This document shows, piece by piece, positions 1 to 64,000 of a DNA stretch of 64,000 nt; position 1 is the first letter of the stretch; the number at the start of each line of letters is the position of its first letter. The DNA comes from Sulfurimonas aquatica (GTDB taxonomy: Bacteria > Campylobacterota > Campylobacteria > Campylobacterales > Sulfurimonadaceae): NCBI RefSeq assembly GCF_017357825.1, contig NZ_CP046072.1, positions 62,001-126,000 on the forward strand, written 5' to 3'. Below the pieces are notes generated by a model that saw only the letters and a program-made list of their open reading frames with translations, did not search any database and was not told the DNA's origin. Position numbers and translations under genes: made by a program.

Positions 1-477
1 CTTGAAGCATCAGATAACACGACTAAAGCCTTAGAAGAGTTGTCAAAGTCATTAGGTAGTTCACAACAGTTCTCGAATGTAGCGGCTATTGGTAGAATGG
101 CTGACTTAGGAAGTAGTGCTATCTCTTTTGATGATACCCAAGGTGCGAGTACTTTTGAACTTTACTTTCAAGCACCTGCAAGTTCAGGAGAGGTTGAGAT
201 TAGAGACTTTGAAGATAAGTTAGTAGCGACTCTTGAAGTATCTGAGGGAATGAACGGCTTAGAGCAGTTTACATGGAATGGTTTAGACTCAGCAGGCAAT
301 GCAGTTGAGAATGGACTCTATAATGTAACAGCGAAATATCAAGATGCAGACCAAAAAGAACTTACAACAAAGGTTGGAGCATATCCAATAGAGTCAGTAA
401 GATTTGAAGATGGAAAAACACTTGTTAAAGTTGCTTCTAGTTATGTTCCTTTAGAGAATATTGTAGAAGTTTACTAA
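1..477 (+). CDS. flgD: Flagellar hook-capping protein FlgD, C-terminal part
   Basis: The frame is open from base 1, so the gene begins outside the window; a TTG at base 40 is only an internal codon. The visible part has the FlgD layout: a variable stretch, then the Ig-like/Tudor region (for example QAPASSGEVEIRDFEDK and GLEQFTWNGLDSAGN) ending in ENIVEVY. FlgD caps the growing hook and guides assembly of FlgE subunits outside the cell. The next gene begins 14 bases downstream and is of the FlgE family, so an operon is likely. The family call rests on motif recognition and on the adjacent hook genes. Confidence 0.9.
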   Translation, partial: LEASDNTTKALEELSKSLGSSQQFSNVAAIGRMADLGSSAISFDDTQGASTFELYFQAPASSGEVEIRDFEDKLVATLEVSEGMNGLEQFTWNGLDSAGNAVENGLYNVTAKYQDADQKELTTKVGAYPIESVRFEDGKTLVKVASSYVPLENIVEVY

Positions 478-491
478 AAGAGGAGTCGATT

Positions 492-1754
492 ATGATGACT
501 CAAGCATTTTATACAGGACTAAGTGGCCTTAGAAATATGTCCACTGGTATAGATATTGTCTCCGACAACATGTCTAACAACAGTACAGTTGGATACCGTG
601 GTTATGGAGTAGAGTTTTCTAACCTTTTTGAAGAGGCCGTAAATCAGGTTGCAACTTCAAGTAGTGTAGATAGTTCTATCGGTGTTGGAGTTAAAGTAAA
701 CGCAACTCCAATGTTAGAAAAAAATGGAGAACTACTCTTATCAGATAGAAGTACTGACCTTGCAATAGATGGGGATGGCTGGTTTGGTATAGAAGGTGGA
801 GCAGATACCATTTATACAAGAGCAGGTAGTTTTACTTTTGATGCAAATAATGATCTTGTAACAGAAGATGGCTTTCATGTACTTGGAACGATGGCTAATA
901 ATATACAAGACAATACTTTAACAGAAGTTATTAATACTATGTCCCTTGGAAATGTGGCAACACAAGAGGGTCTACGGTTTCCTAAAACACTTTCATACCC
1001 TCCCCAGCCAACATTAAATAGTTCATTTTATGGCAATATAGGTATTTCAGATGAGTTTCCTAGTACTATTAGTGCTACTGTAATTGATGCTCAAAATAAT
1101 AGAAATGAGTTAAAACTTACTTTCACTAAAGCAGTTGATCAAAATCAACTAGGTACAAGATGGGATGTTCAAGCCGTTACTCAAAGGCTAGATGGTTTAG
1201 TCACTTATGATACACAAAATGGTACAGTTGAGTTTGACTCCTCTGGAGCTCTTGTCTCTTCTAGCTTAACCTCAATTGATAATAATGGAACAGCTGTAAA
1301 TATGGACTTAGGTAGTGAGTTTAGTGGTGTAGTATCGAGTAATGTGCCACAAACAACTGGTTCAAGTTCATCTGATGGACTCATAGGCGGCGATTTATTA
1401 GGCTACTCTATAAATATAAACTCTGAAGTTATTGCTACATTCTCTAATGGAGAGCAGAGTAGCGTTGGAAAGATTGCAGTTTATCATTTTCAAAATGACC
1501 AGGGATTAGAGCGAATTAGTGGAAGTAGATTTCAGGAGAGCTCAAACAGTGGAGTTGCACTATTTTCAACTGATGGAAATGGAAACAATATATTGGGTGC
1601 AACAGTACATAACTTTAAACTTGAAAGCTCAAACTATAATAATACAGCAGGCTTAACTGAACTTATTATACTTCAAAGATCGTATGATGCAAACTCTAAA
1701 TCGATAACTACAGCTGATCAAATGATGCAAAAAGCCCTTGACATGGATGCCTAA
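492..1754 (+). CDS. Flagellar hook-basal body protein, FlgE family (shorter paralogue)
   Basis: This 420-residue protein has the rod/hook family signature at both ends. The N-terminus reads TGLSGLRNMSTGIDIVSDN followed by an NNSTVGYRG segment, and the C-terminus has GLTELIILQRSYDANSKSI, the heptad helices that pack in the axial structure. The middle contains a FlgE D1-like region (GDGWFGIEGG). It is much shorter than the hook protein encoded next. Campylobacter also carries two FlgE-like genes, one beside flgD. A GAGGAG ribosome-binding site lies just before the tandem ATG ATG start. The protein is probably exported by the flagellar type III system; whether it forms a distinct hook segment cannot be read from the sequence. 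Confidence 0.85.
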   Translation: MMTQAFYTGLSGLRNMSTGIDIVSDNMSNNSTVGYRGYGVEFSNLFEEAVNQVATSSSVDSSIGVGVKVNATPMLEKNGELLLSDRSTDLAIDGDGWFGIEGGADTIYTRAGSFTFDANNDLVTEDGFHVLGTMANNIQDNTLTEVINTMSLGNVATQEGLRFPKTLSYPPQPTLNSSFYGNIGISDEFPSTISATVIDAQNNRNELKLTFTKAVDQNQLGTRWDVQAVTQRLDGLVTYDTQNGTVEFDSSGALVSSSLTSIDNNGTAVNMDLGSEFSGVVSSNVPQTTGSSSSDGLIGGDLLGYSININSEVIATFSNGEQSSVGKIAVYHFQNDQGLERISGSRFQESSNSGVALFSTDGNGNNILGATVHNFKLESSNYNNTAGLTELIILQRSYDANSKSITTADQMMQKALDMDA

Positions 1755-1770
1755 GTAGGTTTATTAAAAC

Positions 1771-1786
1771 TGGAACACTAAGTGCT
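1771..1786 (+). promoter_or_regulatory. Sigma-54 (RpoN) promoter for the hook gene
   Basis: TGGAACACTAAGTGCT carries the invariant GG and GC dinucleotides separated by exactly 10 bases, as in the sigma-54 consensus TGGCACG-N4-TTGCW. It lies in the 85-base gap before the 699-aa hook gene, and the expected start point is about 40 bases before the ATG. Hook genes of Helicobacter and Campylobacter are known RpoN targets, so position and sequence agree. Confidence 0.75.
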
Positions 1787-1839
1787 ATATATCTTTTACT
1801 AACTCTATCTTTTTTAGATAGACCGATAAAGGATTTAAA

Positions 1840-3939
1840 ATGTTAAAGTCACTTTTTGCCGGTGTATCCGGACTCCAATCACACCAAGTTGCGATGGATG
1901 TTGAATCAAACAATATTGCCAATGTGAATACTACAGGCTATAAATATTCTCGTGCAAACTTTTCAGATTTACTAGCTCAAACCAAATCAATTGCTACAGC
2001 TCCACAAGGTGAACTTGGTGGACGAAATGCAGTTCAAGTTGGACTTGGATCTCAGGTAAGCTCTATGACTAGAATCTACTCTCAAGGATCTGTCCAAAAT
2101 ACTGATAAAAATACCGATGTAGCTATTCAAGGTGATGGTTTCTTTATAGTCTCACCGGATGGTGGTAATACTTATAAGTATACACGTGCAGGAGATTTTA
2201 AATTTGATTCTGGCGGAAATTTTGTTGACAATGGTGGATTTATCGTTCAGGGATGGTCAAGAGACGATGAAACAGGAGTTGTAGATACAAGTGCTCCAAT
2301 TTCAAATATAAACATACCACCAGGACTAACAACACCTGCAAATCCAACTGAAGATCTCGTACTAAAAGCAAACCTAAACTCTGGACCTGTTGTTGAGAGT
2401 TTTGCTCCAGCTTATGAGGTTGCAACTACTTCAACGGGTGATGCTGTAGATACCAATGGACGAGTAATATCTTCAGGGGATATGGGTGTTATGTATAACG
2501 AGAGTGGAGAAGCTCTCTCTTTGCAAGACTCACAGGGAGTTTGGGCTTCTTTTAAAGCAGCAACTCTTCCTCAAGGTGCAGCAGTAGCAGCCGGTGCAGT
2601 AGCACTAGATACGACATTTACTCTTGATGATGGAAGTACAGTAAATGTTACTTCAGCTGCAGGACCAGCAACAAATACAGCTCTAAACAATGCGAATGCT
2701 TTCATGGCAGCCATAAATGCAAAGAGTGCAGTAACAGGTGTGGTTGCATCTGTATCTACTTTAGGTGAATTAACACTTAGAAATGAAAACTCTAATGTAA
2801 CAGCAGCACATAATATTAACTTTACTGACAATACAGGGACATCAGGAATAGCTTCAGGAAGTAGTGTCACTGCGTATCAGTATCAGTATAGTCCAACATC
2901 TGCAGTTTATACAGAAAATGCTAATAAAACATTTACAACAATCGCTGATCTTAGAGCTGCACTTCAAGCACAAGCAAGAGCTGATGGTGGTGCTGCAAAT
3001 GGCATCGAGGTAATCGTAAATGAGCAAGGAAAACTTGAAATAAGTAATACTGGGACAAATGCGACAGATGATTATGATGTTAACTTCAGAGTAACTGCTA
3101 TTAGTACAGCTGCAATTACAGAAAACACTAGATTTACTAGCAACATGTTAGCTTTAAATACTGTTATTCCAGCAGGAAGTGCAGGTAAAGCATATTCTCA
3201 AGCTTTTAACACGGCAACGCATTCTGCAAGTATTGATGTATTTGATTCTTTAGGCTCAAAGCATACAGTTAGAATGGAGTTTAGAAAAACTTCTGTTGAT
3301 AGTGCGACAGGTAGTACATGGGATATGGTGGTAAGTGTGCCAGCTCCAGCTCAGATTGATACTATCGCTCCTTTAGACGAAAAAACGGGAAGTGTAAAGT
3401 TTAATAGTGATGGCTCACTTGCTACTTTTAACCCACCAAATATCTCTTTTACAGGAAATAATGGTTCGTCTCCAGATCAGCAGATTAATTTACGATTTGG
3501 TACTACTAATGCTTTTGATGGAATGACTAGTTTTGATTCACCATCAGCTACATCTGGAATTTCTCAGGATGGTTTTACTGGTGGAGATATCGTTGGTATC
3601 AGAATTGATCAAAGTGGCGCTCTTATTGGTTCATTCTCAAACGGTAGATCTTTTGCGCTCGCTCAAATTGGTATGGCTAAGTTTACAAATAACGAAGGTC
3701 TCGCTACCGAGGGTGGAAACGTATATGCGCAAACGGCCAACTCGGGAGATCCTATCATCGGTACAGCGGCAACGGCGGGACGTGGGTTTATCCAATCTTC
3801 CGCACTTGAAGCTTCCAACGTGGATCTTTCAACCGCTCTAACGCAGCTAATAATCATTCAACGTGGTTATCAAGCTAATGGTAAAACGATTACTACGTCC
3901 GACCAATTACTTCAAACTCTAATTGGACTGAAAAACTAG
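1840..3939 (+). CDS. flgE: Flagellar hook protein FlgE
   Basis: This 699-residue protein is close to the length of epsilonproteobacterial hook proteins, which carry large variable surface domains. The N-terminus is MLKSLFAGVSGLQSHQVAM with SNNIANVNTTGYK. The D1 region contains AIQGDGFFIVSPDGG, and the C-terminus has LTQLIIIQRGYQANGKTIT. It polymerises into the hook outside the cell after type III export. AAAGGA precedes the ATG, and the sigma-54 site upstream fits class II flagellar control. The last ~250 bases look more GC-rich than the Ala/Thr-rich middle (runs such as acggcggcaacggcg), which could reflect recombination between conserved ends and a variable centre; this was judged by eye. 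Confidence 0.93.
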   Translation: MLKSLFAGVSGLQSHQVAMDVESNNIANVNTTGYKYSRANFSDLLAQTKSIATAPQGELGGRNAVQVGLGSQVSSMTRIYSQGSVQNTDKNTDVAIQGDGFFIVSPDGGNTYKYTRAGDFKFDSGGNFVDNGGFIVQGWSRDDETGVVDTSAPISNINIPPGLTTPANPTEDLVLKANLNSGPVVESFAPAYEVATTSTGDAVDTNGRVISSGDMGVMYNESGEALSLQDSQGVWASFKAATLPQGAAVAAGAVALDTTFTLDDGSTVNVTSAAGPATNTALNNANAFMAAINAKSAVTGVVASVSTLGELTLRNENSNVTAAHNINFTDNTGTSGIASGSSVTAYQYQYSPTSAVYTENANKTFTTIADLRAALQAQARADGGAANGIEVIVNEQGKLEISNTGTNATDDYDVNFRVTAISTAAITENTRFTSNMLALNTVIPAGSAGKAYSQAFNTATHSASIDVFDSLGSKHTVRMEFRKTSVDSATGSTWDMVVSVPAPAQIDTIAPLDEKTGSVKFNSDGSLATFNPPNISFTGNNGSSPDQQINLRFGTTNAFDGMTSFDSPSATSGISQDGFTGGDIVGIRIDQSGALIGSFSNGRSFALAQIGMAKFTNNEGLATEGGNVYAQTANSGDPIIGTAATAGRGFIQSSALEASNVDLSTALTQLIIIQRGYQANGKTITTSDQLLQTLIGLKN

Positions 3940-3955
3940 TTTAATCCTAATTTGA

Positions 3956-3961
3956 TATAAT
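3956..3961 (+). promoter_or_regulatory. Candidate -10 box for purT
   Basis: A perfect TATAAT lies about 90 bases before purT and just after the flgE stop. Campylobacterota promoters often keep only a strong -10 box, and no clear -35 is visible. It suggests that purT is transcribed separately from the flagellar genes. Confidence 0.45.
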
Positions 3962-3994
3962 TTCTTCTTTAGTCGCCTCATGCAGCGCAAGCGA

Positions 3995-4018
3995 GTAAAA
4001 GGGATACATTCCTTTTAC
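3995..4018 (+). other. Hairpin in the purT leader
   Basis: GTAAAAGG and CCTTTTAC form a perfect 8-bp stem around an 8-base loop, between the candidate -10 box and the purT ATG. No T-run follows, so it is not a classic intrinsic terminator. It may be an attenuator, an mRNA-stability element or an end for readthrough from flgE. No known riboswitch consensus was recognised here. Confidence 0.4.
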
Positions 4019-4049
4019 GGACTATTAAATAAAAGAAGGAATTATACTC

Positions 4050-5216
4050 ATGCAATTCTCCGCTCCCCTCAAATCAAACTCAAAAAAAGTAATGTTGCTA
4101 GGTTCTGGCGAACTTGGAAAAGAAGTAGCTATCGAAGCTCAGCGTTTAGGCCTTGAAGTTATCGCAGTTGATAGATACCAAAACGCGCCTGCGCATCATG
4201 TGGCACACCGCTCTTACGTTGTAAATATGCAAGACAAAGACGCTCTTTTAGAGATAATCTACCGTGAAAAACCTGATTATATACTTCCAGAAATAGAGGC
4301 AATAAGTATCGACGCTCTTTTTGCAGCTGAAGATAAGGGTTACAACGTAATTCCAAACGCAAATGCGGTAAGTAAAACTATGAACCGTAAAAACATACGT
4401 ACGTTTGCGGCGGAAGTTCTAGGTCTTAAAACTGGTCCTTATGAGTTTGTTACTACTGAAGAGGAGCTTGAAAAAGCATCTGCTAGAATGGAATACCCTT
4501 GTGTTATAAAACCCGTTATGAGCTCATCTGGACATGGTCAGAGTATCTGTAAGAGCGCTGACGCAGTTGGAGAGTCATGGGAGATTGCAAAAGAGGCGCG
4601 TGGAGACGCAAGTGAGCTTATCGTTGAAGCCTTTATAGACTTTGATTATGAGATAACTTTACTTACTGCTCGCAATGGCAGTGAGACAGTATTTTGTGAG
4701 CCTATAGGACACGAACAACGCGATGGCGACTATGTCTTTTCATGGCAACCGATGCAGATGAGTGAAGAGGCTAAGAAAAAAGCTCAAGATATGGCTAAGA
4801 CTATAACTGATGGGTTAGGTGGCCGTGGAATTTTTGGCGTAGAGATGTTTGTAAAGGGTGACGAGGTTTACTTTTCAGAAGTCTCTCCTCGTCCACACGA
4901 TACAGGCATGGTTACACTTATTACACAATCTCAAAGCGAGTTCGCTCTTCATCTTCGCGCTGTTCTTGGACTGCCTCTTGGGTTTACTTTTTATGGCGGT
5001 GGCGCTTCCGCTGCGTATAAAACGCAGATGAAACATAGTAACGCCCCGGTTATCAAGGTTGATGACTCACTCTTTTGTGAGAACTCGTTTATAAGAGTCT
5101 TCTCTAAACCAGAAGCGCATGCAGGTCGCCGTTTGGCAGTTGCTCTTGTTTATGATGAAGTTGAAGCTGCTCTAGAGAAGGCTCGTGAACTTATCGAAAA
5201 AATCGAGGATAATTAA
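4050..5216 (+). CDS. purT: Formate-dependent phosphoribosylglycinamide formyltransferase PurT
   Basis: PurT makes formyl-GAR from GAR, formate and ATP in purine synthesis, replacing the folate-dependent PurN step. The 388-residue length is normal. The N-terminal pre-ATP-grasp domain begins [21 protein letters not shown]. The ATP-grasp core follows ([15 protein letters not shown], then [29 protein letters not shown] in two blocks), and the C-terminal lid ends near [10 protein letters not shown]. The start has AAGAAGGA upstream. The stop lies one base before the ATG of the next gene, so the pair is co-transcribed. The assignment is confident because the ATP-grasp and SPRPHDTG motifs are specific to PurT/PurK-like enzymes and the pre-grasp region fits PurT. 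Confidence 0.95.
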
Positions 5217-5217
5217 G

Positions 5218-6141
5218 ATGCAAATAACTCTTTTAGATACTCTTACGTTTGGAAGCACTGACTTAAAAGGCTTTAATGATTTAGGCAACGTCACGTCGTA
5301 TGAGACTACTTCATCTGATTTAACGCAAGAGAGAATAACAAACGCTGAGGTTGTAGTTACTAACAAAGTTCTCATTACAAAAGAGCATATGCAAAAAACC
5401 CCATCGCTTAAGCTAATCTGCGTTGCGGCGACTGGGATGAATAACGTAGACCTTGAAGCCGCTAAAGAGTTAAATATAGAGGTTAAAAACGTAGCAGGAT
5501 ACTCGACTGATTCAGTAATCCAGCATACGTTTTCTATGCTCTTTTATCTTTTGGGTCACTCAAGATATTATGATGAAGTTGTAAAAGACGGTACGTACTC
5601 TAGAAGTCCCATCTTTACAGACGTGTCTCAACCTTTCTTTGAAGTGAAAGGTAAAAAATGGGGTATCATCGGTTTAGGCGAAATAGGCCGTGGCGTGGCA
5701 AATATAGCTAAAGCGTTTGGCGCTGAAGTTTTTTACTACTCTACAAGCGGAGTAAATCGTACTGAGGATTTTCAAAGAACAAATCTTGACGAGTTGCTAA
5801 AAACCTGTGACATCATCTCTATTCACGCTCCATTAAATGACAAAACTAATAACCTTTTAGATTATGAACAGTTGTTAACTTGTAAAGATGGAGCTACAGT
5901 TTTAAACCTAGGGCGCGGTGGTATCATCAATGAAGAGGCAATTGCTAAGATTATAGATGAGAAAAATATCTTCTTTGGCTTGGATGTTTTAACGAAAGAG
6001 CCTATGAGAGAAAATCATCCACTACTAAGCGTTAAAAATAGAGATAGCCTCTACATAACGCCACATATAGCTTGGACTTCAGTTGAGGCTAGAGATAAAC
6101 TTATAGCTAGCGTTATAGAAAATATAAAGAGCTCTTTTTAA
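5218..6141 (+). CDS. D-2-hydroxyacid dehydrogenase (glycerate dehydrogenase/hydroxypyruvate reductase type)
   Basis: NAD(P)-dependent oxidoreductase of about 307 residues in the D-isomer-specific 2-hydroxyacid dehydrogenase family. The Rossmann nucleotide site is GIIGLGEIGRGVANIA. The catalytic residues are visible: Arg in LNLGRGGIINEEA, Glu in VLTKEPM and His in PHIAWTSVEA. The ATG at 5218 was chosen because GAGG lies 9 bases before it; an in-frame ATG at 5185 would overlap purT and has no ribosome site. The sequence resembles HprA-type hydroxypyruvate reductases, which would connect it to glycine/serine and one-carbon metabolism beside PurT, but the substrate is an inference. Confidence 0.85.
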   Translation: MQITLLDTLTFGSTDLKGFNDLGNVTSYETTSSDLTQERITNAEVVVTNKVLITKEHMQKTPSLKLICVAATGMNNVDLEAAKELNIEVKNVAGYSTDSVIQHTFSMLFYLLGHSRYYDEVVKDGTYSRSPIFTDVSQPFFEVKGKKWGIIGLGEIGRGVANIAKAFGAEVFYYSTSGVNRTEDFQRTNLDELLKTCDIISIHAPLNDKTNNLLDYEQLLTCKDGATVLNLGRGGIINEEAIAKIIDEKNIFFGLDVLTKEPMRENHPLLSVKNRDSLYITPHIAWTSVEARDKLIASVIENIKSSF

Positions 6142-6147
6142 GAGCTA

Positions 6148-6552
6148 ATGCTAGAACTTACTCTTTTTGTAACTGCGTTTCTAGCAGCTACAATCCTCCC
6201 TTTTTCCTCTGAAGCCGCTTTTTTAGTAGCACTCTCAAACGATATGCCGACTCTTAATGCCATACTTAGTGCTTCATCCGGAAATATCTTAGCGATTATC
6301 TTTAACTACTATCTAGGCTACTTTTTATATGAAAAGACAAAAACAAAACTCCTAAAATCTAAGATTGGAAATCGCTCTTATGCTCTAGGGCATAAGTATG
6401 GGTACTTTGCGCTACTTCTATCTTGGTTACCGATAGTGGGCGATCCACTCACTCTAGTAGCAGGTCTTGTTAGACTGAAGTTTGTTTGGTTTGTTATTAT
6501 AGCCGGAGTGTTAAGAGTCGCTAGATACTATTTTTTAACTCTTATGATATAA
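6148..6552 (+). CDS. DedA/YqaA-like small membrane protein (VTT domain)
   Basis: A 134-residue hydrophobic protein with about four membrane segments and the features of the SNARE-associated/VTT family in its YqaA branch: PFSSEAAFLVAL near the start, an NYYLGYFLYEK segment and the re-entrant motif LLSWLPIVGDPLTLVAGL. VTT proteins act in lipid or anion transport across the inner membrane; the exact role of YqaA-type members is unknown. It begins seven bases after the preceding stop. A small inverted repeat (AGCTCTT and AAGAGCT, 6130-6146) overlaps that stop codon and could affect coupling. Confidence 0.8.
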   Translation: MLELTLFVTAFLAATILPFSSEAAFLVALSNDMPTLNAILSASSGNILAIIFNYYLGYFLYEKTKTKLLKSKIGNRSYALGHKYGYFALLLSWLPIVGDPLTLVAGLVRLKFVWFVIIAGVLRVARYYFLTLMI

Positions 6553-6553
6553 T
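6548..6553 (+). promoter_or_regulatory. Candidate -10 box before the flavoprotein gene
   Basis: TATAAT overlaps the stop codon of the DedA-like gene and lies 34 bases before the next ATG. No convincing -35 is visible, so confidence is modest. Confidence 0.35.
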
Positions 6554-6586
6554 CCAAATAGAAAAATTAACAATACTGAGTAAAGA

Positions 6587-8104
6587 ATGAATTATAAAAG
6601 TGATGTATTAATTATTGGAGCTGGTGGGGCTGGTTTAACTGCGGCTCTGCATGCTAAAGAGAGTGGAGCAAGTGTAAGAGTTCTCACTAAAGAGTATCCA
6701 ACGAGAAGTCAAACCTGTATGGCACAAGGTGGTATGAACGCAGCACTAGCAAATGTAAGTGAGGATAGTGTTGAAGCCCATATTGCTAACACACTTAAAT
6801 CTGCTCATGGCGAGGCTGATGAAGAGGCAGTTAGGTTTATGTGTAGTGAAGCTATAAACGCAGTGGAGTGGTTAGACTCTATAGGCGTATGTTTCTCCCG
6901 CACGGCTGATTCAAAGATAGCGCAAAGAACACTCGGTGGTGCTTCTGCACCAAGAGCCTGTTATGCACAAGACTATACGGGTCTTAAGATACTTCATACT
7001 ATCTATGACAGATGTCTCTCCCAAGATATTGAGATACTCAATGAGAAGTATCTGCTTGATATTTTAAAAGATGAGAGTGGAGTAGTAAAGGGCGCTAAAG
7101 TTCTAGATATTAGAAGTGGTGATATAGAGATATATGAAGCAAGCGCCGTTATCCTCGCGAGTGGTGGATATAGCCGAATATATGATAAAAACTCGACTAA
7201 CTCCACTGCTTCAACAGGTGATGGCATAGCCGCTGCAAGTCGCGCTGGAGCAAAACTTATAGATATGGAGTTTGTACAGTTTCATCCTACAGCTCTGAAA
7301 AACTCATCTATACTTATAAGTGAGAGCGCTCGTGGCGAAGGTGGGTATCTACTTAACTCAAAGGGAAAGCGTTTTACTAACGAGTTAGCGCCTCGAGACG
7401 TAGTGAGTCGCGCTATAAATGACGAGATTAACAAGGGTGAAGAGATATTTTTAGATATTCGGCACCTTGGAGAAGAACTTATAAACGAAGGACTTCCTCA
7501 AGAGAGAAAACTAGCAAAACTCTATGAAAACGTAGACCCGGTACATGAACTTATTCCCGTGCGTCCAGTTGCTCATTATACTATGGGCGGCATTGAAGTA
7601 GATAACAAGTCTAAAACATCTTTAGATGGTCTTTACGCTTGTGGAGAGTGTGCCAACCATAGAGTTCACGGCGCAAATCGTCTCGGTGGAAACTCACTCT
7701 TAGAGATAGTGGTTTTTGGAAAAGAAGCGGGACTAAATGCCGCAAAATACGCACTTGAAACAAAAAATGCACAGAGTGAGTTAGTTTTAGAAGACGGTTT
7801 TTTTGAAGAGATAAAAGAGTGTAAAAATGAGATAGACTTTTATGCTAAACGCGAGCATGTAGGAAATATGTTTTATAAAGACGTTGGCATAGTAAGAACG
7901 CAAGAGCAGTTAAAATCGGCCTTGTTAGAAGTCAAAGAGTTGCAAGCAAGTCTAAATCTGATGGGAGTGAGTGATAAGTCCAAAGTTTATAACACAAACC
8001 TTGTTGAGTTTATAGAGTTTAAAAACATGTTGGAAGTTTGTGAGCAGGTTGTGAGTAGCGCAATTAAACGCGAGGTGAGCTGTGGTGCTCACTACATAGT
8101 ATAG
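6587..8104 (+). CDS. Succinate dehydrogenase/fumarate reductase-type flavoprotein subunit
   Basis: FAD-dependent catalytic subunit interconverting succinate and fumarate. At 505 residues it is shorter than typical FrdA/SdhA (570-660). The Rossmann motif is VLIIGAGGAGLTAALHA. Active-site segments are present: QFHPTAL, SARGEGGYLLN, APRDVVSRAI, PVAHYTMGGIEVD and NRLGGNSLLEIVVFG. The residue that normally binds FAD covalently (His in an RSHT-type motif) is Gln42 here (TRSQTCMAQGG), so the flavin is probably held non-covalently. No Tat signal is present, so the enzyme is cytoplasmic. The iron-sulfur partner follows after 13 bases, but no membrane anchor gene is nearby. L-aspartate oxidase was considered; the adjacent FrdB/SdhB argues against it. 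Confidence 0.85.
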   Translation: MNYKSDVLIIGAGGAGLTAALHAKESGASVRVLTKEYPTRSQTCMAQGGMNAALANVSEDSVEAHIANTLKSAHGEADEEAVRFMCSEAINAVEWLDSIGVCFSRTADSKIAQRTLGGASAPRACYAQDYTGLKILHTIYDRCLSQDIEILNEKYLLDILKDESGVVKGAKVLDIRSGDIEIYEASAVILASGGYSRIYDKNSTNSTASTGDGIAAASRAGAKLIDMEFVQFHPTALKNSSILISESARGEGGYLLNSKGKRFTNELAPRDVVSRAINDEINKGEEIFLDIRHLGEELINEGLPQERKLAKLYENVDPVHELIPVRPVAHYTMGGIEVDNKSKTSLDGLYACGECANHRVHGANRLGGNSLLEIVVFGKEAGLNAAKYALETKNAQSELVLEDGFFEEIKECKNEIDFYAKREHVGNMFYKDVGIVRTQEQLKSALLEVKELQASLNLMGVSDKSKVYNTNLVEFIEFKNMLEVCEQVVSSAIKREVSCGAHYIV

Positions 8105-8117
8105 AGTTGGGAATAAG

Positions 8118-8822
8118 ATGAAGATAAGTATAAAAAGAGAAGATAATATTATAAAATATGAGCTTGATTTAAAAGATATCACACTCTTAGAAGCACTCAA
8201 TTATATAAAAAGCAATCTAGATAATACTCTGGCGTTTAGCAGCGGCTGTAGAAGTAGCGTATGTGGCTCTTGCTCTATGCGCGTAAATGAGAGAGAAGAG
8301 CTTGCGTGTAACTATAAAGTTCAGGATGGCGATAGTATTGAGCCTCTTAAAAATATGAGTGTTATTAGAGATTTAGTTGTTGATATGGATAGCGCTTATA
8401 AGACAAACTTCAAAGCAAAGGCATGGCTCAATAAGCTCACCCAGGGAGTAAGCCTAAACCATGATGACGAAAAACGAAATGAAGTTCAGAGTGATTGCAT
8501 ACTCTGTAGCGCATGCTATTCCGCTTGTCCTGTATATGCTGTAAATGGAGAGTTCCTAGGGCCATTTGCCCTCACTCGCGTTTGGAAATACGTAAGTGAT
8601 AAACGCGAGAGTGATGAGAAGAGTAAAATAGACAATGTTCAGAGTAATGGTGTTTGGGATTGTACTCTGTGTAACGAGTGTACTCTAGTCTGTCCTCAAG
8701 ATATCTCAAGTAAAGCGGACATAGAAAAACTACGCGCAAAATCAGCGGGATATGGTTACATGGACCCTAGTTTTGGTAGCTTTGGTGGCGGATTTGGCTT
8801 TGATGGAAGCCCAAGTTTTTAG
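8118..8822 (+). CDS. Succinate dehydrogenase/fumarate reductase-type iron-sulfur subunit
   Basis: A 234-residue electron-transfer subunit. The N-terminal plant-type ferredoxin domain has the [2Fe-2S] ligands in CRSSVCGSCS plus a later Cys (ELAC). The C-terminal domain has two ferredoxin-like motifs, CILCSACYSACP and CTLCNECTLVCP, for the [3Fe-4S]/[4Fe-4S] centres. The protein ends in an unusual Gly/Phe-rich tail (GSFGGGFGFDG). It forms a pair with the upstream flavoprotein. The electron acceptor or anchor must be encoded elsewhere, or the complex is soluble. Its last four bases overlap the end of a convergent small lipoprotein gene. Confidence 0.9.
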   Translation: MKISIKREDNIIKYELDLKDITLLEALNYIKSNLDNTLAFSSGCRSSVCGSCSMRVNEREELACNYKVQDGDSIEPLKNMSVIRDLVVDMDSAYKTNFKAKAWLNKLTQGVSLNHDDEKRNEVQSDCILCSACYSACPVYAVNGEFLGPFALTRVWKYVSDKRESDEKSKIDNVQSNGVWDCTLCNECTLVCPQDISSKADIEKLRAKSAGYGYMDPSFGSFGGGFGFDGSPSF

Positions 8823-8974
8823 ATAGATGGGGCTTTTGGTGGAGCACTCTGCACATCACTAACAATTGGTTGTGGAGGGTTTTTGGAACTTTGCACACCA
8901 TCCGCATCCTGCGTTATATTTTCTGTGCATCCAAGCAAAAAAAGTGTTAGAACTGTTAGTATCACTATTTTCAT
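8819..8974 (-). CDS. Small lipoprotein (51 aa), coupled to the beta-propeller gene
   Basis: A short reading frame encodes a typical lipoprotein signal: MKIVILTVLTLFLLGC, with lipobox LLGC and Cys16 as the lipidated residue. A short Pro/Gln/Ser-rich mature part ends PPKAPSI. Its ATG overlaps the TGA stop of the upstream 763-aa gene as ATGA, a classic translational-coupling arrangement. The two products may work together at the cell envelope. No family was recognised. A perfect signal plus the ATGA junction make this more than a chance frame. Confidence 0.72.
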   Translation of the reverse strand: MKIVILTVLTLFLLGCTENITQDADGVQSSKNPPQPIVSDVQSAPPKAPSI

Positions 8975-11262
8975 TTTGTAACTCCTAAGTTTTTAGAGAT
9001 AATGTTTGAGCCTTTAAAGAGAGCTCCGTAACTAGAACTATCTAGATCAAAAAGTAAACCCCTCCCAACGTCTCCCCAGTTAGAGTTATCTGAGTCAATG
9101 GCAGTAATTGCTTTTATACTCATACCGTCTATCTGGTAGATACCAAAATGTTCACTATAACTTGATGAGTAGTTTCTGTAGGGCACTCCAAACATCAGGT
9201 CACTTGCTCTGTATGTGAAGGCTTTATGGTTATGTTCTGCTTCACTATAGCTATATCTGTCCCCGATTTGGATTTTATCTGCAAGTTTTGGATTTGTAAA
9301 ATCACTTACGTCAAAGAGTTGAAACTGTAACTCTTGAGCAATGCCACTCTCATCTGCATTACGGCCAATGCTTAAGACTCTATTTTCATCTACAACATGA
9401 AGGTAGCTTGAAAATCCAGGGATAGAGAGCTCTCCAACTGTTTGTGGATTAGTAGGATCGCTTAGGTCTATGGTATAGAGAGGATCCGTTTGCCTAAACG
9501 TTACAACATAGCCACGATCTCCCATAAAACGAACGGCACGGATGGTCTCTCCCTCTTTGCCAAGACCTGTAAGCGTTGCTTGCATTTGAAGCTCTTTATC
9601 TACGTCTTTTAGAGTGTAAATGGAGTTGGTAGTCTCTCCACCTCCCCACCATGCCCAACCAGAAGTGGTAGCAACTCTAAGGTACTCATCTTTTTCACTC
9701 ATGCTAAACTGGTTAAGCATTCTTCCTTCAACCAATCCACGACTTTTATAGGATAGGTTCTCATCTAAAGAGAAGTGGTAAATCATCTGCTGTTCTTTGT
9801 AGTTAGTAAAGTCATAGTAGAGCGGGTACTCATTTGAGACAAGGTAGATGGATGAAGTTGAAACATACTGAGTTGTGCTGTTTCCTAAAAATGAACTTGT
9901 ATTGTTATAAACGCCGCTATCGATGTTAAAGCTACTTATGGAGGTAATATTTGCTCTTTGGTTAAGTTTTATAGGGGCATAAAACTTCAGAGGATTTATA
10001 AGTTCTGACGTTACTCCATTTGAGGTTATCTTTGGCGTTAGTTTTTCGCTTGTTATAGTTGGGTTTTCATAATCATATCTATACTCGTCTATTTTGTTGT
10101 AACTATAGACTAAGAAGGGAGAAAATGAAGAGATGAGATAAAAGTTGTTATCTATGAGTCTACTATCAACATAGTAGCCTTCAACATTATGAGTCGCAGT
10201 TAAGGAGATGCTGTTGATATCTGAAATATCATAAATATCTATGTTAAATGAAGAGCTATATTGTGATGGCATTGCGATAGAGTATGAATAGTAATTATAG
10301 TTATTTGCATTTGAGACTACGACAAGTCTGGAGTTTTGAAGATACATGGAGGTAATGTATTTGTCTGTATAGTCTATTGAATTAATTGGGGTGTAAATCT
10401 GCCGCGCAATATTTGTAAAGCTCGTGATTATAATTTTATGATTTGAATTATCCACACTAAAAATATGTACTCCATCATGCTTTAAAATATCTCCCTCATC
10501 TACACCACTCTCCTGAAGATTCGTACTTGTAGTGTCTTTGGCTGTTTCATCACTTGTACTTGGTGTTGCAACATTGTTTAAAACTGCTGTGTCGGTAGTT
10601 TCAAGGAGGGCAAAACTGTAGGAGTAGTACTCATTCATACGAACCATCTTTCTAATGTAAGAGAGCATAGACTCCTCTGAGTTAAAAGTGCTTAACTCTG
10701 ATGATTTTGTATTTATATCTATATTTACGTTTGACTCACTCTTAACCCAAAGCCCTTCGCCTAGAGTTATACTCTCTATAGAGGGAAAGTTCAAGTCATT
10801 TTTGTTTGTTTGCCAGTCACTTCCTTGAGAGAATTTCCAAACTAATGCATCCCCAAAAAGTTTATCGCTTATGATGCTTTTTTGAGGTAGGGCAACGAGA
10901 TTCCAGCCAGTTAGAAGTTCAATACTGCTATTTTTTGGACTCTGTAAATTCTGCTCAGGCTCATACTCTAAACTCCAGTTTTCTTTTGAGAGAATCAGCA
11001 TAGCTTGATAAGGTTTGAGTGAAGTGAGTTGCTTATAGCTAGCAACTATCTGAGTATTTTTTTGGACTTCTGGTGAGTAACCCATCCAGCTCTGAGTATT
11101 TGCATCAAAGCCCCAGACTATGTCAACATTTTCATTATTAAGCAGTTGTTCAACATCCAGAGTTGTAGGTACACCTATGAGTTGCCACCCTTTTTGAATA
11201 CGTAGAGTTTCACTCGCTTGTAGTAGGTAAAAGAGCATGGTGAGTAGAGTTAGTAAACGCAT
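8971..11262 (-). CDS. Secreted beta-propeller domain protein
   Basis: A 763-residue exported protein of the family of secreted proteins with a C-terminal beta-propeller distantly related to WD40. The diagnostic segment is QESGVDEGDILKHDGVHIF, followed by repeated blade-like segments such as RAVRFMGDRGYVVTF and TIDLSDPTNPQTVGELSIPG in two stretches. The N-terminal ~180 residues contain two similar blocks (GWQLIGVPTTL and GWNLVALPQKS). The start at 11262 gives a clean signal peptide (MRLLTLLTMLFYLLQASE) with AGGAG seven bases upstream; a longer in-frame start at 11331 has neither. The molecular role is unknown. It shares an ATGA junction with the small lipoprotein gene. Confidence 0.82.
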   Translation of the reverse strand: MRLLTLLTMLFYLLQASETLRIQKGWQLIGVPTTLDVEQLLNNENVDIVWGFDANTQSWMGYSPEVQKNTQIVASYKQLTSLKPYQAMLILSKENWSLEYEPEQNLQSPKNSSIELLTGWNLVALPQKSIISDKLFGDALVWKFSQGSDWQTNKNDLNFPSIESITLGEGLWVKSESNVNIDINTKSSELSTFNSEESMLSYIRKMVRMNEYYSYSFALLETTDTAVLNNVATPSTSDETAKDTTSTNLQESGVDEGDILKHDGVHIFSVDNSNHKIIITSFTNIARQIYTPINSIDYTDKYITSMYLQNSRLVVVSNANNYNYYSYSIAMPSQYSSSFNIDIYDISDINSISLTATHNVEGYYVDSRLIDNNFYLISSFSPFLVYSYNKIDEYRYDYENPTITSEKLTPKITSNGVTSELINPLKFYAPIKLNQRANITSISSFNIDSGVYNNTSSFLGNSTTQYVSTSSIYLVSNEYPLYYDFTNYKEQQMIYHFSLDENLSYKSRGLVEGRMLNQFSMSEKDEYLRVATTSGWAWWGGGETTNSIYTLKDVDKELQMQATLTGLGKEGETIRAVRFMGDRGYVVTFRQTDPLYTIDLSDPTNPQTVGELSIPGFSSYLHVVDENRVLSIGRNADESGIAQELQFQLFDVSDFTNPKLADKIQIGDRYSYSEAEHNHKAFTYRASDLMFGVPYRNYSSSYSEHFGIYQIDGMSIKAITAIDSDNSNWGDVGRGLLFDLDSSSYGALFKGSNIISKNLGVTK

Positions 11263-11355
11263 GAGTAGACTCCTGTGTTTAGATGATATTACATAAGTAT
11301 AGCATATTAGACTATAGTACTCATAACCCATTTATAACATTGTTATGAAATATGT

Positions 11356-11361
11356 TATAAT
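11356..11361 (+). promoter_or_regulatory. Candidate -10 box for yajQ
   Basis: TATAAT lies 27 bases before the yajQ ATG in the divergent intergenic region. On the other strand, TATACT (11296-11301) is a candidate -10 for the beta-propeller gene. Confidence 0.45.
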
Positions 11362-11387
11362 AATTTAAATAAGATAAAGGCGGACTC

Positions 11388-11885
11388 ATGGCAAAAGAGC
11401 ACTCATTTGATATTACAGCAAAAATAGATATGCAAAACTTTAAAAATGCGATAAATCTAGTCGATAGAGAAGTGGCAAACAGATATGACTTTAAAGGGAC
11501 TACATATGAAGTGAACTTTAAAGAAAAAGAGAAGGTTTTAGTTTTAGTGGCGTCATCAGATAACAAGCTTGACGCACTCAAAGATGTAGTAATAGCAAAG
11601 TTTTTAAAACAAGAGCTCTCTTCAAAAGTTTTAGAAGAGTTAAGAGTTGAAGACTCAAGCGGTGGTAATAGAAAAGCTACTTTTAAAGTAGTCGATTACA
11701 TAGAGTCAAAAGAGGCTAAAAAAATAACTGCTGAGATAAAAAAGATGAAGTTAAAAGTAACTGCAAACATAGAAGGCGATAGCATCCGCGTTAAGGGAGC
11801 TAAACTTGATGATTTGCAAAAAGTTATGAAGATGGTTAGAGAAGAAGAGTGGGATGCGCCACTAGTTTTTGAAAATATGAGATAA
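11388..11885 (+). CDS. yajQ: YajQ-family nucleotide-binding protein
   Basis: Full-length 165-residue YajQ protein: MAKEHSFDITAKIDMQN at the start, the conserved RYDFKG motif, and a C-terminus with KVTANIEGDSIRVKGAKLDDLQ in one block. YajQ has two ferredoxin-like (RNP-like) domains; members bind RNA, GTP or cyclic di-GMP, the last in Xanthomonas and Pseudomonas. With at least five c-di-GMP turnover proteins nearby, a c-di-GMP effector role is attractive but inferred. The ribosome site AAGGCGG fits the start. The next gene begins 10 bases after the stop. Confidence 0.93.
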   Translation: MAKEHSFDITAKIDMQNFKNAINLVDREVANRYDFKGTTYEVNFKEKEKVLVLVASSDNKLDALKDVVIAKFLKQELSSKVLEELRVEDSSGGNRKATFKVVDYIESKEAKKITAEIKKMKLKVTANIEGDSIRVKGAKLDDLQKVMKMVREEEWDAPLVFENMR

Positions 11886-11895
11886 GGGTTCTATT

Positions 11896-12546
11896 ATGAG
11901 TAAAATGAGTGTAAGTGATGCGGCAGAGCATTTTGGTGTTTCAAAAGAGGCTATACATAATCGTATAAGACGAGGTTCACTAAAAGTAGTGGTAGAAGAC
12001 GGCATAAAAATGGTAATAATTGACCCTTTGGCTCAATCTTCTAAGTCAAGAGTATCATCAGCTACTCAAAAATCAAGCACAACAAATGATAGATACTATA
12101 AACTTCTAGCAGAGCAAAACGAGAAGCTCCAATCTCGCATAGCGTTTTTAGAAGATGAGACGCGAACGCTTAGAGATCAAAAAGAGTTGATGCTTATAGA
12201 AGAACGAAAGAAAATAGAACAGATATATAAAGATAAAGACGAACAGTTAAAAAACATACTTAGTAGTATCTCTTCGCAGTTTATGTTACCTAACGCAAAA
12301 GAAGAAGAGCTTGAAGTTGAAGCACTTGAAGTGGAAATAGAACCTAACGATGAAGTAGAAGATGATGTTAGTTATGTTATATCTCTAAAAAAGTATCTAA
12401 ACTCTACAAAACTCTCAGATAAAAAGAGAGAGAAGATACAAAAGAGATTTGCTAAACATGCGCAAAAAGATAAGAGAATTACAACTATAGGTAAAAAGTA
12501 TTATATAGATACTTCAAAGTATGACTATAGTGACTTAATAAGATAA
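11896..12546 (+). CDS. HTH and coiled-coil DNA-binding protein
   Basis: A 216-residue protein with an N-terminal helix-turn-helix of MerR/excisionase type (VSDAAEHFGVSKEAIHNRIR, then a wing-like GSLKVVVEDGIKMV). A linker follows, then a long charged coiled coil (about residues 65-125), an acidic stretch and a basic C-terminal segment (KKREKIQKRFAKHAQKDKR). The layout recalls small nucleoid or segregation-type DNA-binding proteins, but no named family was recognised. It is probably co-transcribed with yajQ. The function cannot be given. Confidence 0.72.
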   Translation: MSKMSVSDAAEHFGVSKEAIHNRIRRGSLKVVVEDGIKMVIIDPLAQSSKSRVSSATQKSSTTNDRYYKLLAEQNEKLQSRIAFLEDETRTLRDQKELMLIEERKKIEQIYKDKDEQLKNILSSISSQFMLPNAKEEELEVEALEVEIEPNDEVEDDVSYVISLKKYLNSTKLSDKKREKIQKRFAKHAQKDKRITTIGKKYYIDTSKYDYSDLIR

Positions 12547-12560
12547 GAATCTTATAAGTC
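12532..12560. terminator. Bidirectional hairpin between convergent genes
   Basis: GACTT-A-ATAAGAT pairs with ATCTTAT-AAGTC (12 bp with one bulged A) around the loop AAGA. It overlaps the stop of the HTH gene and the end of the convergent DUF1538 gene, a good position for a shared terminator. Confidence 0.6.
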
Positions 12561-14477
12561 ATCCATTTTTAAAGTAAGACCCTTCAGATGAGATATAGGG
12601 TAGGCATAAGCTATCCCATCTCCCTCCCCAGCTAAATCTAAATCATACATCAATTTTTGAATAATTTTATCAACATTTTTTGTAGGGGTAATAAACATCA
12701 TATTTGAATCGGTTGAGTCAGAGTGTAGTCTATTATAAAAGTTATCCATCTCTTCTAGACCCATTCCATGAGCTTGCATAATGGTAACGCCATGAGCCCC
12801 TGCCTCTTTAGCTGAGAGGAGTGCTTGTTCTTCTTTATCGTGAGGAATTATGACATGTACAGATGAGAATGCCATCTCATAAGAGTGGTGTTTGTTTGTC
12901 CCATGTACATGAACTGTTGCTAAGCCCATATTGCTTGCATCTTCAAGTGCATAACGAAGCTCACTAAGATGAATAGCCTCCATCTCTTGCTTACCTTTCA
13001 CTCCCATTCTCTCAGTCATGAGTCCATACGCCATAACAGTAATCATAGGAAAAAGCGATGCAAAGGCGATAAGTCCAAAACCATCTATAAGTGGGTCACG
13101 TCCAGGTATGTTTGTAGCAAGTCCAAGACCAAGAGCGGCAACAAGAGGAACGGTAACAGTAGAGGTCGTAACGCCACCACTATCATAAGCTATTGGAACG
13201 ATGTACTTTGGAGCCATAAATGTTAATACGATAACGAACATATAGCCTGCCATGATGTAATAAACTATCTCTCCACCGTTTACAATTCTAAAAGCACCTA
13301 AAGAGATACCGATGGCAACGCCAAGTGCTACAAACAGACGAAGCACAAAGTCATTTACCTTGCCATCACTAATCTCTTTTGCTTTTCGAGCAATCGCAGT
13401 GAGTGAGGGTTCAGCCATAGTTGTTGAAAATCCAATAGTAAAGGCAAAAGTGTAGATAATAATATCACTATCATTTTGAGTAAGTTGCAGAGCCATAGTC
13501 TCACCAAGAGAGAAAAGACCCATCTCAAGACCAATGATGAACGCATCAAGACCAACAATAACAAGAGTAAAGCCTATGATTACCTCTTTTAGATTATCTA
13601 TAGGTTTTTTAAGAATCACATACTGGAAAAAGAGAATTACACCAAGAATTGGAATAACGTCAGTTGCAACACTTACTAGACCTTTAAGAAGTGCAAGTGC
13701 ACTAAAGTCAAAGGCAGCAGCAGTCTCTGGAGTATGTGCAGCTAGAGGTATAACTACCTGAGAAGCCTCTATAAACTCATATACATAAATACCATAAAAC
13801 TGAACGAAAATCATAGGTGTAAGTGAAGCAAACGCGATAAGACCAAAACCATCTAAAACAGGGTTTCTCCCCTTTATACTAGATGCTAAGCCAATACCAA
13901 GGGCTGCTACTAGAGGAACGGTCACGGTAGAAGTTGTAACGCCACCAAGGTCGTAAGCAAGTCCAACTATCTCTTGTGGTGCAAAGGCAGTAGCCGCTAC
14001 AACCATGATATACCCAGTGATGATATAGTAGTGGATAGGATGACCCTTTATAATCCTCCAAACACCAAGAACGATGGCAAAACCAACAGAGAAGGCAACA
14101 ACCATTCTAAGAGTAAACGCATCTATTCTTCCAGCACTTATCCCAGCAGCCTTATCAGCAATAACTAAAAGAGCTGGTTCAGCGATAGTAGTACCAAAAC
14201 CAATCATAAAGGCAAAAATTACTATCCAGCCAGTGGAGCCCTTATGTGCAAAATCTGAGGCTAACCCTTCTCCAACAGGAAAGATTCCAACTTCAAGACC
14301 AAGAAGAAAAACAGCAAGACCAACACCAACGATAGCAAGACCAATTGTGGTGCTTAACCAGTTCTCTGGAACAACTTGTATGATAGCAAGCTGAAAAAAT
14401 ATAATTACTAAAATGATGGGAAGTAGGTCCCGAAAGGACTCTTTTAGGAGTTGCAAAAATGACGATATACTTAGCAT
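12552..14477 (-). CDS. DUF1538 membrane transporter with duplicated core and PII-like C-terminal domain
   Basis: A 641-residue membrane protein made of two DUF1538 repeats (about residues 1-240 and 260-490). Both carry a near-identical [17 protein letters not shown] motif and an AEPxLxxIAxKA segment, implying internal duplication and a pseudosymmetric transporter. The last ~140 residues are soluble and resemble the ferredoxin-like fold of PII regulators ([10 protein letters not shown]-type start, [17 protein letters not shown] middle, [10 protein letters not shown] helix). DUF1538 genes elsewhere can lie beside PII genes, so this looks like a fusion of transporter and regulator. The substrate is unknown. 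AGAGG precedes the ATG. The fold of the tail is my inference from pattern. Confidence 0.8.
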
Positions 14478-14593
14478 TAATTACCTCTAATTATTTTTAT
14501 TATAAAATAATAGCAAATATATGCAAAAAGTAACTTTATAAGTAGAATTGGATTATATTAAATTTATTTGGATAGAATATCATCTCTAAATAT

Positions 14594-14683
14594 GGTCGAG
14601 TGTCCGAGTGGCCGATGGTGCAACCTTGGAAAGGTTGTGTAGGAGCAATTCTACCGAGAGTTCGAATCTCTCCTCGACCACCA
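14594..14683 (+). tRNA. tRNA-Ser (anticodon GGA)
   Basis: The acceptor stem GGTCGAG/CTCGACC pairs over 7 bp with a discriminator A and encoded CCA. The anticodon arm CAACC-TTGGAAA-GGTTG has GGA at positions 34-36. A long variable arm (GTAG/CTAC) marks a class II tRNA, and the T arm is GAGAG-TTCGAAT-CTCTC. It reads UCC and UCU codons. It stands alone between two protein genes, in the 336-base gap from 14478 to 14812; the rest of that gap is AT-rich with no other feature recognised. Confidence 0.96.
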
Positions 14684-14812
14684 CTTTTAGATTTTTAACT
14701 TCAAGCAAAAAACTTTTCCCTTTAAAATTATGACTTTATACACTACTTAATTAAAATAATGAGAAATTTTAGATAAGATTAATTTATAATTTTTTTAAGA
14801 TGGACAATTACA

Positions 14813-16594
14813 TTGAAATATCTTGTAACTCTACTTTTATTTACACTAACACTCTTTGCTTCTGAGCCTGCTTACCTCTACGAGGATAAAAACAGCAGCG
14901 TTACCATCGATTATGTCAAAGAGAATGCTGACGTTATTTTTAAATCTACTGATGATTTGAGTAAAGGTTTTAGCAATTCAGCTTGGTGGCTAAAAATTGA
15001 TATAGAAAATCCTACTGATGAGAAGGTAGATAAGCATTTAATATTTGAATTTCAGTTACTTCAAAAGATCGAAGCCTATATAATAGATGGTAAAAATATT
15101 TCTACATATATATCAGGAAGAAATCTCCAAAAAAATCAAAATAATCTTCATGCAGGTTTTAATGAAATCGAATTTACAATGCAAGCACATAGTAAAAAAA
15201 GGGTATTTGTAAGGATAAAGAGTGACCACATTATCCATCTTCAATACAAGCTATTAGATACAAAAGCCGCATTTGAATATTTTCAAAACTGGAGTATTAC
15301 TACAACCCTCCTCTTTAGTGCTCTATTTTTCTTATTTGTTTACAATTTTGCTAATTTAATCTGGTTTAAACAGAAAATTTATTGGTACTACATAGTGTAT
15401 GTCTTTGGTGGAATAATATCTTTGTTAGCAGCTAATAACTTATTTACAACACTGTTTAACTTTGGTATAGATGATATTAAGTTTTATGTATTTGGTGGCA
15501 TGCTTTTTTATTTAGGACTAGCATTTTTCTTATACGAACTCTTAAGAGATAGTATGCCCGCACTTGATGTGAAGTTACATTATATGATTGTAGCGATTAT
15601 GTCTGTACTCACAATTGTGGCTATATTTGATAGCGGTTTGGCAAATAAGATGTTTTTATATGGTGCGGGACTTGTTGTTACTGTACTGTTTACCTGTATA
15701 ATTATTAATGCTTTAAATAGGCAACACCCATTGGCAAGATATATCCTCACAGGGTGGTTAATATTATCATTCTTTCTTACTTTCTTTCTTTTAAGTATGC
15801 TAGGAATTGTAGGTATCGAGTATCGTTACTTTTATGTTTATGGGCAGATAATTGAAGGTTTTATCTTTTCTATTATTATTACTTACCAGTATCGTTTTTT
15901 ACAGGTTCAAAAAAAACAAGAACAAGAAGAGATAAAGTTAGCGCAGATGGGAGAGCTCATATCTATGATTGCCCATCAATGGAGACAACCTCTGAGCTCT
16001 ATCTCTGCAATTGCAAGTACACTTACCCTTGATATCTCTATGGATAACTATAAAAAAGAGTTTTTTTCACAGAGATTAGAAGATATCAATAGACTAACGC
16101 AGCATCTCTCATCCACAATTGATGACTTTAGAAACTTCTTTAAGCCTAATAAAGAGTCGATAGAAACAAGCTTAGAGCATGTTGTTGCAAAAAGCTTAGA
16201 TATTACACAAGAGTTGTTATCAAATTCAAACATAGAAATCACTACTGAGTTTAACGATAGCATAAATGTGAATGTATATGAGAGCGAGTTGATGCAGGTT
16301 CTTTTAAATATTTTAAGTAACGCACATGACAATTTTATAGAAAAAAAGATACAAAACCCATCTCTTAAAATAAGTACAAAAGATAACGCCATAATCATAT
16401 GTGATAATGGTGGTGGAATCCCTGAGGATATAATAAGTAAGATATTTGAACCCTACTTCTCAACAAAAAATGAAAAGAATGGAACAGGCTTAGGTCTCTA
16501 TATGTCAAAGTTAATTATAGAAGAGCATCACAATGGTAAACTATCTGTATATAACAAGAATGGCGGTGCGTGTTTCGAAATTATAGTGGGCTAG
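14813..16594 (+). CDS. Membrane histidine kinase with 7TMR-DISM sensor
   Basis: 593 residues. A signal peptide (MKYLVTLLLFTLTLFAS) leads into a periplasmic 7TMR-DISM extracellular domain (about 20-150, with SAWWLKIDIENPT), seven membrane helices (about 160-365), then HisKA with His388 in MIAHQWRQPLS and HATPase_c (DNGGGIPEDI, GTGLGLYMSK). No receiver or DNA-binding partner is adjacent. The start is a TTG because no in-frame ATG gives the signal peptide; the ribosome site is weak. DISM sensors in other bacteria bind sugars or other small ligands; the ligand here is unknown. Confidence 0.88.
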   Translation: MKYLVTLLLFTLTLFASEPAYLYEDKNSSVTIDYVKENADVIFKSTDDLSKGFSNSAWWLKIDIENPTDEKVDKHLIFEFQLLQKIEAYIIDGKNISTYISGRNLQKNQNNLHAGFNEIEFTMQAHSKKRVFVRIKSDHIIHLQYKLLDTKAAFEYFQNWSITTTLLFSALFFLFVYNFANLIWFKQKIYWYYIVYVFGGIISLLAANNLFTTLFNFGIDDIKFYVFGGMLFYLGLAFFLYELLRDSMPALDVKLHYMIVAIMSVLTIVAIFDSGLANKMFLYGAGLVVTVLFTCIIINALNRQHPLARYILTGWLILSFFLTFFLLSMLGIVGIEYRYFYVYGQIIEGFIFSIIITYQYRFLQVQKKQEQEEIKLAQMGELISMIAHQWRQPLSSISAIASTLTLDISMDNYKKEFFSQRLEDINRLTQHLSSTIDDFRNFFKPNKESIETSLEHVVAKSLDITQELLSNSNIEITTEFNDSINVNVYESELMQVLLNILSNAHDNFIEKKIQNPSLKISTKDNAIIICDNGGGIPEDIISKIFEPYFSTKNEKNGTGLGLYMSKLIIEEHHNGKLSVYNKNGGACFEIIVG

Positions 16595-16618
16595 TTAGAT
16601 TAAACTCTTAGGTAATTT

Positions 16619-17947
16619 TTACTTAGAAATTAAATTTATAGCTTCACTAATGTGGTCGATGTCTTTTTTGGAGTAGTTCATCAGAGTTGAGACTTCATTT
16701 GAGAGTTCACTCTGCTCATGGACTGATGAAGAAATAGATTCAGAGATTATAGTCATATTGGCGATGATTTTTGAGATACTTGCAATAGCTTCGATAGCTA
16801 ACTCGGCTGATTCTTGAACCGAGACAATACTTTGAGACACCTCTTGCGTCGCAGCTGCAGTTTGTAGAGAAAGAGCTTTTACTTCAGATGCGACTACAGC
16901 AAAGCCTTTACCAGCTTCACCTGCTCGTGCCGCTTCAATAGAAGCATTGAGTGAAAGTAAATTAGTTCTTTGAGCGATAGATGATATGGATTTGACAACT
17001 CCACCAATTGCTTTGGATTGTCTTCCAAGTTCAGACATAAGTTGAGTAGTGCTTTGTGATTTAGTTTGTGCTTCTTTAGTGATATTATTACTTAGTTCAG
17101 TAGCTTCAGAGATCTTATGGAGTGAGTGAATCATGGCACTCATATTGTCACTAACCCTTTCTAAGTTAGAAGAGGATTGATTAAGATTCTTAGCAGAGTC
17201 TTCTACTGCTAAAATCATCTCTTTATTTTTAGTGATATCTAGAGCAAACTTGACTACCTTAAAGGGCCTACCTTGTAGGTCTAAAATAGGGTTGTATGTA
17301 GCTTGAATCCAAACTGTTTTACCATTTTTATCTAGGCGTTTGTACTCGCCCGTGTCAAACTTTCCTTGGTTAAGTTGTTGCCAAAATATTTGATACTCTT
17401 GAGAATTTTTATAAGATTTTTCACAAAACATACTATGATGCTTGCCAACTACTTCACTCCTTGAGTAACTAAATGTTTTTAAAAAGTTCTCGTTAACATC
17501 TAGGACGATGCCCTTTAAGTCAAACTCGATGACGGCTTGTGACTTTGAAATAGCATTCAACTGACTCTCGTAATTAGAGCTTTTTAATTTTTGAGAAGTA
17601 ATATCTTGAGCAAATTTAATAATCTTCACGACATTTCCGTACTCATCTGTAACAGGAGTATAAGAGGCTTTTAACCAAACGATATCACCCTCTTTGGTGA
17701 TGCGTTTAAACTCGCTTGTTTGAGAGTATCCTGCAGCTAAATCTTTCCAAAAATCTCTATACTCACGAGTTCTAGCATAATCAGGAGTACAAAACATACG
17801 ATGGTGTTTGGATTTTATCTCTCTAAAAGTGTAGCCCATTACATCTAAGAAAAGTGAGTTGGCCTGTAAAATGTAACCTTTAGTATCAAATTCAATAACG
17901 GCATAATTGGTATTTAAAGCTGTTAATAAATCCTTGTCGTCATTCAT
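16619..17947 (-). CDS. Soluble chemoreceptor, PAS-PAS-MCP
   Basis: A 442-residue methyl-accepting-type signalling protein without membrane segments. Two related PAS domains (about 12-125 and 133-245) share the GYTFREI/SYSRSEV, HHxMFC and EYKR/EFKR patterns. The signalling domain (about 270-442) contains the conserved tip [22 protein letters not shown] receptors of this Aer-like class sense redox or energy state through a bound cofactor. The two PAS copies look like a tandem duplication. A GGGG ribosome-site core lies just before the ATG. It would feed CheW/CheA and flagellar rotation. Confidence 0.9.
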
Positions 17948-18158
17948 ATGAGTACCCCTAAGTCCTTTATATATGTTAAATATCGAAGTAAAACCGTGCT
18001 TGCTAATATGATATTATTTTTTATTTTAGCATAAAAGATACTCTTTAGATTTTTAGTTTGATGAAAGTAACTCATTTGTTTTAAAAAACAATTTAGTTTA
18101 TATTTAAGTAAACTCAGTAACATATTAATAATACATAGAGATAAAGAGGAGTGAAAAA

Positions 18159-19034
18159 TTGAAAAAGATCTTAATCATTCTTATAGCTTTTCTGTTTATA
18201 GCTTGTGAGCAAAAGGAGCAAAAGCCCTTAGTCCTCTCTGTAGATAGATGGATAGGCGCTTCTCCAATTTACTATGCGCATAAAAAAGGGTGGCTCAAAG
18301 ATATTGGGATTGAGATGATTTTGGCACCCTCAATTGCCGATAATCTACATTTATATAGATTAAAAGTCTCAGACATTGTAACGGGAACACAGCATGAGTT
18401 TTTTAAATTAAAGAAAGACTCTCTTGATATAAAACCATTTTTAATTTATGATAGATCCTATGGTGGTGATGTTATCATGGCAAACAGAACTTTAAAAGAG
18501 TTTCAAAACTCATCACAAATGATTCATGTCTATTTAGAACTTGGAACCATAAATGAAGAGATGCTTAACTTTTGGAAACTCTATAATGAGATAGCCGATG
18601 AGCGTCTTATCCTCCATAACGCTACTCAAGACGAGATATCAAATCAGATAGTAAGAGAAAATCAAGAGCCACTACTTCTTATCACATACAACCCACATAA
18701 TATAGCTCTTAAAAAGAGTGGATTTTACCAGATTGCAGACTCTATGGACGATAGATACTTAGTGCTTGACTCTCTGTTTACGTCGGATAAGGTTTATAAG
18801 GAGAGGGGCGAAGATCTAAAAAATTTAAAAACTGTTTTACTTAAAGCTACTATGGCTTATGAAAAAGATGCAAAAGAGTACTATGAAACCATAAAAGGGT
18901 ATATCAGCAATCCGAGTTATGAAGAGTTTAAAGATATGCAAAAAAATATACGCTGGTTACTAGATAGCAAAAAAAGCGACTCAATATACAAAGCAATGGA
19001 GTCTATGAGTTTTCCTCATAAAGATCTACTGTAG
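18159..19034 (+). CDS. Substrate-binding lipoprotein (NMT1/SsuA-like) paired with a hybrid kinase
   Basis: A 291-residue lipoprotein (signal ending LFIAC; Cys16) with the NMT1/THI5-like periplasmic-binding fold: DRWIGASPIYYAHKKGW at the start, as in SsuA/TauA/ThiY-type proteins. No permease or ATPase is adjacent. Instead its stop overlaps the GTG start of a 1056-aa hybrid histidine kinase (TAGTG), so it is probably a sensory accessory protein that presents a ligand to the kinase rather than part of an importer. TTG start with an excellent AAAGAGGAG site. The ligand is unknown. Confidence 0.8.
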   Translation: MKKILIILIAFLFIACEQKEQKPLVLSVDRWIGASPIYYAHKKGWLKDIGIEMILAPSIADNLHLYRLKVSDIVTGTQHEFFKLKKDSLDIKPFLIYDRSYGGDVIMANRTLKEFQNSSQMIHVYLELGTINEEMLNFWKLYNEIADERLILHNATQDEISNQIVRENQEPLLLITYNPHNIALKKSGFYQIADSMDDRYLVLDSLFTSDKVYKERGEDLKNLKTVLLKATMAYEKDAKEYYETIKGYISNPSYEEFKDMQKNIRWLLDSKKSDSIYKAMESMSFPHKDLL

Positions 19035-22000
19035 TGAATTTAAATAAATTAAAAACCTTATCTACGTCTATCTTTATATCGTTTTTAATAATTTCTATCA
19101 TCCCCTTAAGTATAGTCTCTTGGATTTCATATAGCGATTCTGTAAAAAATATAGAGCAATTAAAAAAAAATAAGCTAGAAAACAGAGCCGCCCAAAACGT
19201 CGACTTTATAACAAGCCTTTTTAAAAATACAAAAGAAAACTTACTCTCATGGGCAGGGTATGAGGGTACTCAAGAGTTTATGCAAAAGCTTAATAGTGAA
19301 GTTTTTCAAAGTAAACTAACAGCTAAAGAGTTTGTTTTAAGCGATAAGTATAAGAGTATGAAACAGATCAAAGAGAATACGCTAAAGCAACTCAATGAAA
19401 GTTATGACTATATATATGATACCTTTTTAATAGACACTGCAGGAAACATCCTATACACAGTCAAAAGAGAGAGCGATCTTGGGGAAAACTTAAGTACGGG
19501 GATTTACTCTAGTACGCTTTTTGCACAGGTATTTCGGGCTTCAAGAAGGGATAAAAAAACATACTTTTCCGATATTGAGCGTTACACACCGAGTGGTGGA
19601 GATATAGCTGGCTTTATCTGTACACCTATGATAACTAACGCAGGGAAGGTTATTGGCTACATAGCTGTGCAGATAGATCTGGCCTCTATGTTTAACAGGT
19701 TTCGTAACATAAAAGATGAAGAGAGTGGGATAAAACACTACCTAGTTGGTTCAGACTCTCTCTTGCGTACAAGTTTAAACAATCATGATGAAGTTTTAAA
19801 ACGAGCTATAAATACAGAGCAGTTTTGGTTATGGTATAACAAGTACGGCATTGAAAAAAACAAAAATCCAAAGATGAAAGAAGAGCTTCTCTCCTACATG
19901 GGCCCAGATGGGACAAAGGTTTTGGGTCTATATTATCCAATCAGTATACTTGGGAAAAACTGGGTTCACATTAGTGAGATTGATGCAAGTCTGTTTTATA
20001 AAGATTCTCATGAGTTGATGAAAAACATTTTAGGACTTATGATACTTACTGTTTTGCTTATTGTTGTGTTGTCTTTATGGATAGCTAAACGCATAACGTC
20101 TCCCATAGCCTATCTAAACAACCAAGCACACAGATATATAAAGGGTGAAAAGTCTGTTAGTCTACTACTTAACTCTAAAGATGAGATTGGACAGCTTTCA
20201 GATACTTTTCACACCATGATGAAGCAACAACAAGAGCATGAGAAGGAGCTTGAAAGATTACTTGAGAGTTTAAAATTTCAAAAGTTTGCTCTAGATGTAC
20301 ATGCTATAGTTGCTATAACAAACACACAGGGCGATATTCTCTATGCTAACAAACAGTTTGAAGAGATTAGCGGTTATACTCAAAATGAACTTCTTGGAGC
20401 AAACCATAGAATTCTCAACTCTGGACACCATCCATTAAGCTTTTGGAAAGAGATGTATGAAGAGATTAAAAATGGAAATATTTGGCATGGCGTTGTTAAA
20501 AACAGAGCTAAAGATGGAAGTTACTATTGGGTAGATACAACGGTTCTTCCATTTATGGGAAGTAATTCTAAAGTAGAGCAGTATATTGCCATTAGGACAG
20601 ATATAACGCACCAAAAAGAGATAGAAAAAAATATTTTAGAGAACGCAAACTTACAAAACGCCATGTTTGATAATGCTGGAATAAGCATCATTATTACAGA
20701 TACACAAGGATTAATCCAATCCTTTAACAAAGAAGCGGAAAATCTACTTGGTTACAAAGCAGAGGAGCTTGTAGGTAAAGAAACTCTCGCTATTTTTCAT
20801 AAGGTGAACGAGATTGTCTCCATGTCAAAACAACTCTCTAAATGCTTTGGAGTAGAGATAGAACCCGGTTTTGGTGTTTTTGTAGAAGAAGCAAACAGAG
20901 GGCTTGCTAGCATACATGAGTGGACATATGTACATAAAGATAGTAGTGAGTTTCCTGTTACCATAGCTGTCACAGCTTTTTATGGAGAGAGTAATGCCAT
21001 ACTTGGTTATGTGGGGATGGTTCACGATATAAGACTCTTTAAAGAGGCACAACAGAAGATTATAGATGCTAAAGATGCAGCAGAGTCGTCAGAGAGAGCC
21101 AAGTCGGAGTTTTTAGCGTCTATGAGTCATGAACTTCGAACTCCTCTAACAGCTATTTTAGGCTTTACGAATATACTGGAGTCTAAAGTCACAGATGAGA
21201 CCCATCTCTCTTATGCTAAGCATATCGCTTCAAGTTCTCAGCAGCTGCTTACCTTAGTAAATGACATCTTAGATATCTCAAAAATTCAAAGTGGAAAATT
21301 TAGAATCTCTCCATATAGTTTTCATGCTCACTCAGAGTTTACAAAGCTATCGCTAGGACTAGAATCTTTAGTAGAGAAGAAAAAGTTGCACTTTGAAAAA
21401 GATTTCGATGAGAGTATAAAGTTAGTTCTTTATGGAGACCTCACAAGAATAAATCAGGTTATAACCAACTTACTCTCAAACGCGATCAAGTTTACACCTC
21501 AAAAGGGCAGTATTGGCTTAGCTATTCATTACTCCGATGGCAAATTAATAGTAGAAGTCAGAGATACCGGCATAGGTATGAATGAAGACGCCCTAAGTAG
21601 AATCTTTAAGCCTTTTGAGCAAGCGGATGGAAGCACAACAAGAAAGTATGGAGGAAGCGGTCTTGGCTTGACCATCGTACAAAAAATAATAGAGTTAATG
21701 GATGGCAGATTAGAGACTAAGAGTAAAGAGGGAGAAGGAACAACTTTCAAAGTAACACTTCCCATCCCTTTAAGTGATGAAGAGATAGAAGAAGATAGTA
21801 CTGAAGAAGGGAATCAAAACAGTAAATTTCAAGGAAACATCCTCGTAGCGGAGGACAATAAAACAAATCAGATTTTAATACGGCTACTTCTAGAGGAGAG
21901 AGGTCTCTGCTGCGATTTTGCAGATAATGGGCAAATTGTAGTAGAGATGTATGATCCTCGGAAGTATGATTTACTTTTTATGGATGAGAATATGACACTA

Positions 22001-22204
22001 ATGAATGGTACAGAGGCATTTAAAATTATTAAAAACAGATATAAAGATAAGTGCGGTCCTATTGTTGCACTGACTGCAAATGCAATCTCTGGGGATAGAG
22101 AGAAGTTTATAAGTATTGGGATGGATGATTATATCTCTAAGCCTATAGATGAGCAGAGACTCTATGAAGTTTTGAGTAGATATACGACTGTTATGAAATT
22201 CTAA
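19034..22204 (+). CDS. Hybrid sensor histidine kinase: Cache-HAMP-PAS-PAS-HisKA-HATPase-REC
   Basis: A 1056-residue membrane kinase. An N-terminal helix is followed by a double-Cache-like periplasmic domain (about 40-330), a second membrane helix near 335-355, HAMP, two PAS domains (about 420-540 and 550-680), HisKA with His699 in SMSHELRTPLTAI, HATPase_c with GGSGLGLTIV, and a receiver with Asp984 in LFMDENM and the conserved Lys in DYISKPID. The GTG start overlaps the stop of the upstream binding-lipoprotein gene, so the two are translationally coupled. It probably works through a phosphorelay; no HPt or DNA-binding regulator is adjacent. Confidence 0.9.
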   Translation: MNLNKLKTLSTSIFISFLIISIIPLSIVSWISYSDSVKNIEQLKKNKLENRAAQNVDFITSLFKNTKENLLSWAGYEGTQEFMQKLNSEVFQSKLTAKEFVLSDKYKSMKQIKENTLKQLNESYDYIYDTFLIDTAGNILYTVKRESDLGENLSTGIYSSTLFAQVFRASRRDKKTYFSDIERYTPSGGDIAGFICTPMITNAGKVIGYIAVQIDLASMFNRFRNIKDEESGIKHYLVGSDSLLRTSLNNHDEVLKRAINTEQFWLWYNKYGIEKNKNPKMKEELLSYMGPDGTKVLGLYYPISILGKNWVHISEIDASLFYKDSHELMKNILGLMILTVLLIVVLSLWIAKRITSPIAYLNNQAHRYIKGEKSVSLLLNSKDEIGQLSDTFHTMMKQQQEHEKELERLLESLKFQKFALDVHAIVAITNTQGDILYANKQFEEISGYTQNELLGANHRILNSGHHPLSFWKEMYEEIKNGNIWHGVVKNRAKDGSYYWVDTTVLPFMGSNSKVEQYIAIRTDITHQKEIEKNILENANLQNAMFDNAGISIIITDTQGLIQSFNKEAENLLGYKAEELVGKETLAIFHKVNEIVSMSKQLSKCFGVEIEPGFGVFVEEANRGLASIHEWTYVHKDSSEFPVTIAVTAFYGESNAILGYVGMVHDIRLFKEAQQKIIDAKDAAESSERAKSEFLASMSHELRTPLTAILGFTNILESKVTDETHLSYAKHIASSSQQLLTLVNDILDISKIQSGKFRISPYSFHAHSEFTKLSLGLESLVEKKKLHFEKDFDESIKLVLYGDLTRINQVITNLLSNAIKFTPQKGSIGLAIHYSDGKLIVEVRDTGIGMNEDALSRIFKPFEQADGSTTRKYGGSGLGLTIVQKIIELMDGRLETKSKEGEGTTFKVTLPIPLSDEEIEEDSTEEGNQNSKFQGNILVAEDNKTNQILIRLLLEERGLCCDFADNGQIVVEMYDPRKYDLLFMDENMTLMNGTEAFKIIKNRYKDKCGPIVALTANAISGDREKFISIGMDDYISKPIDEQRLYEVLSRYTTVMKF

Positions 22205-22262
22205 TATTTTGTGATAAACTATCAAATATAAGATTTATTAATTTTTAGACAGAACTTCTAAC

Positions 22263-23090
22263 TTGGATGTACTTATGAAAGTAATTTGGTATATTTTTAC
22301 TCTATTTTTTGTAGCTTCACTTCTATTTTCTATAGTGGGGTTTTCTACGGAAAATTTTGATTTTTTTGTATTTCAAGAGCAGCGTTTTTATTTTCAGTTT
22401 TGGATTTCACTCTCAGGAATTTTGTTTACACTGATAATGACAATGTGCTCTTATGGTGTCTATAAAAAAACTCAGTTGAAGCCCCTTAAGTACATTCCCT
22501 TAAGTTTTTTATTAACCGCTCTTGCTTATATGGTGATGGCATACCATGCATCGTATTGCGAAGTTTGTAGTGACTTGGCTCTATGTGCGGCAAGCCATAC
22601 CTATCCTAACTATTTGATTATCATCTCCTTTATTATATTTGTTATGAGTGCCATTGTCTTTAGTCGTCGTTTAAGTATTCAAAAACGGGCTGAGACGCTA
22701 CAAAGGTTTTCTTACGGTCTTATAGTGGCTACCACTCTGTTGATCCTTACACTCTTTATCAGCATGCAATATATGGAGCTAACGGATATTACCCCCTACT
22801 CTGGTGCTCAAAATCTACAGGCTGCTATTTTTATTCTTCCTATGTCTATTGTACTTATCGCGTTTATATATTTTTACAGAACTTACAAAGTGAGTAAAAT
22901 CTATATGTTTATAGCCTTTTTATTAGCCGCAAGTTTTTTACCTCAGGCTTATCACACGTATATTTGTGCAGATTGTGATGCCTTAGAGTGCTCGGAGTTT
23001 TATGTAGTCTCAGGATTAATTATGTTTGTTGTTACTGGTCTATTGATTCACTCAGTAAGTCTACAGATACAAGACAATAAGGAAGTTTAA
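22263..23090 (+). CDS. Membrane protein with duplicated Cys-cluster loops, partner of the next kinase
   Basis: A 275-residue protein with about eight predicted membrane helices in two similar halves. Each half ends in a loop of the same pattern: AYHASYCEVCSDLALC and AYHTYICADCDALEC, that is AYHxxxC-xx-C-x4/5-C. Six Cys and two His in extracytoplasmic-type loops suggest metal, heme or disulfide chemistry. The stop is two bases before the ATG of a histidine kinase, so it is probably the sensory partner of that kinase. No named family was recognised. The start is uncertain: ATG at 22263 or 22275, neither with a strong ribosome site. Confidence 0.7.
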   Translation: MDVLMKVIWYIFTLFFVASLLFSIVGFSTENFDFFVFQEQRFYFQFWISLSGILFTLIMTMCSYGVYKKTQLKPLKYIPLSFLLTALAYMVMAYHASYCEVCSDLALCAASHTYPNYLIIISFIIFVMSAIVFSRRLSIQKRAETLQRFSYGLIVATTLLILTLFISMQYMELTDITPYSGAQNLQAAIFILPMSIVLIAFIYFYRTYKVSKIYMFIAFLLAASFLPQAYHTYICADCDALECSEFYVVSGLIMFVVTGLLIHSVSLQIQDNKEV

Positions 23091-23092
23091 AA

Positions 23093-24538
23093 ATGCAAAC
23101 TACCCTTTTAAAGAAACTGCTGCTGTTTATCTTGCCTTTGAGTATTCTTCCTTTGATATTGATGATGCTCTTTTACTATATGTATCTTCATCAAGTACTG
23201 CAAAATGAAGAGATAAAGTCGCAAAAAGAGAATATGACCCATATTGCAACTGATATTAAGAATTTTCTAAATGAACCCTTAGAGTTTAAAGAGCATTTTA
23301 GGCATGAGTATATTAATCTTAGCAAAGTATCTATTGTTGACAAGAGAGCAAAGGTGCTAGTGAGAAATTTTGAGCTCAAAGAGAGCGACAAGATATATTT
23401 TAGCAAGAGACTCGAACCACTCTTTGAAAAGATGCTAAAAACAAATGAAGAGAAGATTGAACATGACGAAGCGAATAAGGTGCTAATAAAACCTATTTTC
23501 ATTGATGGGAAGATTACCTATTTTATTGTCTCAAATTATAAACACAATCTTGATGAGAAATTTATGCCAATAAATCAGACATTTATATATATCTCATTTA
23601 TTATTATTTTTACAGTTTTTATCATAGCGATATTTATCATTATCTTTTCGTTAAAGATTTTAGAGCCCCTAGAGTTACTCATGGAAGGGATTGAAAAGAT
23701 CTCCAAAGGTGATCTCTCTCATACTATAAAAAGCAGTTCAAACGATGAGTTTGGCGTACTTGTAAATGCCTTTAATGATATGAGAGTAAAGAGTGAGCAA
23801 ATGAGCAAAGATATGCACAAACAAGAGGTCCTTCTTGTTCAGCAGTCTCGTCTAGCACAAATGGGTGAGTTAATCTCTATGATTGCCCATCAATGGAGAC
23901 AGCCTCTTAGCTCAATCACAGCGATTGTCTCAACTCTGCGTATGGATATTCTCATGGGAGAGTATAAAAAAGATTTTTTTGAAGAGCGTTTGAACTCTGT
24001 TGAGGTATTAGCACAACACCTCTCTGGTACTATTGATGATTTTCGTACATTTTTCAAAGCCGATAAAGAAGTTAAGCAGACGACAATCCAAGAGATAGTA
24101 GAGGGTAGTTTTAATATTATCGCTCCTGCTTTAGTGGCAAATGGCATATTGATAGATAAGCCATCTGATGATGCTCCCATTGTTGTAAATACTCTTGAAA
24201 ATGAGATGAAACAAGTTTTATTAAACATCTTAAAAAATGCGGAGGATGCTCTTTTAGAAAAAGAAGATGCAAATCCACAAATCTGGATAAGTTACTTTAA
24301 AGAGAAAGAGTTTGCACTCATTATGGTTGAGGATAACGCAGGTGGGATTCCTGAGTCAGTTATAGCAAATATTTTTGACCCTTACTTTAGTACAAAAAAG
24401 GCTAAAGATGGCACGGGACTAGGACTATATATGTCAAAAACTATAGTTGAAGAGCATTGTCATGGAGAGCTGTCTGTAAGCAACAGTGATAAGGGTGCAC
24501 AATTTATTATTAAGTTACCCATAGAGAGTAAGAGCTAA
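23093..24538 (+). CDS. Membrane histidine kinase (TM-HAMP-HisKA-HATPase)
   Basis: 481 residues. A first membrane helix, a periplasmic region (about 35-155) and a very hydrophobic second helix (about 162-188) are followed by HAMP (LELLMEGIEKISKGDLS), HisKA with His266 in MIAHQWRQPLS and HATPase_c (DNAGGIPESV, GTGLGLYMSK). The catalytic half is closely similar to the kinase at 14.8 kb, a sign of paralogy. It is coupled to the Cys-repeat membrane protein upstream and followed by an HD-GYP gene, so one signal chain from membrane redox or metal state to c-di-GMP is plausible but unproven. Confidence 0.88.
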   Translation: MQTTLLKKLLLFILPLSILPLILMMLFYYMYLHQVLQNEEIKSQKENMTHIATDIKNFLNEPLEFKEHFRHEYINLSKVSIVDKRAKVLVRNFELKESDKIYFSKRLEPLFEKMLKTNEEKIEHDEANKVLIKPIFIDGKITYFIVSNYKHNLDEKFMPINQTFIYISFIIIFTVFIIAIFIIIFSLKILEPLELLMEGIEKISKGDLSHTIKSSSNDEFGVLVNAFNDMRVKSEQMSKDMHKQEVLLVQQSRLAQMGELISMIAHQWRQPLSSITAIVSTLRMDILMGEYKKDFFEERLNSVEVLAQHLSGTIDDFRTFFKADKEVKQTTIQEIVEGSFNIIAPALVANGILIDKPSDDAPIVVNTLENEMKQVLLNILKNAEDALLEKEDANPQIWISYFKEKEFALIMVEDNAGGIPESVIANIFDPYFSTKKAKDGTGLGLYMSKTIVEEHCHGELSVSNSDKGAQFIIKLPIESKS

Positions 24539-24564
24539 AAATTAGATTTCTTGAGGATATATAA

Positions 24565-25680
24565 ATGCTTGAACATAGAGATATGTTGAATGGACTCACA
24601 AAAAAGAGTTCTCTGCAAGAAAAGTTAATAAATATTCATCACTCGCTAAGTGACAGGTTCCCTTTTGTGGTGCGTATAGCAGTAGCAGTTTATGATCATA
24701 AAACAAAAGTTTTAAAGACTTTTTTACATAGTAGTGCAGAAGAGAACCCACTAGAGCACTACCAATCCTTACTCGATAATGCTCCTTCTCTAAAAAGCAT
24801 CCTTAAAAGTGCTAAGCCTCGCGTTATAAACGACTTGCTTGAACTTGAAGAGATAACGCATGAGCATACCAAAAAGATAAATGCTCAAGGCTACAGAGCT
24901 AGCTATACTCTTCCAATATATAACGAGGGCCAATTTGTAGGTTTTTTGTTTTTTAACGCGGATAAAAAAGATGTGTTTAATGAGGAGGTACTTAATGAAC
25001 TAGATCTTTATGCACATATTATCTCACTTTATGTAGTCAACGAGTTTGGCGCAATAGAGACCATGAACGCAGCTATAAAAACAACAGGGAACCTTTCTCA
25101 TATTAGGGATCCAGAGACAGGCAAACACCTTGATAGAATGTCTCACTATAGCAGGATAATAGCTAAAGAGTTGGCAGATAAATACGATCTCGATGATAAC
25201 TACATAGAGCACATATTTATGTTTGCTCCCCTGCATGATATCGGAAAAATAGGAATTCCCGATAGCATACTCTTAAAGCCAGCCGCTTTAAACTCTGATG
25301 AAATGGCTGTAATGCAAACACATGCTAGTATAGGAAGTGAAATGGTTTCTGACCTTTTACAGAACTTTGGACTTAGCAGTTTTGAGCATGTAGACGTACT
25401 GCATAACATTGCTATGCATCATCATGAAGCCGTAGATGGCTCAGGATACCCTAAGGGAATCAAAGGCAATGAAATTCCTCTTGAAGCACGCATTATCGCC
25501 GTTGCCGACGTATTTGACGCTTTGACAAGTAAGAGATGTTATAAAGAAGCTTGGAGCAATGAAGAAGCGATTGAAACATTAATCAAACTAGCAGATGTAA
25601 CGCTTGATAAAGATTGCGTTAATGCGCTAGTAAAAAATATTACTGATATCGAAGAGGTTCAAATCCGCTTCAAAGAATAA
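24565..25680 (+). CDS. GAF and HD-GYP cyclic-di-GMP phosphodiesterase
   Basis: 371 residues. The N-terminal GAF-like domain (about 20-165) precedes an HD-GYP domain with HDIGKIGIPDSIL, an HHHEAVDGSGYPKG block and VADVFDALTSKR. All expected HD metal ligands and the GYP triplet are present, so hydrolysis of c-di-GMP is likely. GAGG precedes the ATG. It lies 26 bases after a histidine kinase gene and is probably in the same transcript. Motifs are strong; the GAF ligand is unknown. Confidence 0.9.
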   Translation: MLEHRDMLNGLTKKSSLQEKLINIHHSLSDRFPFVVRIAVAVYDHKTKVLKTFLHSSAEENPLEHYQSLLDNAPSLKSILKSAKPRVINDLLELEEITHEHTKKINAQGYRASYTLPIYNEGQFVGFLFFNADKKDVFNEEVLNELDLYAHIISLYVVNEFGAIETMNAAIKTTGNLSHIRDPETGKHLDRMSHYSRIIAKELADKYDLDDNYIEHIFMFAPLHDIGKIGIPDSILLKPAALNSDEMAVMQTHASIGSEMVSDLLQNFGLSSFEHVDVLHNIAMHHHEAVDGSGYPKGIKGNEIPLEARIIAVADVFDALTSKRCYKEAWSNEEAIETLIKLADVTLDKDCVNALVKNITDIEEVQIRFKE

Positions 25681-25694
25681 GATAGTACTCAAGT

Positions 25695-28037
25695 TTAGTT
25701 CTGTAAAATATTTCTCAAAGGCTGACTAAAGTAGTAGCCTTGAGAGTAGTCAACACCTAGCTCTTTTACCTTGTTGAAAATTTCCTCACTCTCAACAAAC
25801 TCAGCTATGGTTTTCGCGCCAAGCTCTTTGGCTACGTTTACGATTGTTTTTATCATGAGTTCCGAGTTTGAATCATTAAGTACATTTTTTACAATAGATC
25901 CATCAATCTTAATGTAGTTTGCTTTTAGCTTTATAAGATAGTCAAAATTTGAATAACCTGTTCCAAAATCATCAATGGATATTTTTATTCCAGACTCTTT
26001 TAAATACTCTAAAGACGAAAGCAGTTCTTGAGACTCTAAAGCTTCCGATTCGACAAGTTCAAAGACAATGTACTTACTAGCATCGGCTACTTGTATCTCA
26101 TCACTCATGTACTGCATTAGCTTGCTGTTTTGTAAATCAGAGACGGTTAGGTTAACCGAAAAAGGTATTTTTATTTTTTTTGCCATCTCTAGCGTTTGAT
26201 TAAAGACTATCTTTGTCAACTTTTCATAGAGTTTGGTCTTCTTTGCAATCTCTAAAAAGAAATAAGGCGATATAACGTTGTTTTCCTCATCTATCATCCT
26301 CACGAGCGCCTCATATTTCTCTATCTGCTCATTTTCGTTATTTATTATAGGCTGAAAAAAGGCCTTAATCCTGTCCTCTTCAATAGCATGATGTAGTTTT
26401 TTTGACCATTTCAAGTTGTTATGATGAGCGCTGTTTATATCTGGGAAATCTTCATAGGAGCAGATATCTTTTTTTAAGATTTTTGCTTGCTGGAGGGCAA
26501 TGTCCGCATTGACTAAATGATCATTATCTCCTATATATATACCTACGGAAAAATGAATATATATCTCATGATCATCAATCATAAAGCTCTCGCTGAGATG
26601 TTTAAGTAAATCCTCTACATACATCTTCTCTTCAACCTCATTAATATGCTGGCCTAAGAGCGCATACTCGTCTACGGGGAGCTTATAAAGTCTATGAGTC
26701 TGCTCTATAAAACTTTTTATCTTATTTGCTACCTCTATAAGTAGTTTATCGGCGATATCATAACCGTAGAAACCGTTGATTTCATTAAATGAGTCAATAT
26801 TTATAATCACAAGAACAGCAGAGCTCATGGGCTCTAACTCTGATATCAGTTTTTGGCGGTTAGGGAGTTTTGTTAAGGTGTCTGTATACTGCTTTTCAAT
26901 GATTCTATTCTTCTCAATAAGCTCTGTAATGTCTTTTCTTATTGAGATATACTCAAGTATATTTTCTTTTGCGTCGAGTATGGGCATGATGGTTGTGTTT
27001 ACAAGATAAAACGTTCCATCTTTCTTACGATTTTTGATGACTCCTTGCCACACTTTTTTATCCGTTATTGTCTCCCATAAAGAGCTGAAAGTCTCTAATG
27101 GAGTGTCAGGGTGCCTAACGACTCTGTGAGTGGCTCCAACAAGCTCTTCTTTTGTATAGCCAGATATCTCACAAAACATATCATTTACATAGGTGATTAT
27201 ACCCTTGGGATCCGTTTTAGAGACTATGTTTGTTTGGTCTATTACGTTTTTGTACTGCTGTAGATGAGCTTGTTGTTCTTGTATGTTATGCATATTTTCA
27301 CTATTGAGCAAGTTCATATAAACGCGACTAAAAAACTCTTCAGATTGGTAAGGCTTGTGAAGATAATCATTCGCGCCTGCTCTAAGACAGTCGGAGACCT
27401 TGTATCCATCTCCATGTGCAGAGAGAACCATGATGGGAAGATTGTATCTTGTATGTTTTCTGCGAATCTGTTTAATAAGTTTTAGACCATCCATAACAGG
27501 CATTTCATAATCAGTTAAGACCATTTTGATATCAGGATTTTTTTCTAACTCTATGAGGGCTTCTTTGCCATGCTGTGCTTCTACTACAGTGAATTGATGG
27601 CGTTTTAGCAACTCTCTTAAGTGCATTATATATGTTTGAGAATCATCCACTATAAGTATTTTAGTATTACGGTTTTCTTCTATCTGTTTGATGAGTCCAA
27701 CCACTTTTGCAAAATCATCCTTACTATCTTTTAGCATATAATCAATGATGTTTTTACTAAGCATTTTTTTTCGTAGTTCTTCACTATGTGAGGCGGTAAG
27801 GACTATTGTAGGTATTTGATGAGAAAGAGTATACTCAACCATCTCCCCCTCTATAGAATCTGGGAGAGTCAAGTCTACTATAGCTATATTGACGCTTTTT
27901 TGATTGTCGATTATCTCCCTAGCTTCTTTTGCATTATTAGCTATGAGTAATTTAAAGTCGAGTGGATTTATTAGTTGATTAAAATAGGATTGTACAACTT
28001 TGCTATCATCAATTAATAAAATCGTTTCTATTGGCAT
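25695..28037 (-). CDS. REC-REC-PAS-GGDEF*-EAL c-di-GMP phosphodiesterase
   Basis: 780 residues. Two receivers (phospho-Asp in AIVDLTLPDS and VLTDYEMPVMDG) precede a PAS domain (SGYTKEELVGATHRVVRHP), a GGDEF domain whose signature has decayed to PVDEYALLG, and an intact EAL domain (YEALVRMID, ELVESEAL, SIDDFGTGYSNF, YIKIDGS, AEFVES, SQGYYFSQPL). The expected net activity is c-di-GMP hydrolysis controlled by phosphorylation, with the degenerate GGDEF possibly binding GTP. AAAGGA precedes the ATG. The tandem-receiver front end matches the diguanylate cyclase at 34.1-35.5 kb. Confidence 0.9.
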   Translation of the reverse strand: MPIETILLIDDSKVVQSYFNQLINPLDFKLLIANNAKEAREIIDNQKSVNIAIVDLTLPDSIEGEMVEYTLSHQIPTIVLTASHSEELRKKMLSKNIIDYMLKDSKDDFAKVVGLIKQIEENRNTKILIVDDSQTYIMHLRELLKRHQFTVVEAQHGKEALIELEKNPDIKMVLTDYEMPVMDGLKLIKQIRRKHTRYNLPIMVLSAHGDGYKVSDCLRAGANDYLHKPYQSEEFFSRVYMNLLNSENMHNIQEQQAHLQQYKNVIDQTNIVSKTDPKGIITYVNDMFCEISGYTKEELVGATHRVVRHPDTPLETFSSLWETITDKKVWQGVIKNRKKDGTFYLVNTTIMPILDAKENILEYISIRKDITELIEKNRIIEKQYTDTLTKLPNRQKLISELEPMSSAVLVIINIDSFNEINGFYGYDIADKLLIEVANKIKSFIEQTHRLYKLPVDEYALLGQHINEVEEKMYVEDLLKHLSESFMIDDHEIYIHFSVGIYIGDNDHLVNADIALQQAKILKKDICSYEDFPDINSAHHNNLKWSKKLHHAIEEDRIKAFFQPIINNENEQIEKYEALVRMIDEENNVISPYFFLEIAKKTKLYEKLTKIVFNQTLEMAKKIKIPFSVNLTVSDLQNSKLMQYMSDEIQVADASKYIVFELVESEALESQELLSSLEYLKESGIKISIDDFGTGYSNFDYLIKLKANYIKIDGSIVKNVLNDSNSELMIKTIVNVAKELGAKTIAEFVESEEIFNKVKELGVDYSQGYYFSQPLRNILQN

Positions 28038-28245
28038 ATGATTCCTTTAGATAAAGTAGAAAACTACATTAAACATTAAAATTATTAATTTTTCAGTCAT
28101 TTCAATGATTTTATCATAATAATTGAAATATATTTATTAAATAACTTATTGATGAAATATAGGAGTGAGAGCTTAAATTATTAAATACAGTATTAATATA
28201 CGTTATAATATATAGGTATGAAAAACTAATACAAGAGAGGCTCTT

Positions 28246-29868
28246 ATGTTAGATATTACATTGATTCTTGTTGAAGATGATGATGAGTTGCGTAAACTTC
28301 TTGGACGGATGCTTTCTCGAAAAATTACTAAGCTATTTCTATTTTCAAGTCCAGTAGAGGTGCTTGAAAAACTTGATGCTATAAACCCTGACCTTATAAT
28401 AACAGACATCAGAATGCCACAGATGAGTGGGTTAGAGATGATTGAAGAGATTAGAAAAACCAAAAAAAATCTTCCAATTATAATCTCTTCTGCGTTTACT
28501 GATGCCACACACTTCCAAAAAGCGATTAAACTTAAGGTAACAAACTTTCTTGTTAAACCCATAGATGTTGAGGAACTAATATTTGAACTAGATCGAATCG
28601 TAGAGAATATGAGACTTAATGAAAAATTGCATGCACAGGAGAAGTTACTTGCTGAGTACAAAAGAATTGTTGATGTTAGTAGTTTAATTTCAAAAGCAGA
28701 TATTGATGGAAACATTACCTATGTAAATGACAAGTTCTCACAGTTAAGCGGATACACTAAAGAGGAACTTATTGGAAAACCTCACAGTATAGTCCACCAT
28801 CCTGAGATGCCTGGAATTTTTTTTAAAGAGATATGGGAAACTATCTTAAACAAACAGATATGGCAAGGCATAATAAAAAACCGTGCAAAAAATGGCGAAA
28901 GTTATTATGTCGATACGACTATAGCTCCAATCTTAAATACAAAAAATGAGATTACTGAATTTATATCACTGCGTGAAGATGTGACAAAACTCATCAATAC
29001 TATTGAAGAGGCAAAACGGCTTGAAAAAGAGAGAGAAGATTATTTAGCGCTTATCGATGATAACATTATCTGCTCTTCAACAGATGTAAATGGAATCATT
29101 ACCTCCGTTTCTAAGGCTTTTTGCCGCATAAGTCAATATTCAAAAGAGGAGCTTATAGGGCAGGGTTATCAGATGCTAAGGCACCCTGAAGTAGAGAAGG
29201 CTTTTTATGAGTCATTATGGCAAGCAATAAAAAATACTCAAAGATGGGATGGAGAGATTAAAAATTTAGCCAAAGATGGCTCAACATACTGGATAGAGAC
29301 TTCTATAACATCTATAATTGATCCTCATGGAGAAAAAATAGGTTATACGGCTATGGGGCAGGATGTAACTGATAAGAAGTTAGTTGAAAAGCTCTCAATT
29401 ACCGATCATCTAACAGGATTGGTCAATAGATTAAAATTAGATGATATCTTAAAATATGAAATGTCAAAATTTATACGATATGGTTCTAGTTTATCGATAA
29501 TATTAGTAGATATAGATTATTTTAAAAGAGTTAATGATAATTTTGGTCATCTTGTTGGAGACCAGGTACTAAAAGAGGTGAGTGAAATACTTATGCTAAA
29601 TAAACGCGAAACCGATACTGTAGGACGCTGGGGAGGTGAAGAGTTTTTAATCATCCTTACTAAGACCGATATTGAAGGTGCTAGAATAAGAGCTCAAAAG
29701 ATTCGATTAGCCATAGAATCACATACCTTTTCCGTCATTGGAACTAAAACAGTCTCTTTAGGAATCGCTGAATTAAAGCTAGACGATACTGAATCTAGCT
29801 TTGTAGAACGTGCTGATAACGCACTCTACTTGGCAAAAGAGAGAGGTAGAAACAGAGTCGTTGGCTAA
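28246..29868 (+). CDS. REC-PAS-PAS-GGDEF diguanylate cyclase
   Basis: 540 residues. A receiver (Asp in IITDIRMPQMSG), two PAS domains (about 140-255 and 265-385) and an active GGDEF domain with GRWGGEEFLII. RETD five residues upstream of GGEEF is an RxxD inhibitory site, so product feedback is expected. The receiver-PAS front end is clearly paralogous to the EAL protein at 32.0-34.0 kb. GAGG precedes the ATG. It is transcribed divergently from the EAL gene at 25.7-28.0 kb. Confidence 0.92.
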   Translation: MLDITLILVEDDDELRKLLGRMLSRKITKLFLFSSPVEVLEKLDAINPDLIITDIRMPQMSGLEMIEEIRKTKKNLPIIISSAFTDATHFQKAIKLKVTNFLVKPIDVEELIFELDRIVENMRLNEKLHAQEKLLAEYKRIVDVSSLISKADIDGNITYVNDKFSQLSGYTKEELIGKPHSIVHHPEMPGIFFKEIWETILNKQIWQGIIKNRAKNGESYYVDTTIAPILNTKNEITEFISLREDVTKLINTIEEAKRLEKEREDYLALIDDNIICSSTDVNGIITSVSKAFCRISQYSKEELIGQGYQMLRHPEVEKAFYESLWQAIKNTQRWDGEIKNLAKDGSTYWIETSITSIIDPHGEKIGYTAMGQDVTDKKLVEKLSITDHLTGLVNRLKLDDILKYEMSKFIRYGSSLSIILVDIDYFKRVNDNFGHLVGDQVLKEVSEILMLNKRETDTVGRWGGEEFLIILTKTDIEGARIRAQKIRLAIESHTFSVIGTKTVSLGIAELKLDDTESSFVERADNALYLAKERGRNRVVG

Positions 29869-29886
29869 AAAGCTAAGCTCTGTTTT
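29850..29886. terminator. Imperfect hairpin at convergent gene ends
   Basis: AAACAGAG (29850-29857) pairs with CTCTGTTT (29878-29885), with an inner GCT-AAAA-AGC and a T-rich exit. It overlaps the stop codons of two convergent genes, a typical place for a shared terminator. Confidence 0.45.
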
Positions 29887-32017
29887 CTAAAACTAGTTTT
29901 GGAATTTCTAATCTAAATTTACTTCCTTTATATGACTCCTGAATATTATCGCGATACTCTAACGTGCCTTTAAAAAACTGTTCTGTAATTGTTTTTGCTA
30001 TATGAAGACCAAGTCCCGTTCCCATCTCTTTAGTTGTAAAGTAAGGCTCAAAAAGACGCGTGAGCGTCACTTCATCTATCCCTCCTGCAAGGTCGCGAAG
30101 CTCAAAAACTATAGTCTCATCTTCAAGTATAATAGCGATGATAATTTGATGCTGTTCTTTGCTGGGTTGCTCTAAGTTTAGGATAGCATCTTTAGCATTT
30201 GAGAGGAGGTTAAGAAGCACGTGCTGTAGTTCACTAGGGTAGCCTGTTATCTCATAGTGTGGATAATCTTGGTGGCTTGGGTATGGACAACTCTCATTTT
30301 CGGCTTGAGGACAGAGTATACCTATCTCAAGAGAGTTTGCTTTGAGTTGAGGCGCATAGAGACGCTCTAACTCTCTAACAAGCTCTATGGCGTTAAAAGT
30401 ATTTAACTCTTTTTCTTTTGAGAAAAAATGTCTGAAATCATCTATAGTCTGCGACATATACTTAAGTTGTGTCATGATATCTTCTCTACTCTTTTTCATA
30501 GTTTCAAGATCAAGGTCACCATCTTCGTGGATATAGTACAACTCTTGAGCAATGAGTCCTATGGAGTTAAGAGGTTGTCTCCACTGGTGAGAGATGGCAC
30601 TAATCATCTCACCCATGGATGCTAGCTTAGCCTGGTGCATCATATTTTCTTGTTCTTTATGCTGCGCCTTAAGCTCGACAATCTGAGAAAGATCCCTAAT
30701 AGTCCCAATAAAGAAAAGCTCATTATTTATTTTAATAGGCATGACAGCGAGAGTTATTGGGACTAAGTTTCCGTTTTTATCAACTGCTTCAAGCTTTCTC
30801 TCTACCCCGATAACCTTACTTTCTTGGTTGTGATAGTTACGTACGTGCTCATCATGTAGGTCATGCTCAGGTTGAGGGATTAAGAGCTTGATATTCTTAC
30901 CTATTAGCTCTTTATCTTTATATGAAAAAAGGATATTTGCAGCTTTGTTGACTCTTTTGATGATGGCTTTTCCATCAGTTATAATGAGCGCATCAAAGGA
31001 GTTTTCAAGCACACTATCCAGAAAAGTGTTTTTTTCATTTAATTTGATTTGTTCTACCTTAAGCTTTGCAATCATCCTTTTTATGATTAAAATAGCGGGA
31101 ATTAGAATCATTAAGAGTGCGAGAAGTTGTGCTAGAGAGAACTCAAGTGCTTTGTATATAAAATCCTCAGTTGGAGAGGTTTTTGGCGAAAAAACAGCTA
31201 ACATTTTCTCTTGATTAAAAAGAGTGATAGGGTAAGCGTTGCTATTGTCTAGATAAAATGGAGCAGGAGTCTCTTGAGCTTTTAACAGCTGGTAAAATTT
31301 ACCATCTTTAAAAGGTGGATTACGGTAACGCGACCAGTTTTTTTGTGAATCTGGGTGAAGAATATAGTAACCCTGAGAGTCTATAAGTGTGAGCTGTGTT
31401 TCTACAAGGTTTGCTGCATCCTTTAGAAATGCACTCATGGAAAAGTTTATGATTACTATTCCAATTTTTTTTGCATCTTCAAACACTGGCATACCTATGC
31501 GAAGTGTAGGTTTCCATGGCAACTCTACTTTTCCATGTTCAACATTTAAATCAAGTTCAGAGTAGCCTATTTGATTCTCAGATAGAGAGTTAAAGTGGAT
31601 AAAATAGTCTCTTTTTGATTTGTTTTGAAGTTTTTTTCCTTGGATTTGATGCAGAGTATTATCTGAAGTTCTATCGACTCTTATAAGTTCCATTCCATCA
31701 AGAGAGAGAAGTCTTAGCTGCATGATGTTTTGGTTAGTTTTTGCAGTGTGAAAGAGAAGACTTTGAACAGGTGCTCGAGACTCTGCGGATGTGTGGCTCA
31801 AAAACTCTGTAACATCAGGATGCTCTGCTAGCATCTTTATAAAGAGTTCTCGATTATTTTGAAAACTTTTAAACTTATCTGCAGTCAATTTGTATTTACT
31901 ATGCATCTTGTCATGATTTTGTTCACTCAGGTCGCTGTTGATAAGCCAAATTACACCAACCATGATGATAATCGAACCTATAATTCCAAAAATAAGTAAT
32001 TTAAAATTCTTATACAT
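29873..32017 (-). CDS. Membrane sensor histidine kinase (Cache-PAS-HisKA-HATPase)
   Basis: 714 residues. A membrane helix at 8-28, a Cache-like periplasmic domain (about 35-280; MQLRLLSLDGMELIRVDR), a second helix near 290-310, PAS (about 325-450; ALIITDGKAIIKRVNKAAN), HisKA with His477 in AISHQWRQPLNS and HATPase_c (DLAGGIDEVTL, GTGLGLHIAK). It begins eight bases after the stop of the upstream REC-PAS-EAL gene, so this kinase may phosphorylate that regulator directly. AAGGA precedes the ATG. The Cache ligand is unknown. Confidence 0.88.
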   Translation of the reverse strand: MYKNFKLLIFGIIGSIIIMVGVIWLINSDLSEQNHDKMHSKYKLTADKFKSFQNNRELFIKMLAEHPDVTEFLSHTSAESRAPVQSLLFHTAKTNQNIMQLRLLSLDGMELIRVDRTSDNTLHQIQGKKLQNKSKRDYFIHFNSLSENQIGYSELDLNVEHGKVELPWKPTLRIGMPVFEDAKKIGIVIINFSMSAFLKDAANLVETQLTLIDSQGYYILHPDSQKNWSRYRNPPFKDGKFYQLLKAQETPAPFYLDNSNAYPITLFNQEKMLAVFSPKTSPTEDFIYKALEFSLAQLLALLMILIPAILIIKRMIAKLKVEQIKLNEKNTFLDSVLENSFDALIITDGKAIIKRVNKAANILFSYKDKELIGKNIKLLIPQPEHDLHDEHVRNYHNQESKVIGVERKLEAVDKNGNLVPITLAVMPIKINNELFFIGTIRDLSQIVELKAQHKEQENMMHQAKLASMGEMISAISHQWRQPLNSIGLIAQELYYIHEDGDLDLETMKKSREDIMTQLKYMSQTIDDFRHFFSKEKELNTFNAIELVRELERLYAPQLKANSLEIGILCPQAENESCPYPSHQDYPHYEITGYPSELQHVLLNLLSNAKDAILNLEQPSKEQHQIIIAIILEDETIVFELRDLAGGIDEVTLTRLFEPYFTTKEMGTGLGLHIAKTITEQFFKGTLEYRDNIQESYKGSKFRLEIPKLVLENRA

Positions 32018-32025
32018 AAGTATCC

Positions 32026-34035
32026 TTATAAATCGAGCAGTGTACCTGTAGGCATTGGCTTCTCTAGTGGCTCACTTAGATAATAGCCTTGTAGAAAATC
32101 TACTCCTAAGGCTAGAGCAGCATCGTAGATGGATTTGTCTGAGACAAATTCTCCCACACACTTTATCCCAAGTTCATGAGCAAAGAGGAGTATTGAGTGG
32201 ACTAAAACGCGAGAGCTATTGTCTTTAGCTATCTCTTTTATTAAAGAGCCATCGATTTTGAGTTGATCCATATCGAGGTTGATGAGATAAGAAAAGTTTG
32301 AATATCCACTACCAAAATCATCAATAGAGATTTTGATTCCATGCTTTTTGAGATACCTAAAAACATCTCGTATTAAGTTGAAGTTATCTATTCCTTCTGA
32401 TTCTAAAACCTCGACGATGATACGATCTTGAAGATTATATTTATTTACCTTTTCTATTAAAAACTCTAAAGTCTCTTCATCCATTAAATCTTCGATAGAG
32501 AGGTTTATGGAGAAGGTCTCGCTGCGAGCACAAAAGGTTTCACATGCAAGAGTGATGACGGTACGGGTAATCTCTCGGTAGAGACTTGAGCGTTTAGCGA
32601 CATGAAGAAAGTAAAAAGGTGAGACTACTGTACCATCTGGCTCAATGAGACGGACTAAACACTCATATTTTTTTATGCTTTTCTCTTTGGCGTTTATGAT
32701 GGGCTGATAGTAGATAGTGATACGCTTTTGTGCAAGTGCCTCTTTAATCTTACTCGTCCATTTAAAATTCTCTTCATACTCTTTTTGTTTTTCGATTTGA
32801 AAATCATAAACTTCAAAGAGTTGATGGTGCTCACGTGCAGCTCTCATGGCTGTATCGGCACACTCGACATAATTGGTCATACCTGGCATAGAGAGAACAA
32901 TCCCACAACTAAAATCAATCTCAAAGTTTATACCCTCATACTCAAAAGGATTCTTCTTTATATGTTTTTTAAGAGCATAAGCAAAGCTTTTGAGTTGCTC
33001 AAGACTGTTTTTTGGTTTACAAATTACATATTCATCTGATCCTATACGATAGACTTTTCCATAACTATCATCTGTAAGTTCTTTGAGCATATTTGCCATG
33101 TAGATGAGTGCTGCATCACCAAAATGAAGACCAAATAAAAAGTTGATCTCTTTAAAACGGTCAATATTTACGAGCATAAGTGTGAACTCTTCTTTATTCG
33201 CAAGAGACTGATGCAAACTGATACGGTTAGGTAGGCCTGTGAGACGGTCAGTTATGAGCTGCTCTTTAAGTTGTTCACGCTGCATTATAATGTCTGAAAT
33301 ATCCACTTTTATAGAAATATATTCGAGAATCTCTCCATCTGTGTTTAGCACCGGTGCTATGGTCGTCTCTACATAAAAAACAGTTCCATCTTTTTTACGG
33401 TTTTTCATTATTCCTTGCCACACCTGTTTGGACTCTATTTTTGTCCATAGTGCTTTAAAGAACTCCTTGGGAATATTTGGATGACGAACAATGTTATGTG
33501 AACTTCCAATCAACTCCTCTTGGGAGTAACCGCTGAGTTGAATGAACTTTTCGTTAGCATATTTAATAATACCACGTGGATCAGTTATGGTAATGTTGTT
33601 ACTTAAGTCAACAATATGTTTGTACTGCTTGAGCAGAGTCTCTTTCTCTTTTAAAAGTTGTTCTACTTTGATGTGAGAAGCTATATCCTTAATCATCTCA
33701 AGTAGTTTATCAACATCAATGGGTTTGATAAGAAAGTGTTCTATTTTGAGGTTGATTGCTTTGAGAAAGTAGTCAGTTTCACTAAATGCTGAGGTGATTA
33801 TGACAGGTATCTTTGGATAAATTTTTCGGACGATATTTATCATCTCTAGGCCATTCATCTCAGGCATCTTGATATCGGAGATGATAATGTCAGGATTAAT
33901 CTTTGTAAGCTCTTCGAGAGCGTTTGATGCATTTTCAAAGGAGTTTACAACACTGATTTTTCTTGAGAGTATACGGGAGAGTCGTTCGCGTAACTCTGGA
34001 TCATCTTCAACAAGTACTAAGCTTATATCTATCAT
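32026..34035 (-). CDS. REC-PAS-GGDEF*-EAL response regulator, c-di-GMP phosphodiesterase type
   Basis: 669 residues. A receiver (Asp in IISDIKMPEMNG), PAS (SGYSQEELIGSSHNIVRHP), a degenerate GGDEF (GSDEYVI) and an EAL domain in which the signature reads ECL (KYECLVRLI). Other catalytic residues are kept: SINLS, EVLESEG, SIDDFGSGYSNF, LKIDGS, CVGEFV and LQGYYLSEP. Activity is probable because the metal-binding Glu is preserved. The receiver-PAS half is paralogous to the cyclase at 28.2 kb. A sensor kinase follows eight bases downstream, giving a likely cognate pair. Confidence 0.9.
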   Translation of the reverse strand: MIDISLVLVEDDPELRERLSRILSRKISVVNSFENASNALEELTKINPDIIISDIKMPEMNGLEMINIVRKIYPKIPVIITSAFSETDYFLKAINLKIEHFLIKPIDVDKLLEMIKDIASHIKVEQLLKEKETLLKQYKHIVDLSNNITITDPRGIIKYANEKFIQLSGYSQEELIGSSHNIVRHPNIPKEFFKALWTKIESKQVWQGIMKNRKKDGTVFYVETTIAPVLNTDGEILEYISIKVDISDIIMQREQLKEQLITDRLTGLPNRISLHQSLANKEEFTLMLVNIDRFKEINFLFGLHFGDAALIYMANMLKELTDDSYGKVYRIGSDEYVICKPKNSLEQLKSFAYALKKHIKKNPFEYEGINFEIDFSCGIVLSMPGMTNYVECADTAMRAAREHHQLFEVYDFQIEKQKEYEENFKWTSKIKEALAQKRITIYYQPIINAKEKSIKKYECLVRLIEPDGTVVSPFYFLHVAKRSSLYREITRTVITLACETFCARSETFSINLSIEDLMDEETLEFLIEKVNKYNLQDRIIVEVLESEGIDNFNLIRDVFRYLKKHGIKISIDDFGSGYSNFSYLINLDMDQLKIDGSLIKEIAKDNSSRVLVHSILLFAHELGIKCVGEFVSDKSIYDAALALGVDFLQGYYLSEPLEKPMPTGTLLDL

Positions 34036-34137
34036 TTTATCTTCTCTTTATATATAATATTAAGATCTCAAATTTATTAATACATGTTAGTATAAAACTC
34101 CTGAGGTATAACTTTATTTTATAATATGAAAGAGATT

Positions 34138-35499
34138 CTAATCATTTTCTGATGAGATTACGCAGTTTCTTCCTCTTTCTTTGGCTATGTAAAGATAGCT
34201 ATCAGCAGTTTTTATAAGATCTTCAGCTGAAGTCTCTATGCCTGAGGATACACCTATTGAAGTCGTGATTTTTATGGACGTAGTTTCGTTTAGTTTTATG
34301 GAGAGAGATTCTATGTTTTTTCGGATATTTTCAGCCTTTATAACAGCATCGGCTAAAGAGCAGTGTGGGGCTAAGATTAAGAACTCTTCTCCTCCCCATC
34401 TACAAGCGATATCGGCTTCTCTTGAGTTGGAGAGAATCTCTTGGGCTATTATCTGCAAGACAGTATCACCTGCATCATGACCATAGGTATCATTTACTTT
34501 TTTAAAGTAGTCAATGTCAAAAAGTAAGATAGAGTAGGGTTGGTTCTCGCGTTTAGCACTTGCAACTACATGTGTTACGTTTGCATGAAAATAGTTTCTA
34601 TTATACATAGTTGTTAAGCAGTCTGTCATAGCAGCTGATTCAAGCTTTTGTAATAAGAGAGTATTCTCTTTAAAAAGTCTTGAGTGATCAAGCAGAGTAT
34701 TCATCCGTGTTAGAAGCTCTTCCATTGAAAACTCTTTAAAAATGTAATCATTTGCTCCAAATTTCAGGATATTTGCTATAAGGGCAGGATTTGAAGACCC
34801 TGAGAGTATCAAGATAGGTAGTTCAAACTTATCATATTTTAAACGCAGAAGACGAGTAAGGTCAAGACCGTTCATCAGGGGCATCTCAAAATCACTTATT
34901 AAGATATCTGCATTTATGTTGTGCTCGACAATAGACTCATGTGCCTCTTTGCCATTTGCAAACTGAGCATAGGGGATGTTTTGAGTTTTTAGCATATCTG
35001 AGAGTACTCTTCTTGAGATAGAGGAGTCATCGCAAATAAGAGCAAGGGATGTTCTGTTTGCCATTAAACGCGAAAGTGTATTGTTGATATATTTTATTAC
35101 AGTATCTTTATCACTTTTATACATATAGTCAACGATAGGGAGTTTGATAAGTTTTTCACGCTCTTTATCATTCTCTGAAGAGGTAATGATGAAGAGCCTC
35201 TCTTTTCTACGAATAAGCCATCCTATAAAGTTTCCACTACTATCTGGCAGGTATATATCGACAAATAGTAAATCATACTTTTTACTTTGAATGAGTTCTC
35301 TCGCCTCTTGTTCTGTTGCTGCTACATCACAAATGATTGAAAATTTTTCTTGAATACTTTTTTGCATAAATTGAGATAGGGTTGATGAGTCTTCTATAAC
35401 TAAGACATGTTTTACCTCATAGCAGTGATCGGAGAATATTTTAACTTGCTCATCATGATTGGGCTGAGTTGACTGGCTCTTGGAAAGTTCTTTAGGCAT
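34138..35499 (-). CDS. REC-REC-GGDEF diguanylate cyclase
   Basis: 453 residues. Two receivers (Asp in LLFVDIYLPDSSG and ILISDFEMPLMNG) are followed by a GGDEF domain with CRWGGEEFLIL and an RxxD inhibitory site (READ) five residues before it. The two-receiver layout resembles PleD-type cyclases and matches the tandem receivers of the EAL protein at 25.7 kb. It is the last gene of a leftward run that includes a small acidic protein and an antiporter. The product is cytoplasmic. Confidence 0.92.
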   Translation of the reverse strand: MPKELSKSQSTQPNHDEQVKIFSDHCYEVKHVLVIEDSSTLSQFMQKSIQEKFSIICDVAATEQEARELIQSKKYDLLFVDIYLPDSSGNFIGWLIRRKERLFIITSSENDKEREKLIKLPIVDYMYKSDKDTVIKYINNTLSRLMANRTSLALICDDSSISRRVLSDMLKTQNIPYAQFANGKEAHESIVEHNINADILISDFEMPLMNGLDLTRLLRLKYDKFELPILILSGSSNPALIANILKFGANDYIFKEFSMEELLTRMNTLLDHSRLFKENTLLLQKLESAAMTDCLTTMYNRNYFHANVTHVVASAKRENQPYSILLFDIDYFKKVNDTYGHDAGDTVLQIIAQEILSNSREADIACRWGGEEFLILAPHCSLADAVIKAENIRKNIESLSIKLNETTSIKITTSIGVSSGIETSAEDLIKTADSYLYIAKERGRNCVISSEND

Positions 35500-35528
35500 G
35501 GTTGCTCTTTATATATTTATAATAATTT

Positions 35529-35666
35529 TTAATCACAATAAGTATCTTCTTCCTCTTCATACTCAAACTCTTGCTCTTCTTCTAGGGGTTCTTCATTTAA
35601 GTAGTCATAAGGTTTGTCATCTATCTCTTCTTCTATGGGTGTGTTATCAAAATGGTAATAATTCAT
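35529..35666 (-). CDS. Small acidic protein (45 aa)
   Basis: A short frame between the antiporter and the diguanylate cyclase, in the same orientation. It begins MNYYHFDNTPIEEE and ends EEEEDTYCD, with about 20 Asp/Glu among 45 residues. AAAAGG lies about eight bases before the ATG. The gene fits snugly, starting 32 bases after one stop and ending 29 bases before the next start. No family is recognised. Strongly biased composition and a good ribosome site support a real gene, but conservation cannot be tested here. Confidence 0.6.
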   Translation of the reverse strand: MNYYHFDNTPIEEEIDDKPYDYLNEEPLEEEQEFEYEEEEDTYCD

Positions 35667-35698
35667 CTGTAGACCTTTTAAATTTTCTTTTTATTATT

Positions 35699-37735
35699 TT
35701 AGCTGTTTTTTCTCATATTGAGTAGTTCTTCATCAACATTTTCAATAAGATGTTGCGCTTCGGCTATCTCTAAAACACCATCATGCTCCATCTCCCAAAC
35801 TAGAGAACGCTCATGGTTTATAAGCAGACGCTGTGCTGAGTTTTTTTGTAAAATAGTAATGAGTTCAGGATGCTCTTTACAGACAACTCTTGTAAATGCC
35901 AAGGCTTTTGAACGGTTTTGCTCTATAAGTTCTCTCGCATGTTTGGCACTTTTCTCATTTGGCTTAAGTGTGTCAATATGTTTGAGCATCTCATCTTGTG
36001 CCTCAACAAAACCTCTAGCAATGTCATAGTTTAAAGAGAGCCTCGATATGAGCCACTCTTTCATGGAGCTACCCATAAGAGGTAGAGAGTGTATCCATTT
36101 TGGAGGAGTGGGAACACTAAGGCTTGCGTTTAAGTAAACTCTTGGTGCTATGAGTGGGTCATTGTCTAGTGCTGATTCAACAGACCTAGAGAGAGTAGCT
36201 GCAGCTTGGCGACCGATGTAGCCCTCTTCATACTGTCTCCAGTAGTCACTTCTTTCTATCTCCAAAAGTCGACGCATAAACGCTACCTCTTGCTCTTTGT
36301 TGGTTAGTTTTTCACTGAACTCTTTTTCAAAACTCTCCTCTTCAACTCTATTTACGAGTGTAGTGAGTTGGACTTTATCAAAAAAAGGATTATGGATGAG
36401 TGTTCTTAAATACTCCCTCATTCTCTTGTCTATCTCACTCTGTGCTTTTAAGACGGAAGCCTCCTTTGCCGAGGGGAGACGGTCTAGTTTTAGTAGATGA
36501 AGTAACCACTCCATAGTCGAGCCATTTATAAGCATAGTCAAAAAAACTATGCCAGCAGTTAAAAATAGAATCTGCTCTCTAAGCTCCGCTTGGATATTTA
36601 CGTCTTGAGCGATAGATAGAGCAAGTGAGAGTGAGACAGCACCACGAAGTCCTCCCCAAACAACAACAGAAGCCTTGCTCTTTGTTATGCCTGTGCCAAT
36701 GCGAGAGAGTATAGGCATCAAAGAAAAAACTGAAATAGCCCGTATGAGGGTAAGCAATATATAAAGCAGAGCAAGTGTAATCCAAAGCTCTAAAGAGTCA
36801 AAGGTTGCATAGCTGATGATGATAATTCCAACTATCAAGAAGATAAGCGTGTTTGCAATATAGGTCATCATCTCCCAAAACTGATGTAAGAAGTGAGAGT
36901 TTTCAGGAGATATTCGCGTTTTTCCAATGGTAGAGAACATCAATGCCAGTGAGACAAGGGCTACAACTCCTGAGACATGTAAAGATTCGGCAATGAAGTA
37001 GGAGACATAAGCCGCTACGATTGAGAGCGTTATCTCTATGAGAGGTTGATTGAGTATTTTTCCCATTATCCAAAGAGTTATCCATCCTATGCCTAAGCCG
37101 GTAAGAAGTCCAGCGCAGACGACCCAGATAAACTCTACAACAAGACTAAAGGCACTGACCTCGGTTGTTTGACCAAGGGCAAATCCATAAAAAAGAGAGA
37201 AAAAGACTATGGCGGTTCCATCATTAAGTAGAGATTCCCCCTCTATGAGAGTCTCGAGGCGTTTACGAGAACTCTTCTCTTTTAGAAGTGCTACAACTGC
37301 AACAGGGTCAGTTGCGCTTATAAGTGCTCCAAAGAGTAGCGAAACACCAAGACCCCAGGAGAGTAGATAGTGAATGCTCAGTGCAGATAAAAGCATAGAT
37401 ATGATGAGCCCCACTATGGCTAAAAGGGCGATTTGAGGAAGAGTCCTAAAAAATAGATGCGACTCCATGGTATAGGCGGATTCAAATATAAGTGTAGGTA
37501 AAAAAAGAAAAAGAATTAGATGGGGCTCAATGTGAGAAATTTCATAAAACATAGTGCCAATATTAGAGTATTCATTCAATAGACCAGCTTCATTCGCTCC
37601 ACCTAAGGCTATACCAACAAGCAGAAGCATAATAGTGTAAGGAATGGGACTCCGCTTCATAATGATTTTTATGAGCGAGCCTATCAGAAGCGAGATGACG
37701 ACAAAGAGTAGTATGATGAGACCGTTACTGTGCAT
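35699..37735 (-). CDS. Na+/H+ antiporter, CPA1 (NhaP-like) family
   Basis: 678 residues. About 12 membrane helices occupy residues 1-420, with the CPA1 ion-site motifs SATDPVAVVALL and GESLLNDGTAIVFF and the family segment VVWGGLRGAVSLSLAL. A cytosolic domain of about 250 residues follows, rich in charged helices. It exchanges Na+ (or K+) for H+ at the inner membrane for pH and ion homeostasis. It lies 17 bases after a zinc-type exporter gene, so the two form a cation-homeostasis operon. AAAGGGAA precedes the ATG. Confidence 0.92.
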   Translation of the reverse strand: MHSNGLIILLFVVISLLIGSLIKIIMKRSPIPYTIMLLLVGIALGGANEAGLLNEYSNIGTMFYEISHIEPHLILFLFLPTLIFESAYTMESHLFFRTLPQIALLAIVGLIISMLLSALSIHYLLSWGLGVSLLFGALISATDPVAVVALLKEKSSRKRLETLIEGESLLNDGTAIVFFSLFYGFALGQTTEVSAFSLVVEFIWVVCAGLLTGLGIGWITLWIMGKILNQPLIEITLSIVAAYVSYFIAESLHVSGVVALVSLALMFSTIGKTRISPENSHFLHQFWEMMTYIANTLIFLIVGIIIISYATFDSLELWITLALLYILLTLIRAISVFSLMPILSRIGTGITKSKASVVVWGGLRGAVSLSLALSIAQDVNIQAELREQILFLTAGIVFLTMLINGSTMEWLLHLLKLDRLPSAKEASVLKAQSEIDKRMREYLRTLIHNPFFDKVQLTTLVNRVEEESFEKEFSEKLTNKEQEVAFMRRLLEIERSDYWRQYEEGYIGRQAAATLSRSVESALDNDPLIAPRVYLNASLSVPTPPKWIHSLPLMGSSMKEWLISRLSLNYDIARGFVEAQDEMLKHIDTLKPNEKSAKHARELIEQNRSKALAFTRVVCKEHPELITILQKNSAQRLLINHERSLVWEMEHDGVLEIAEAQHLIENVDEELLNMRKNS

Positions 37736-37752
37736 AGAATTGTTCCCTTTAA

Positions 37753-38649
37753 TTATTGTTTAATTATTTCAGTTGTTTGGCATCTATTATATTCACATTG
37801 AAAAGTAGTGTGTGTTATACCAAAAGAGTTAGAGAGCCTATCTTCAAGTATATCTATGATTTTTTGAGACTCCTCAAGTGATAGGTTGTTATTAAAATCA
37901 AGATGTGCTTCAAGATGGATTCTATGCTCATCTAGTTGCCATAGGTGAAGATGATGGGCATTGTTTATCTCCTCTTGCTGAAGTATGAGACCAAGTATCT
38001 CTTCTAAATCTACATCTTTTGGAGTAAACTGCATCAAAATGGCGCTAGAGTCTTTAACTAAACCCACTGAAGCCCAGATGAGGTAAGTTGCGATGATGAG
38101 TGAGACGATAGGGTCAACCCAGTAGAGTTGATAGTAGTACATTAGTACTCCGCCAACAACTACCGCTACAGAGGTCATAACATCAGTGAGAAGATGAAGA
38201 TAGGCTGCTCTGATATTCATGTTTTCATGGGCATCATCTTTAACTAAAAGAACGCTAATGGCATTTAAAATAATACTCAAAATACCAAGTGCAATAACCC
38301 AGATAGAATCAACAACCTCAGGGTTGTAAAACTTGTGAAATGACTCAAAAATAAGAAAAATACCTATACCTATAAGAACGGAGGCATTAAAAAGAGTTGC
38401 GAGAATCTCAGCACGTTTGTACCCAAAAGTTTTATCGGTATCGCTTGGTTTTGCAGCCAGACGATTTGCGCCATAAGCAACTACTAACGCTATAACATCA
38501 CTAAAGTTATGAAGTGCATCACTCAGTAGTGCTAATGAGCCAGAAAGCACTCCCCCAACTACTTGTGCAAGGGTGATAATAACATTGAGGATGATGGTTA
38601 TAAAAAGATTTTTTCCACTTACATCATGATGGTGATGATCTGCCGACAT
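37753..38649 (-). CDS. Cation diffusion facilitator (CzcD/ZitB-type zinc exporter)
   Basis: 298 residues. Six membrane helices with the two metal-site motifs typical of Zn-type CDF proteins: DALHNFSDV in helix 2 and HLLTDVMTS in helix 5. A His-rich N-terminus (MSADHHHHD) and a C-terminal ferredoxin-like regulatory domain (HHLHLWQLDEHRIHLEAHL) are present. It exports Zn2+ (possibly Cd2+/Co2+) using the proton gradient. AAAGGA precedes the ATG. Downstream is the Na+/H+ antiporter. Confidence 0.92.
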   Translation of the reverse strand: MSADHHHHDVSGKNLFITIILNVIITLAQVVGGVLSGSLALLSDALHNFSDVIALVVAYGANRLAAKPSDTDKTFGYKRAEILATLFNASVLIGIGIFLIFESFHKFYNPEVVDSIWVIALGILSIILNAISVLLVKDDAHENMNIRAAYLHLLTDVMTSVAVVVGGVLMYYYQLYWVDPIVSLIIATYLIWASVGLVKDSSAILMQFTPKDVDLEEILGLILQQEEINNAHHLHLWQLDEHRIHLEAHLDFNNNLSLEESQKIIDILEDRLSNSFGITHTTFQCEYNRCQTTEIIKQ

Positions 38650-38790
38650 ACTGCTTCCTTTGAAGGGTATATAAAAGATATCTTATATGATAACATGAGT
38701 TTGTGTAAGATTACTAATGTGTAAGTGTAAAAAAGAGAGGATAAACTTCCATGCAAGTAAAGAACAAAAATAAGCTCTTTACTTTACTGC

Positions 38791-39327
38791 TTAAAACGCC
38801 AAGTATGCACCAAGGTATGTATTTGTAATCTCTCCGGATGGAACCGTTACTGAATTAGAAGACATTTTATTTCTAATTATTTTAGAATAACCTAGCATCA
38901 CACCTAGTTCATTACCAAAAAGTTGAGTGTAGCCTATGCTTAAAACTAAATCAGCGTTATAACCTCCACGTCCCTCAAAAATTGTATCTGAGTCTGTGTT
39001 TTCCGTATGGTCCCATATAGGCATACCTGCAATAGCTCTAAAGTTCAGATGAAGTGATGAATCATTTAAGTAATACCCCTCATACCAGTATCCAATTTGA
39101 GCTGTTACAGACATAGAACGCTGCTCAGTAACCCCTTGCTGCTGATCTACTCCATTGATTGTAAGTGTTTCATCAGCATGTTGAGGAATCAGAGTTGTAC
39201 TAATCTCGCTTGAATATGCAAAGTTACTTTTGGTCTCATAAAGAGTTCCTACTGTGTAGAGAGGGTTTGTTGATGTTGCATCAGTCTCTATAGTGTCATT
39301 TGTTGTTTTAAAGTTGAGGTTGTTCAT
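38791..39327 (-). pseudogene. N-terminally truncated outer-membrane beta-barrel protein
   Basis: 178 residues that look like the C-terminal part of an outer-membrane barrel: alternating strands (SMSVTAQIGYWYEGYYL, ELGVMLGYSKII) and a terminal Phe in LGAYLAF, the usual Bam recognition end. There is no signal peptide, no ribosome site before the only ATG, and the frame continues upstream with plausible strand sequence (GYSYYRVV) for 13 codons to a stop at 39367-39369. The gene therefore appears to have lost its 5' part. A non-ATG start for a short intact protein is not excluded. Confidence 0.5.
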
Positions 39328-39626
39328 AACAACTCTATAGTATGAGTATCCACATTTTTGTTTGTATTAAGGAGAATGAAAGGAGCTTTAAGAAATAAAA
39401 TGGTTTTACAGCGACTTGATCAAACATATAATACAAGCGAAGAATTATAGTGTAGAAAAAATATATCAATAATTGTATAAAATTTAATCAATTATAAGTA
39501 TATTTTAAAATCATAATATATTACAATCTCCTCACAAAACATGGAATATAGTTTATACTCTCCTTAGATCTACAACTTGTAAACATTTCTATTACCATGT
39601 TTTATAAAATATAATTAGGAAGAAGA
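39328..39626. other. Intergenic region before the porin
   Basis: AT-rich and mostly featureless. Beyond the 13 upstream codons of the truncated barrel frame, no reading frame of note was seen. It contains AATTGTATAAAAT (39471-39483) followed by TTAATCAA; both words recur upstream of the guanidine operon (40980-41002). AGGAAGAAG just before 39627 is the porin ribosome site. Confidence 0.5.
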
Positions 39627-40862
39627 ATGAAATTATTAAAAATAAGTACAGTAGCCGCACTTTTAGTAAGTGCTAATGTATATGCGGTAGAAAATGTAAA
39701 AGTAGGTGGAGACGCTAAACTTTTTTATGGAACACAAGATGCGGGATGGTTTAGCGGTGCAGATTCAGGTCTTTTTGAAAAAGATGCGTCATATGCAGAC
39801 TTTGGAGTTAGTTTAGGTGTTACGGCTGATCTTATGGAAAATGTGAAGGCTGGGGTTAAGGCTCAACTCATAACAACTCTAGGTCTGGAAAATGATATAG
39901 TTGTTGGGGGTTGGTCAAGTGCACACTCAAGCGAAAGTGGTACACTTAAGACAACAGAATGGATTTCAGAAGCATGGATTGAAGGTAAAATTGGTAATAC
40001 AACCGGTACCATAGGTCGTATGACACTAGATACTCCACTTGTATTTACCGAAACATGGAGTATGGATTATAATACTTTTGAAGCGATTACAATTACAAAT
40101 GAAGATATTCCAGATACAACATTAACAGGTATGTTTGTTGGACAGTCAAATGGTTATGGATCTGGTGGAACAGCAGATGCTAACGTTATGGCTTCTGGTG
40201 GTGCATTTAGTAAATTAGGATCTGATGGTGCCTTTATTGTTGGTGCAACTAATAACTCTGTGAAGCCGTTAACGGCACAAGCATGGTACTACAATCTTCC
40301 AAATACGTTGGACGCTTTTTGGTTACAAGCTGATGTAGATTATGAAGGTATCATCGCTGGTGCTCAATATACTACTATTAATAGTGATGGTGGAACGGAT
40401 AGTGATACTGCATTTGCTGTAAAACTAGGTTATGCTATCCCAGATATTGCAACAATAACTGCTGCTTATTCATCAGTAGGTGATAAGGGTGATCGTGGAG
40501 GAGTATATAATATTGCCACTGATGGTCAATATTCTGGTACAGCATCAGCACTTTATACAGAATTCTGGTGGTGGTTCCAAACAGCAAGTGTTACAGGTGC
40601 AAATACTATGACTCTTTCAGCTGAAGGTTCAGTTGCTGATGTAGATTTATTTCTTGGACTATACAGTGCAGAGATTAAACCAGCAACAAGTACTACAACT
40701 GATAAAGTAGATGAAATTACTTTCACCGCAAGTAAATCTTTTGGTCCTATAGACACCTCTATTGCACTTATGTATGATATGTTTGATACAGATGCTGTAA
40801 AAGGTCCAAATTACATGGAAGATTTAACTTCATTCCAAGTATACTTGACTTATAACTACTAA
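39627..40862 (+). CDS. Outer-membrane porin (MOMP/Opr-like)
   Basis: 411 residues with a clear signal peptide (MKLLKISTVAALLVSANVYA), then a barrel rich in Gly, Thr and aromatic residues with repeated strand pairs (VKVGGDAKLFYGTQD, TEWISEAWIEGKIG, TGTIGRMTLDTPLVF), ending in an aromatic strand SFQVYLTYNY. It resembles the substrate-diffusion porins of Campylobacterota. A strong terminator follows. It lies directly before the guanidine operon and shares short upstream words with it, so it could admit guanidine or similar solutes, but that is speculation. Confidence 0.85.
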   Translation: MKLLKISTVAALLVSANVYAVENVKVGGDAKLFYGTQDAGWFSGADSGLFEKDASYADFGVSLGVTADLMENVKAGVKAQLITTLGLENDIVVGGWSSAHSSESGTLKTTEWISEAWIEGKIGNTTGTIGRMTLDTPLVFTETWSMDYNTFEAITITNEDIPDTTLTGMFVGQSNGYGSGGTADANVMASGGAFSKLGSDGAFIVGATNNSVKPLTAQAWYYNLPNTLDAFWLQADVDYEGIIAGAQYTTINSDGGTDSDTAFAVKLGYAIPDIATITAAYSSVGDKGDRGGVYNIATDGQYSGTASALYTEFWWWFQTASVTGANTMTLSAEGSVADVDLFLGLYSAEIKPATSTTTDKVDEITFTASKSFGPIDTSIALMYDMFDTDAVKGPNYMEDLTSFQVYLTYNY

Positions 40863-40876
40863 TCTATAAAACTACA

Positions 40877-40900
40877 TTACCCCTTTTCTTAAAGGGGTAA
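40877..40900 (+). terminator. Intrinsic terminator of the porin gene
   Basis: TTACCCCTTT and AAAGGGGTAA form a perfect 10-bp stem with a 4-base loop, 15 bases after the porin stop, followed by CTCTTTAT. It separates the porin from the guanidine operon. Confidence 0.85.
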
Positions 40901-41017
40901 CTCTTTATACCTCATTTATGAATATTAATACCACACTTTTCTAAAACAAAATTATCTATTTCATACGGTTGTATATTATTTAATCAACTAATTGTATAAA
41001 ATATTTATTCTGCATGT

Positions 41018-41023
41018 TATAAT
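41018..41023 (+). promoter_or_regulatory. Candidate -10 box of the guanidine operon
   Basis: TATAAT lies about 50 bases before the riboswitch P1 helix. A hairpin TGAGGTT-GAA-AACCTCA (41043-41059) lies between them. No clear -35 is seen; TTGTAT at 40992 is spaced 20 bases away. Confidence 0.5.
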
Positions 41024-41071
41024 TATTTCAGAAAACATATCATGAGGTTGAAAACCTCACTGCAACTAATA

Positions 41072-41207
41072 GACAACTAGGGTTCCGATGAAATATTTCA
41101 TGTCTGGTCCGAGAGTTGTCAACCTTTTGAATAGAGGTTACACGGAGGGATAAAAGCCCGGGAGGTTATCTACCTCTTGGTGTGTTTACCTTAAATCTAT
41201 TCAGGAG
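41072..41207 (+). promoter_or_regulatory. Guanidine-I riboswitch (ykkC subtype 1) with translational expression platform
   Basis: Aptamer core words match the ykkC consensus in order: CTAGGGTTCCG, a variable hairpin (ATGAAATATTTCAT), CTGGTCCGAGAG, then ACACGGAGGGATAAAAGCC and CGGGAG. P1 is GACAACT (41072-41078) with AGTTGTC (41114-41120). The next helix is AACCT/AGGTT (41121-41139). One strand plus loop of that helix, CTTTTGAATAGA (41124-41135), can instead pair over 12 continuous positions (two G-T wobbles) with TCTATTCAGGAG (41196-41207), which contains the Shine-Dalgarno AGGAG of the first gene. Ligand would favour the aptamer and free the ribosome site: an ON switch. Downstream genes are the known guanidine set, which supports subtype 1 over the ppGpp or PRPP subtypes. 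Confidence 0.93.
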
Positions 41208-41213
41208 TTTTTT

Positions 41214-42281
41214 ATGAAATCTTTTTTTACATCAACATCAAAATTATTAGTTGCCACAGCTTTAGTTAGCACACTTGGCTCATCATTACTTATGGCTGAG
41301 GTCAAAGACAAATTTCAAGTATCATGGACGATTTATGTAGGTTTTATGCCTTGGGATTATGCTCAGCAAAAAGGAATCGTAGATAAATGGGCTAAAAAAT
41401 ATGACATAGAAATAGATTTAGTTCAAGTTAACGACTATATAGAATCAATCAATCAGTATACTGCCGGTAAATTTGATGGTTGTTTAATGACAAATATGGA
41501 TGCACTAACTATCCCTGCTGCAAGTGGTGTTGACTCTACTGCACTAATTATGGGTGATTTTTCAAATGGAAATGACGGTATTGTTCTTAAAGGTACAAAT
41601 AAACTTTCTGATATAAAAGGTCAAAATGTAAACCTTGTTGAGCTTTCAGTTTCTCATTATCTTCTTGCTCGTGGTTTAGAGACTGTTGGTCTTAGCGAAA
41701 AAGATATTACTGTTGTAAATACATCAGATGCAGATATGGTTGCTGCTTATACATCAAGTGAAGTAACAGCATTAACACCATGGAATCCTCAACTCAGTGA
41801 AATTATGTCAATGAAAGATGCAAACCTAGTATTTGATTCAAGTGCAATCCCTGGTGAAATCATCGATATGCTTGTTGTAAATACAGATACATTAAAAGAT
41901 AACCCCAAGTTTGCAAAAGCTTTAACTGGTGCATGGTTTGAAGTTATGGCACTAATGAAAAAAGGTGACAAGGAAGCTTTAACATTTATGGCAGAAGCAT
42001 CTGGTACTGATCTTGCAGGCTTTAAAGGTCAACTTAATTCTACAAAGATGTTTTATGACGCAAGTGAAGCAGTTGAATTTTCTCTAAGTAATGAACTCCC
42101 AAACACAATGAAGAAAGTGAGTGAATTCTCATTTGATCACGGTATTTTAGGTGAAGGTGCTCCAAATGCAGAGTTTATTGGTATGGAATTTCCAAATGGA
42201 AAAACTTTTGGAGATACAAAAAATATCAAACTCCGTTTCATTGATACTTATGTGAAAATGTCTGCTGATGGGAAATTATAA
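41214..42281 (+). CDS. ABC transporter substrate-binding protein (NitT/TauT type, probable guanidine importer)
   Basis: 355 residues with a signal peptide ending near LLMAEVKDKF and the NMT1/SsuA-like fold (YVGFMPWDYAQQKGIVDKW; TAGKFDGCLMTNMDAL). First gene after the guanidine-I riboswitch, with the SD (AGGAG) seven bases before the ATG. Similar binding proteins occur in guanidine/urea carboxylase operons under ykkC control. It probably captures guanidinium, or a guanidino compound, in the periplasm for the permease and ATPase encoded next. The substrate is inferred from context. Confidence 0.88.
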   Translation: MKSFFTSTSKLLVATALVSTLGSSLLMAEVKDKFQVSWTIYVGFMPWDYAQQKGIVDKWAKKYDIEIDLVQVNDYIESINQYTAGKFDGCLMTNMDALTIPAASGVDSTALIMGDFSNGNDGIVLKGTNKLSDIKGQNVNLVELSVSHYLLARGLETVGLSEKDITVVNTSDADMVAAYTSSEVTALTPWNPQLSEIMSMKDANLVFDSSAIPGEIIDMLVVNTDTLKDNPKFAKALTGAWFEVMALMKKGDKEALTFMAEASGTDLAGFKGQLNSTKMFYDASEAVEFSLSNELPNTMKKVSEFSFDHGILGEGAPNAEFIGMEFPNGKTFGDTKNIKLRFIDTYVKMSADGKL

Positions 42282-42290
42282 GATATCACT

Positions 42291-43115
42291 ATGAAACGAT
42301 TAATGAACTTACGCCCGTCAAAAGCGACAAAATTCTTTTTAGGACTTCTACCATTTTTGATAGTGGGTATTTTCTATATCATTGCATCAGATATACGTCT
42401 AATGGAAAATCCACATGACAAGTTATTGCCATCCCTTACTAGTTTCTCAAAAGCTATCGATAGAATGGCTCTAACACCAAGTAAACGAACAGGTGAAATT
42501 TTATTTATAAATGATACTTCTGCTTCACTTCAACGTCTTGGACTAGGTATTCTCATAAGTGCTATATTGGCAATGCTTATAGGAATTCCATTAGGATTTA
42601 TTCCCTTTGTAAGAGCTGGTTTTTCACCTTTTGTGGCCGCTTTTTCAATGATTCCTCCTATCGCGGTACTTCCTATACTTTTTATAGTCTTTGGAATGGG
42701 AGAACTCGCAAAAGTAGCTCTGATTGTTATTGGTGTTACACCTTTAATAGTTCGAGACCTTCAGCAACGTGTATCTGAGATACCCGCTGAACAGATTATT
42801 AAAGCACAAACTTTAGGGGGTTCTACTTGGACTATTGTAGTTCGAGTAATACTGCCACAAATTATGCCAAGATTACTTGACTCAGTACGTCTAACACTAG
42901 GTACAGCTTGGATATTTTTGATATCTGCAGAAGCAATTGCTGCAACCGAAGGTTTAGGATATAGAATATTTTTAGTACGTCGCTATATGTCTATGGATGT
43001 CATTTTACCTTATGTAGCATGGATAACTATCTTAGCATTTTTGTTTGACTATTTCTTAAAGAAAATTACTTACAAACTTTTCCCTTGGTATAGTGGTGCA
43101 AAGGAAAATACATGA
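42291..43115 (+). CDS. ABC transporter permease of the guanidine operon
   Basis: 274 residues. BPD_transp_1-type permease with about six helices and the EAA loop AEQIIKAQTLGGSTWTIV...LPQIMP that contacts the ATPase. A periplasmic insert of about 50 residues lies between the first and second helices (SDIRLMENPHDKLLPSL). The ATG of the ATPase gene overlaps this stop (ATGA). Inner membrane; partner of the preceding binding protein. Confidence 0.9.
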   Translation: MKRLMNLRPSKATKFFLGLLPFLIVGIFYIIASDIRLMENPHDKLLPSLTSFSKAIDRMALTPSKRTGEILFINDTSASLQRLGLGILISAILAMLIGIPLGFIPFVRAGFSPFVAAFSMIPPIAVLPILFIVFGMGELAKVALIVIGVTPLIVRDLQQRVSEIPAEQIIKAQTLGGSTWTIVVRVILPQIMPRLLDSVRLTLGTAWIFLISAEAIAATEGLGYRIFLVRRYMSMDVILPYVAWITILAFLFDYFLKKITYKLFPWYSGAKENT

Positions 43116-43882
43116 GTTTAATTACTATTAAAAACCTTTGGAAAGAGTATGGAGATAATGTTGTTTTAGAAAAAATCTCTCTTAACATTCAAGAGGGAGA
43201 GTTTTGTACACTTGTTGGACCTTCAGGCTGTGGAAAAACAACTTTTTTGAAGATGCTACTAGGACAAGAGACACCAACAAGAGGAACTTTTCTACTTGAG
43301 GGTAAGCCTTTTCCGCAAGAGCCAAGTTTAGAAAGAGGAATTGTATTTCAACGTTACTCTGTATTTGAAAACTTAACAGTACTTGGAAATGTTCTGCTCT
43401 CTATCGAGCTTAAAGAGTCGAAGTTTTTTGGACATCTTTTTGGATTAAAACGCCAAAAAGCGAAAGAGGCTGCAATAAAGATGCTTAATGCTGTTGGACT
43501 CGCAGAGTCTCTGCATAAGTATCCTACTGAACTCTCCGGTGGTATGCAACAGCGTTTATCAATTGCACAATCTTTAGTAAATAAACCAAAGATATTATTA
43601 CTAGATGAGCCGTTTGGAGCTCTTGACCCTGGTATACGTGCTGATATGCATGCACTTATATTAGATTTATGGAAGAAACACAACTTAACTGTTGTTATGG
43701 TTACACATGATTTACATGAGAGTTTTTACCTTGGAAGTCGTCTTCTAGTATTTGACAAGGTGAGAAATGACTCACAAGCACCTAACAGATTTGGAGCACA
43801 AATTACTTATGACATTCCTGTTGGTAGTGAAGGAATGATAATGACAAAAATTAATAAATCTCTAAAAGAAGGAAACAAATGA
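43112..43882 (+). CDS. ABC transporter ATP-binding protein of the guanidine operon
   Basis: 256 residues. Walker A is GPSGCGKTT, the signature LSGGMQQRLSIAQ, Walker B ILLLDEPFGALD and the switch His in VTHD. It is of the SsuB/TauB type and completes the importer with the two preceding genes. It overlaps both neighbours by ATGA junctions, so translation of the four genes is coupled. Confidence 0.93.
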   Translation: MSLITIKNLWKEYGDNVVLEKISLNIQEGEFCTLVGPSGCGKTTFLKMLLGQETPTRGTFLLEGKPFPQEPSLERGIVFQRYSVFENLTVLGNVLLSIELKESKFFGHLFGLKRQKAKEAAIKMLNAVGLAESLHKYPTELSGGMQQRLSIAQSLVNKPKILLLDEPFGALDPGIRADMHALILDLWKKHNLTVVMVTHDLHESFYLGSRLLVFDKVRNDSQAPNRFGAQITYDIPVGSEGMIMTKINKSLKEGNK

Positions 43883-44616
43883 TAATAGAACATACAAAAA
43901 TTAAACCTGAAAATATACTCTTAGAAGAGACACTTCCTGGTGGTGCTAGGTGGTCAAAAATAATTCGTCGTGGCGATAAAATACGTATTAGCAGTAAAGA
44001 TGGTTTGGCATCTCTTTCAGCAATGTTTTACAATGCAGATAATAAGGCAGAACGATTTAACTCTGCAGATACTGTAAAAGTACAACATAATGCTTTTTTC
44101 ACTAAAGGACAATCTCTATACTCAGAACTAGGTCGTATACTTTTTTCTATAACTGATGACACTACGGGTGGTCTTTTTGATGCAATTACTGGAATCAGCA
44201 ATCCACGTATTTTAAAAGAGAATTTTGGTAATGGTACTTATGAAGATTTACGAAATCGTTACCATAAAAGTGATCGTGAAAACTTTTTAGTTGAACTTGG
44301 AAAGTATGGAATGGGTAAACGCGATATGGTTCAAGCGATTAACTTTTTTAGAAGAGTAGATGTCGTTGATGGAAATAAACTAGAACTTTCTTCTAAACGT
44401 GCTGAACCAGAGAGTTATATTGACTTACGTGCTGAAATGAACGTACTACTTGTGCTATCAAATACGCCTCATGTTATGGAAAAAGGTGACTACAATCCTA
44501 GTGATGTTCAACTTACACTTTATAAAGGGTCCCCCGTAACAGAAGATGACCTTTGTAGACATTTCAGTCCACAATCACAGCGTGCATTTATAAATAATGA
44601 CCGCTACTTTGCCTAA
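43879..44616 (+). CDS. Carboxyguanidine deiminase subunit, DUF1989 (UAAP1)
   Basis: 245 residues of the DUF1989/urea-amidolyase-associated protein family: LPGGARWSKIIRRGDKIRI, FYNADNKAERFNSADT, then DPRD-like and SYIDLRAEMNVLLVLSNTPH. In guanidine degraders the two DUF1989 proteins form carboxyguanidine deiminase, which converts carboxyguanidine to allophanate. Earlier annotations call them urea carboxylase-associated. The segment that is CGNHDTLGGHC in the partner is TGGLFDAITGISN here, so this subunit lacks the Cys pair. ATGA overlap with the ATPase gene. Confidence 0.88.
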   Translation: MIIEHTKIKPENILLEETLPGGARWSKIIRRGDKIRISSKDGLASLSAMFYNADNKAERFNSADTVKVQHNAFFTKGQSLYSELGRILFSITDDTTGGLFDAITGISNPRILKENFGNGTYEDLRNRYHKSDRENFLVELGKYGMGKRDMVQAINFFRRVDVVDGNKLELSSKRAEPESYIDLRAEMNVLLVLSNTPHVMEKGDYNPSDVQLTLYKGSPVTEDDLCRHFSPQSQRAFINNDRYFA

Positions 44617-44626
44617 GGAAAAAATA

Positions 44627-45247
44627 ATGAGCCAAAATATTGAAAATGAAATTTATAATGAAAAGATCGCAGCAGGTGTTCCTTGGAGCTATGTTGTAAA
44701 AAAAGGGCAAACTCTTCGTATAGTTGACCTTGAAGGATGTCAAGCAGTTGATACGCTTTTTTACAATGCAAATGATCATGAAGAACGCTACTCTGCAAAT
44801 GATACAGTAAGAGAACAAGGAAGTATCTTTGTTTCGACTGGAACAAAACTTATCTCTACTGATGATAATGTAATGATGGAAGTGGTGGCAGATACTTGCG
44901 GTAATCACGACACACTTGGTGGACACTGTAGTGCTGAGAGTAACACAGTTAGGTATGCACTTGATAGAAAATACATGCATAGTTGTCGTGATAATTATCT
45001 CTATGAGATAGGTGAGTTAGAAATGGACCCTAGAGATTTAACAAATAACATAAACTTTTTCATGAATGTTCCAGTGGAAGAAGATGGTCATCTTATTATA
45101 GTTGATGGTATATCTAAGCCAGGTGCATATGTCGATATGAAAGCAGAAATGGATACATTAGTTTTGGTTTCAAATTGTCCACAACTTAACAATCCATGTA
45201 ATGCTTTTAATCCAACTCCTGTACAGATGATTATCTGGGAGGACTAA
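44627..45247 (+). CDS. Carboxyguanidine deiminase subunit, DUF1989 (UAAP2)
   Basis: 206 residues, homologous to the preceding protein: AGVPWSYVVKKGQTLRIVD, FYNANDHEERYSANDT and DTCGNHDTLGGHCSAESN, with two Cys and two His that could bind a metal or act in catalysis. It ends near MKAEMDTLVLVSNCPQLNNPCN. The ATG at 44627 was chosen because AAGGA lies just upstream; an in-frame start at 44597 overlaps the previous gene without a site. Together with the preceding subunit it should make allophanate from carboxyguanidine. Confidence 0.88.
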   Translation: MSQNIENEIYNEKIAAGVPWSYVVKKGQTLRIVDLEGCQAVDTLFYNANDHEERYSANDTVREQGSIFVSTGTKLISTDDNVMMEVVADTCGNHDTLGGHCSAESNTVRYALDRKYMHSCRDNYLYEIGELEMDPRDLTNNINFFMNVPVEEDGHLIIVDGISKPGAYVDMKAEMDTLVLVSNCPQLNNPCNAFNPTPVQMIIWED

Positions 45248-45251
45248 AATT

Positions 45252-46259
45252 ATGACTAAAATTATAAAATTATTTAGACATAATGATGCATTGATGCCTA
45301 ATGTATTAGCATGGTCATATGTCTTGTTTACATACATATTTGGTTTTATGGCAATACTAGCCAATGATTTATGGATAAATGCTATAGGTGTGATTTTTTT
45401 GGCACATTCTATGGTTATAGCAGCATATTTTATTCATGAATGTGCACATGAGTCTGTTTTTAAACAGAGTCGCCACAATCAAATACTTGGTGAAATTCTT
45501 TTATGGATAACGGGAAACTCTTATAGCGACTACAAAGCACTTAAGAAAAAACATGTTCGCCATCACATGGATAGAGCGGACATCGTCTCTTTTGATTTTA
45601 GAGAAAAACTCAGCGAGTATCCAAAAACGCTAAAACTACTGCAAACACTAGAGTGGTTTTACATACCAGCACTTGAAATCATGATGCATGCTTTGGTGAT
45701 TGTGCTTCCATTTATAAAAAGCAATCGTAAACATCTTCGCTCAAGAGTAGCACTTGTTTTAGCTCTTCGTATAACTATGTTTACACTTTTAGCTTCTATC
45801 TCGCTAAAAGTGCTTGTTTTATATCCTATAGCTTACATGATTTTTTTGACTGTTATGCGTTTTATGGATGTTCACCAACATACTTACGACTTGTATGAAA
45901 CACTAGACCAAGAGCGAGGCGAAGAGGTGAAAAAGTATGATGGTGCTTTTGAGATTGCAAACACCTACTCAAACTTAATCTCGGAGCGTTTTGCATGGTT
46001 AAATCTTTTTGTGCTCAACTTCTCGTATCACAATGTTCACCATGACCAACAAATGCAACCCTGGTATGCTCTGCCTAAGTTACATGACAAGCTTTATAAA
46101 GGGAATGAAACGCGAGTGCTAACATTTTCAAAACTTTTAAAAAGTTACCACACGTACCGAGTGGCGCGCATCATAAATGCTGATGAACCATATACAAATG
46201 TTCATCATGGTAAAGATTTTATTGGAGTGGATGGCGTTTCGTTTTTGACGGCACACTAA
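45252..46259 (+). CDS. Membrane di-iron fatty acid desaturase/hydroxylase-like protein
   Basis: 335 residues with about four membrane helices and the three His boxes of membrane di-iron oxygenases: H62ECAH66E, H101VRH104H105 and H260NVH263H264, plus HQH near 205. The family includes desaturases and hydroxylases that need O2 and an electron donor. It begins four bases after the deiminase subunit stop, so it is part of the guanidine operon, where I know of no described role for such an enzyme. Hypothesis: it oxidises an alkylguanidine or other guanidino compound next to the guanidine-bearing carbon so that guanidine is released. A lipid role is also possible. Confidence 0.8.
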   Translation: MTKIIKLFRHNDALMPNVLAWSYVLFTYIFGFMAILANDLWINAIGVIFLAHSMVIAAYFIHECAHESVFKQSRHNQILGEILLWITGNSYSDYKALKKKHVRHHMDRADIVSFDFREKLSEYPKTLKLLQTLEWFYIPALEIMMHALVIVLPFIKSNRKHLRSRVALVLALRITMFTLLASISLKVLVLYPIAYMIFLTVMRFMDVHQHTYDLYETLDQERGEEVKKYDGAFEIANTYSNLISERFAWLNLFVLNFSYHNVHHDQQMQPWYALPKLHDKLYKGNETRVLTFSKLLKSYHTYRVARIINADEPYTNVHHGKDFIGVDGVSFLTAH

Positions 46260-46269
46260 AGGATTTTTG

Positions 46270-47052
46270 ATGACACAAGTAAAAAGATTTACACCCATAC
46301 TTACGGGAACTCATCGTTACGAGAAGACACTCTCAACTCGTGGACACGGTAAAGGGGTGATTATTGAAGCACCTATTTTAGCTTATCTCATAGAGACTAG
46401 AAATGGACGGATTTTGTATGACGTTGGCTGTGACTATAGCAAAATCGCAAATGAAGTTAAACGCAAGAAGTTCTATGAAAACGATGGTTTTGAGTTTGGT
46501 GCACCCACTATGAGTGAAGAACAAAGACTTCCAAATCGACTGGCAGAGCTCGGTTTACTCAAAGAAGATATTGATGTGGTGTTTTGTGGTCATCTTCATT
46601 TTGACCATGCAGGTGGATTATGTGAAATGTGTCATGCTGATGTACATGTTCATAAAGCTGAATTAGAGAGTGCTAAAAACCTAGAAGATGAGGCTTATTT
46701 TGCAGAGGATTTTGACTGTCCCATAAACTGGAAAGTTTTTGAAAAAGAGTACAGCCTCATTGATGGTGTAAGAGCTATTGAAACACCAGGTCATACAGCT
46801 GGGCACATGTCTATGCTCATCGAACTTCCAAAAGGAAAGCCAATTTTACTTGCAGGCGATGCGGCGGACTTGAGTGAAAACATAGAAAAAGAGATAGCAC
46901 CAGGGCTTTGCTGGCAAGAGAATGAACAGATGGCTATACAGAGTATTCGTAAGCTTAAAGATATAGCAGACAAAGAGAACGCTCAAATATGGCCAAATCA
47001 CGATATGAAGTTTTTTAAGTCTAAAAACTGTTTTCCACAGTTTCTTTCTTAG
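46270..47052 (+). CDS. Metallo-beta-lactamase fold hydrolase (N-acyl-homoserine-lactonase-like)
   Basis: 260 residues. Zinc ligands are visible: H108LH110FD112H113 in GHLHFDHAGG, His in ETPGHTAGHMSM, Asp in LLAGDAADL and His in IWPNHDM. The overall pattern (LIETRNGRILYDVGCD near the start, the long insert before HxHxDH) fits the AHL-lactonase/AttM-like branch of the fold. AAAGGA precedes the ATG at 46270; a TTG three bases earlier is less likely. It is 10 bases after the desaturase-like gene. Its substrate could be a lactone or ester, perhaps a by-product of the upstream oxygenase, but this is inference. Confidence 0.85.
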   Translation: MTQVKRFTPILTGTHRYEKTLSTRGHGKGVIIEAPILAYLIETRNGRILYDVGCDYSKIANEVKRKKFYENDGFEFGAPTMSEEQRLPNRLAELGLLKEDIDVVFCGHLHFDHAGGLCEMCHADVHVHKAELESAKNLEDEAYFAEDFDCPINWKVFEKEYSLIDGVRAIETPGHTAGHMSMLIELPKGKPILLAGDAADLSENIEKEIAPGLCWQENEQMAIQSIRKLKDIADKENAQIWPNHDMKFFKSKNCFPQFLS

Positions 47053-47079
47053 CACTTGGAAAAGAGTATATCTTCTCCC

Positions 47080-47121
47080 TTTCACAAGACGGCTTGTGAA
47101 ATGTATCAACCGGGACGGCCC
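47080..47121 (+). promoter_or_regulatory. Guanidine-II riboswitch (mini-ykkC)
   Basis: Two adjacent hairpins have the diagnostic ACGR loops. P1 is TTTCACAAG, loop ACGG, CTTGTGAAA (9 bp, 47080-47101). P2 is GGG, loop ACGG, CCC (47112-47121), the near-invariant mini-ykkC second hairpin. The linker is 10 bases. The carboxylase SD (TAAGGA, 47137-47142) and ATG (47149) follow at the spacing expected for translational control. In this class guanidine binds both loops, which dock, and expression is turned on. The anti-SD pairing was not resolved. It lies inside the operon, in the 96-base gap between the lactonase-like gene and the carboxylase gene. Confidence 0.92.
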
Positions 47122-47148
47122 ACAAAATTTACTATCTAAGGAAAACAA

Positions 47149-50100
47149 ATGTTTACTAAAATATTAATTGCGAACCGCGGAGAAATAGCTTGTCGTATTA
47201 TCAAAACTTTAAAGAAAATGAATATTCAATCAGTTGTCGTTTATACTACAGCTGACATTGACTCACTACATGTGAGTTTAGCAGACGAGGCCTATCTTAT
47301 AGGAGAAGGTCTTGCAAGTGAGAGTTACCTTGATTATAAGAAAATTCTAGCAATTGCTAAAGAGAGTGGTGCCCAAGCGGTTCACCCTGGTTATGGTTTT
47401 TTAAGTGAAAATGCTAAGTTTGTAGATTCATGTATAGAAGCAGGTATTGTTTTTATAGGGCCGACAACAGAGCATATGAAAAAATTTGGTCTCAAACATA
47501 CAGCACGTGAGTTGGCTGAAGACAACTATGTTCCCCTACTCCCTGGTTCTTCAATCTTAAAAGACTTAGAAGAAGCAAAACAAGAAGCTTTAAGAATTGT
47601 TTATCCGGTAATGCTTAAAAGTACTGCAGGTGGTGGTGGGATTGGAATGCAATTATGCTATAACGAAGAAGAACTTTGTAATTCTTACGACTCAGTAAAA
47701 CGCCTAAGTGAAAACAACTTTTCAGATGGTGGTATGTTTCTAGAAAAGTATGTTACTCATGCCCGCCATATAGAGGTACAAATATTTGGTGATGGCAAGG
47801 GTTTCATTGGTGTTTTGGGTGATAGAGACTGTTCTGTTCAAAGACGTAATCAAAAAGTCATAGAAGAAACACCAGCACCAAACCTTAGTAATGAGACAAG
47901 AGAAGCACTTTATAGCGCAGCAAAGAAGTTAACGTCATCTGTTTCTTACCTCTCAGCAGGTACTGTAGAATTTGTTTATGATACAACAAGTAGTGAGTTT
48001 TATTTCCTTGAAGTAAATACTCGTCTTCAAGTAGAACATGGTATTACCGAAGAGGTATCTGGTGTTGACTTAGTTGAATGGATGGTTCGTCAAGCTTATG
48101 GAACAAATCCTGAGTTGTATTCTTATGAGCACAATCCAAAAGGACATTCCATAGAAGTGCGTATCTATGCGGAAGACCCTGCTAAAAACTTCCAGCCAAG
48201 TTCTGGAACATTAACAAATGTAAGTTTTGCTGATGATATTCGTTGTGATACCTTTATCGAAACTGGTTTAGAAATCTCTGCATTTTATGATCCAATGATT
48301 GCAAAACTGATTATAAAAGCTGAAAATAGAGAGAATGCTTTAGTGAAGATGAATAAGGCTATTGAAGAAACAAGAGTTGATGGAATAGAAACTAATCTTC
48401 GCTACCTTGGAGCTATTGTAAAGTCAGAAGTATTTGAACAAGGTTTACAAACAACAAAATTTCTTAATACATTTGAGTATGCAATTACAAGTATTGATGT
48501 TCTTAGACCTGGGACACAGACAGCTATTCAAGACTATCCTGGGCGTTTAGGATATTGGGACATTGGTGTTCCTCCCTCTGGTCCTTTTGATATGCTTAGT
48601 TTTCGTTATGCTAATCGTATAGTGGGAAATAGTGAAGATGCAGCAGGATTAGAGATTGCTATTTCTGGTCCTACATTAAAATTCAACTCTGATACAGTTT
48701 TCTCATTATGTGGAGCTCCTATTGATGCCTCGTTAGATGGAGAAGAAGTATTAATGAATAAGGCAATTACTATTAAAGCTGGGAGTATACTAAAACTAAA
48801 AAAAGTGAGTGATGAAGGTTTTAGAACATACTTAGCAGTTCGTGGTGGATTTGATGTACCTAAGTATCTTGGAAGTCGTTCTACATTTACACTTGGACAG
48901 TTTGGTGGTCATGCAGGTCGTACATTATTAACGGGAGATGTTTTACATCTTGATACCCTTATTGAGAGTGAAGCCGTATCTGAAATGATAGTACCACATC
49001 AAGAGTACTCCAAATCATGGAAAATAGGTGTTCTATATGGCCCCCATGGTGCACCAGATTTTTTTACAAAAGAAGATATAGAAACTTTCTTTGCAACTGA
49101 CTGGAAAATCCATTATAACTCAAACCGTACGGGGATAAGACTTATAGGTCCTAAGCCAGCATGGGCAAGAACTGATGGTGGCGAAGCTGGACTACACCCT
49201 TCAAATATTCATGACAATGCTTATGCTATTGGAGCGGTAGATTTTACTGGAGACATGCCTGTCATCTTAGGACCAGATGGTCCAAGTTTAGGTGGGTTTG
49301 TGTGCCCTGTAACAATTGTAACTGCAGAACTGTGGAAATTAGGTCAATTAAGAGCTGGTGATAAAGTTACTTTTGTTCCATTAGAACATGACACTGCAAT
49401 GGAGATGCTTCAAGCACAAGAAGATGCTCTTGAAAATTTAGAGACTTATGATGAGAAAGTTTTCTTAGAACCTAAACCTATTGGGAGCCCTATTCTGTAT
49501 AGTGATGAAGGAGAAGGTGACCTTCCTTCTGTAGTAATGCGTCAGTCTGGTGATAGTTATCTGCTAATAGAATATGGAGAGATGCAACTAGAAATATCAT
49601 TGCGTTTTAGAGTTCATGTACTAATGCAAGCGATTAAGAGTGCTAATATTAAAGGTATCATAGATGTAACACCAGGTATTCGTTCTCTACAACTGCATTT
49701 CGATCCTAAAGTATGTAAACGCGATGAGTTAATGGAAAAAGTGAAAACGATAGAACTTACTTTACCATTAGTAGATGATATTGAAGTTCCTGCTCGAATA
49801 GTCCATCTGCCACTATCTTGGGATGATGAATCAACACGAGTTGCAATTGATAAGTATATGAAGACAGTTCGTCCTGATGCACCTTGGTGTCCAAGTAATA
49901 TTGAGTTTATTCGTCGTATAAATGGTTTAGATTCAATACAAGAGGTAAAAGATATAGTATTTGGTGCTAACTACCTTGTTATGGGCCTTGGTGATGTTTA
50001 CTTAGGTGCACCAGTTGCAACTCCACTTGACCCAAGACAACGGCTAGTGACAACTAAGTATAATCCAGCACGTACCTGGACACCTGAAAATGCGGTAGGT

Positions 50101-50748
50101 ATCGGTGGTGCTTATATGTGTGTATATGGTATGGAAGGCCCTGGTGGTTACCAATTTGTTGGTCGTACAGTTCAGATGTGGAATCGTCATAGGCAAACAA
50201 AAGATTTTATAGAAGAAAAACCTTGGTTACTAAGATTTTTTGATCAAATAAAATTCTATGAAGTAAGTGCTGATGAATTACATCAGATGCGCGAAGATTT
50301 TCCTCGTGGTCGAATGAAACTAAAAACAGAAGAAACTACATTTTCACTGAAAGAATATAAAGATTTTTTAGATACTAACAATGAGTCAATAAATGAGTTT
50401 AAAAAGACTCAACAAGATGCATTTGAAGAAGAACGCCAAATGTGGGAAAGAACAGGACTTGCAAACTTCAACATGGAAAATAGTGACATTCAAGTAATAG
50501 ATGAAGAGAAAATAGAACTAGCACAGAATGCTGAAGCTGTTGAGTCTCCAGTCCAAGGAAGCCTTTGGAAAGTTATGGCAAAAGTAGGAGATACTGTAGC
50601 AGAGGGTGATGTACTCGCTATTGCAGAATCAATGAAAATGGAAATAGACATTGATGCCCCGGAAAATGGAAAAATAACTCATGTTTTATGTTCTGAAGGC
50701 GAAAATATTCAAACCGGTAAGATGCTTTTTGTCATTGAACCTATTTAA
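47149..50748 (+). CDS. Guanidine carboxylase (biotin-dependent, urea carboxylase family)
   Basis: 1199 residues. Biotin carboxylase domain (1-450; KILIANRGEIACRIIKT, KSTAGGGGIGM, LEVNTRLQVEHGITEEV). CT_A_B domain (about 480-790; RPGTQTAIQDYPGRLGYW). CT_C_D domain (about 830-1040; KYNPARTWTPENAVGIGGAY). Biotinyl carrier domain at the end with the biotin Lys in AESMKMEID. Two guanidine riboswitches and two DUF1989 proteins in the same operon indicate that guanidine, not urea, is the main substrate; the product is carboxyguanidine. I could not verify the residue that separates guanidine from urea enzymes. AAGGA precedes the ATG. Confidence 0.93.
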   Translation: MFTKILIANRGEIACRIIKTLKKMNIQSVVVYTTADIDSLHVSLADEAYLIGEGLASESYLDYKKILAIAKESGAQAVHPGYGFLSENAKFVDSCIEAGIVFIGPTTEHMKKFGLKHTARELAEDNYVPLLPGSSILKDLEEAKQEALRIVYPVMLKSTAGGGGIGMQLCYNEEELCNSYDSVKRLSENNFSDGGMFLEKYVTHARHIEVQIFGDGKGFIGVLGDRDCSVQRRNQKVIEETPAPNLSNETREALYSAAKKLTSSVSYLSAGTVEFVYDTTSSEFYFLEVNTRLQVEHGITEEVSGVDLVEWMVRQAYGTNPELYSYEHNPKGHSIEVRIYAEDPAKNFQPSSGTLTNVSFADDIRCDTFIETGLEISAFYDPMIAKLIIKAENRENALVKMNKAIEETRVDGIETNLRYLGAIVKSEVFEQGLQTTKFLNTFEYAITSIDVLRPGTQTAIQDYPGRLGYWDIGVPPSGPFDMLSFRYANRIVGNSEDAAGLEIAISGPTLKFNSDTVFSLCGAPIDASLDGEEVLMNKAITIKAGSILKLKKVSDEGFRTYLAVRGGFDVPKYLGSRSTFTLGQFGGHAGRTLLTGDVLHLDTLIESEAVSEMIVPHQEYSKSWKIGVLYGPHGAPDFFTKEDIETFFATDWKIHYNSNRTGIRLIGPKPAWARTDGGEAGLHPSNIHDNAYAIGAVDFTGDMPVILGPDGPSLGGFVCPVTIVTAELWKLGQLRAGDKVTFVPLEHDTAMEMLQAQEDALENLETYDEKVFLEPKPIGSPILYSDEGEGDLPSVVMRQSGDSYLLIEYGEMQLEISLRFRVHVLMQAIKSANIKGIIDVTPGIRSLQLHFDPKVCKRDELMEKVKTIELTLPLVDDIEVPARIVHLPLSWDDESTRVAIDKYMKTVRPDAPWCPSNIEFIRRINGLDSIQEVKDIVFGANYLVMGLGDVYLGAPVATPLDPRQRLVTTKYNPARTWTPENAVGIGGAYMCVYGMEGPGGYQFVGRTVQMWNRHRQTKDFIEEKPWLLRFFDQIKFYEVSADELHQMREDFPRGRMKLKTEETTFSLKEYKDFLDTNNESINEFKKTQQDAFEEERQMWERTGLANFNMENSDIQVIDEEKIELAQNAEAVESPVQGSLWKVMAKVGDTVAEGDVLAIAESMKMEIDIDAPENGKITHVLCSEGENIQTGKMLFVIEPI

Positions 50749-50758
50749 AGGAATAATA

Positions 50759-51601
50759 ATGAAACTTGAAAATTTTAAAACTATGTGGGGATTCGAAGGT
50801 GACTTTGAGACAGCTTGTATTCAAGCGAAAGAAGCTGGCTTCGAAGGTATAGAAGGACCATCGCCACAAGATCAAAAAGAACGTGATTATTGGAAAACCT
50901 GTTTAGAAAAATATGAGCTAGAATTTATTGCTGAGATTACAACAGGTGGTGATTATGTACCTAAGAGAGACCATAGTGTAATAGAACATATTAGCGATGT
51001 GGAAATAGCTATTAAGAACTCTCTAGAACTAAACCCACGTTTTATGAACTGCATGGGTGGCTGTGATGCATGGGAAGAAGAGGATAGTATTATATTTTTT
51101 AAATCAGCAATTGCAATAGCAAAAAGTTATGACATAGAAATCTCTTTTGAAACTCATCGTAGTCGTTCTTTATTTACACCTTGGGTTACTAGACGTATGA
51201 CTAAAGCAATACCAGAGATGAAATTGACTTTAGATATTAGTCACTGGTGTGTAGTTGCAGAACGTCTTATGGATACAGAGATGGATACAATTAAAGCAAT
51301 AGCACCAAATGTTCATCATTTTCATGCTCGTGTTGGTTATGCTCAAGGTCCCCAAGTGCCACATCCCGCAGCACCTGAGTATCAAAAAGCTCTACAATCT
51401 CATCAAGAGTGCTGGGAGTTAGCCTGGGATTCTCAAAAAGCAAAGGGAATGAAAATCTCTACAATGACACCTGAATTTGGACCAGATGGCTATCTACATA
51501 CACTACCATTTACAAATGCACCTATTGCTGATTTATGGGAAATCAACTGTTGGATGGCAGAGACACAAAAGAAGCATTTTAATGACTATACTAAATATTA
51601 A
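50759..51601 (+). CDS. Sugar phosphate isomerase/epimerase-like TIM-barrel protein
   Basis: 280 residues of the xylose-isomerase-like TIM-barrel (AP-endonuclease family 2) fold. Possible metal ligands are in FIAEITTGG, EISFETHRSR, LTLDISHWCVVAE, VHHFHARVGYAQG and TMTPEFGPDGY. The ATG at 50759 has AAAGGA upstream; longer in-frame starts overlap the carboxylase. It lies 10 bases after the carboxylase. The role in guanidine metabolism is unknown; handling of the carbon skeleton left after guanidine release is one possibility. Family confident, function open. Confidence 0.8.
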   Translation: MKLENFKTMWGFEGDFETACIQAKEAGFEGIEGPSPQDQKERDYWKTCLEKYELEFIAEITTGGDYVPKRDHSVIEHISDVEIAIKNSLELNPRFMNCMGGCDAWEEEDSIIFFKSAIAIAKSYDIEISFETHRSRSLFTPWVTRRMTKAIPEMKLTLDISHWCVVAERLMDTEMDTIKAIAPNVHHFHARVGYAQGPQVPHPAAPEYQKALQSHQECWELAWDSQKAKGMKISTMTPEFGPDGYLHTLPFTNAPIADLWEINCWMAETQKKHFNDYTKY

Positions 51602-52487
51602 AGAGCAACTTCCGGTAATTGTATTATTTGTTGCTTCTGTACTTTGGGGACTAACATGGTTACCTCTTAAAGCTATTAATGCTACAGGAATTGATGGAAT
51701 TGCACTTATTTTCTTTGCCTATGCAATATTGGCAGTAGTATTAAGCCCATTGCTTATTAAACAGTTTTCAATTTGGAAAGAACATAAGAAAATGATGTTT
51801 TTAATCGCACTCCTTGGGGGCGGTGCAAACCTTGCATTTACTTATGCTCTCATAAATGGTGAAGTGATTCGTGTAATGGTCTTGTTTTACCTCTTACCCG
51901 TATGGGGTGTAGCTGGTGGACGAATATTTCTAAAAGAGAAAATCGATTCTTGGCGTTATCTTGGTGTCACATTAGCAATAGCAGGAGCATTTATAATTCT
52001 TGGTGGTTTCGAAATTTTTAATACACCACCCTCATGGATTGACCTAGTTGCCTTAGTTTCTGGCCTTTTCTTTTCCATGAATAATTTACTCTTTAGAGCG
52101 GCTCAAAGTATTCCGGTAAGTTCAAAACTAGGCATTATGTTTTTAGGTTGTTTTACTTTAGCAGGAACATTATTACTTTCAGGAGTAGAAGAACTTCCAA
52201 CACATGTCATAAGTAATGGCTGGATAATGCTAATAATGTACACTTTATTTTGGCTATTGCTAGCGAATATTGGATCACAATGGAGTGTTACACATATGGA
52301 GGCTGGTCGATCGTCAATTATTATGATTTTCGAGCTTATTGCAGCTGTTGCTTCAGCTACTATAATTGCTCATGAGAGCATGTCAACATTTGAATATATA
52401 GGTGGTTCACTTATAATGGCAGCTGCGTCTATAGAAGCATTTCGTACTAAAGATGATGATATACCTACAATTAAAATTGAATTATAA
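51582..52487 (+). CDS. EamA-family (DMT) transporter
   Basis: 301 residues, ten predicted helices in two EamA repeats (VIVLFVASVLWGLTWLPLKA; VALVSGLFFSMNNLLFRAA). It overlaps the previous gene by 20 bases. The DMT superfamily also contains the small guanidinium exporters of the SugE/Gdx type, which are the usual partners of guanidine riboswitches, so this could be an overflow exporter for guanidine or a product exporter. Substrate inferred from context only. Confidence 0.82.
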   Translation: MTILNIKEQLPVIVLFVASVLWGLTWLPLKAINATGIDGIALIFFAYAILAVVLSPLLIKQFSIWKEHKKMMFLIALLGGGANLAFTYALINGEVIRVMVLFYLLPVWGVAGGRIFLKEKIDSWRYLGVTLAIAGAFIILGGFEIFNTPPSWIDLVALVSGLFFSMNNLLFRAAQSIPVSSKLGIMFLGCFTLAGTLLLSGVEELPTHVISNGWIMLIMYTLFWLLLANIGSQWSVTHMEAGRSSIIMIFELIAAVASATIIAHESMSTFEYIGGSLIMAAASIEAFRTKDDDIPTIKIEL

Positions 52488-52496
52488 AGGAAAAAT

Positions 52497-53831
52497 ATGA
52501 CAATTTCAAGTTTACAAAAATCATATAAAGACAAAGAACTCTCCCCAAGAGAGTTAATGCAGCAGATAAAAGAGAAGATAGAGATACATAAAGATAATCC
52601 TATCTGGATTCATGTTTTAAGTGAGGATGAACTAGAGCCTTATCTCAAGAGACTCGAATCAAGCGATGTAGACTCTTTGCCACTTTATGGTGTTCCCTTC
52701 GCTATTAAAGACAATATAGACTTAAAGGACATTCCTACTACAGCCGCCTGTCCTGATTATAGTTACGTACCTGATAAATCTGCTTACGTAGTTGAGCAAC
52801 TTATAAACGCGGGAGCCATCCCAGTTGGAAAAACAAATCTAGACCAGTTTGCAACGGGGCTGGTAGGTACTCGCTCACCCTATGGAGCGTGTCAAAACAG
52901 CATAAACGCAGAGTATATTTCAGGTGGTTCTAGCTCAGGGAGCGCGGTAAGCGTGGCTTTAGATATGGCACTCTTTTCACTTGGAACAGACACAGCAGGT
53001 TCAGGTCGCGTTCCCGCAGCGTTTAATAATCTCGTAGGAGTAAAACCATCAAAAGGAATCTTAAGCACTTCAGGGGTTGTACCAGCATGTAGAAGTCTTG
53101 ACTGTGTCTCTATCTTTGCTAAAAATAGTGAAGACGCAAGTAGAGTTTTAGACATAGCTATCTCTTTTGATGAGAGTGATCCATACTCAAGAGTGATGCC
53201 AGATGTGAAACATAACGTTAAGTCGCCTTTCTCTTTTGCCATTGTAAAACAAGAACAGTTGAAGTTTTTCGAGGATAATGAAGCTGAGGAGCTCTATAAA
53301 AAAGCCGTGAAGCATTTTGAGATGATGGGTGGTAAAGCGCTTGAGATAGACTTTTCACCGATGCTTGAAGCTGCAAACCTTCTCTACTATGGACCATGGG
53401 TTACAGAGCGTTACGTCGCTCTAAAAGATATGGTGGAGACAAAACCTGAGAGTTTTATGGATGTTACTAAAACAATAGTCTTATCTGGAAAAACAAAAAG
53501 CGCCGAGGATTATTTTAACGCCGAGTATAAAATAAAAGCCTATAAACGCCAAGCGGATATCTTAATGAAAAACATTGACTTTGCTTTGACTCCAACTACC
53601 GGAACCATTTATACCATCGATGAAGTAAACGCGGATCCAATAGAGCTCAACAGCAACCTTGGTTACTACACAAACTTTATGAACCTACTTGATTTTTCTG
53701 CCTATGCGATTCCTGCAGGATTTAGAAAGAATGGCTTGCCTTTTGGAGTGACGCTTTTTGCTGAGGCGTTTGAGGATAGAAAACTAATCAACTACGGCAA
53801 ATTATTTACGTCAAAGGATTTCAATGTCTAA
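52497..53831 (+). CDS. atzF: Allophanate hydrolase, amidase domain (AtzF-like)
   Basis: 444 residues of the amidase-signature family. Catalytic Lys is in PFAIKDNIDL, and the Ser-cisSer pair is in ISGGSSSGSA and TDTAGSGRVPA. Allophanate hydrolase turns allophanate into ammonia and CO2, the last step of the pathway. Most AtzF proteins carry a second C-terminal domain in the same chain (~600 aa in total); here it is a separate gene overlapping this stop by eight bases. GGAAAAAT precedes the ATG. Confidence 0.9.
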   Translation: MTISSLQKSYKDKELSPRELMQQIKEKIEIHKDNPIWIHVLSEDELEPYLKRLESSDVDSLPLYGVPFAIKDNIDLKDIPTTAACPDYSYVPDKSAYVVEQLINAGAIPVGKTNLDQFATGLVGTRSPYGACQNSINAEYISGGSSSGSAVSVALDMALFSLGTDTAGSGRVPAAFNNLVGVKPSKGILSTSGVVPACRSLDCVSIFAKNSEDASRVLDIAISFDESDPYSRVMPDVKHNVKSPFSFAIVKQEQLKFFEDNEAEELYKKAVKHFEMMGGKALEIDFSPMLEAANLLYYGPWVTERYVALKDMVETKPESFMDVTKTIVLSGKTKSAEDYFNAEYKIKAYKRQADILMKNIDFALTPTTGTIYTIDEVNADPIELNSNLGYYTNFMNLLDFSAYAIPAGFRKNGLPFGVTLFAEAFEDRKLINYGKLFTSKDFNV

Positions 53832-54216
53832 AACAATAGAAATAGCGGTATGTGGTGCCCATATGAGTGGACTCCCTCTAAATCATCAACTAGTAATGCT
53901 AAACGCGAGTTTTGTAAAGGCGACTTCAACGGCGAGAGGGTATAGACTCTTTGACGTGCCGCAGAAGCTTCCTCCTCGTCCTGGAATGATTCGAGACGCT
54001 AAAAGTGAAAGCTCTCTAACATTGGAAGTATGGTCAATGCCACTTGAGAACTTTGGAGCGTTTATGATTCAGATTGCCTCGCCTCTGTGTATAGGAAGTG
54101 TAATCCTTGAGGATGAGAGCATAGTTTATGGCTTTTTATGTGAGAGCGATTATCTTGAGGGTGCTAAAGAGATAACCGAGTATGGGGGATGGAGAGAGTA
54201 TCTTGCTTCAAAGTAA
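53824..54216 (+). CDS. Allophanate hydrolase C-terminal domain as a separate protein
   Basis: 130 residues matching the AtzF C-terminal domain, which has a gamma-glutamylcyclotransferase-like fold: EIAVCGAHMSGLPLNHQL, RGYRLFDVP, RPGMIRD and EVWSMPLENFGAFM, then TEYGGWREYL. In fused enzymes this domain helps decarboxylate the intermediate. The ATG overlaps the end of the amidase gene, so the subunits are made together. The split is intact on both sides: each part has its own start and stop. Confidence 0.88.
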   Translation: MSKTIEIAVCGAHMSGLPLNHQLVMLNASFVKATSTARGYRLFDVPQKLPPRPGMIRDAKSESSLTLEVWSMPLENFGAFMIQIASPLCIGSVILEDESIVYGFLCESDYLEGAKEITEYGGWREYLASK

Positions 54217-54226
54217 AATACTCTTT

Positions 54227-54682
54227 TTATTTACTGTTAAGTAAATTATACTCTTGAATAAACTCTCTTGCGTTATCACCTCTGAGATACTCGGCAAATC
54301 CGACTAAACCATCTACGAGGTAGCGAGTATTATAACCTTTGAGTTTCAAAAACGTACGCGCCATAATTGCTCGGTCTTTATGGGGACATGCCGTAACTAT
54401 TACTTTTGACTTATCAAGTTCATTCAAACGTTTTGGCAGCTCATTAATGGGTATGTTAATCGAGAAAGGCATATGCCAAGCCGCATACTCTTCTTTAAAT
54501 CGAATGTCCACAAGTTGAGCTTCACCTTCTTCAAGCATAACGGCAAGTTCTACGCTACTGATTTTCATAGCCTTGCGCTCTTCATAGGTAAATGCGCTTA
54601 AGTAGTTATCATAAGTAAGCATTAGAGTCTCTGCGAATACAATTACATAGCTGCATATAAGTAGTAAAATTATTTTTTTCAT
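54227..54682 (-). CDS. Periplasmic rhodanese-like protein
   Basis: 151 residues. A signal peptide (MKKIILLLICSYVIVFA) precedes a single rhodanese domain (about 40-140): QLVDIRFKEEYAAWHMPFS, then the catalytic loop TACPHKDRA with the active Cys. It would act on sulfur groups or redox in the periplasm. It starts one base after the arsB stop, so it belongs to the arsB transcript. A link to arsenic-thiol chemistry is possible but inferred. Confidence 0.83.
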   Translation of the reverse strand: MKKIILLLICSYVIVFAETLMLTYDNYLSAFTYEERKAMKISSVELAVMLEEGEAQLVDIRFKEEYAAWHMPFSINIPINELPKRLNELDKSKVIVTACPHKDRAIMARTFLKLKGYNTRYLVDGLVGFAEYLRGDNAREFIQEYNLLNSK

Positions 54683-54683
54683 G

Positions 54684-55946
54684 CTAGATTAATCCAAGAA
54701 GAGCCACAAGCAGTACTGGTGGCGTTATAACAAGACCTACTTTCATGTACTCGCTCCATGAGATTTTCACTCCCTTTTGAGCCAAAACATGAAGCCATAA
54801 AAGAGTTGCTAGTGAACCAATAGGCGTCATTTTTGGCCCTAGGTTTGAACCTAATATATTTGCGTAAACAAGTGCTTCGTTTCCAACATAACCAACGCTC
54901 TCGATTGCTATGTCCATAATCATGATAGTTGGCATATTGTTCATCACTGAACTTATAAACGCGGATAAAAAACCCGTTCCTATGATGGCAACGGTTGAGC
55001 CATGAGCGTTTAACTCTACTATCCATGAAGCTATGACATCTGTGAGTCCTGCGTTTTTTAGACCATAGACAACTACGTAAAGCCCTATGCTAAACCATAC
55101 TACCTGCCAAGGCGCTGACTTTATAGTTGCTAGAGGTTTTACAGCCTTATAGTATTTTGCAATGGCTAAAAAGAGTAGTGCGCCACCAAGAGCAAAAAGA
55201 CTAACTGGAAGATTGTAAAAATCTCCTATGAAATAACCTACCATTAAAAGGGCTAAAAATGGCCAAGAGAGTCTGAACATCGTCTGGTTTTTGATAACCG
55301 ACGCAGGCTCAGGAAGTTTTGATACGTCTACCTCAAATGGAATATCTTTACGGAAGTAAATCCAAAGTACGACTATGGAAGCGAAGATAGAAAGAAGATT
55401 TGGCAAGAACATGTTTTTTGCATACTCAACAAAGCCTATGTCAAAATAACCAACTGTTACTATGTTAGTTAGGTTAGAGATAACAAGTGGGTTTGAAGCA
55501 CTGTCGCCAATGAAGCCTCCCGCCATTAAAAAAGCGAAGATTGCCAAAGGTTTCATCTTAAGATATTTCATCTTAGCTAGAAGGATTGGCGTTAAGATAA
55601 GCGCCGCGCCATCATTAGCAAAAAATGCCGACACTAAGGCACCAAGTAGGAGAATGTAGACAAACATTTTGTTTCCATTTCCACCACTGAGTTTAGCCAT
55701 TTTGATGGCCGCCCACTCAAAAAATCCTATCTCGTCTAGAATCATAGAGAGGATGATAATGCCTATAAACGCCAAAGTCGCGTCCCAAACAATATCTATA
55801 ACGCTTAACACGTCATTATAACTTACAACGCCAACCACAAGAGCGGCGATAGCTCCAACTACGGCAGTTGTTCCTATTTGCAAACCTTTTGGTTGCCAAA
55901 TGACAAAGAGTAGCGTGACTAAAAAAACAGATAAGGCTAATACCAT
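54684..55946 (-). CDS. arsB: Arsenite efflux permease ArsB
   Basis: 420 residues, about 11-12 helices. Characteristic ArsB segments: GLQIGTTAVVGAIAALVVG, FFANDGAALILTPI, GGFIGDSASNPLVISNLTNI, SVMNNMPTIMIMDIAI and NILGSNLGPKMTPIGSLATL. It expels arsenite (and antimonite) across the inner membrane using the proton gradient. It is divergent from the arsI-arsR-arsC operon across a shared operator, and a periplasmic rhodanese gene follows. Confidence 0.92.
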   Translation of the reverse strand: MVLALSVFLVTLLFVIWQPKGLQIGTTAVVGAIAALVVGVVSYNDVLSVIDIVWDATLAFIGIIILSMILDEIGFFEWAAIKMAKLSGGNGNKMFVYILLLGALVSAFFANDGAALILTPILLAKMKYLKMKPLAIFAFLMAGGFIGDSASNPLVISNLTNIVTVGYFDIGFVEYAKNMFLPNLLSIFASIVVLWIYFRKDIPFEVDVSKLPEPASVIKNQTMFRLSWPFLALLMVGYFIGDFYNLPVSLFALGGALLFLAIAKYYKAVKPLATIKSAPWQVVWFSIGLYVVVYGLKNAGLTDVIASWIVELNAHGSTVAIIGTGFLSAFISSVMNNMPTIMIMDIAIESVGYVGNEALVYANILGSNLGPKMTPIGSLATLLWLHVLAQKGVKISWSEYMKVGLVITPPVLLVALLGLI

Positions 55947-55996
55947 TACTTCTCCAATAAATATATATGAATAAAGATGAAACTATACCTAAATTA

Positions 55997-56030
55997 AATC
56001 ATAATATCAATATATCTTGATTTAATGATT
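55997..56030. promoter_or_regulatory. ArsR operator (nested dyad) between arsB and arsI
   Basis: AATCAT (55997-56002), ATCAA (56006-56010), TTGAT (56017-56021) and ATGATT (56025-56030) form two inverted repeats with the same centre. The inner ATCAA-N6-TTGAT is of the type bound by ArsR/SmtB dimers. The site overlaps the arsI promoter and lies in the divergent gap, so ArsR could repress both sides. Confidence 0.75.
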
Positions 56031-56045
56031 CTAATCTGCTACAAT
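56017..56045 (+). promoter_or_regulatory. Promoter of arsI-arsR-arsC
   Basis: -35 TTGATT (56017-56022) and -10 TACAAT (56040-56045) are separated by 17 bases, and the -35 lies inside the ArsR operator. Confidence 0.65.
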
Positions 56046-56075
56046 TTTCTCAATTAAAAAATAGATGGAGCTCTT

Positions 56076-56531
56076 ATGAAAAGATTACATATGCATATAT
56101 CGGTAGAAGATTTAGAAAAAAGCACGAAGTTTTATACGGCGCTTTTTGGGATGGAACCTACAAAACTCAAAGAGGATTACGCTCAGTGGTTAGTAGACGA
56201 GCCTGCCGTAAACTTGGCAATTTCGACTGGTGGCGAGAAAAAAGGGCTTAATCATATGGGTCTGCAAGTTGATAGCAATGAAGCGGTTCAAGAGCTAGAA
56301 GATAGACTCCAAGCCGCTGGTGTTTCAGGAGAGAAGCAAAAAGAGGCGGTATGTTGTTATGCAAAGTCTAACAAGTACTGGGTACAAGACCCTGACGCAA
56401 TCATCTGGGAGAACTACCACACTATGGAGCAAGCAGAGACATTCGGTGGGGATAGTTTTACCGGTGGTACAGGTTGTTGTACTCCCTCTTTTAGTACAAA
56501 CGGTCAGTGGTCAACAGGTGGAAGTTGTTAA
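56076..56531 (+). CDS. arsI: ArsI-type C-As lyase (glyoxalase/VOC superfamily)
   Basis: 151 residues. VOC-fold dioxygenase with candidate metal ligands His7, His60 (LNHMGLQV) and Glu in IIWENY. The vicinal pair Cys93-Cys94 in EAVCCYAKSNKYWVQDP matches the thiol pair that binds trivalent organoarsenicals in ArsI/CadI proteins. A Cys-rich tail follows (GTGCC, GGSC). ArsI cleaves the C-As bond of methylarsenite and aromatic arsenicals, using Fe2+ and O2. First gene of the ars operon. Confidence 0.85.
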   Translation: MKRLHMHISVEDLEKSTKFYTALFGMEPTKLKEDYAQWLVDEPAVNLAISTGGEKKGLNHMGLQVDSNEAVQELEDRLQAAGVSGEKQKEAVCCYAKSNKYWVQDPDAIIWENYHTMEQAETFGGDSFTGGTGCCTPSFSTNGQWSTGGSC

Positions 56532-56534
56532 ATA

Positions 56535-56858
56535 ATGGAGATATTTTTAAAGAGCGTATCGGCGTTAAATGATGAAACGCGAGTCTTGATTTTATCTTTT
56601 TTAAATGAGTATGGAGAGACTTGCGTTTGCGACCTACAAGCATCTCTTGACATGATTCAGTCGCGTTTGTCTCGTCACTTAAAGATACTCAAAGAGGCTG
56701 GTTTTTTGAGAGTTCAGAGAAAGGGAACTTGGGCTTACTACTCTATACGAAGTCCGCTTGATAGATTTAGAAGCGAAGCCCTAGAAGAGATTAGGCATTT
56801 AGAGATAAAGTTGCCAGAGTTAAAAAAAGTATCAGATAATGGAGCATGTAAAGTATGA
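56535..56858 (+). CDS. arsR: Arsenic-responsive repressor ArsR
   Basis: 107-residue winged-helix ArsR/SmtB protein: LNDETRVLILSFLNE, the metalloid site ETCVCDLQ (Cys30, Cys32), recognition helix QSRLSRHLKILKEAGFL and wing VQRKGTWAYYSI. It starts three bases after the arsI stop and overlaps arsC by ATGA. It probably binds the dyad at 55997-56030. Confidence 0.93.
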   Translation: MEIFLKSVSALNDETRVLILSFLNEYGETCVCDLQASLDMIQSRLSRHLKILKEAGFLRVQRKGTWAYYSIRSPLDRFRSEALEEIRHLEIKLPELKKVSDNGACKV

Positions 56859-57268
56859 ATGAAAAAAAAAGAGTCCTGATTTTATGTACGGGAAATAGTT
56901 GCCGCTCTATCATGGCGGAAGCGCTTATAAACGCGAAGTTAGGCGAGCATGTTAAAGCACAAAGTTCTGGCGTTAAAGCAAGTGGAGTAGTCAACCCAAA
57001 CGCACAAACACTCCTAGAGTCTCGTGGTTTATGGAGAGATGAATACCACTCTAAAGTGATAGAGACTCTCATAGATGAAGAGTTTGACTTAGTTGTAACG
57101 GTATGCGATCACGCAAAAGAGACGTGTCCCGTTTTTCCTAAGGTGGTTAAAACTATACATGTAGGTTTTGATGACCCATCAGGCAAAGCAGTTCCTGAGT
57201 ATGCAATAACCCTTGATTTGATAGAAAAAGAGTTATTGCCAGTTATTGTAAAAGAGTTTTTACTATGA
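56855..57268 (+). CDS. arsC: Thioredoxin-coupled arsenate reductase ArsC
   Basis: 137 residues, low-molecular-weight phosphatase fold: P-loop CTGNSCRS (Cys11, Cys16) and the redox pair in VTVCDHAKETCPVFP. This Cys set is that of the Staphylococcus-type thioredoxin-dependent enzyme. It reduces arsenate to arsenite, which ArsB exports. Its end overlaps by six bases the end of the convergent kinase gene. Confidence 0.93.
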   Translation: MNEKKRVLILCTGNSCRSIMAEALINAKLGEHVKAQSSGVKASGVVNPNAQTLLESRGLWRDEYHSKVIETLIDEEFDLVVTVCDHAKETCPVFPKVVKTIHVGFDDPSGKAVPEYAITLDLIEKELLPVIVKEFLL

Positions 57269-58510
57269 GTGGAAGGTAATAGTAGTTGTATATATGTTGT
57301 TTTTAAGTTCTGTAGAGAAGGTAAAGTCAAGCTTCTCTGAGAGCCTTTTGATGATTTTAGTTCCTATCTTTGTAGACTTAAACGCACTCTCTCTATCTGC
57401 TAAAGACTTAGCTTCGTTAGTAATGAGCATGGTTTTGTTTTTAGCGTCTACTTCTACATTTATGGTGCTACCTTTTTGCGTATGAATAAAAACATTTTCA
57501 TAAACTGCTTGTAAAACCTTACGTATTGAGTGTTTGAAAGTATATATATGAAAGTCTTCATTCCAAGGTGCATTTACTTCAACGTGATTGAGTTCCAAGA
57601 TGGGACCAAATTTTCCCTGCATAAGCTTACACTCTGTTCGCATAGAGATATCGCTCTTATGGGTGTTTTGAATCTCCATCTCTATCTCTTCAAGAAATAG
57701 TAGTTCATAGATGATGTTTTTTACATCCTCAATATCTTCATCCGTCTCGTTTATATATTTTTCAACATTACTTGGCGTATCGTCTACGCTTAAGAGAGAA
57801 AGCCTTGCTTGCATAATGGCAATAGGCGATTTTAGCTCATGTGCTATCTCTTTAAACATGTCAGATTTTTTCTCAAAAAGAGATTGGTTTTTGATAAGTA
57901 GTTTCGTTATAGCATCTCTTAAATCTTTAATCTCATAACTACAAGGACAATAACTAACCGTGTCTGATTGCTCTGTTGTATCATTACATAAATCTACTAA
58001 ACACTTTAGTGCATAAAAAAGCTTTTTGTTTAAAATGATAGCGATTACCGTAAAGATCGTAGATATAGTGATAAATATAATAAGAAGCATATTTCTAAAG
58101 TGAGTCATCTTCTCATTAATGTACTCTTCTGATACAGAAAGTACAACGGATGAGCCATCATCTAAGCTAATAATTCTTGAAACTGTTTTTTTAGGTAAAG
58201 GTTTATTGGGAGCAAAATACTCAAGGTCTAAAGAGGTAAACCTATGGTTATACTCACAAAGTATGCACTCTGGATTACCAACTCCATCACAATTTTCATT
58301 ACATTTACTAAGAAACTCTGGATTGAACTGAGTCTTTTGCACTTTTTTTATAGAGTCAAAGACAAACTCCAAGCTTCTGCCATACTCTTCATCAAGACTC
58401 TTCTCATGCATGGAAAGAGAGATAAATATCATAAGGATAAGGGCAGCATAAAGGCTTCCAAGAAGGAGTATGAGTGTTCTATACTCTAAAGAGACATTAT
58501 CGAACTTCAA
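57263..58510 (-). CDS. Sensor histidine kinase with periplasmic Cys cluster
   Basis: 415 residues. A membrane helix at about 12-34, a periplasmic domain (about 35-140) with four Cys in KCNENC and PECILCEYNHR, a second helix (about 143-165), a cytosolic CPC motif (SYCPCSYEIKDL), HisKA with His in EIAHELKSPIAIM, and a C-terminal ATPase-like domain that is weakly conserved (NVFIHTQKG; no clear GxGxG, ending TKIGTKIIKRLSEK). The paired regulator gene overlaps its start by 14 bases. Cys-based sensing of metalloid, metal or redox state is suggested by the sequence and the ars neighbours. Confidence 0.85.
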   Translation of the reverse strand: MKFDNVSLEYRTLILLLGSLYAALILMIFISLSMHEKSLDEEYGRSLEFVFDSIKKVQKTQFNPEFLSKCNENCDGVGNPECILCEYNHRFTSLDLEYFAPNKPLPKKTVSRIISLDDGSSVVLSVSEEYINEKMTHFRNMLLIIFITISTIFTVIAIILNKKLFYALKCLVDLCNDTTEQSDTVSYCPCSYEIKDLRDAITKLLIKNQSLFEKKSDMFKEIAHELKSPIAIMQARLSLLSVDDTPSNVEKYINETDEDIEDVKNIIYELLFLEEIEMEIQNTHKSDISMRTECKLMQGKFGPILELNHVEVNAPWNEDFHIYTFKHSIRKVLQAVYENVFIHTQKGSTINVEVDAKNKTMLITNEAKSLADRESAFKSTKIGTKIIKRLSEKLDFTFSTELKNNIYTTTITFHS

Positions 58511-59150
58511 TCATATATCCTCGCGTTTTAAACGTTTTTATTATCTCAACGGGGAGTTTCTTACGTATCTTACCAACTGTAACGGTGATGGTATTTGGAA
58601 GAATGTCATCAGGATGAGAATATATAGCATAAATAAGATCTTGAGCTGAGAAGACTTTGTTGGCGTTTTCCAGGAGGTAAAAAAGTATTTCATTCTCTTT
58701 TTGAGAGAGCAGAATGACTTTTCCATCATACTCAATTTGGCGGGACTCTGTGTCAAATTTCATACCATTTAGTTCTATGTTTGTAGGAAGTTTTCGTCTG
58801 AGTAAAACGGCTATTCTCGCTTCGAGTTCTCTTATGTTAAAAGGTTTTTCCAGATAATCATCAGCACCCAAAGAGAGGCCGTCTATCTTGTCATCAACAC
58901 TACTATAAGAGCTTGTAACTATCACTCCCGTTGTTGCATCTTTTTTATGAATAATTTCTATAGCCTTGAGTCCAATATCTTCGCCATGAAGATTTCTATC
59001 TATAATCGCAACATCATAGTTAAAGTGCTCAACTCTTCTGTTTAGATCTTCAAGATGAGAAAGGTGGTCAACTTGGTAAAACCTACTCAGATACTCGACA
59101 ACTATCTGTGCTAATTTTGGGTCATCTTCTAAATATAATATTCGTCTCAT
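58497..59150 (-). CDS. OmpR-family response regulator
   Basis: 217 residues. The receiver has phospho-Asp in VAIIDRNLHGEDI and Lys in DYLEKPFN; the C-terminal winged helix includes TITVTVGKIRKKL and FKTRGYMIEV. It precedes and overlaps the Cys-cluster kinase gene and is its likely partner. Upstream, ATTCCTAT and ATAGGAAT (59160-59167, 59192-59199) form a dyad that could be an operator. Confidence 0.92.
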   Translation of the reverse strand: MRRILYLEDDPKLAQIVVEYLSRFYQVDHLSHLEDLNRRVEHFNYDVAIIDRNLHGEDIGLKAIEIIHKKDATTGVIVTSSYSSVDDKIDGLSLGADDYLEKPFNIRELEARIAVLLRRKLPTNIELNGMKFDTESRQIEYDGKVILLSQKENEILFYLLENANKVFSAQDLIYAIYSHPDDILPNTITVTVGKIRKKLPVEIIKTFKTRGYMIEVR

Positions 59151-59316
59151 GTAATATAGATTCCTATGATTATAAGATAATAATTAATTATATAGGAATT
59201 CAAATGAAGCTTAGATAAAAGTGAAATATTTAAATAAATTGATTGGATTAAAATGACTTTTATAATAAACTACATAGATTGAAATGCTACATGTTAATGT
59301 TAAAAGGCAAATAAGA

Positions 59317-59703
59317 ATGAAGTTACAAATGCAAGAATCCCAAACCATAGAGTTTAAACAAATTTGGAAAGACGATTACATCAAATGGATTAGTGCTTTT
59401 GCAAATACTGATGGAGGAAAGCTCTACATAGGAGTTGCAGATGATACAAGTATCGTCGGAGTTGCCAATGCAAAAAAATTACTAGTAGAGATTCCAAATA
59501 AAGCAAGGGATATCTTGGGTGTGGAAATTGATGTAAATTTGCTTGTAGAAGACTCTAAAGAGTATCTTGAAATCATAACGCCACGCTATCCTAATGCCAT
59601 CAGTTATGAAGGTGGGTATTACCACAGAGTAGAAAGTAGCACTCTAGAGTTAAAAGGCGCGGAGCTTGACACTTTTCTTTTGAGTAGGGCAATTGTAGAG
59701 TAG
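59317..59703 (+). CDS. AlbA_2 (Schlafen-like) domain protein
   Basis: 128 residues with the AlbA_2 signature: QESQTIEFKQIWKDD, ISAFANTDGGKLYIGVADD, then an YLEIITPRYPNAISYEGGYYHRVESSTL region in two blocks. In most proteins this domain is the N-terminal third of a ~450-residue putative transcriptional regulator; here it stands alone. The ATG at 59317 has AAGG nine bases upstream; ATG 59284 in frame has no site. The gene could be a remnant or a free-standing version. Function unknown. Confidence 0.7.
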   Translation: MKLQMQESQTIEFKQIWKDDYIKWISAFANTDGGKLYIGVADDTSIVGVANAKKLLVEIPNKARDILGVEIDVNLLVEDSKEYLEIITPRYPNAISYEGGYYHRVESSTLELKGAELDTFLLSRAIVE

Positions 59704-59743
59704 CTTAACGTTTAGCTAACGACTCTTTATATATACTTCTTTT

Positions 59744-60397
59744 ATGTCAAAAATATTATTACTAGAAGATGATGAAGTATTAGCAGAAACATTAGTAGAA
59801 CTCTTAGAGAGTGAAGGTTTTGAAGTTACTCATGTAGCCGATGGTGAGCTCGCGTTAGAGAGTACTTTTTTAAAACAGTTTAGCATTTTACTTCTTGATG
59901 TAAACGTCCCTTATCTTGATGGATTTGAGTTACTTAAAAGTCTAAGAGAGAGTGGAGATACTACTCCTGCCATCTTTATAACAGCCCTTACTGATGTCGC
60001 TTCCTTGTCTAAAGGTTTTGACATGGGTGCAGATGATTACATAAAAAAACCATTTGATTTTGATGAGTTGCTTGTGAGAATAAATGCGCTTCTACGAAAA
60101 TCATTTAACTCGTACGCTAAAGAGATAGTAGTGGATAATTTTGTCTTTTCCATAGATAAAAATGAGCTCTATCTAAGTAAAGAGTTTGTAGCACTCTCAC
60201 CTTACGAGCTAGAAATTACTAAACTATTATTTAAAAACTTAGATAAAACTCTTGAAAAAGAGACTATCTTTGAGTACTTGAGTGAGGGTCGGGAGATGAG
60301 TGAGGGCTCACTAAGAGTTCACATAAACAAACTTCGCAGAATTGGCTTACCAATCACGACCATCAAAGGGATAGGGTACAGACTTGCATCAGCATAA
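59744..60397 (+). CDS. OmpR-family response regulator
   Basis: 217 residues: receiver with Asp in ILLLDVNVPYLDG and Lys in DYIKKPFD, then a winged helix with SEGSLRVHINKLRRIGL and IKGIGYRL. Upstream are two direct repeats, TAGCTTAACG (59701) and TAGCTAACG (59713), spaced about one helical turn, possibly its own binding site. Its end overlaps the kinase gene that follows. Confidence 0.92.
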   Translation: MSKILLLEDDEVLAETLVELLESEGFEVTHVADGELALESTFLKQFSILLLDVNVPYLDGFELLKSLRESGDTTPAIFITALTDVASLSKGFDMGADDYIKKPFDFDELLVRINALLRKSFNSYAKEIVVDNFVFSIDKNELYLSKEFVALSPYELEITKLLFKNLDKTLEKETIFEYLSEGREMSEGSLRVHINKLRRIGLPITTIKGIGYRLASA

Positions 60398-61445
60398 AAA
60401 AGTAGCATTTTTAAAATTTTTCATTACCTACTTCGTTAGCGTCGCGCTGCTTATTCTTGTTGCAGGTTTTTTTTACTTTAACCAGACAAAAGAGCACTTT
60501 TTAAAAGCGGAAGAATTTTTACTGATAAAGTATGCAAGATATATAAAGATGCAAGATGCCCCTAACGACTTTACTTCAGACTATCATCATGAGTATGTAA
60601 CTCTGAGTGCACATACGGAGATAACAAACTTTAGCGTTGAAGAAAAAGAGTTTAGTAAACTTCTTCCTATGCATAAGAAGTTGAGATATCTAAAGGTCTA
60701 CAAATCTAAGGAAAATTATGATGCAAGAGTGTATGATTTAAAGCTAAAGGTTATCGCTCTTCAAGCTTTTTTACTGCTACTCTTTGCATACCTGAGTTAT
60801 CTGCTTGCAAAGAGCGCTCTAAAGCCTCTAGAAGAGAGTATAAATACTCTAGATAAGTTTGCAAAAGATCTCATACATGACCTAAACACACCAGTAACTT
60901 CTATAAAACTCAATATGAAACTGTTAAAAAAACTCCCAGAGTTTAGCTCAAACAGTGCGCTACTGCGGCTTAATAAAAGCGTGCACAATATCTCCGAACT
61001 TCATGAAAATCTTACTATTTTACTTCAAGAGGAGACTTTTCAAATAGAAGAGCTTAAAATCTGTGAAATCGTAGATGAAGTGGTGCAGATGCAGCAACAG
61101 ATATATCCTGAGATAGCGTTTACTAGAGAGTGCTCAGAGCTAAATGTAAGACTCAATAAAAATGCTACTAAGCAGATTTTACAAAATATAATTTCAAATG
61201 CCTGCAAATATAACTCAAAAAATGGAAGCGTGAAAATATATGTAAAAGAGAAGAAACTTTACATAGAAGATAGTGGTGGAGGGATTAAAGAGCCAAGTAG
61301 GATTTTTGAACGCTCTTATAGTGAAGAAAATAGTAGCGGAATAGGGCTAGACATAGTAAAAAGATTAGCAGCAGCGATGGATATCAAGATAGCGGTAAAC
61401 TCCTCGGATAAGGGGAGCTGTTTTATTTTAGAGTTTAATATTTAG
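60384..61445 (+). CDS. Sensor histidine kinase
   Basis: 353 residues. Two membrane helices (about 9-28 and 117-140) flank a short periplasmic part. HisKA has His in DLIHDLNTPVTSIK; HATPase_c has NIISNACKYNSKNG, DSGGGI and SSGIGLDIVKR. The TTG start overlaps the regulator gene by 14 bases. It is probably co-expressed with the efflux genes that follow after 50 bases, or controls them. Confidence 0.88.
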   Translation: MHQHKKVAFLKFFITYFVSVALLILVAGFFYFNQTKEHFLKAEEFLLIKYARYIKMQDAPNDFTSDYHHEYVTLSAHTEITNFSVEEKEFSKLLPMHKKLRYLKVYKSKENYDARVYDLKLKVIALQAFLLLLFAYLSYLLAKSALKPLEESINTLDKFAKDLIHDLNTPVTSIKLNMKLLKKLPEFSSNSALLRLNKSVHNISELHENLTILLQEETFQIEELKICEIVDEVVQMQQQIYPEIAFTRECSELNVRLNKNATKQILQNIISNACKYNSKNGSVKIYVKEKKLYIEDSGGGIKEPSRIFERSYSEENSSGIGLDIVKRLAAAMDIKIAVNSSDKGSCFILEFNI

Positions 61446-61461
61446 TGCTATTATCATAGTA

Positions 61462-61481
61462 TAATTAATTAATTAATTAAT
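61462..61481. repeat. Tetranucleotide repeat (TAAT)5 before the TolC gene
   Basis: Five perfect TAAT units lie between a candidate -10 box (TATAAT, 61460-61465, which overlaps the first unit) and the AAGGAGAG ribosome site of the TolC-family gene. Repeats of this kind can change length by slippage; here that would alter the leader, not the reading frame. Confidence 0.7.
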
Positions 61482-61498
61482 TTATTTAAGGAGAGAGA

Positions 61499-62746
61499 GT
61501 GTTTAAATTTAGTTTCATTATTTTATCTGTCTCAGCAGTGCTTGGAGCATCTAGTAGTTTAATGCTTCAAGAAGCCATAGAAAAGGCGCTGCAAAATCAT
61601 CCAGACATTCAAAAATCATCCCTGCAAGTTAAAAGGGCTCAGAGTGCCGAGAAAATTGCAAGAGCTGATTATCTTCCTCAAATCAATCTAAACGCAGAGT
61701 ATGATCCTCTACGAACATACACACTCCCAGCCAATGGTGTTTTTAATACCAAAGATAGTGATGGCTGGCTTGTAAACGCGACACTCAACCAAAAGATTTG
61801 GGATTTTTCTAAAACAAGTTTAAGTATAGAAGCTGGGGAGATAGAACAAAATGCAGCAGAGCAATCACTCTTAGATATCAAAGCTCTTTTGGTCTACAAG
61901 GTAAAGCTCCAGTATGAACTTATGTTAGTGCAACGCGAAGCTATCAAGGTAAGAGAAGAGGATGTAAAAGTAAAAGAGGAACTCTACAAACAGGCTCAGG
62001 CTTTTGTGGAGTTAGGTATGAAAACAGATGCCGATGCTACTCGCTTTTTATCTGCTCTTTATAGAGCAAAAGATAACCTTGCTATTGCAGAGGCGAACTT
62101 TTTTAAGGCAAAAACGGTGCTCTCTTTATATATAGGTCAAGAGATAGACAAAAATGTCATACTTCAAAACACTCTAGGAAAAAGAAAAGTAGTTACTACA
62201 AATGAGCAGAGCGTTTTAGAGGCATCACCTGCTCTTAAAAGTTTGCAAAATAGTCTCAAAAAAGATGAGCTCAACTACAAGGCGGCTAAGGCCTCTCATT
62301 ATGGTTCTATTGACGCTATCGCTTCTTATACTCTCCAAAACACACTCAATGAGTATGACTCGAGCCTTATAGGTTTGACACTTAGAGTGCCTCTTTATAG
62401 TGGTGGGAGAACTTCAGCCCAAGTTGAGCAGGGCATAATCAATAAGCAGAGCTCTCAGGCTAATGTAAACGCCAAGGAGTTAGCTCTTAAAGAGGAGTTT
62501 GCAACTCTTATGATTGACCTAAAAAGATATGAGAAGAGCATAGAGTCTAAAGAGTTAGAGATAAAAGCATCTACTCAGACTCAAAGAGTTCTTGAGGCAA
62601 GGTATAAAGAGGGTTTAGCGACTTACATAGAGATGTTAGATGTAAATACATTTACACTTGATGCAAAACTCTCACTCTTACAAAGCCTCTATGAGAGAAG
62701 CTCAACCATTCATCGTTTAGAATATTTACAAGGAAAGTTAAAATGA
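61499..62746 (+). CDS. TolC-family outer-membrane efflux protein
   Basis: 415 residues with a signal peptide (MFKFSFIILSVSAVLGAS) and two OEP repeats: ALQNHPDIQKSSLQVKRAQ, YLPQINLNAEYDP, then TLRVPLYSGGRTSAQVEQG and EGLATYIEMLDVNTF. It forms the outer-membrane channel for the adaptor and permease encoded next. GTG start with a strong AAGGAGAG site. The adaptor ATG overlaps the stop (ATGA). Confidence 0.92.
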   Translation: MFKFSFIILSVSAVLGASSSLMLQEAIEKALQNHPDIQKSSLQVKRAQSAEKIARADYLPQINLNAEYDPLRTYTLPANGVFNTKDSDGWLVNATLNQKIWDFSKTSLSIEAGEIEQNAAEQSLLDIKALLVYKVKLQYELMLVQREAIKVREEDVKVKEELYKQAQAFVELGMKTDADATRFLSALYRAKDNLAIAEANFFKAKTVLSLYIGQEIDKNVILQNTLGKRKVVTTNEQSVLEASPALKSLQNSLKKDELNYKAAKASHYGSIDAIASYTLQNTLNEYDSSLIGLTLRVPLYSGGRTSAQVEQGIINKQSSQANVNAKELALKEEFATLMIDLKRYEKSIESKELEIKASTQTQRVLEARYKEGLATYIEMLDVNTFTLDAKLSLLQSLYERSSTIHRLEYLQGKLK

Positions 62747-63885
62747 AAATATTTATAAAATATTTTATAATCGCCATAGTAGTAGGTGTTGGAGCAACTC
62801 TTTTTTATAACAAAGTCTATGTGGTGAAAACTACTTACGAGACTATCTCTCCAACTAAGGGTGAGTTAGAGGTAAACATCCGCGGCATAGGTAATGTAAG
62901 TGCTTTAAATATCTATCCAATTACTTCTCAGAGCGCTGGGAAAATCATCAAGATATTAGCTGATGATGGCGTTTGGGTTAAAAAAGGAGAGTTACTTTTA
63001 GAGATGGACAGTATAGACCTGCCTCAGCAACTTGAAGTAGCCCATGCAAATCTTTTAAAAGCAGAGTATGACTACATAGCTTCAAAGAGTGAACTAAAAA
63101 ACCTAAAAGTGCAACAGGCTCTTTTAGAGGTGACTTACAGTCGTTATAAAAAGCTCAAAGAGAGAGGTTTTGCCTCAGAGTCTGAGTACGATAAGGCTGA
63201 AGCAGAGTTCAAAAGTGCACAGGCAAACGTAGTTGTCTCAGCTTCTCGCATAGATTCTGCAAAGGCGGCTTTGATTGTTAGTAGAAAAAACATAGAAGCT
63301 ATAGAGGTTAAGATAGATAGACTAAAAGTCTACTCGCCTGTTGATGGATATGTCATAAGCAGAGACGCAGAAGTAGGACAGAATGTCCTTCCTTCTAGCC
63401 CGATATTAAGTATAGTTGATCCAAAAACTTTATGGGTACAGACAAAGATAGATGAGAGAATAAGCTCTCAAGTAAAAGTTATGCAAAAAGCGACTATTAG
63501 CTTGCGTTCACAACCTCAAAAGCTATATAAAGGTTTTGTAAAACGAGTAGACGCCATGAGTGATGCTGTAACATTAGAGCGAGAAGTAAACGTGGCGTTT
63601 GAAAGCATCCCTGAGCCTTTTTACATAAATGAGCAGGCTGAAGTGACTATCTCTATTAAAACTTTAGAGGATGTTTTAAAGTTACCACTATCAGTCATAG
63701 TACAACGCGAAGGTGAACTTGGTATCTGGTTAGCTAAAGAGGGACGTGCAAAGTTTTTAGCTATAGAAAAAATAGCTCAAAGCGAGAGTGAGATAGCTAT
63801 AAAAAACATCAGTAGCGAGAGTAAAATAATTGTTCCAAACAAGTCAAAAAAAACTCTTAAAGATGGAATGAAGATACGATCGTGA
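62743..63885 (+). CDS. Periplasmic adaptor (membrane fusion protein) of an efflux pump
   Basis: 380 residues. An N-terminal membrane anchor (about 5-25), a lipoyl-like half (GKIIKILADDGVWVKKGEL), a coiled-coil hairpin (about 90-190), the second lipoyl half (VYSPVDGYVISRDAEVGQN), then beta-barrel and membrane-proximal parts. It fits MacA-like adaptors because an ABC-type permease follows. Overlaps the TolC gene and the next gene by four bases each. Confidence 0.9.
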   Translation: MKIFIKYFIIAIVVGVGATLFYNKVYVVKTTYETISPTKGELEVNIRGIGNVSALNIYPITSQSAGKIIKILADDGVWVKKGELLLEMDSIDLPQQLEVAHANLLKAEYDYIASKSELKNLKVQQALLEVTYSRYKKLKERGFASESEYDKAEAEFKSAQANVVVSASRIDSAKAALIVSRKNIEAIEVKIDRLKVYSPVDGYVISRDAEVGQNVLPSSPILSIVDPKTLWVQTKIDERISSQVKVMQKATISLRSQPQKLYKGFVKRVDAMSDAVTLEREVNVAFESIPEPFYINEQAEVTISIKTLEDVLKLPLSVIVQREGELGIWLAKEGRAKFLAIEKIAQSESEIAIKNISSESKIIVPNKSKKTLKDGMKIRS

Positions 63886-64000
63886 TACACTTAGCAAAAG
63901 AGGATATAAAACACACACTTGGTAAGTTTTTGGTTACGGGTATGGGTGTTGGAATGCTCCTTGGAATAGTCCTTATCATGATGGGCGTTTATAGAGGAAT
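63882..64000 (+). CDS. ABC efflux permease (MacB/FtsX-like), 5' end only
   Basis: A GTG start overlaps the adaptor stop (GTGA). The 39 visible codons read MIHLAKEDIKHTLGKFLVTG followed by a strongly hydrophobic helix (VGMLLGIVLIMMGVY), typical of the N-terminus of FtsX/MacB-type permeases. The gene runs off the window. Family call is tentative. Confidence 0.65.
   Translation, partial: MIHLAKEDIKHTLGKFLVTGMGVGMLLGIVLIMMGVYRG

Follow-up and report, generated by a model that had tools for sequence, protein, structure and literature searches.

A probable guanidine-assimilation operon of Sulfurimonas aquatica with guanidine-I and guanidine-II riboswitch elements

Organization of the locus

The window analysed here is a stretch of 64,000 nucleotides from Sulfurimonas aquatica (assembly GCF_017357825.1, contig NZ_CP046072.1, positions 62,001–126,000 of the forward strand), and all coordinates below are positions within it. 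Profile matches in the window define a gene run encoding, in this order, an ABC importer, two DUF1989 proteins, a urea/guanidine carboxylase and an allophanate hydrolase (Table 1); the carboxylase, the two DUF1989 deiminase subunits and the allophanate hydrolase complete the set of the guanidine carboxylase pathway at the locus. The models matched by the DUF1989 proteins are those of UAAP1 and UAAP2, and the name carboxyguanidine deiminase is taken from the literature. The substrate of the carboxylase is probably guanidine rather than urea, judging from its deiminase and riboswitch neighbours. The deiminase genes are separated from the guanidine-II element by two extra genes, one desaturase-like and one of the MBL fold. 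The C-terminal part of the allophanate hydrolase is also a separate piece in those relatives whose region extends that far.

Table 1. Features of the guanidine locus in the window
Feature	Position	Strand	Evidence
Opr/OprD-like outer-membrane porin gene, 5' of operon	39627-40862	+	weak Opr/OprD matches below curated cut-offs
Guanidine-I (ykkC) riboswitch aptamer	41066-41166	+	RF00442, 94.8 bits, cut-off 63
Aptamer P2 strand, alternative partner of Shine-Dalgarno region	41124-41135	+	pair counts on 33 leaders; folding P=0.99 (window)
Terminator-like hairpin, overlapping aptamer 3' end	41158-41180	+	pattern scan; U tract weak by eye
Shine-Dalgarno region of importer gene, complementary to P2 strand	41196-41207	+	pair counts, folding
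ABC importer substrate-binding protein	41214-42281	+	TIGR03427, 560 bits, cut-off 333.9
ABC importer permease	42291-43115	+	PF00528
ABC importer ATPase	43112-43882	+	PF00005
Carboxyguanidine deiminase subunit-like (DUF1989, UAAP1)	43879-44616	+	TIGR03425, 280.4 bits, cut-off 205.95; PF09347
Carboxyguanidine deiminase subunit-like (DUF1989, UAAP2)	44597-45247	+	TIGR03424, 345.6 bits, cut-off 284.7
Fatty-acid-desaturase-like membrane protein, accessory	45252-46259	+	PF00487, 119 bits; NCBIfam matches all far below cut-offs
MBL-fold hydrolase, lactonase-like, accessory	46267-47052	+	PF00753; AiiA-type model 148.7 bits, below cut-off 375
Guanidine-II (mini-ykkC) riboswitch	47081-47122	+	RF01068, 22.6 bits, below cut-off 32; conserved and covarying in relatives
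Guanidine (urea-type) carboxylase	47149-50748	+	TIGR02712 'urea carboxylase', 1922 bits
Xylose-isomerase-like TIM barrel protein, accessory	50759-51601	+	PF01261; start inferred from translation
EamA-family transporter	51477-52487	+	PF00892; true start uncertain
Allophanate hydrolase, amidase part	52497-53831	+	TIGR02713 and PRK08186, both above cut-offs
Allophanate hydrolase C-terminal part, separate overlapping gene	53824-54216	+	PF21986 AH_C

Identification of the two riboswitch elements

The original prediction placed two different guanidine riboswitch classes in this one operon, dividing the importer side from the carboxylase side, and the Rfam covariance models matched at both positions. 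The guanidine-I aptamer, predicted before the importer genes at 41072-41185, is matched over model positions 1–107 of 107 with an E-value of 6.1e-16, well above the gathering score. The guanidine-II element, predicted at 47080-47121, is matched over the full length of its model with a score under the curated one (an E-value of 0.64 when 15.5 kb was searched with 4227 families), and is therefore missing from a match list made at curated thresholds; that score is a curation threshold and not a structural feature. When RF01068 alone was run against the whole 2.85 Mb genome, this element was the single match at E≤10, with an E-value of 0.028.

The guanidine-II element lies within the 96-base gap 5' of the carboxylase gene, its 3' end 26 bases from the start codon. 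The two hairpins, P1 (about 47080-47101; UUUCACAAG-ACGG-CUUGUGAAA) and P2 (about 47111-47122; GGG-ACGG-CCC), each carry the predicted ACGG loop, and both fit an ACGR loop closed by G-C pairs. The gap folds slightly better than its shuffles (z -1.68, 11 of 200 as good), which is weak support by itself. All 15 relatives followed have a guanidine-II element 22–28 bases 5' of the carboxylase (distances by arithmetic), which scores above the Rfam cut-off in six of them. In an alignment of 20 Campylobacterota sequences, comprising carboxylase-side and cgdA-side copies, the stems were 95.3% paired, against 82.1% in shuffles and at most 57.6% in slid controls, and contained 47 double-change cells (12.7 ± 4.1 in shuffles), with a score of 0.495 against 0.215 for shuffled sequences. 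The number of pairs with a double change (7 vs 5.4, 74/500) and the number of pair types (17 vs 16.3, 213/500) were not above shuffles in the same 20 sequences. Given its conservation, stem covariation and position in the gap before the carboxylase, we reject a chance origin of this second RNA.

That the element is a decayed guanidine-II RNA, no longer switching in S. aquatica, appears improbable. Its 22.6 bits are the lowest score among the family's 16 carboxylase-side copies (the next, G183, has 23.3), and P2 is down to three standard pairs, its outermost pair in the window being a C-A mismatch. An anti-Shine-Dalgarno partner was not found in 22 sequences, where the cognate duplex energy was -8.06 against -8.03 for permuted partners (2369/5000 as good) and the start codon was set too early in at least three (L009, L171, L182). 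Against decay, neither ACGG loop is altered and P1 keeps its full nine pairs, and the outer P2 pair is absent in two of the 20 aligned sequences (the window and L016), being C-G in 13 and U-A in five. A hairpin seen by eye before P1 was also considered as the anti-Shine-Dalgarno and dropped, as it gave no cognate signal.

Pairing of the P2 strand with the Shine-Dalgarno region in guanidine-I leaders

The loci contained 79 distinct guanidine-I leaders, of which five were dropped because their core or start was unrecognised; 74 entered the swap and folding tests and 33 the alignment, on which the pairing was laid out along the window's own row. Campylobacterota guanidine-I leaders show a covarying pairing between the P2 strand of the aptamer and the Shine-Dalgarno region of the importer gene. 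In the 33 aligned leaders its cells were 93.9% paired (86.1% in shuffles, at most 53.5% when slid), with 36 double-change cells against 11.9 ± 3.4 in shuffles, and six of the 12 pairs had a double change, compared with 3.8 in shuffles (1/500); pair types were not above shuffles in this set (11 vs 10.1, 113/500). Folding predicted the pairing with P>0.5 in 32 of the 35 leaders from Campylobacterota vs 10 of 39 others, controls with shuffled P2 averaging 0.11 and 0.09, respectively. When partners were swapped in 10000 arrangements per group, none was as good in Campylobacterota and 14 were in the comparison group; since swaps rarely matched the latter as well, relatedness and composition contribute to this result. 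The pairing was absent in three of the four leaders of porin-like genes (L127, L129, L130). Separately, ACACG of the aptamer and a conserved downstream YGUGU were noted by eye as a possible pairing.

The covarying pairing suggests that guanidine-I may gate translation too, beyond the transcriptional control usually stated for it. Without ligand, the P2 strand would fold onto the Shine-Dalgarno sequence of the importer gene, and bound ligand would hold P2 within the aptamer, leaving the ribosome site free. Taken alone, this step seems to us slightly more likely than not. The pairing is an addition of the present analysis, and we make no claim that it, or the association of guanidine-I with porin-like genes described below, is unpublished.

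It is quite conceivable, if somewhat less likely, that guanidine-I acts by transcription termination and only guanidine-II on translation, the complementarity of P2 to the Shine-Dalgarno being secondary. The terminator-like hairpin behind guanidine-I, which overlaps the aptamer, speaks for transcriptional control and itself covaries weakly (six double-change cells vs 2.2 in shuffles, 4/500); a clear U run follows it in four leaders (L159-L162), and guanidine-I is given as transcriptional in PMC12186494 and presumably so in PMC12508155. However, in the window and in the leaders other than those four the U tract looks weak by eye, and only one of nine hairpin pairs has a double change, as against half of the Shine-Dalgarno pairs.

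Distribution of guanidine sensors among relatives

The order guanidine-I, importer, cgdAB, guanidine-II, carboxylase and allophanate hydrolase is common to the 15 relatives fetched, with the contig of one (L146) ending inside the carboxylase. Of 397 genomes belonging to the class, 24 have guanidine-I, and in 19 of them, counting that of the window, there is a co-located guanidine-II on the same strand, 4–6 kb 3' of guanidine-I as compared by eye. Guanidine-II at E≤1 was found in 28 of 200 family genomes, including the window's, of which 18 were taken into the guanidine-I search: the window's, the 15 below E 0.02, and two at E 0.6 (G105 and G186), in which guanidine-I was not found. The other ten matches, all weak, were left out of that search.

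Nine relatives have three guanidine riboswitches per locus, the third being a second guanidine-II before cgdA in five and, in the other four, another guanidine-I ahead of a porin-like gene. An additional guanidine-II lies 2.7 kb 3' of guanidine-I in the four genomes of genus g10. Homologues of the porin, with 50–52% identity, occur in L134, L135, L136 and L139, where the second guanidine-I lies 1.6 kb upstream of the first. A decayed guanidine-I before the porin-like gene of the window was considered and dropped, as nothing in Rfam matched 38600-39800 at E≤5.

Among 50 hand-chosen carboxylase loci, 22 had both classes, 16 guanidine-I only, nine guanidine-II only and three neither, with guanidine-II counted at E≤0.1; several of the counted matches lie below the Rfam score (20.5 bits in L041, 23.3 in L031, 25.7 in L045). 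That RNA and carboxylase share a contig was judged from coordinates and from equal contig numbers of both RNAs, not by name. L052 (guanidine-I on another contig) and L058 (guanidine-II 15 kb away) were excluded from the 22, which include L104, with guanidine-II 1.4 kb before the carboxylase, L042, with guanidine-I 10 kb before it, and L031 and L033, which share their contigs with G183 and G093. Guanidine-II lies no more than 57 bases from the carboxylase start in 29 of the 50 loci. The two-sensor layout is thus frequent in this hand-chosen set, and it is present in Campylobacterota, Betaproteobacteria and Gammaproteobacteria.

Function and origin of the two-sensor layout

Both RNAs, their conservation and the covarying pairing are observed, and we consider it highly probable that the locus is a two-sensor guanidine operon under guanidine-I and guanidine-II. 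We infer that both RNAs of the window bind guanidine, and propose the following for the way they switch and for their role in physiology. The operon would be under two guanidine ON-switches in series, in which guanidine-I at the 5' end turns on the importer together with the downstream genes, and guanidine-II within the message turns on translation of the carboxylase, so that the ATP-using step would be made only once guanidine is inside. A broader, tentative form of the proposal is that guanidine-I of Campylobacterota carries its own anti-Shine-Dalgarno, that both classes gate translation, and that porin, importer, deiminase and carboxylase form a ladder of separately gated units, a locus having as many as three sensors from the two classes.

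The two sensors might instead mark the fusion of two operons and not a working two-step control, a reading that we regard as rather unlikely. The original suggestion of two joined modules, each keeping its sensor, is compatible with the single-sensor loci counted above and with the fixed position of guanidine-II, which keeps its distance from the carboxylase whether cgdB or the MBL-fold gene precedes it. However, the layout is retained across three groups, Campylobacterota, Betaproteobacteria and Gammaproteobacteria, and must therefore be old or repeatedly made. As some relatives also have sensors before cgdA or the porin-like gene, repeated gain of a sensor per translation unit explains the arrangement too. 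Loci with one, two and three sensors form a natural series for asking why two sensor classes are stacked for one ligand, and the Shine-Dalgarno pairing offers a testable translational mechanism for guanidine-I.

Comparison with known systems

Both RNAs of the window match their Rfam models, RF00442 and RF01068, over the full length, and the guanidine-II element differs from the RF01068 consensus in a shorter linker, the mismatched outer P2 pair and the score below the curated one. Sinn et al. 2021 is reportedly the primary paper for the enterobacterial guanidine operons. The two-sensor operon is confirmed, though other bacteria with this layout have been reported and examined experimentally before: contrary to the original supposition that no case had been described, it appears in section 6 of PMC12186494 and in PMC12508155, and the present locus extends it to Campylobacterota. 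The former, a 2025 review, states the same division of sensors between importer and carboxylase for Raoultella terrigena, Erwinia rhapontici and Klebsiella michiganensis, with guanidine-I accompanying the importer and deaminase genes and guanidine-II the carboxylase and allophanate hydrolase genes immediately downstream; these belong to another phylum and are likened here by description (PMC12186494).

The closest counterpart is Vreelandella boliviensis, where an ABC importer, carboxylase and allophanate hydrolase likewise form one operon, with guanidine-I in the 5'-UTR and guanidine-II separating cgdB from the carboxylase gene, and where in-line probing in a 2025 paper found that both RNAs bind guanidine (PMC12508155). 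The apparent KDs there are 44 µM for class I and 93 µM for class II, a roughly two-fold separation that lends little weight to the earlier idea of sensors set to different guanidine levels; the larger difference is one of specificity, as class II also binds methylguanidine (83 µM), for which class I showed no binding over the range tested (PMC12508155). The accessory genes differ, being mgdH/mgdL in V. boliviensis (PMC12508155) and the desaturase-like, MBL-fold, TIM-barrel and EamA genes in S. aquatica. The action of guanidine-I may differ as well, in that it is presumed transcriptional for V. boliviensis (PMC12508155), whereas the S. aquatica leader has the covarying Shine-Dalgarno pairing.

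Operon layout and the second sensor

The 2.85 Mb, two-contig genome of Sulfurimonas aquatica carries a guanidine operon with a guanidine-I riboswitch (ykkC; Rfam RF00442) at its head and a guanidine-II match (mini-ykkC; RF01068) inside it. Neighbouring genes from the importer through the MBL-fold gene overlap or lie ≤9 bases apart.

Features of the guanidine operon (window positions)
Feature	Position	Strand	Remark
Porin-like gene	39627-40862		directly 5' of operon
Guanidine-I aptamer	41066-41166	+	94.8 bits (cut-off 63)
P2 strand	41124-41135		within aptamer
Shine-Dalgarno region	41196-41207		
ABC importer: substrate-binding protein, permease, ATPase		+	starts 47 bases past aptamer
Two DUF1989 genes (cgdA/cgdB)		+	3' of importer
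Fatty-acid-desaturase-like, then MBL-fold gene	45252-47052	+	
Guanidine-II double hairpin, two ACGG loops	47081-47122	+	in 96-base gap 3' of MBL-fold gene
Carboxylase, 1199 residues			begins 26 bases past guanidine-II
TIM-barrel gene	50759-51601	+	3' of carboxylase
EamA gene		+	
Split allophanate hydrolase	52497-54216	+	amidase gene plus separate overlapping C-terminal-domain gene

The guanidine-II element scores 22.6 bits, below the family cut-off of 32, but is the sole match at E≤10 in the whole genome (E 0.028) and keeps all nine P1 and three P2 pairs; the 96-base gap folds only slightly better than its shuffles. Matches at E≤1 occur in 28 of 200 genomes of the family, the window's included, and exceed the cut-off in 8. 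In all 15 other genomes with E below 0.02, which we followed further, guanidine-II lies 22–28 bases 5' of the carboxylase gene with guanidine-I upstream on the same strand, and six of these carboxylase-side copies are over the cut-off. A guanidine-I search in two genomes with weak guanidine-II matches (G105 and G186, E 0.6) found none. Across 20 sequences of the class, 95.3% of stem cells pair versus 82.1% when shuffled, and 47 cells are changed on both sides against a shuffled value of 12.7; pair types are no more numerous than in shuffled controls.

The allophanate hydrolase is likewise in two pieces in relatives whose fetched region extends that far. Within the flanks fetched for 80 carboxylase loci, the desaturase-like gene recurs at 8, the MBL-fold gene at 9 and the TIM-barrel gene at 5 (L034, L036, L037, L042, L053, L054, L062, L065, L075, L081). 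By analogy with mgdH/mgdL elsewhere, these genes possibly form a side pathway releasing guanidine from a substituted guanidine.

Proposed mechanisms

This lineage conserves the leader that separates the aptamer from the importer gene, and in the window the aptamer's P2 strand is complementary to the Shine-Dalgarno region over 12 bases. In an alignment of 33 distinct leaders, pairing holds in 93.9% of cells (shuffled 86.1%); double-change cells number 36 versus 11.9 ± 3.4 in shuffles, and sliding the partner by one to three columns leaves 36.9–53.5% paired; common exchanges are GAGUAG/CUACUC, GAAUAG/CUAUUC and AAAUAG/CUAUUU. Free folding predicts, with P>0.5, that the Shine-Dalgarno pairs with this strand in 30 of the 33 (window 0.99). 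A second count at this threshold gave 32/35 Campylobacterota leaders versus 10/39 from elsewhere, with shuffled-P2 controls averaging 0.11 and 0.09. Partner-swap permutations were as good in 0 of 10000 cases for Campylobacterota (31 leaders) and in 14 of 10000 for the comparison group (36 leaders), a low count there too, so relatedness and base composition contribute to the signal. The pairing is missing in three of four leaders of porin-like genes.

Because both use the same strand, aptamer P2 and the Shine-Dalgarno helix are largely mutually exclusive. Their exchange would constitute a translational ON-switch, the ribosome site being free when the aptamer forms and masked when it does not. 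Transcription control may also play a part, since the leader holds a terminator-like hairpin with a weak covariation signal. In G062 and G070 (L159-L162), guanidine-I occurs twice per genome, the copies lying on opposite strands and separated by about 11.4 kb; there a clear U run follows the terminator-like hairpin, and pairing with the Shine-Dalgarno region is present too.

Guanidine-II, by published analogy, would release the carboxylase Shine-Dalgarno; a search for a shared masking element, with some of the start codons set wrongly, found none.

Distribution, additional sensors and precedent

Guanidine-I is present in 24 of 397 genomes of the class, and guanidine-II matches at E≤0.1 in 34 (25 over the cut-off). 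Tables compared by eye show 19 genomes in which the two share a strand and lie no more than about 6 kb apart: 11 belong to the window's family (own genome included), 7 to another, which includes Sulfurospirillum cavolei, and 1 to a third. The remaining five guanidine-I genomes (G062, G070, G485, G555, G573) have no co-located pair, G555 and G573 carrying guanidine-II elsewhere. Among 50 carboxylase loci hand-chosen from 80 listed, same-strand upstream sensors of both classes occur at 22, with records from Gallionella, Thiobacillus, Zoogloea, Variovorax, Vibrio and Moraxellaceae among them; 16 have guanidine-I only, 9 guanidine-II only and 3 neither.

Some operons have three guanidine riboswitches: genus g10 (L137 in G044, L142 in G010, L144 in G027, L145 in G036) and G025 (L140) carry a further guanidine-II double hairpin between the ATPase gene and cgdA. 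In G016, G046, G059 and G079 a further guanidine-I lies about 1.6 kb upstream, before a porin-like gene (L134, L135, L136, L139), a candidate guanidine-induced outer-membrane channel. Its homologue beside the window's operon (50–52% identity) has no detectable riboswitch before it (Rfam, 38600-39800, E≤5). Further homologues flank the operon on its 5' side in L141 (66% identity) and on its 3' side in the four g10 loci (43–44%). Given the extra sensors before cgdA and the porin-like gene, it looks as though sensors were acquired unit by unit as plausibly as by fusion of two ready-made modules, the origin suggested in the original prediction.

The two-sensor layout, of which that prediction knew no described case, is already known. 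PMC12508155 describes a Vreelandella boliviensis operon with guanidine-I in the 5'-UTR (apparent KD 44 µM) and guanidine-II between cgdB and the carboxylase gene (93 µM), the latter also accepting methylguanidine (83 µM). The window's operon is therefore a further instance of a known layout, in another phylum.
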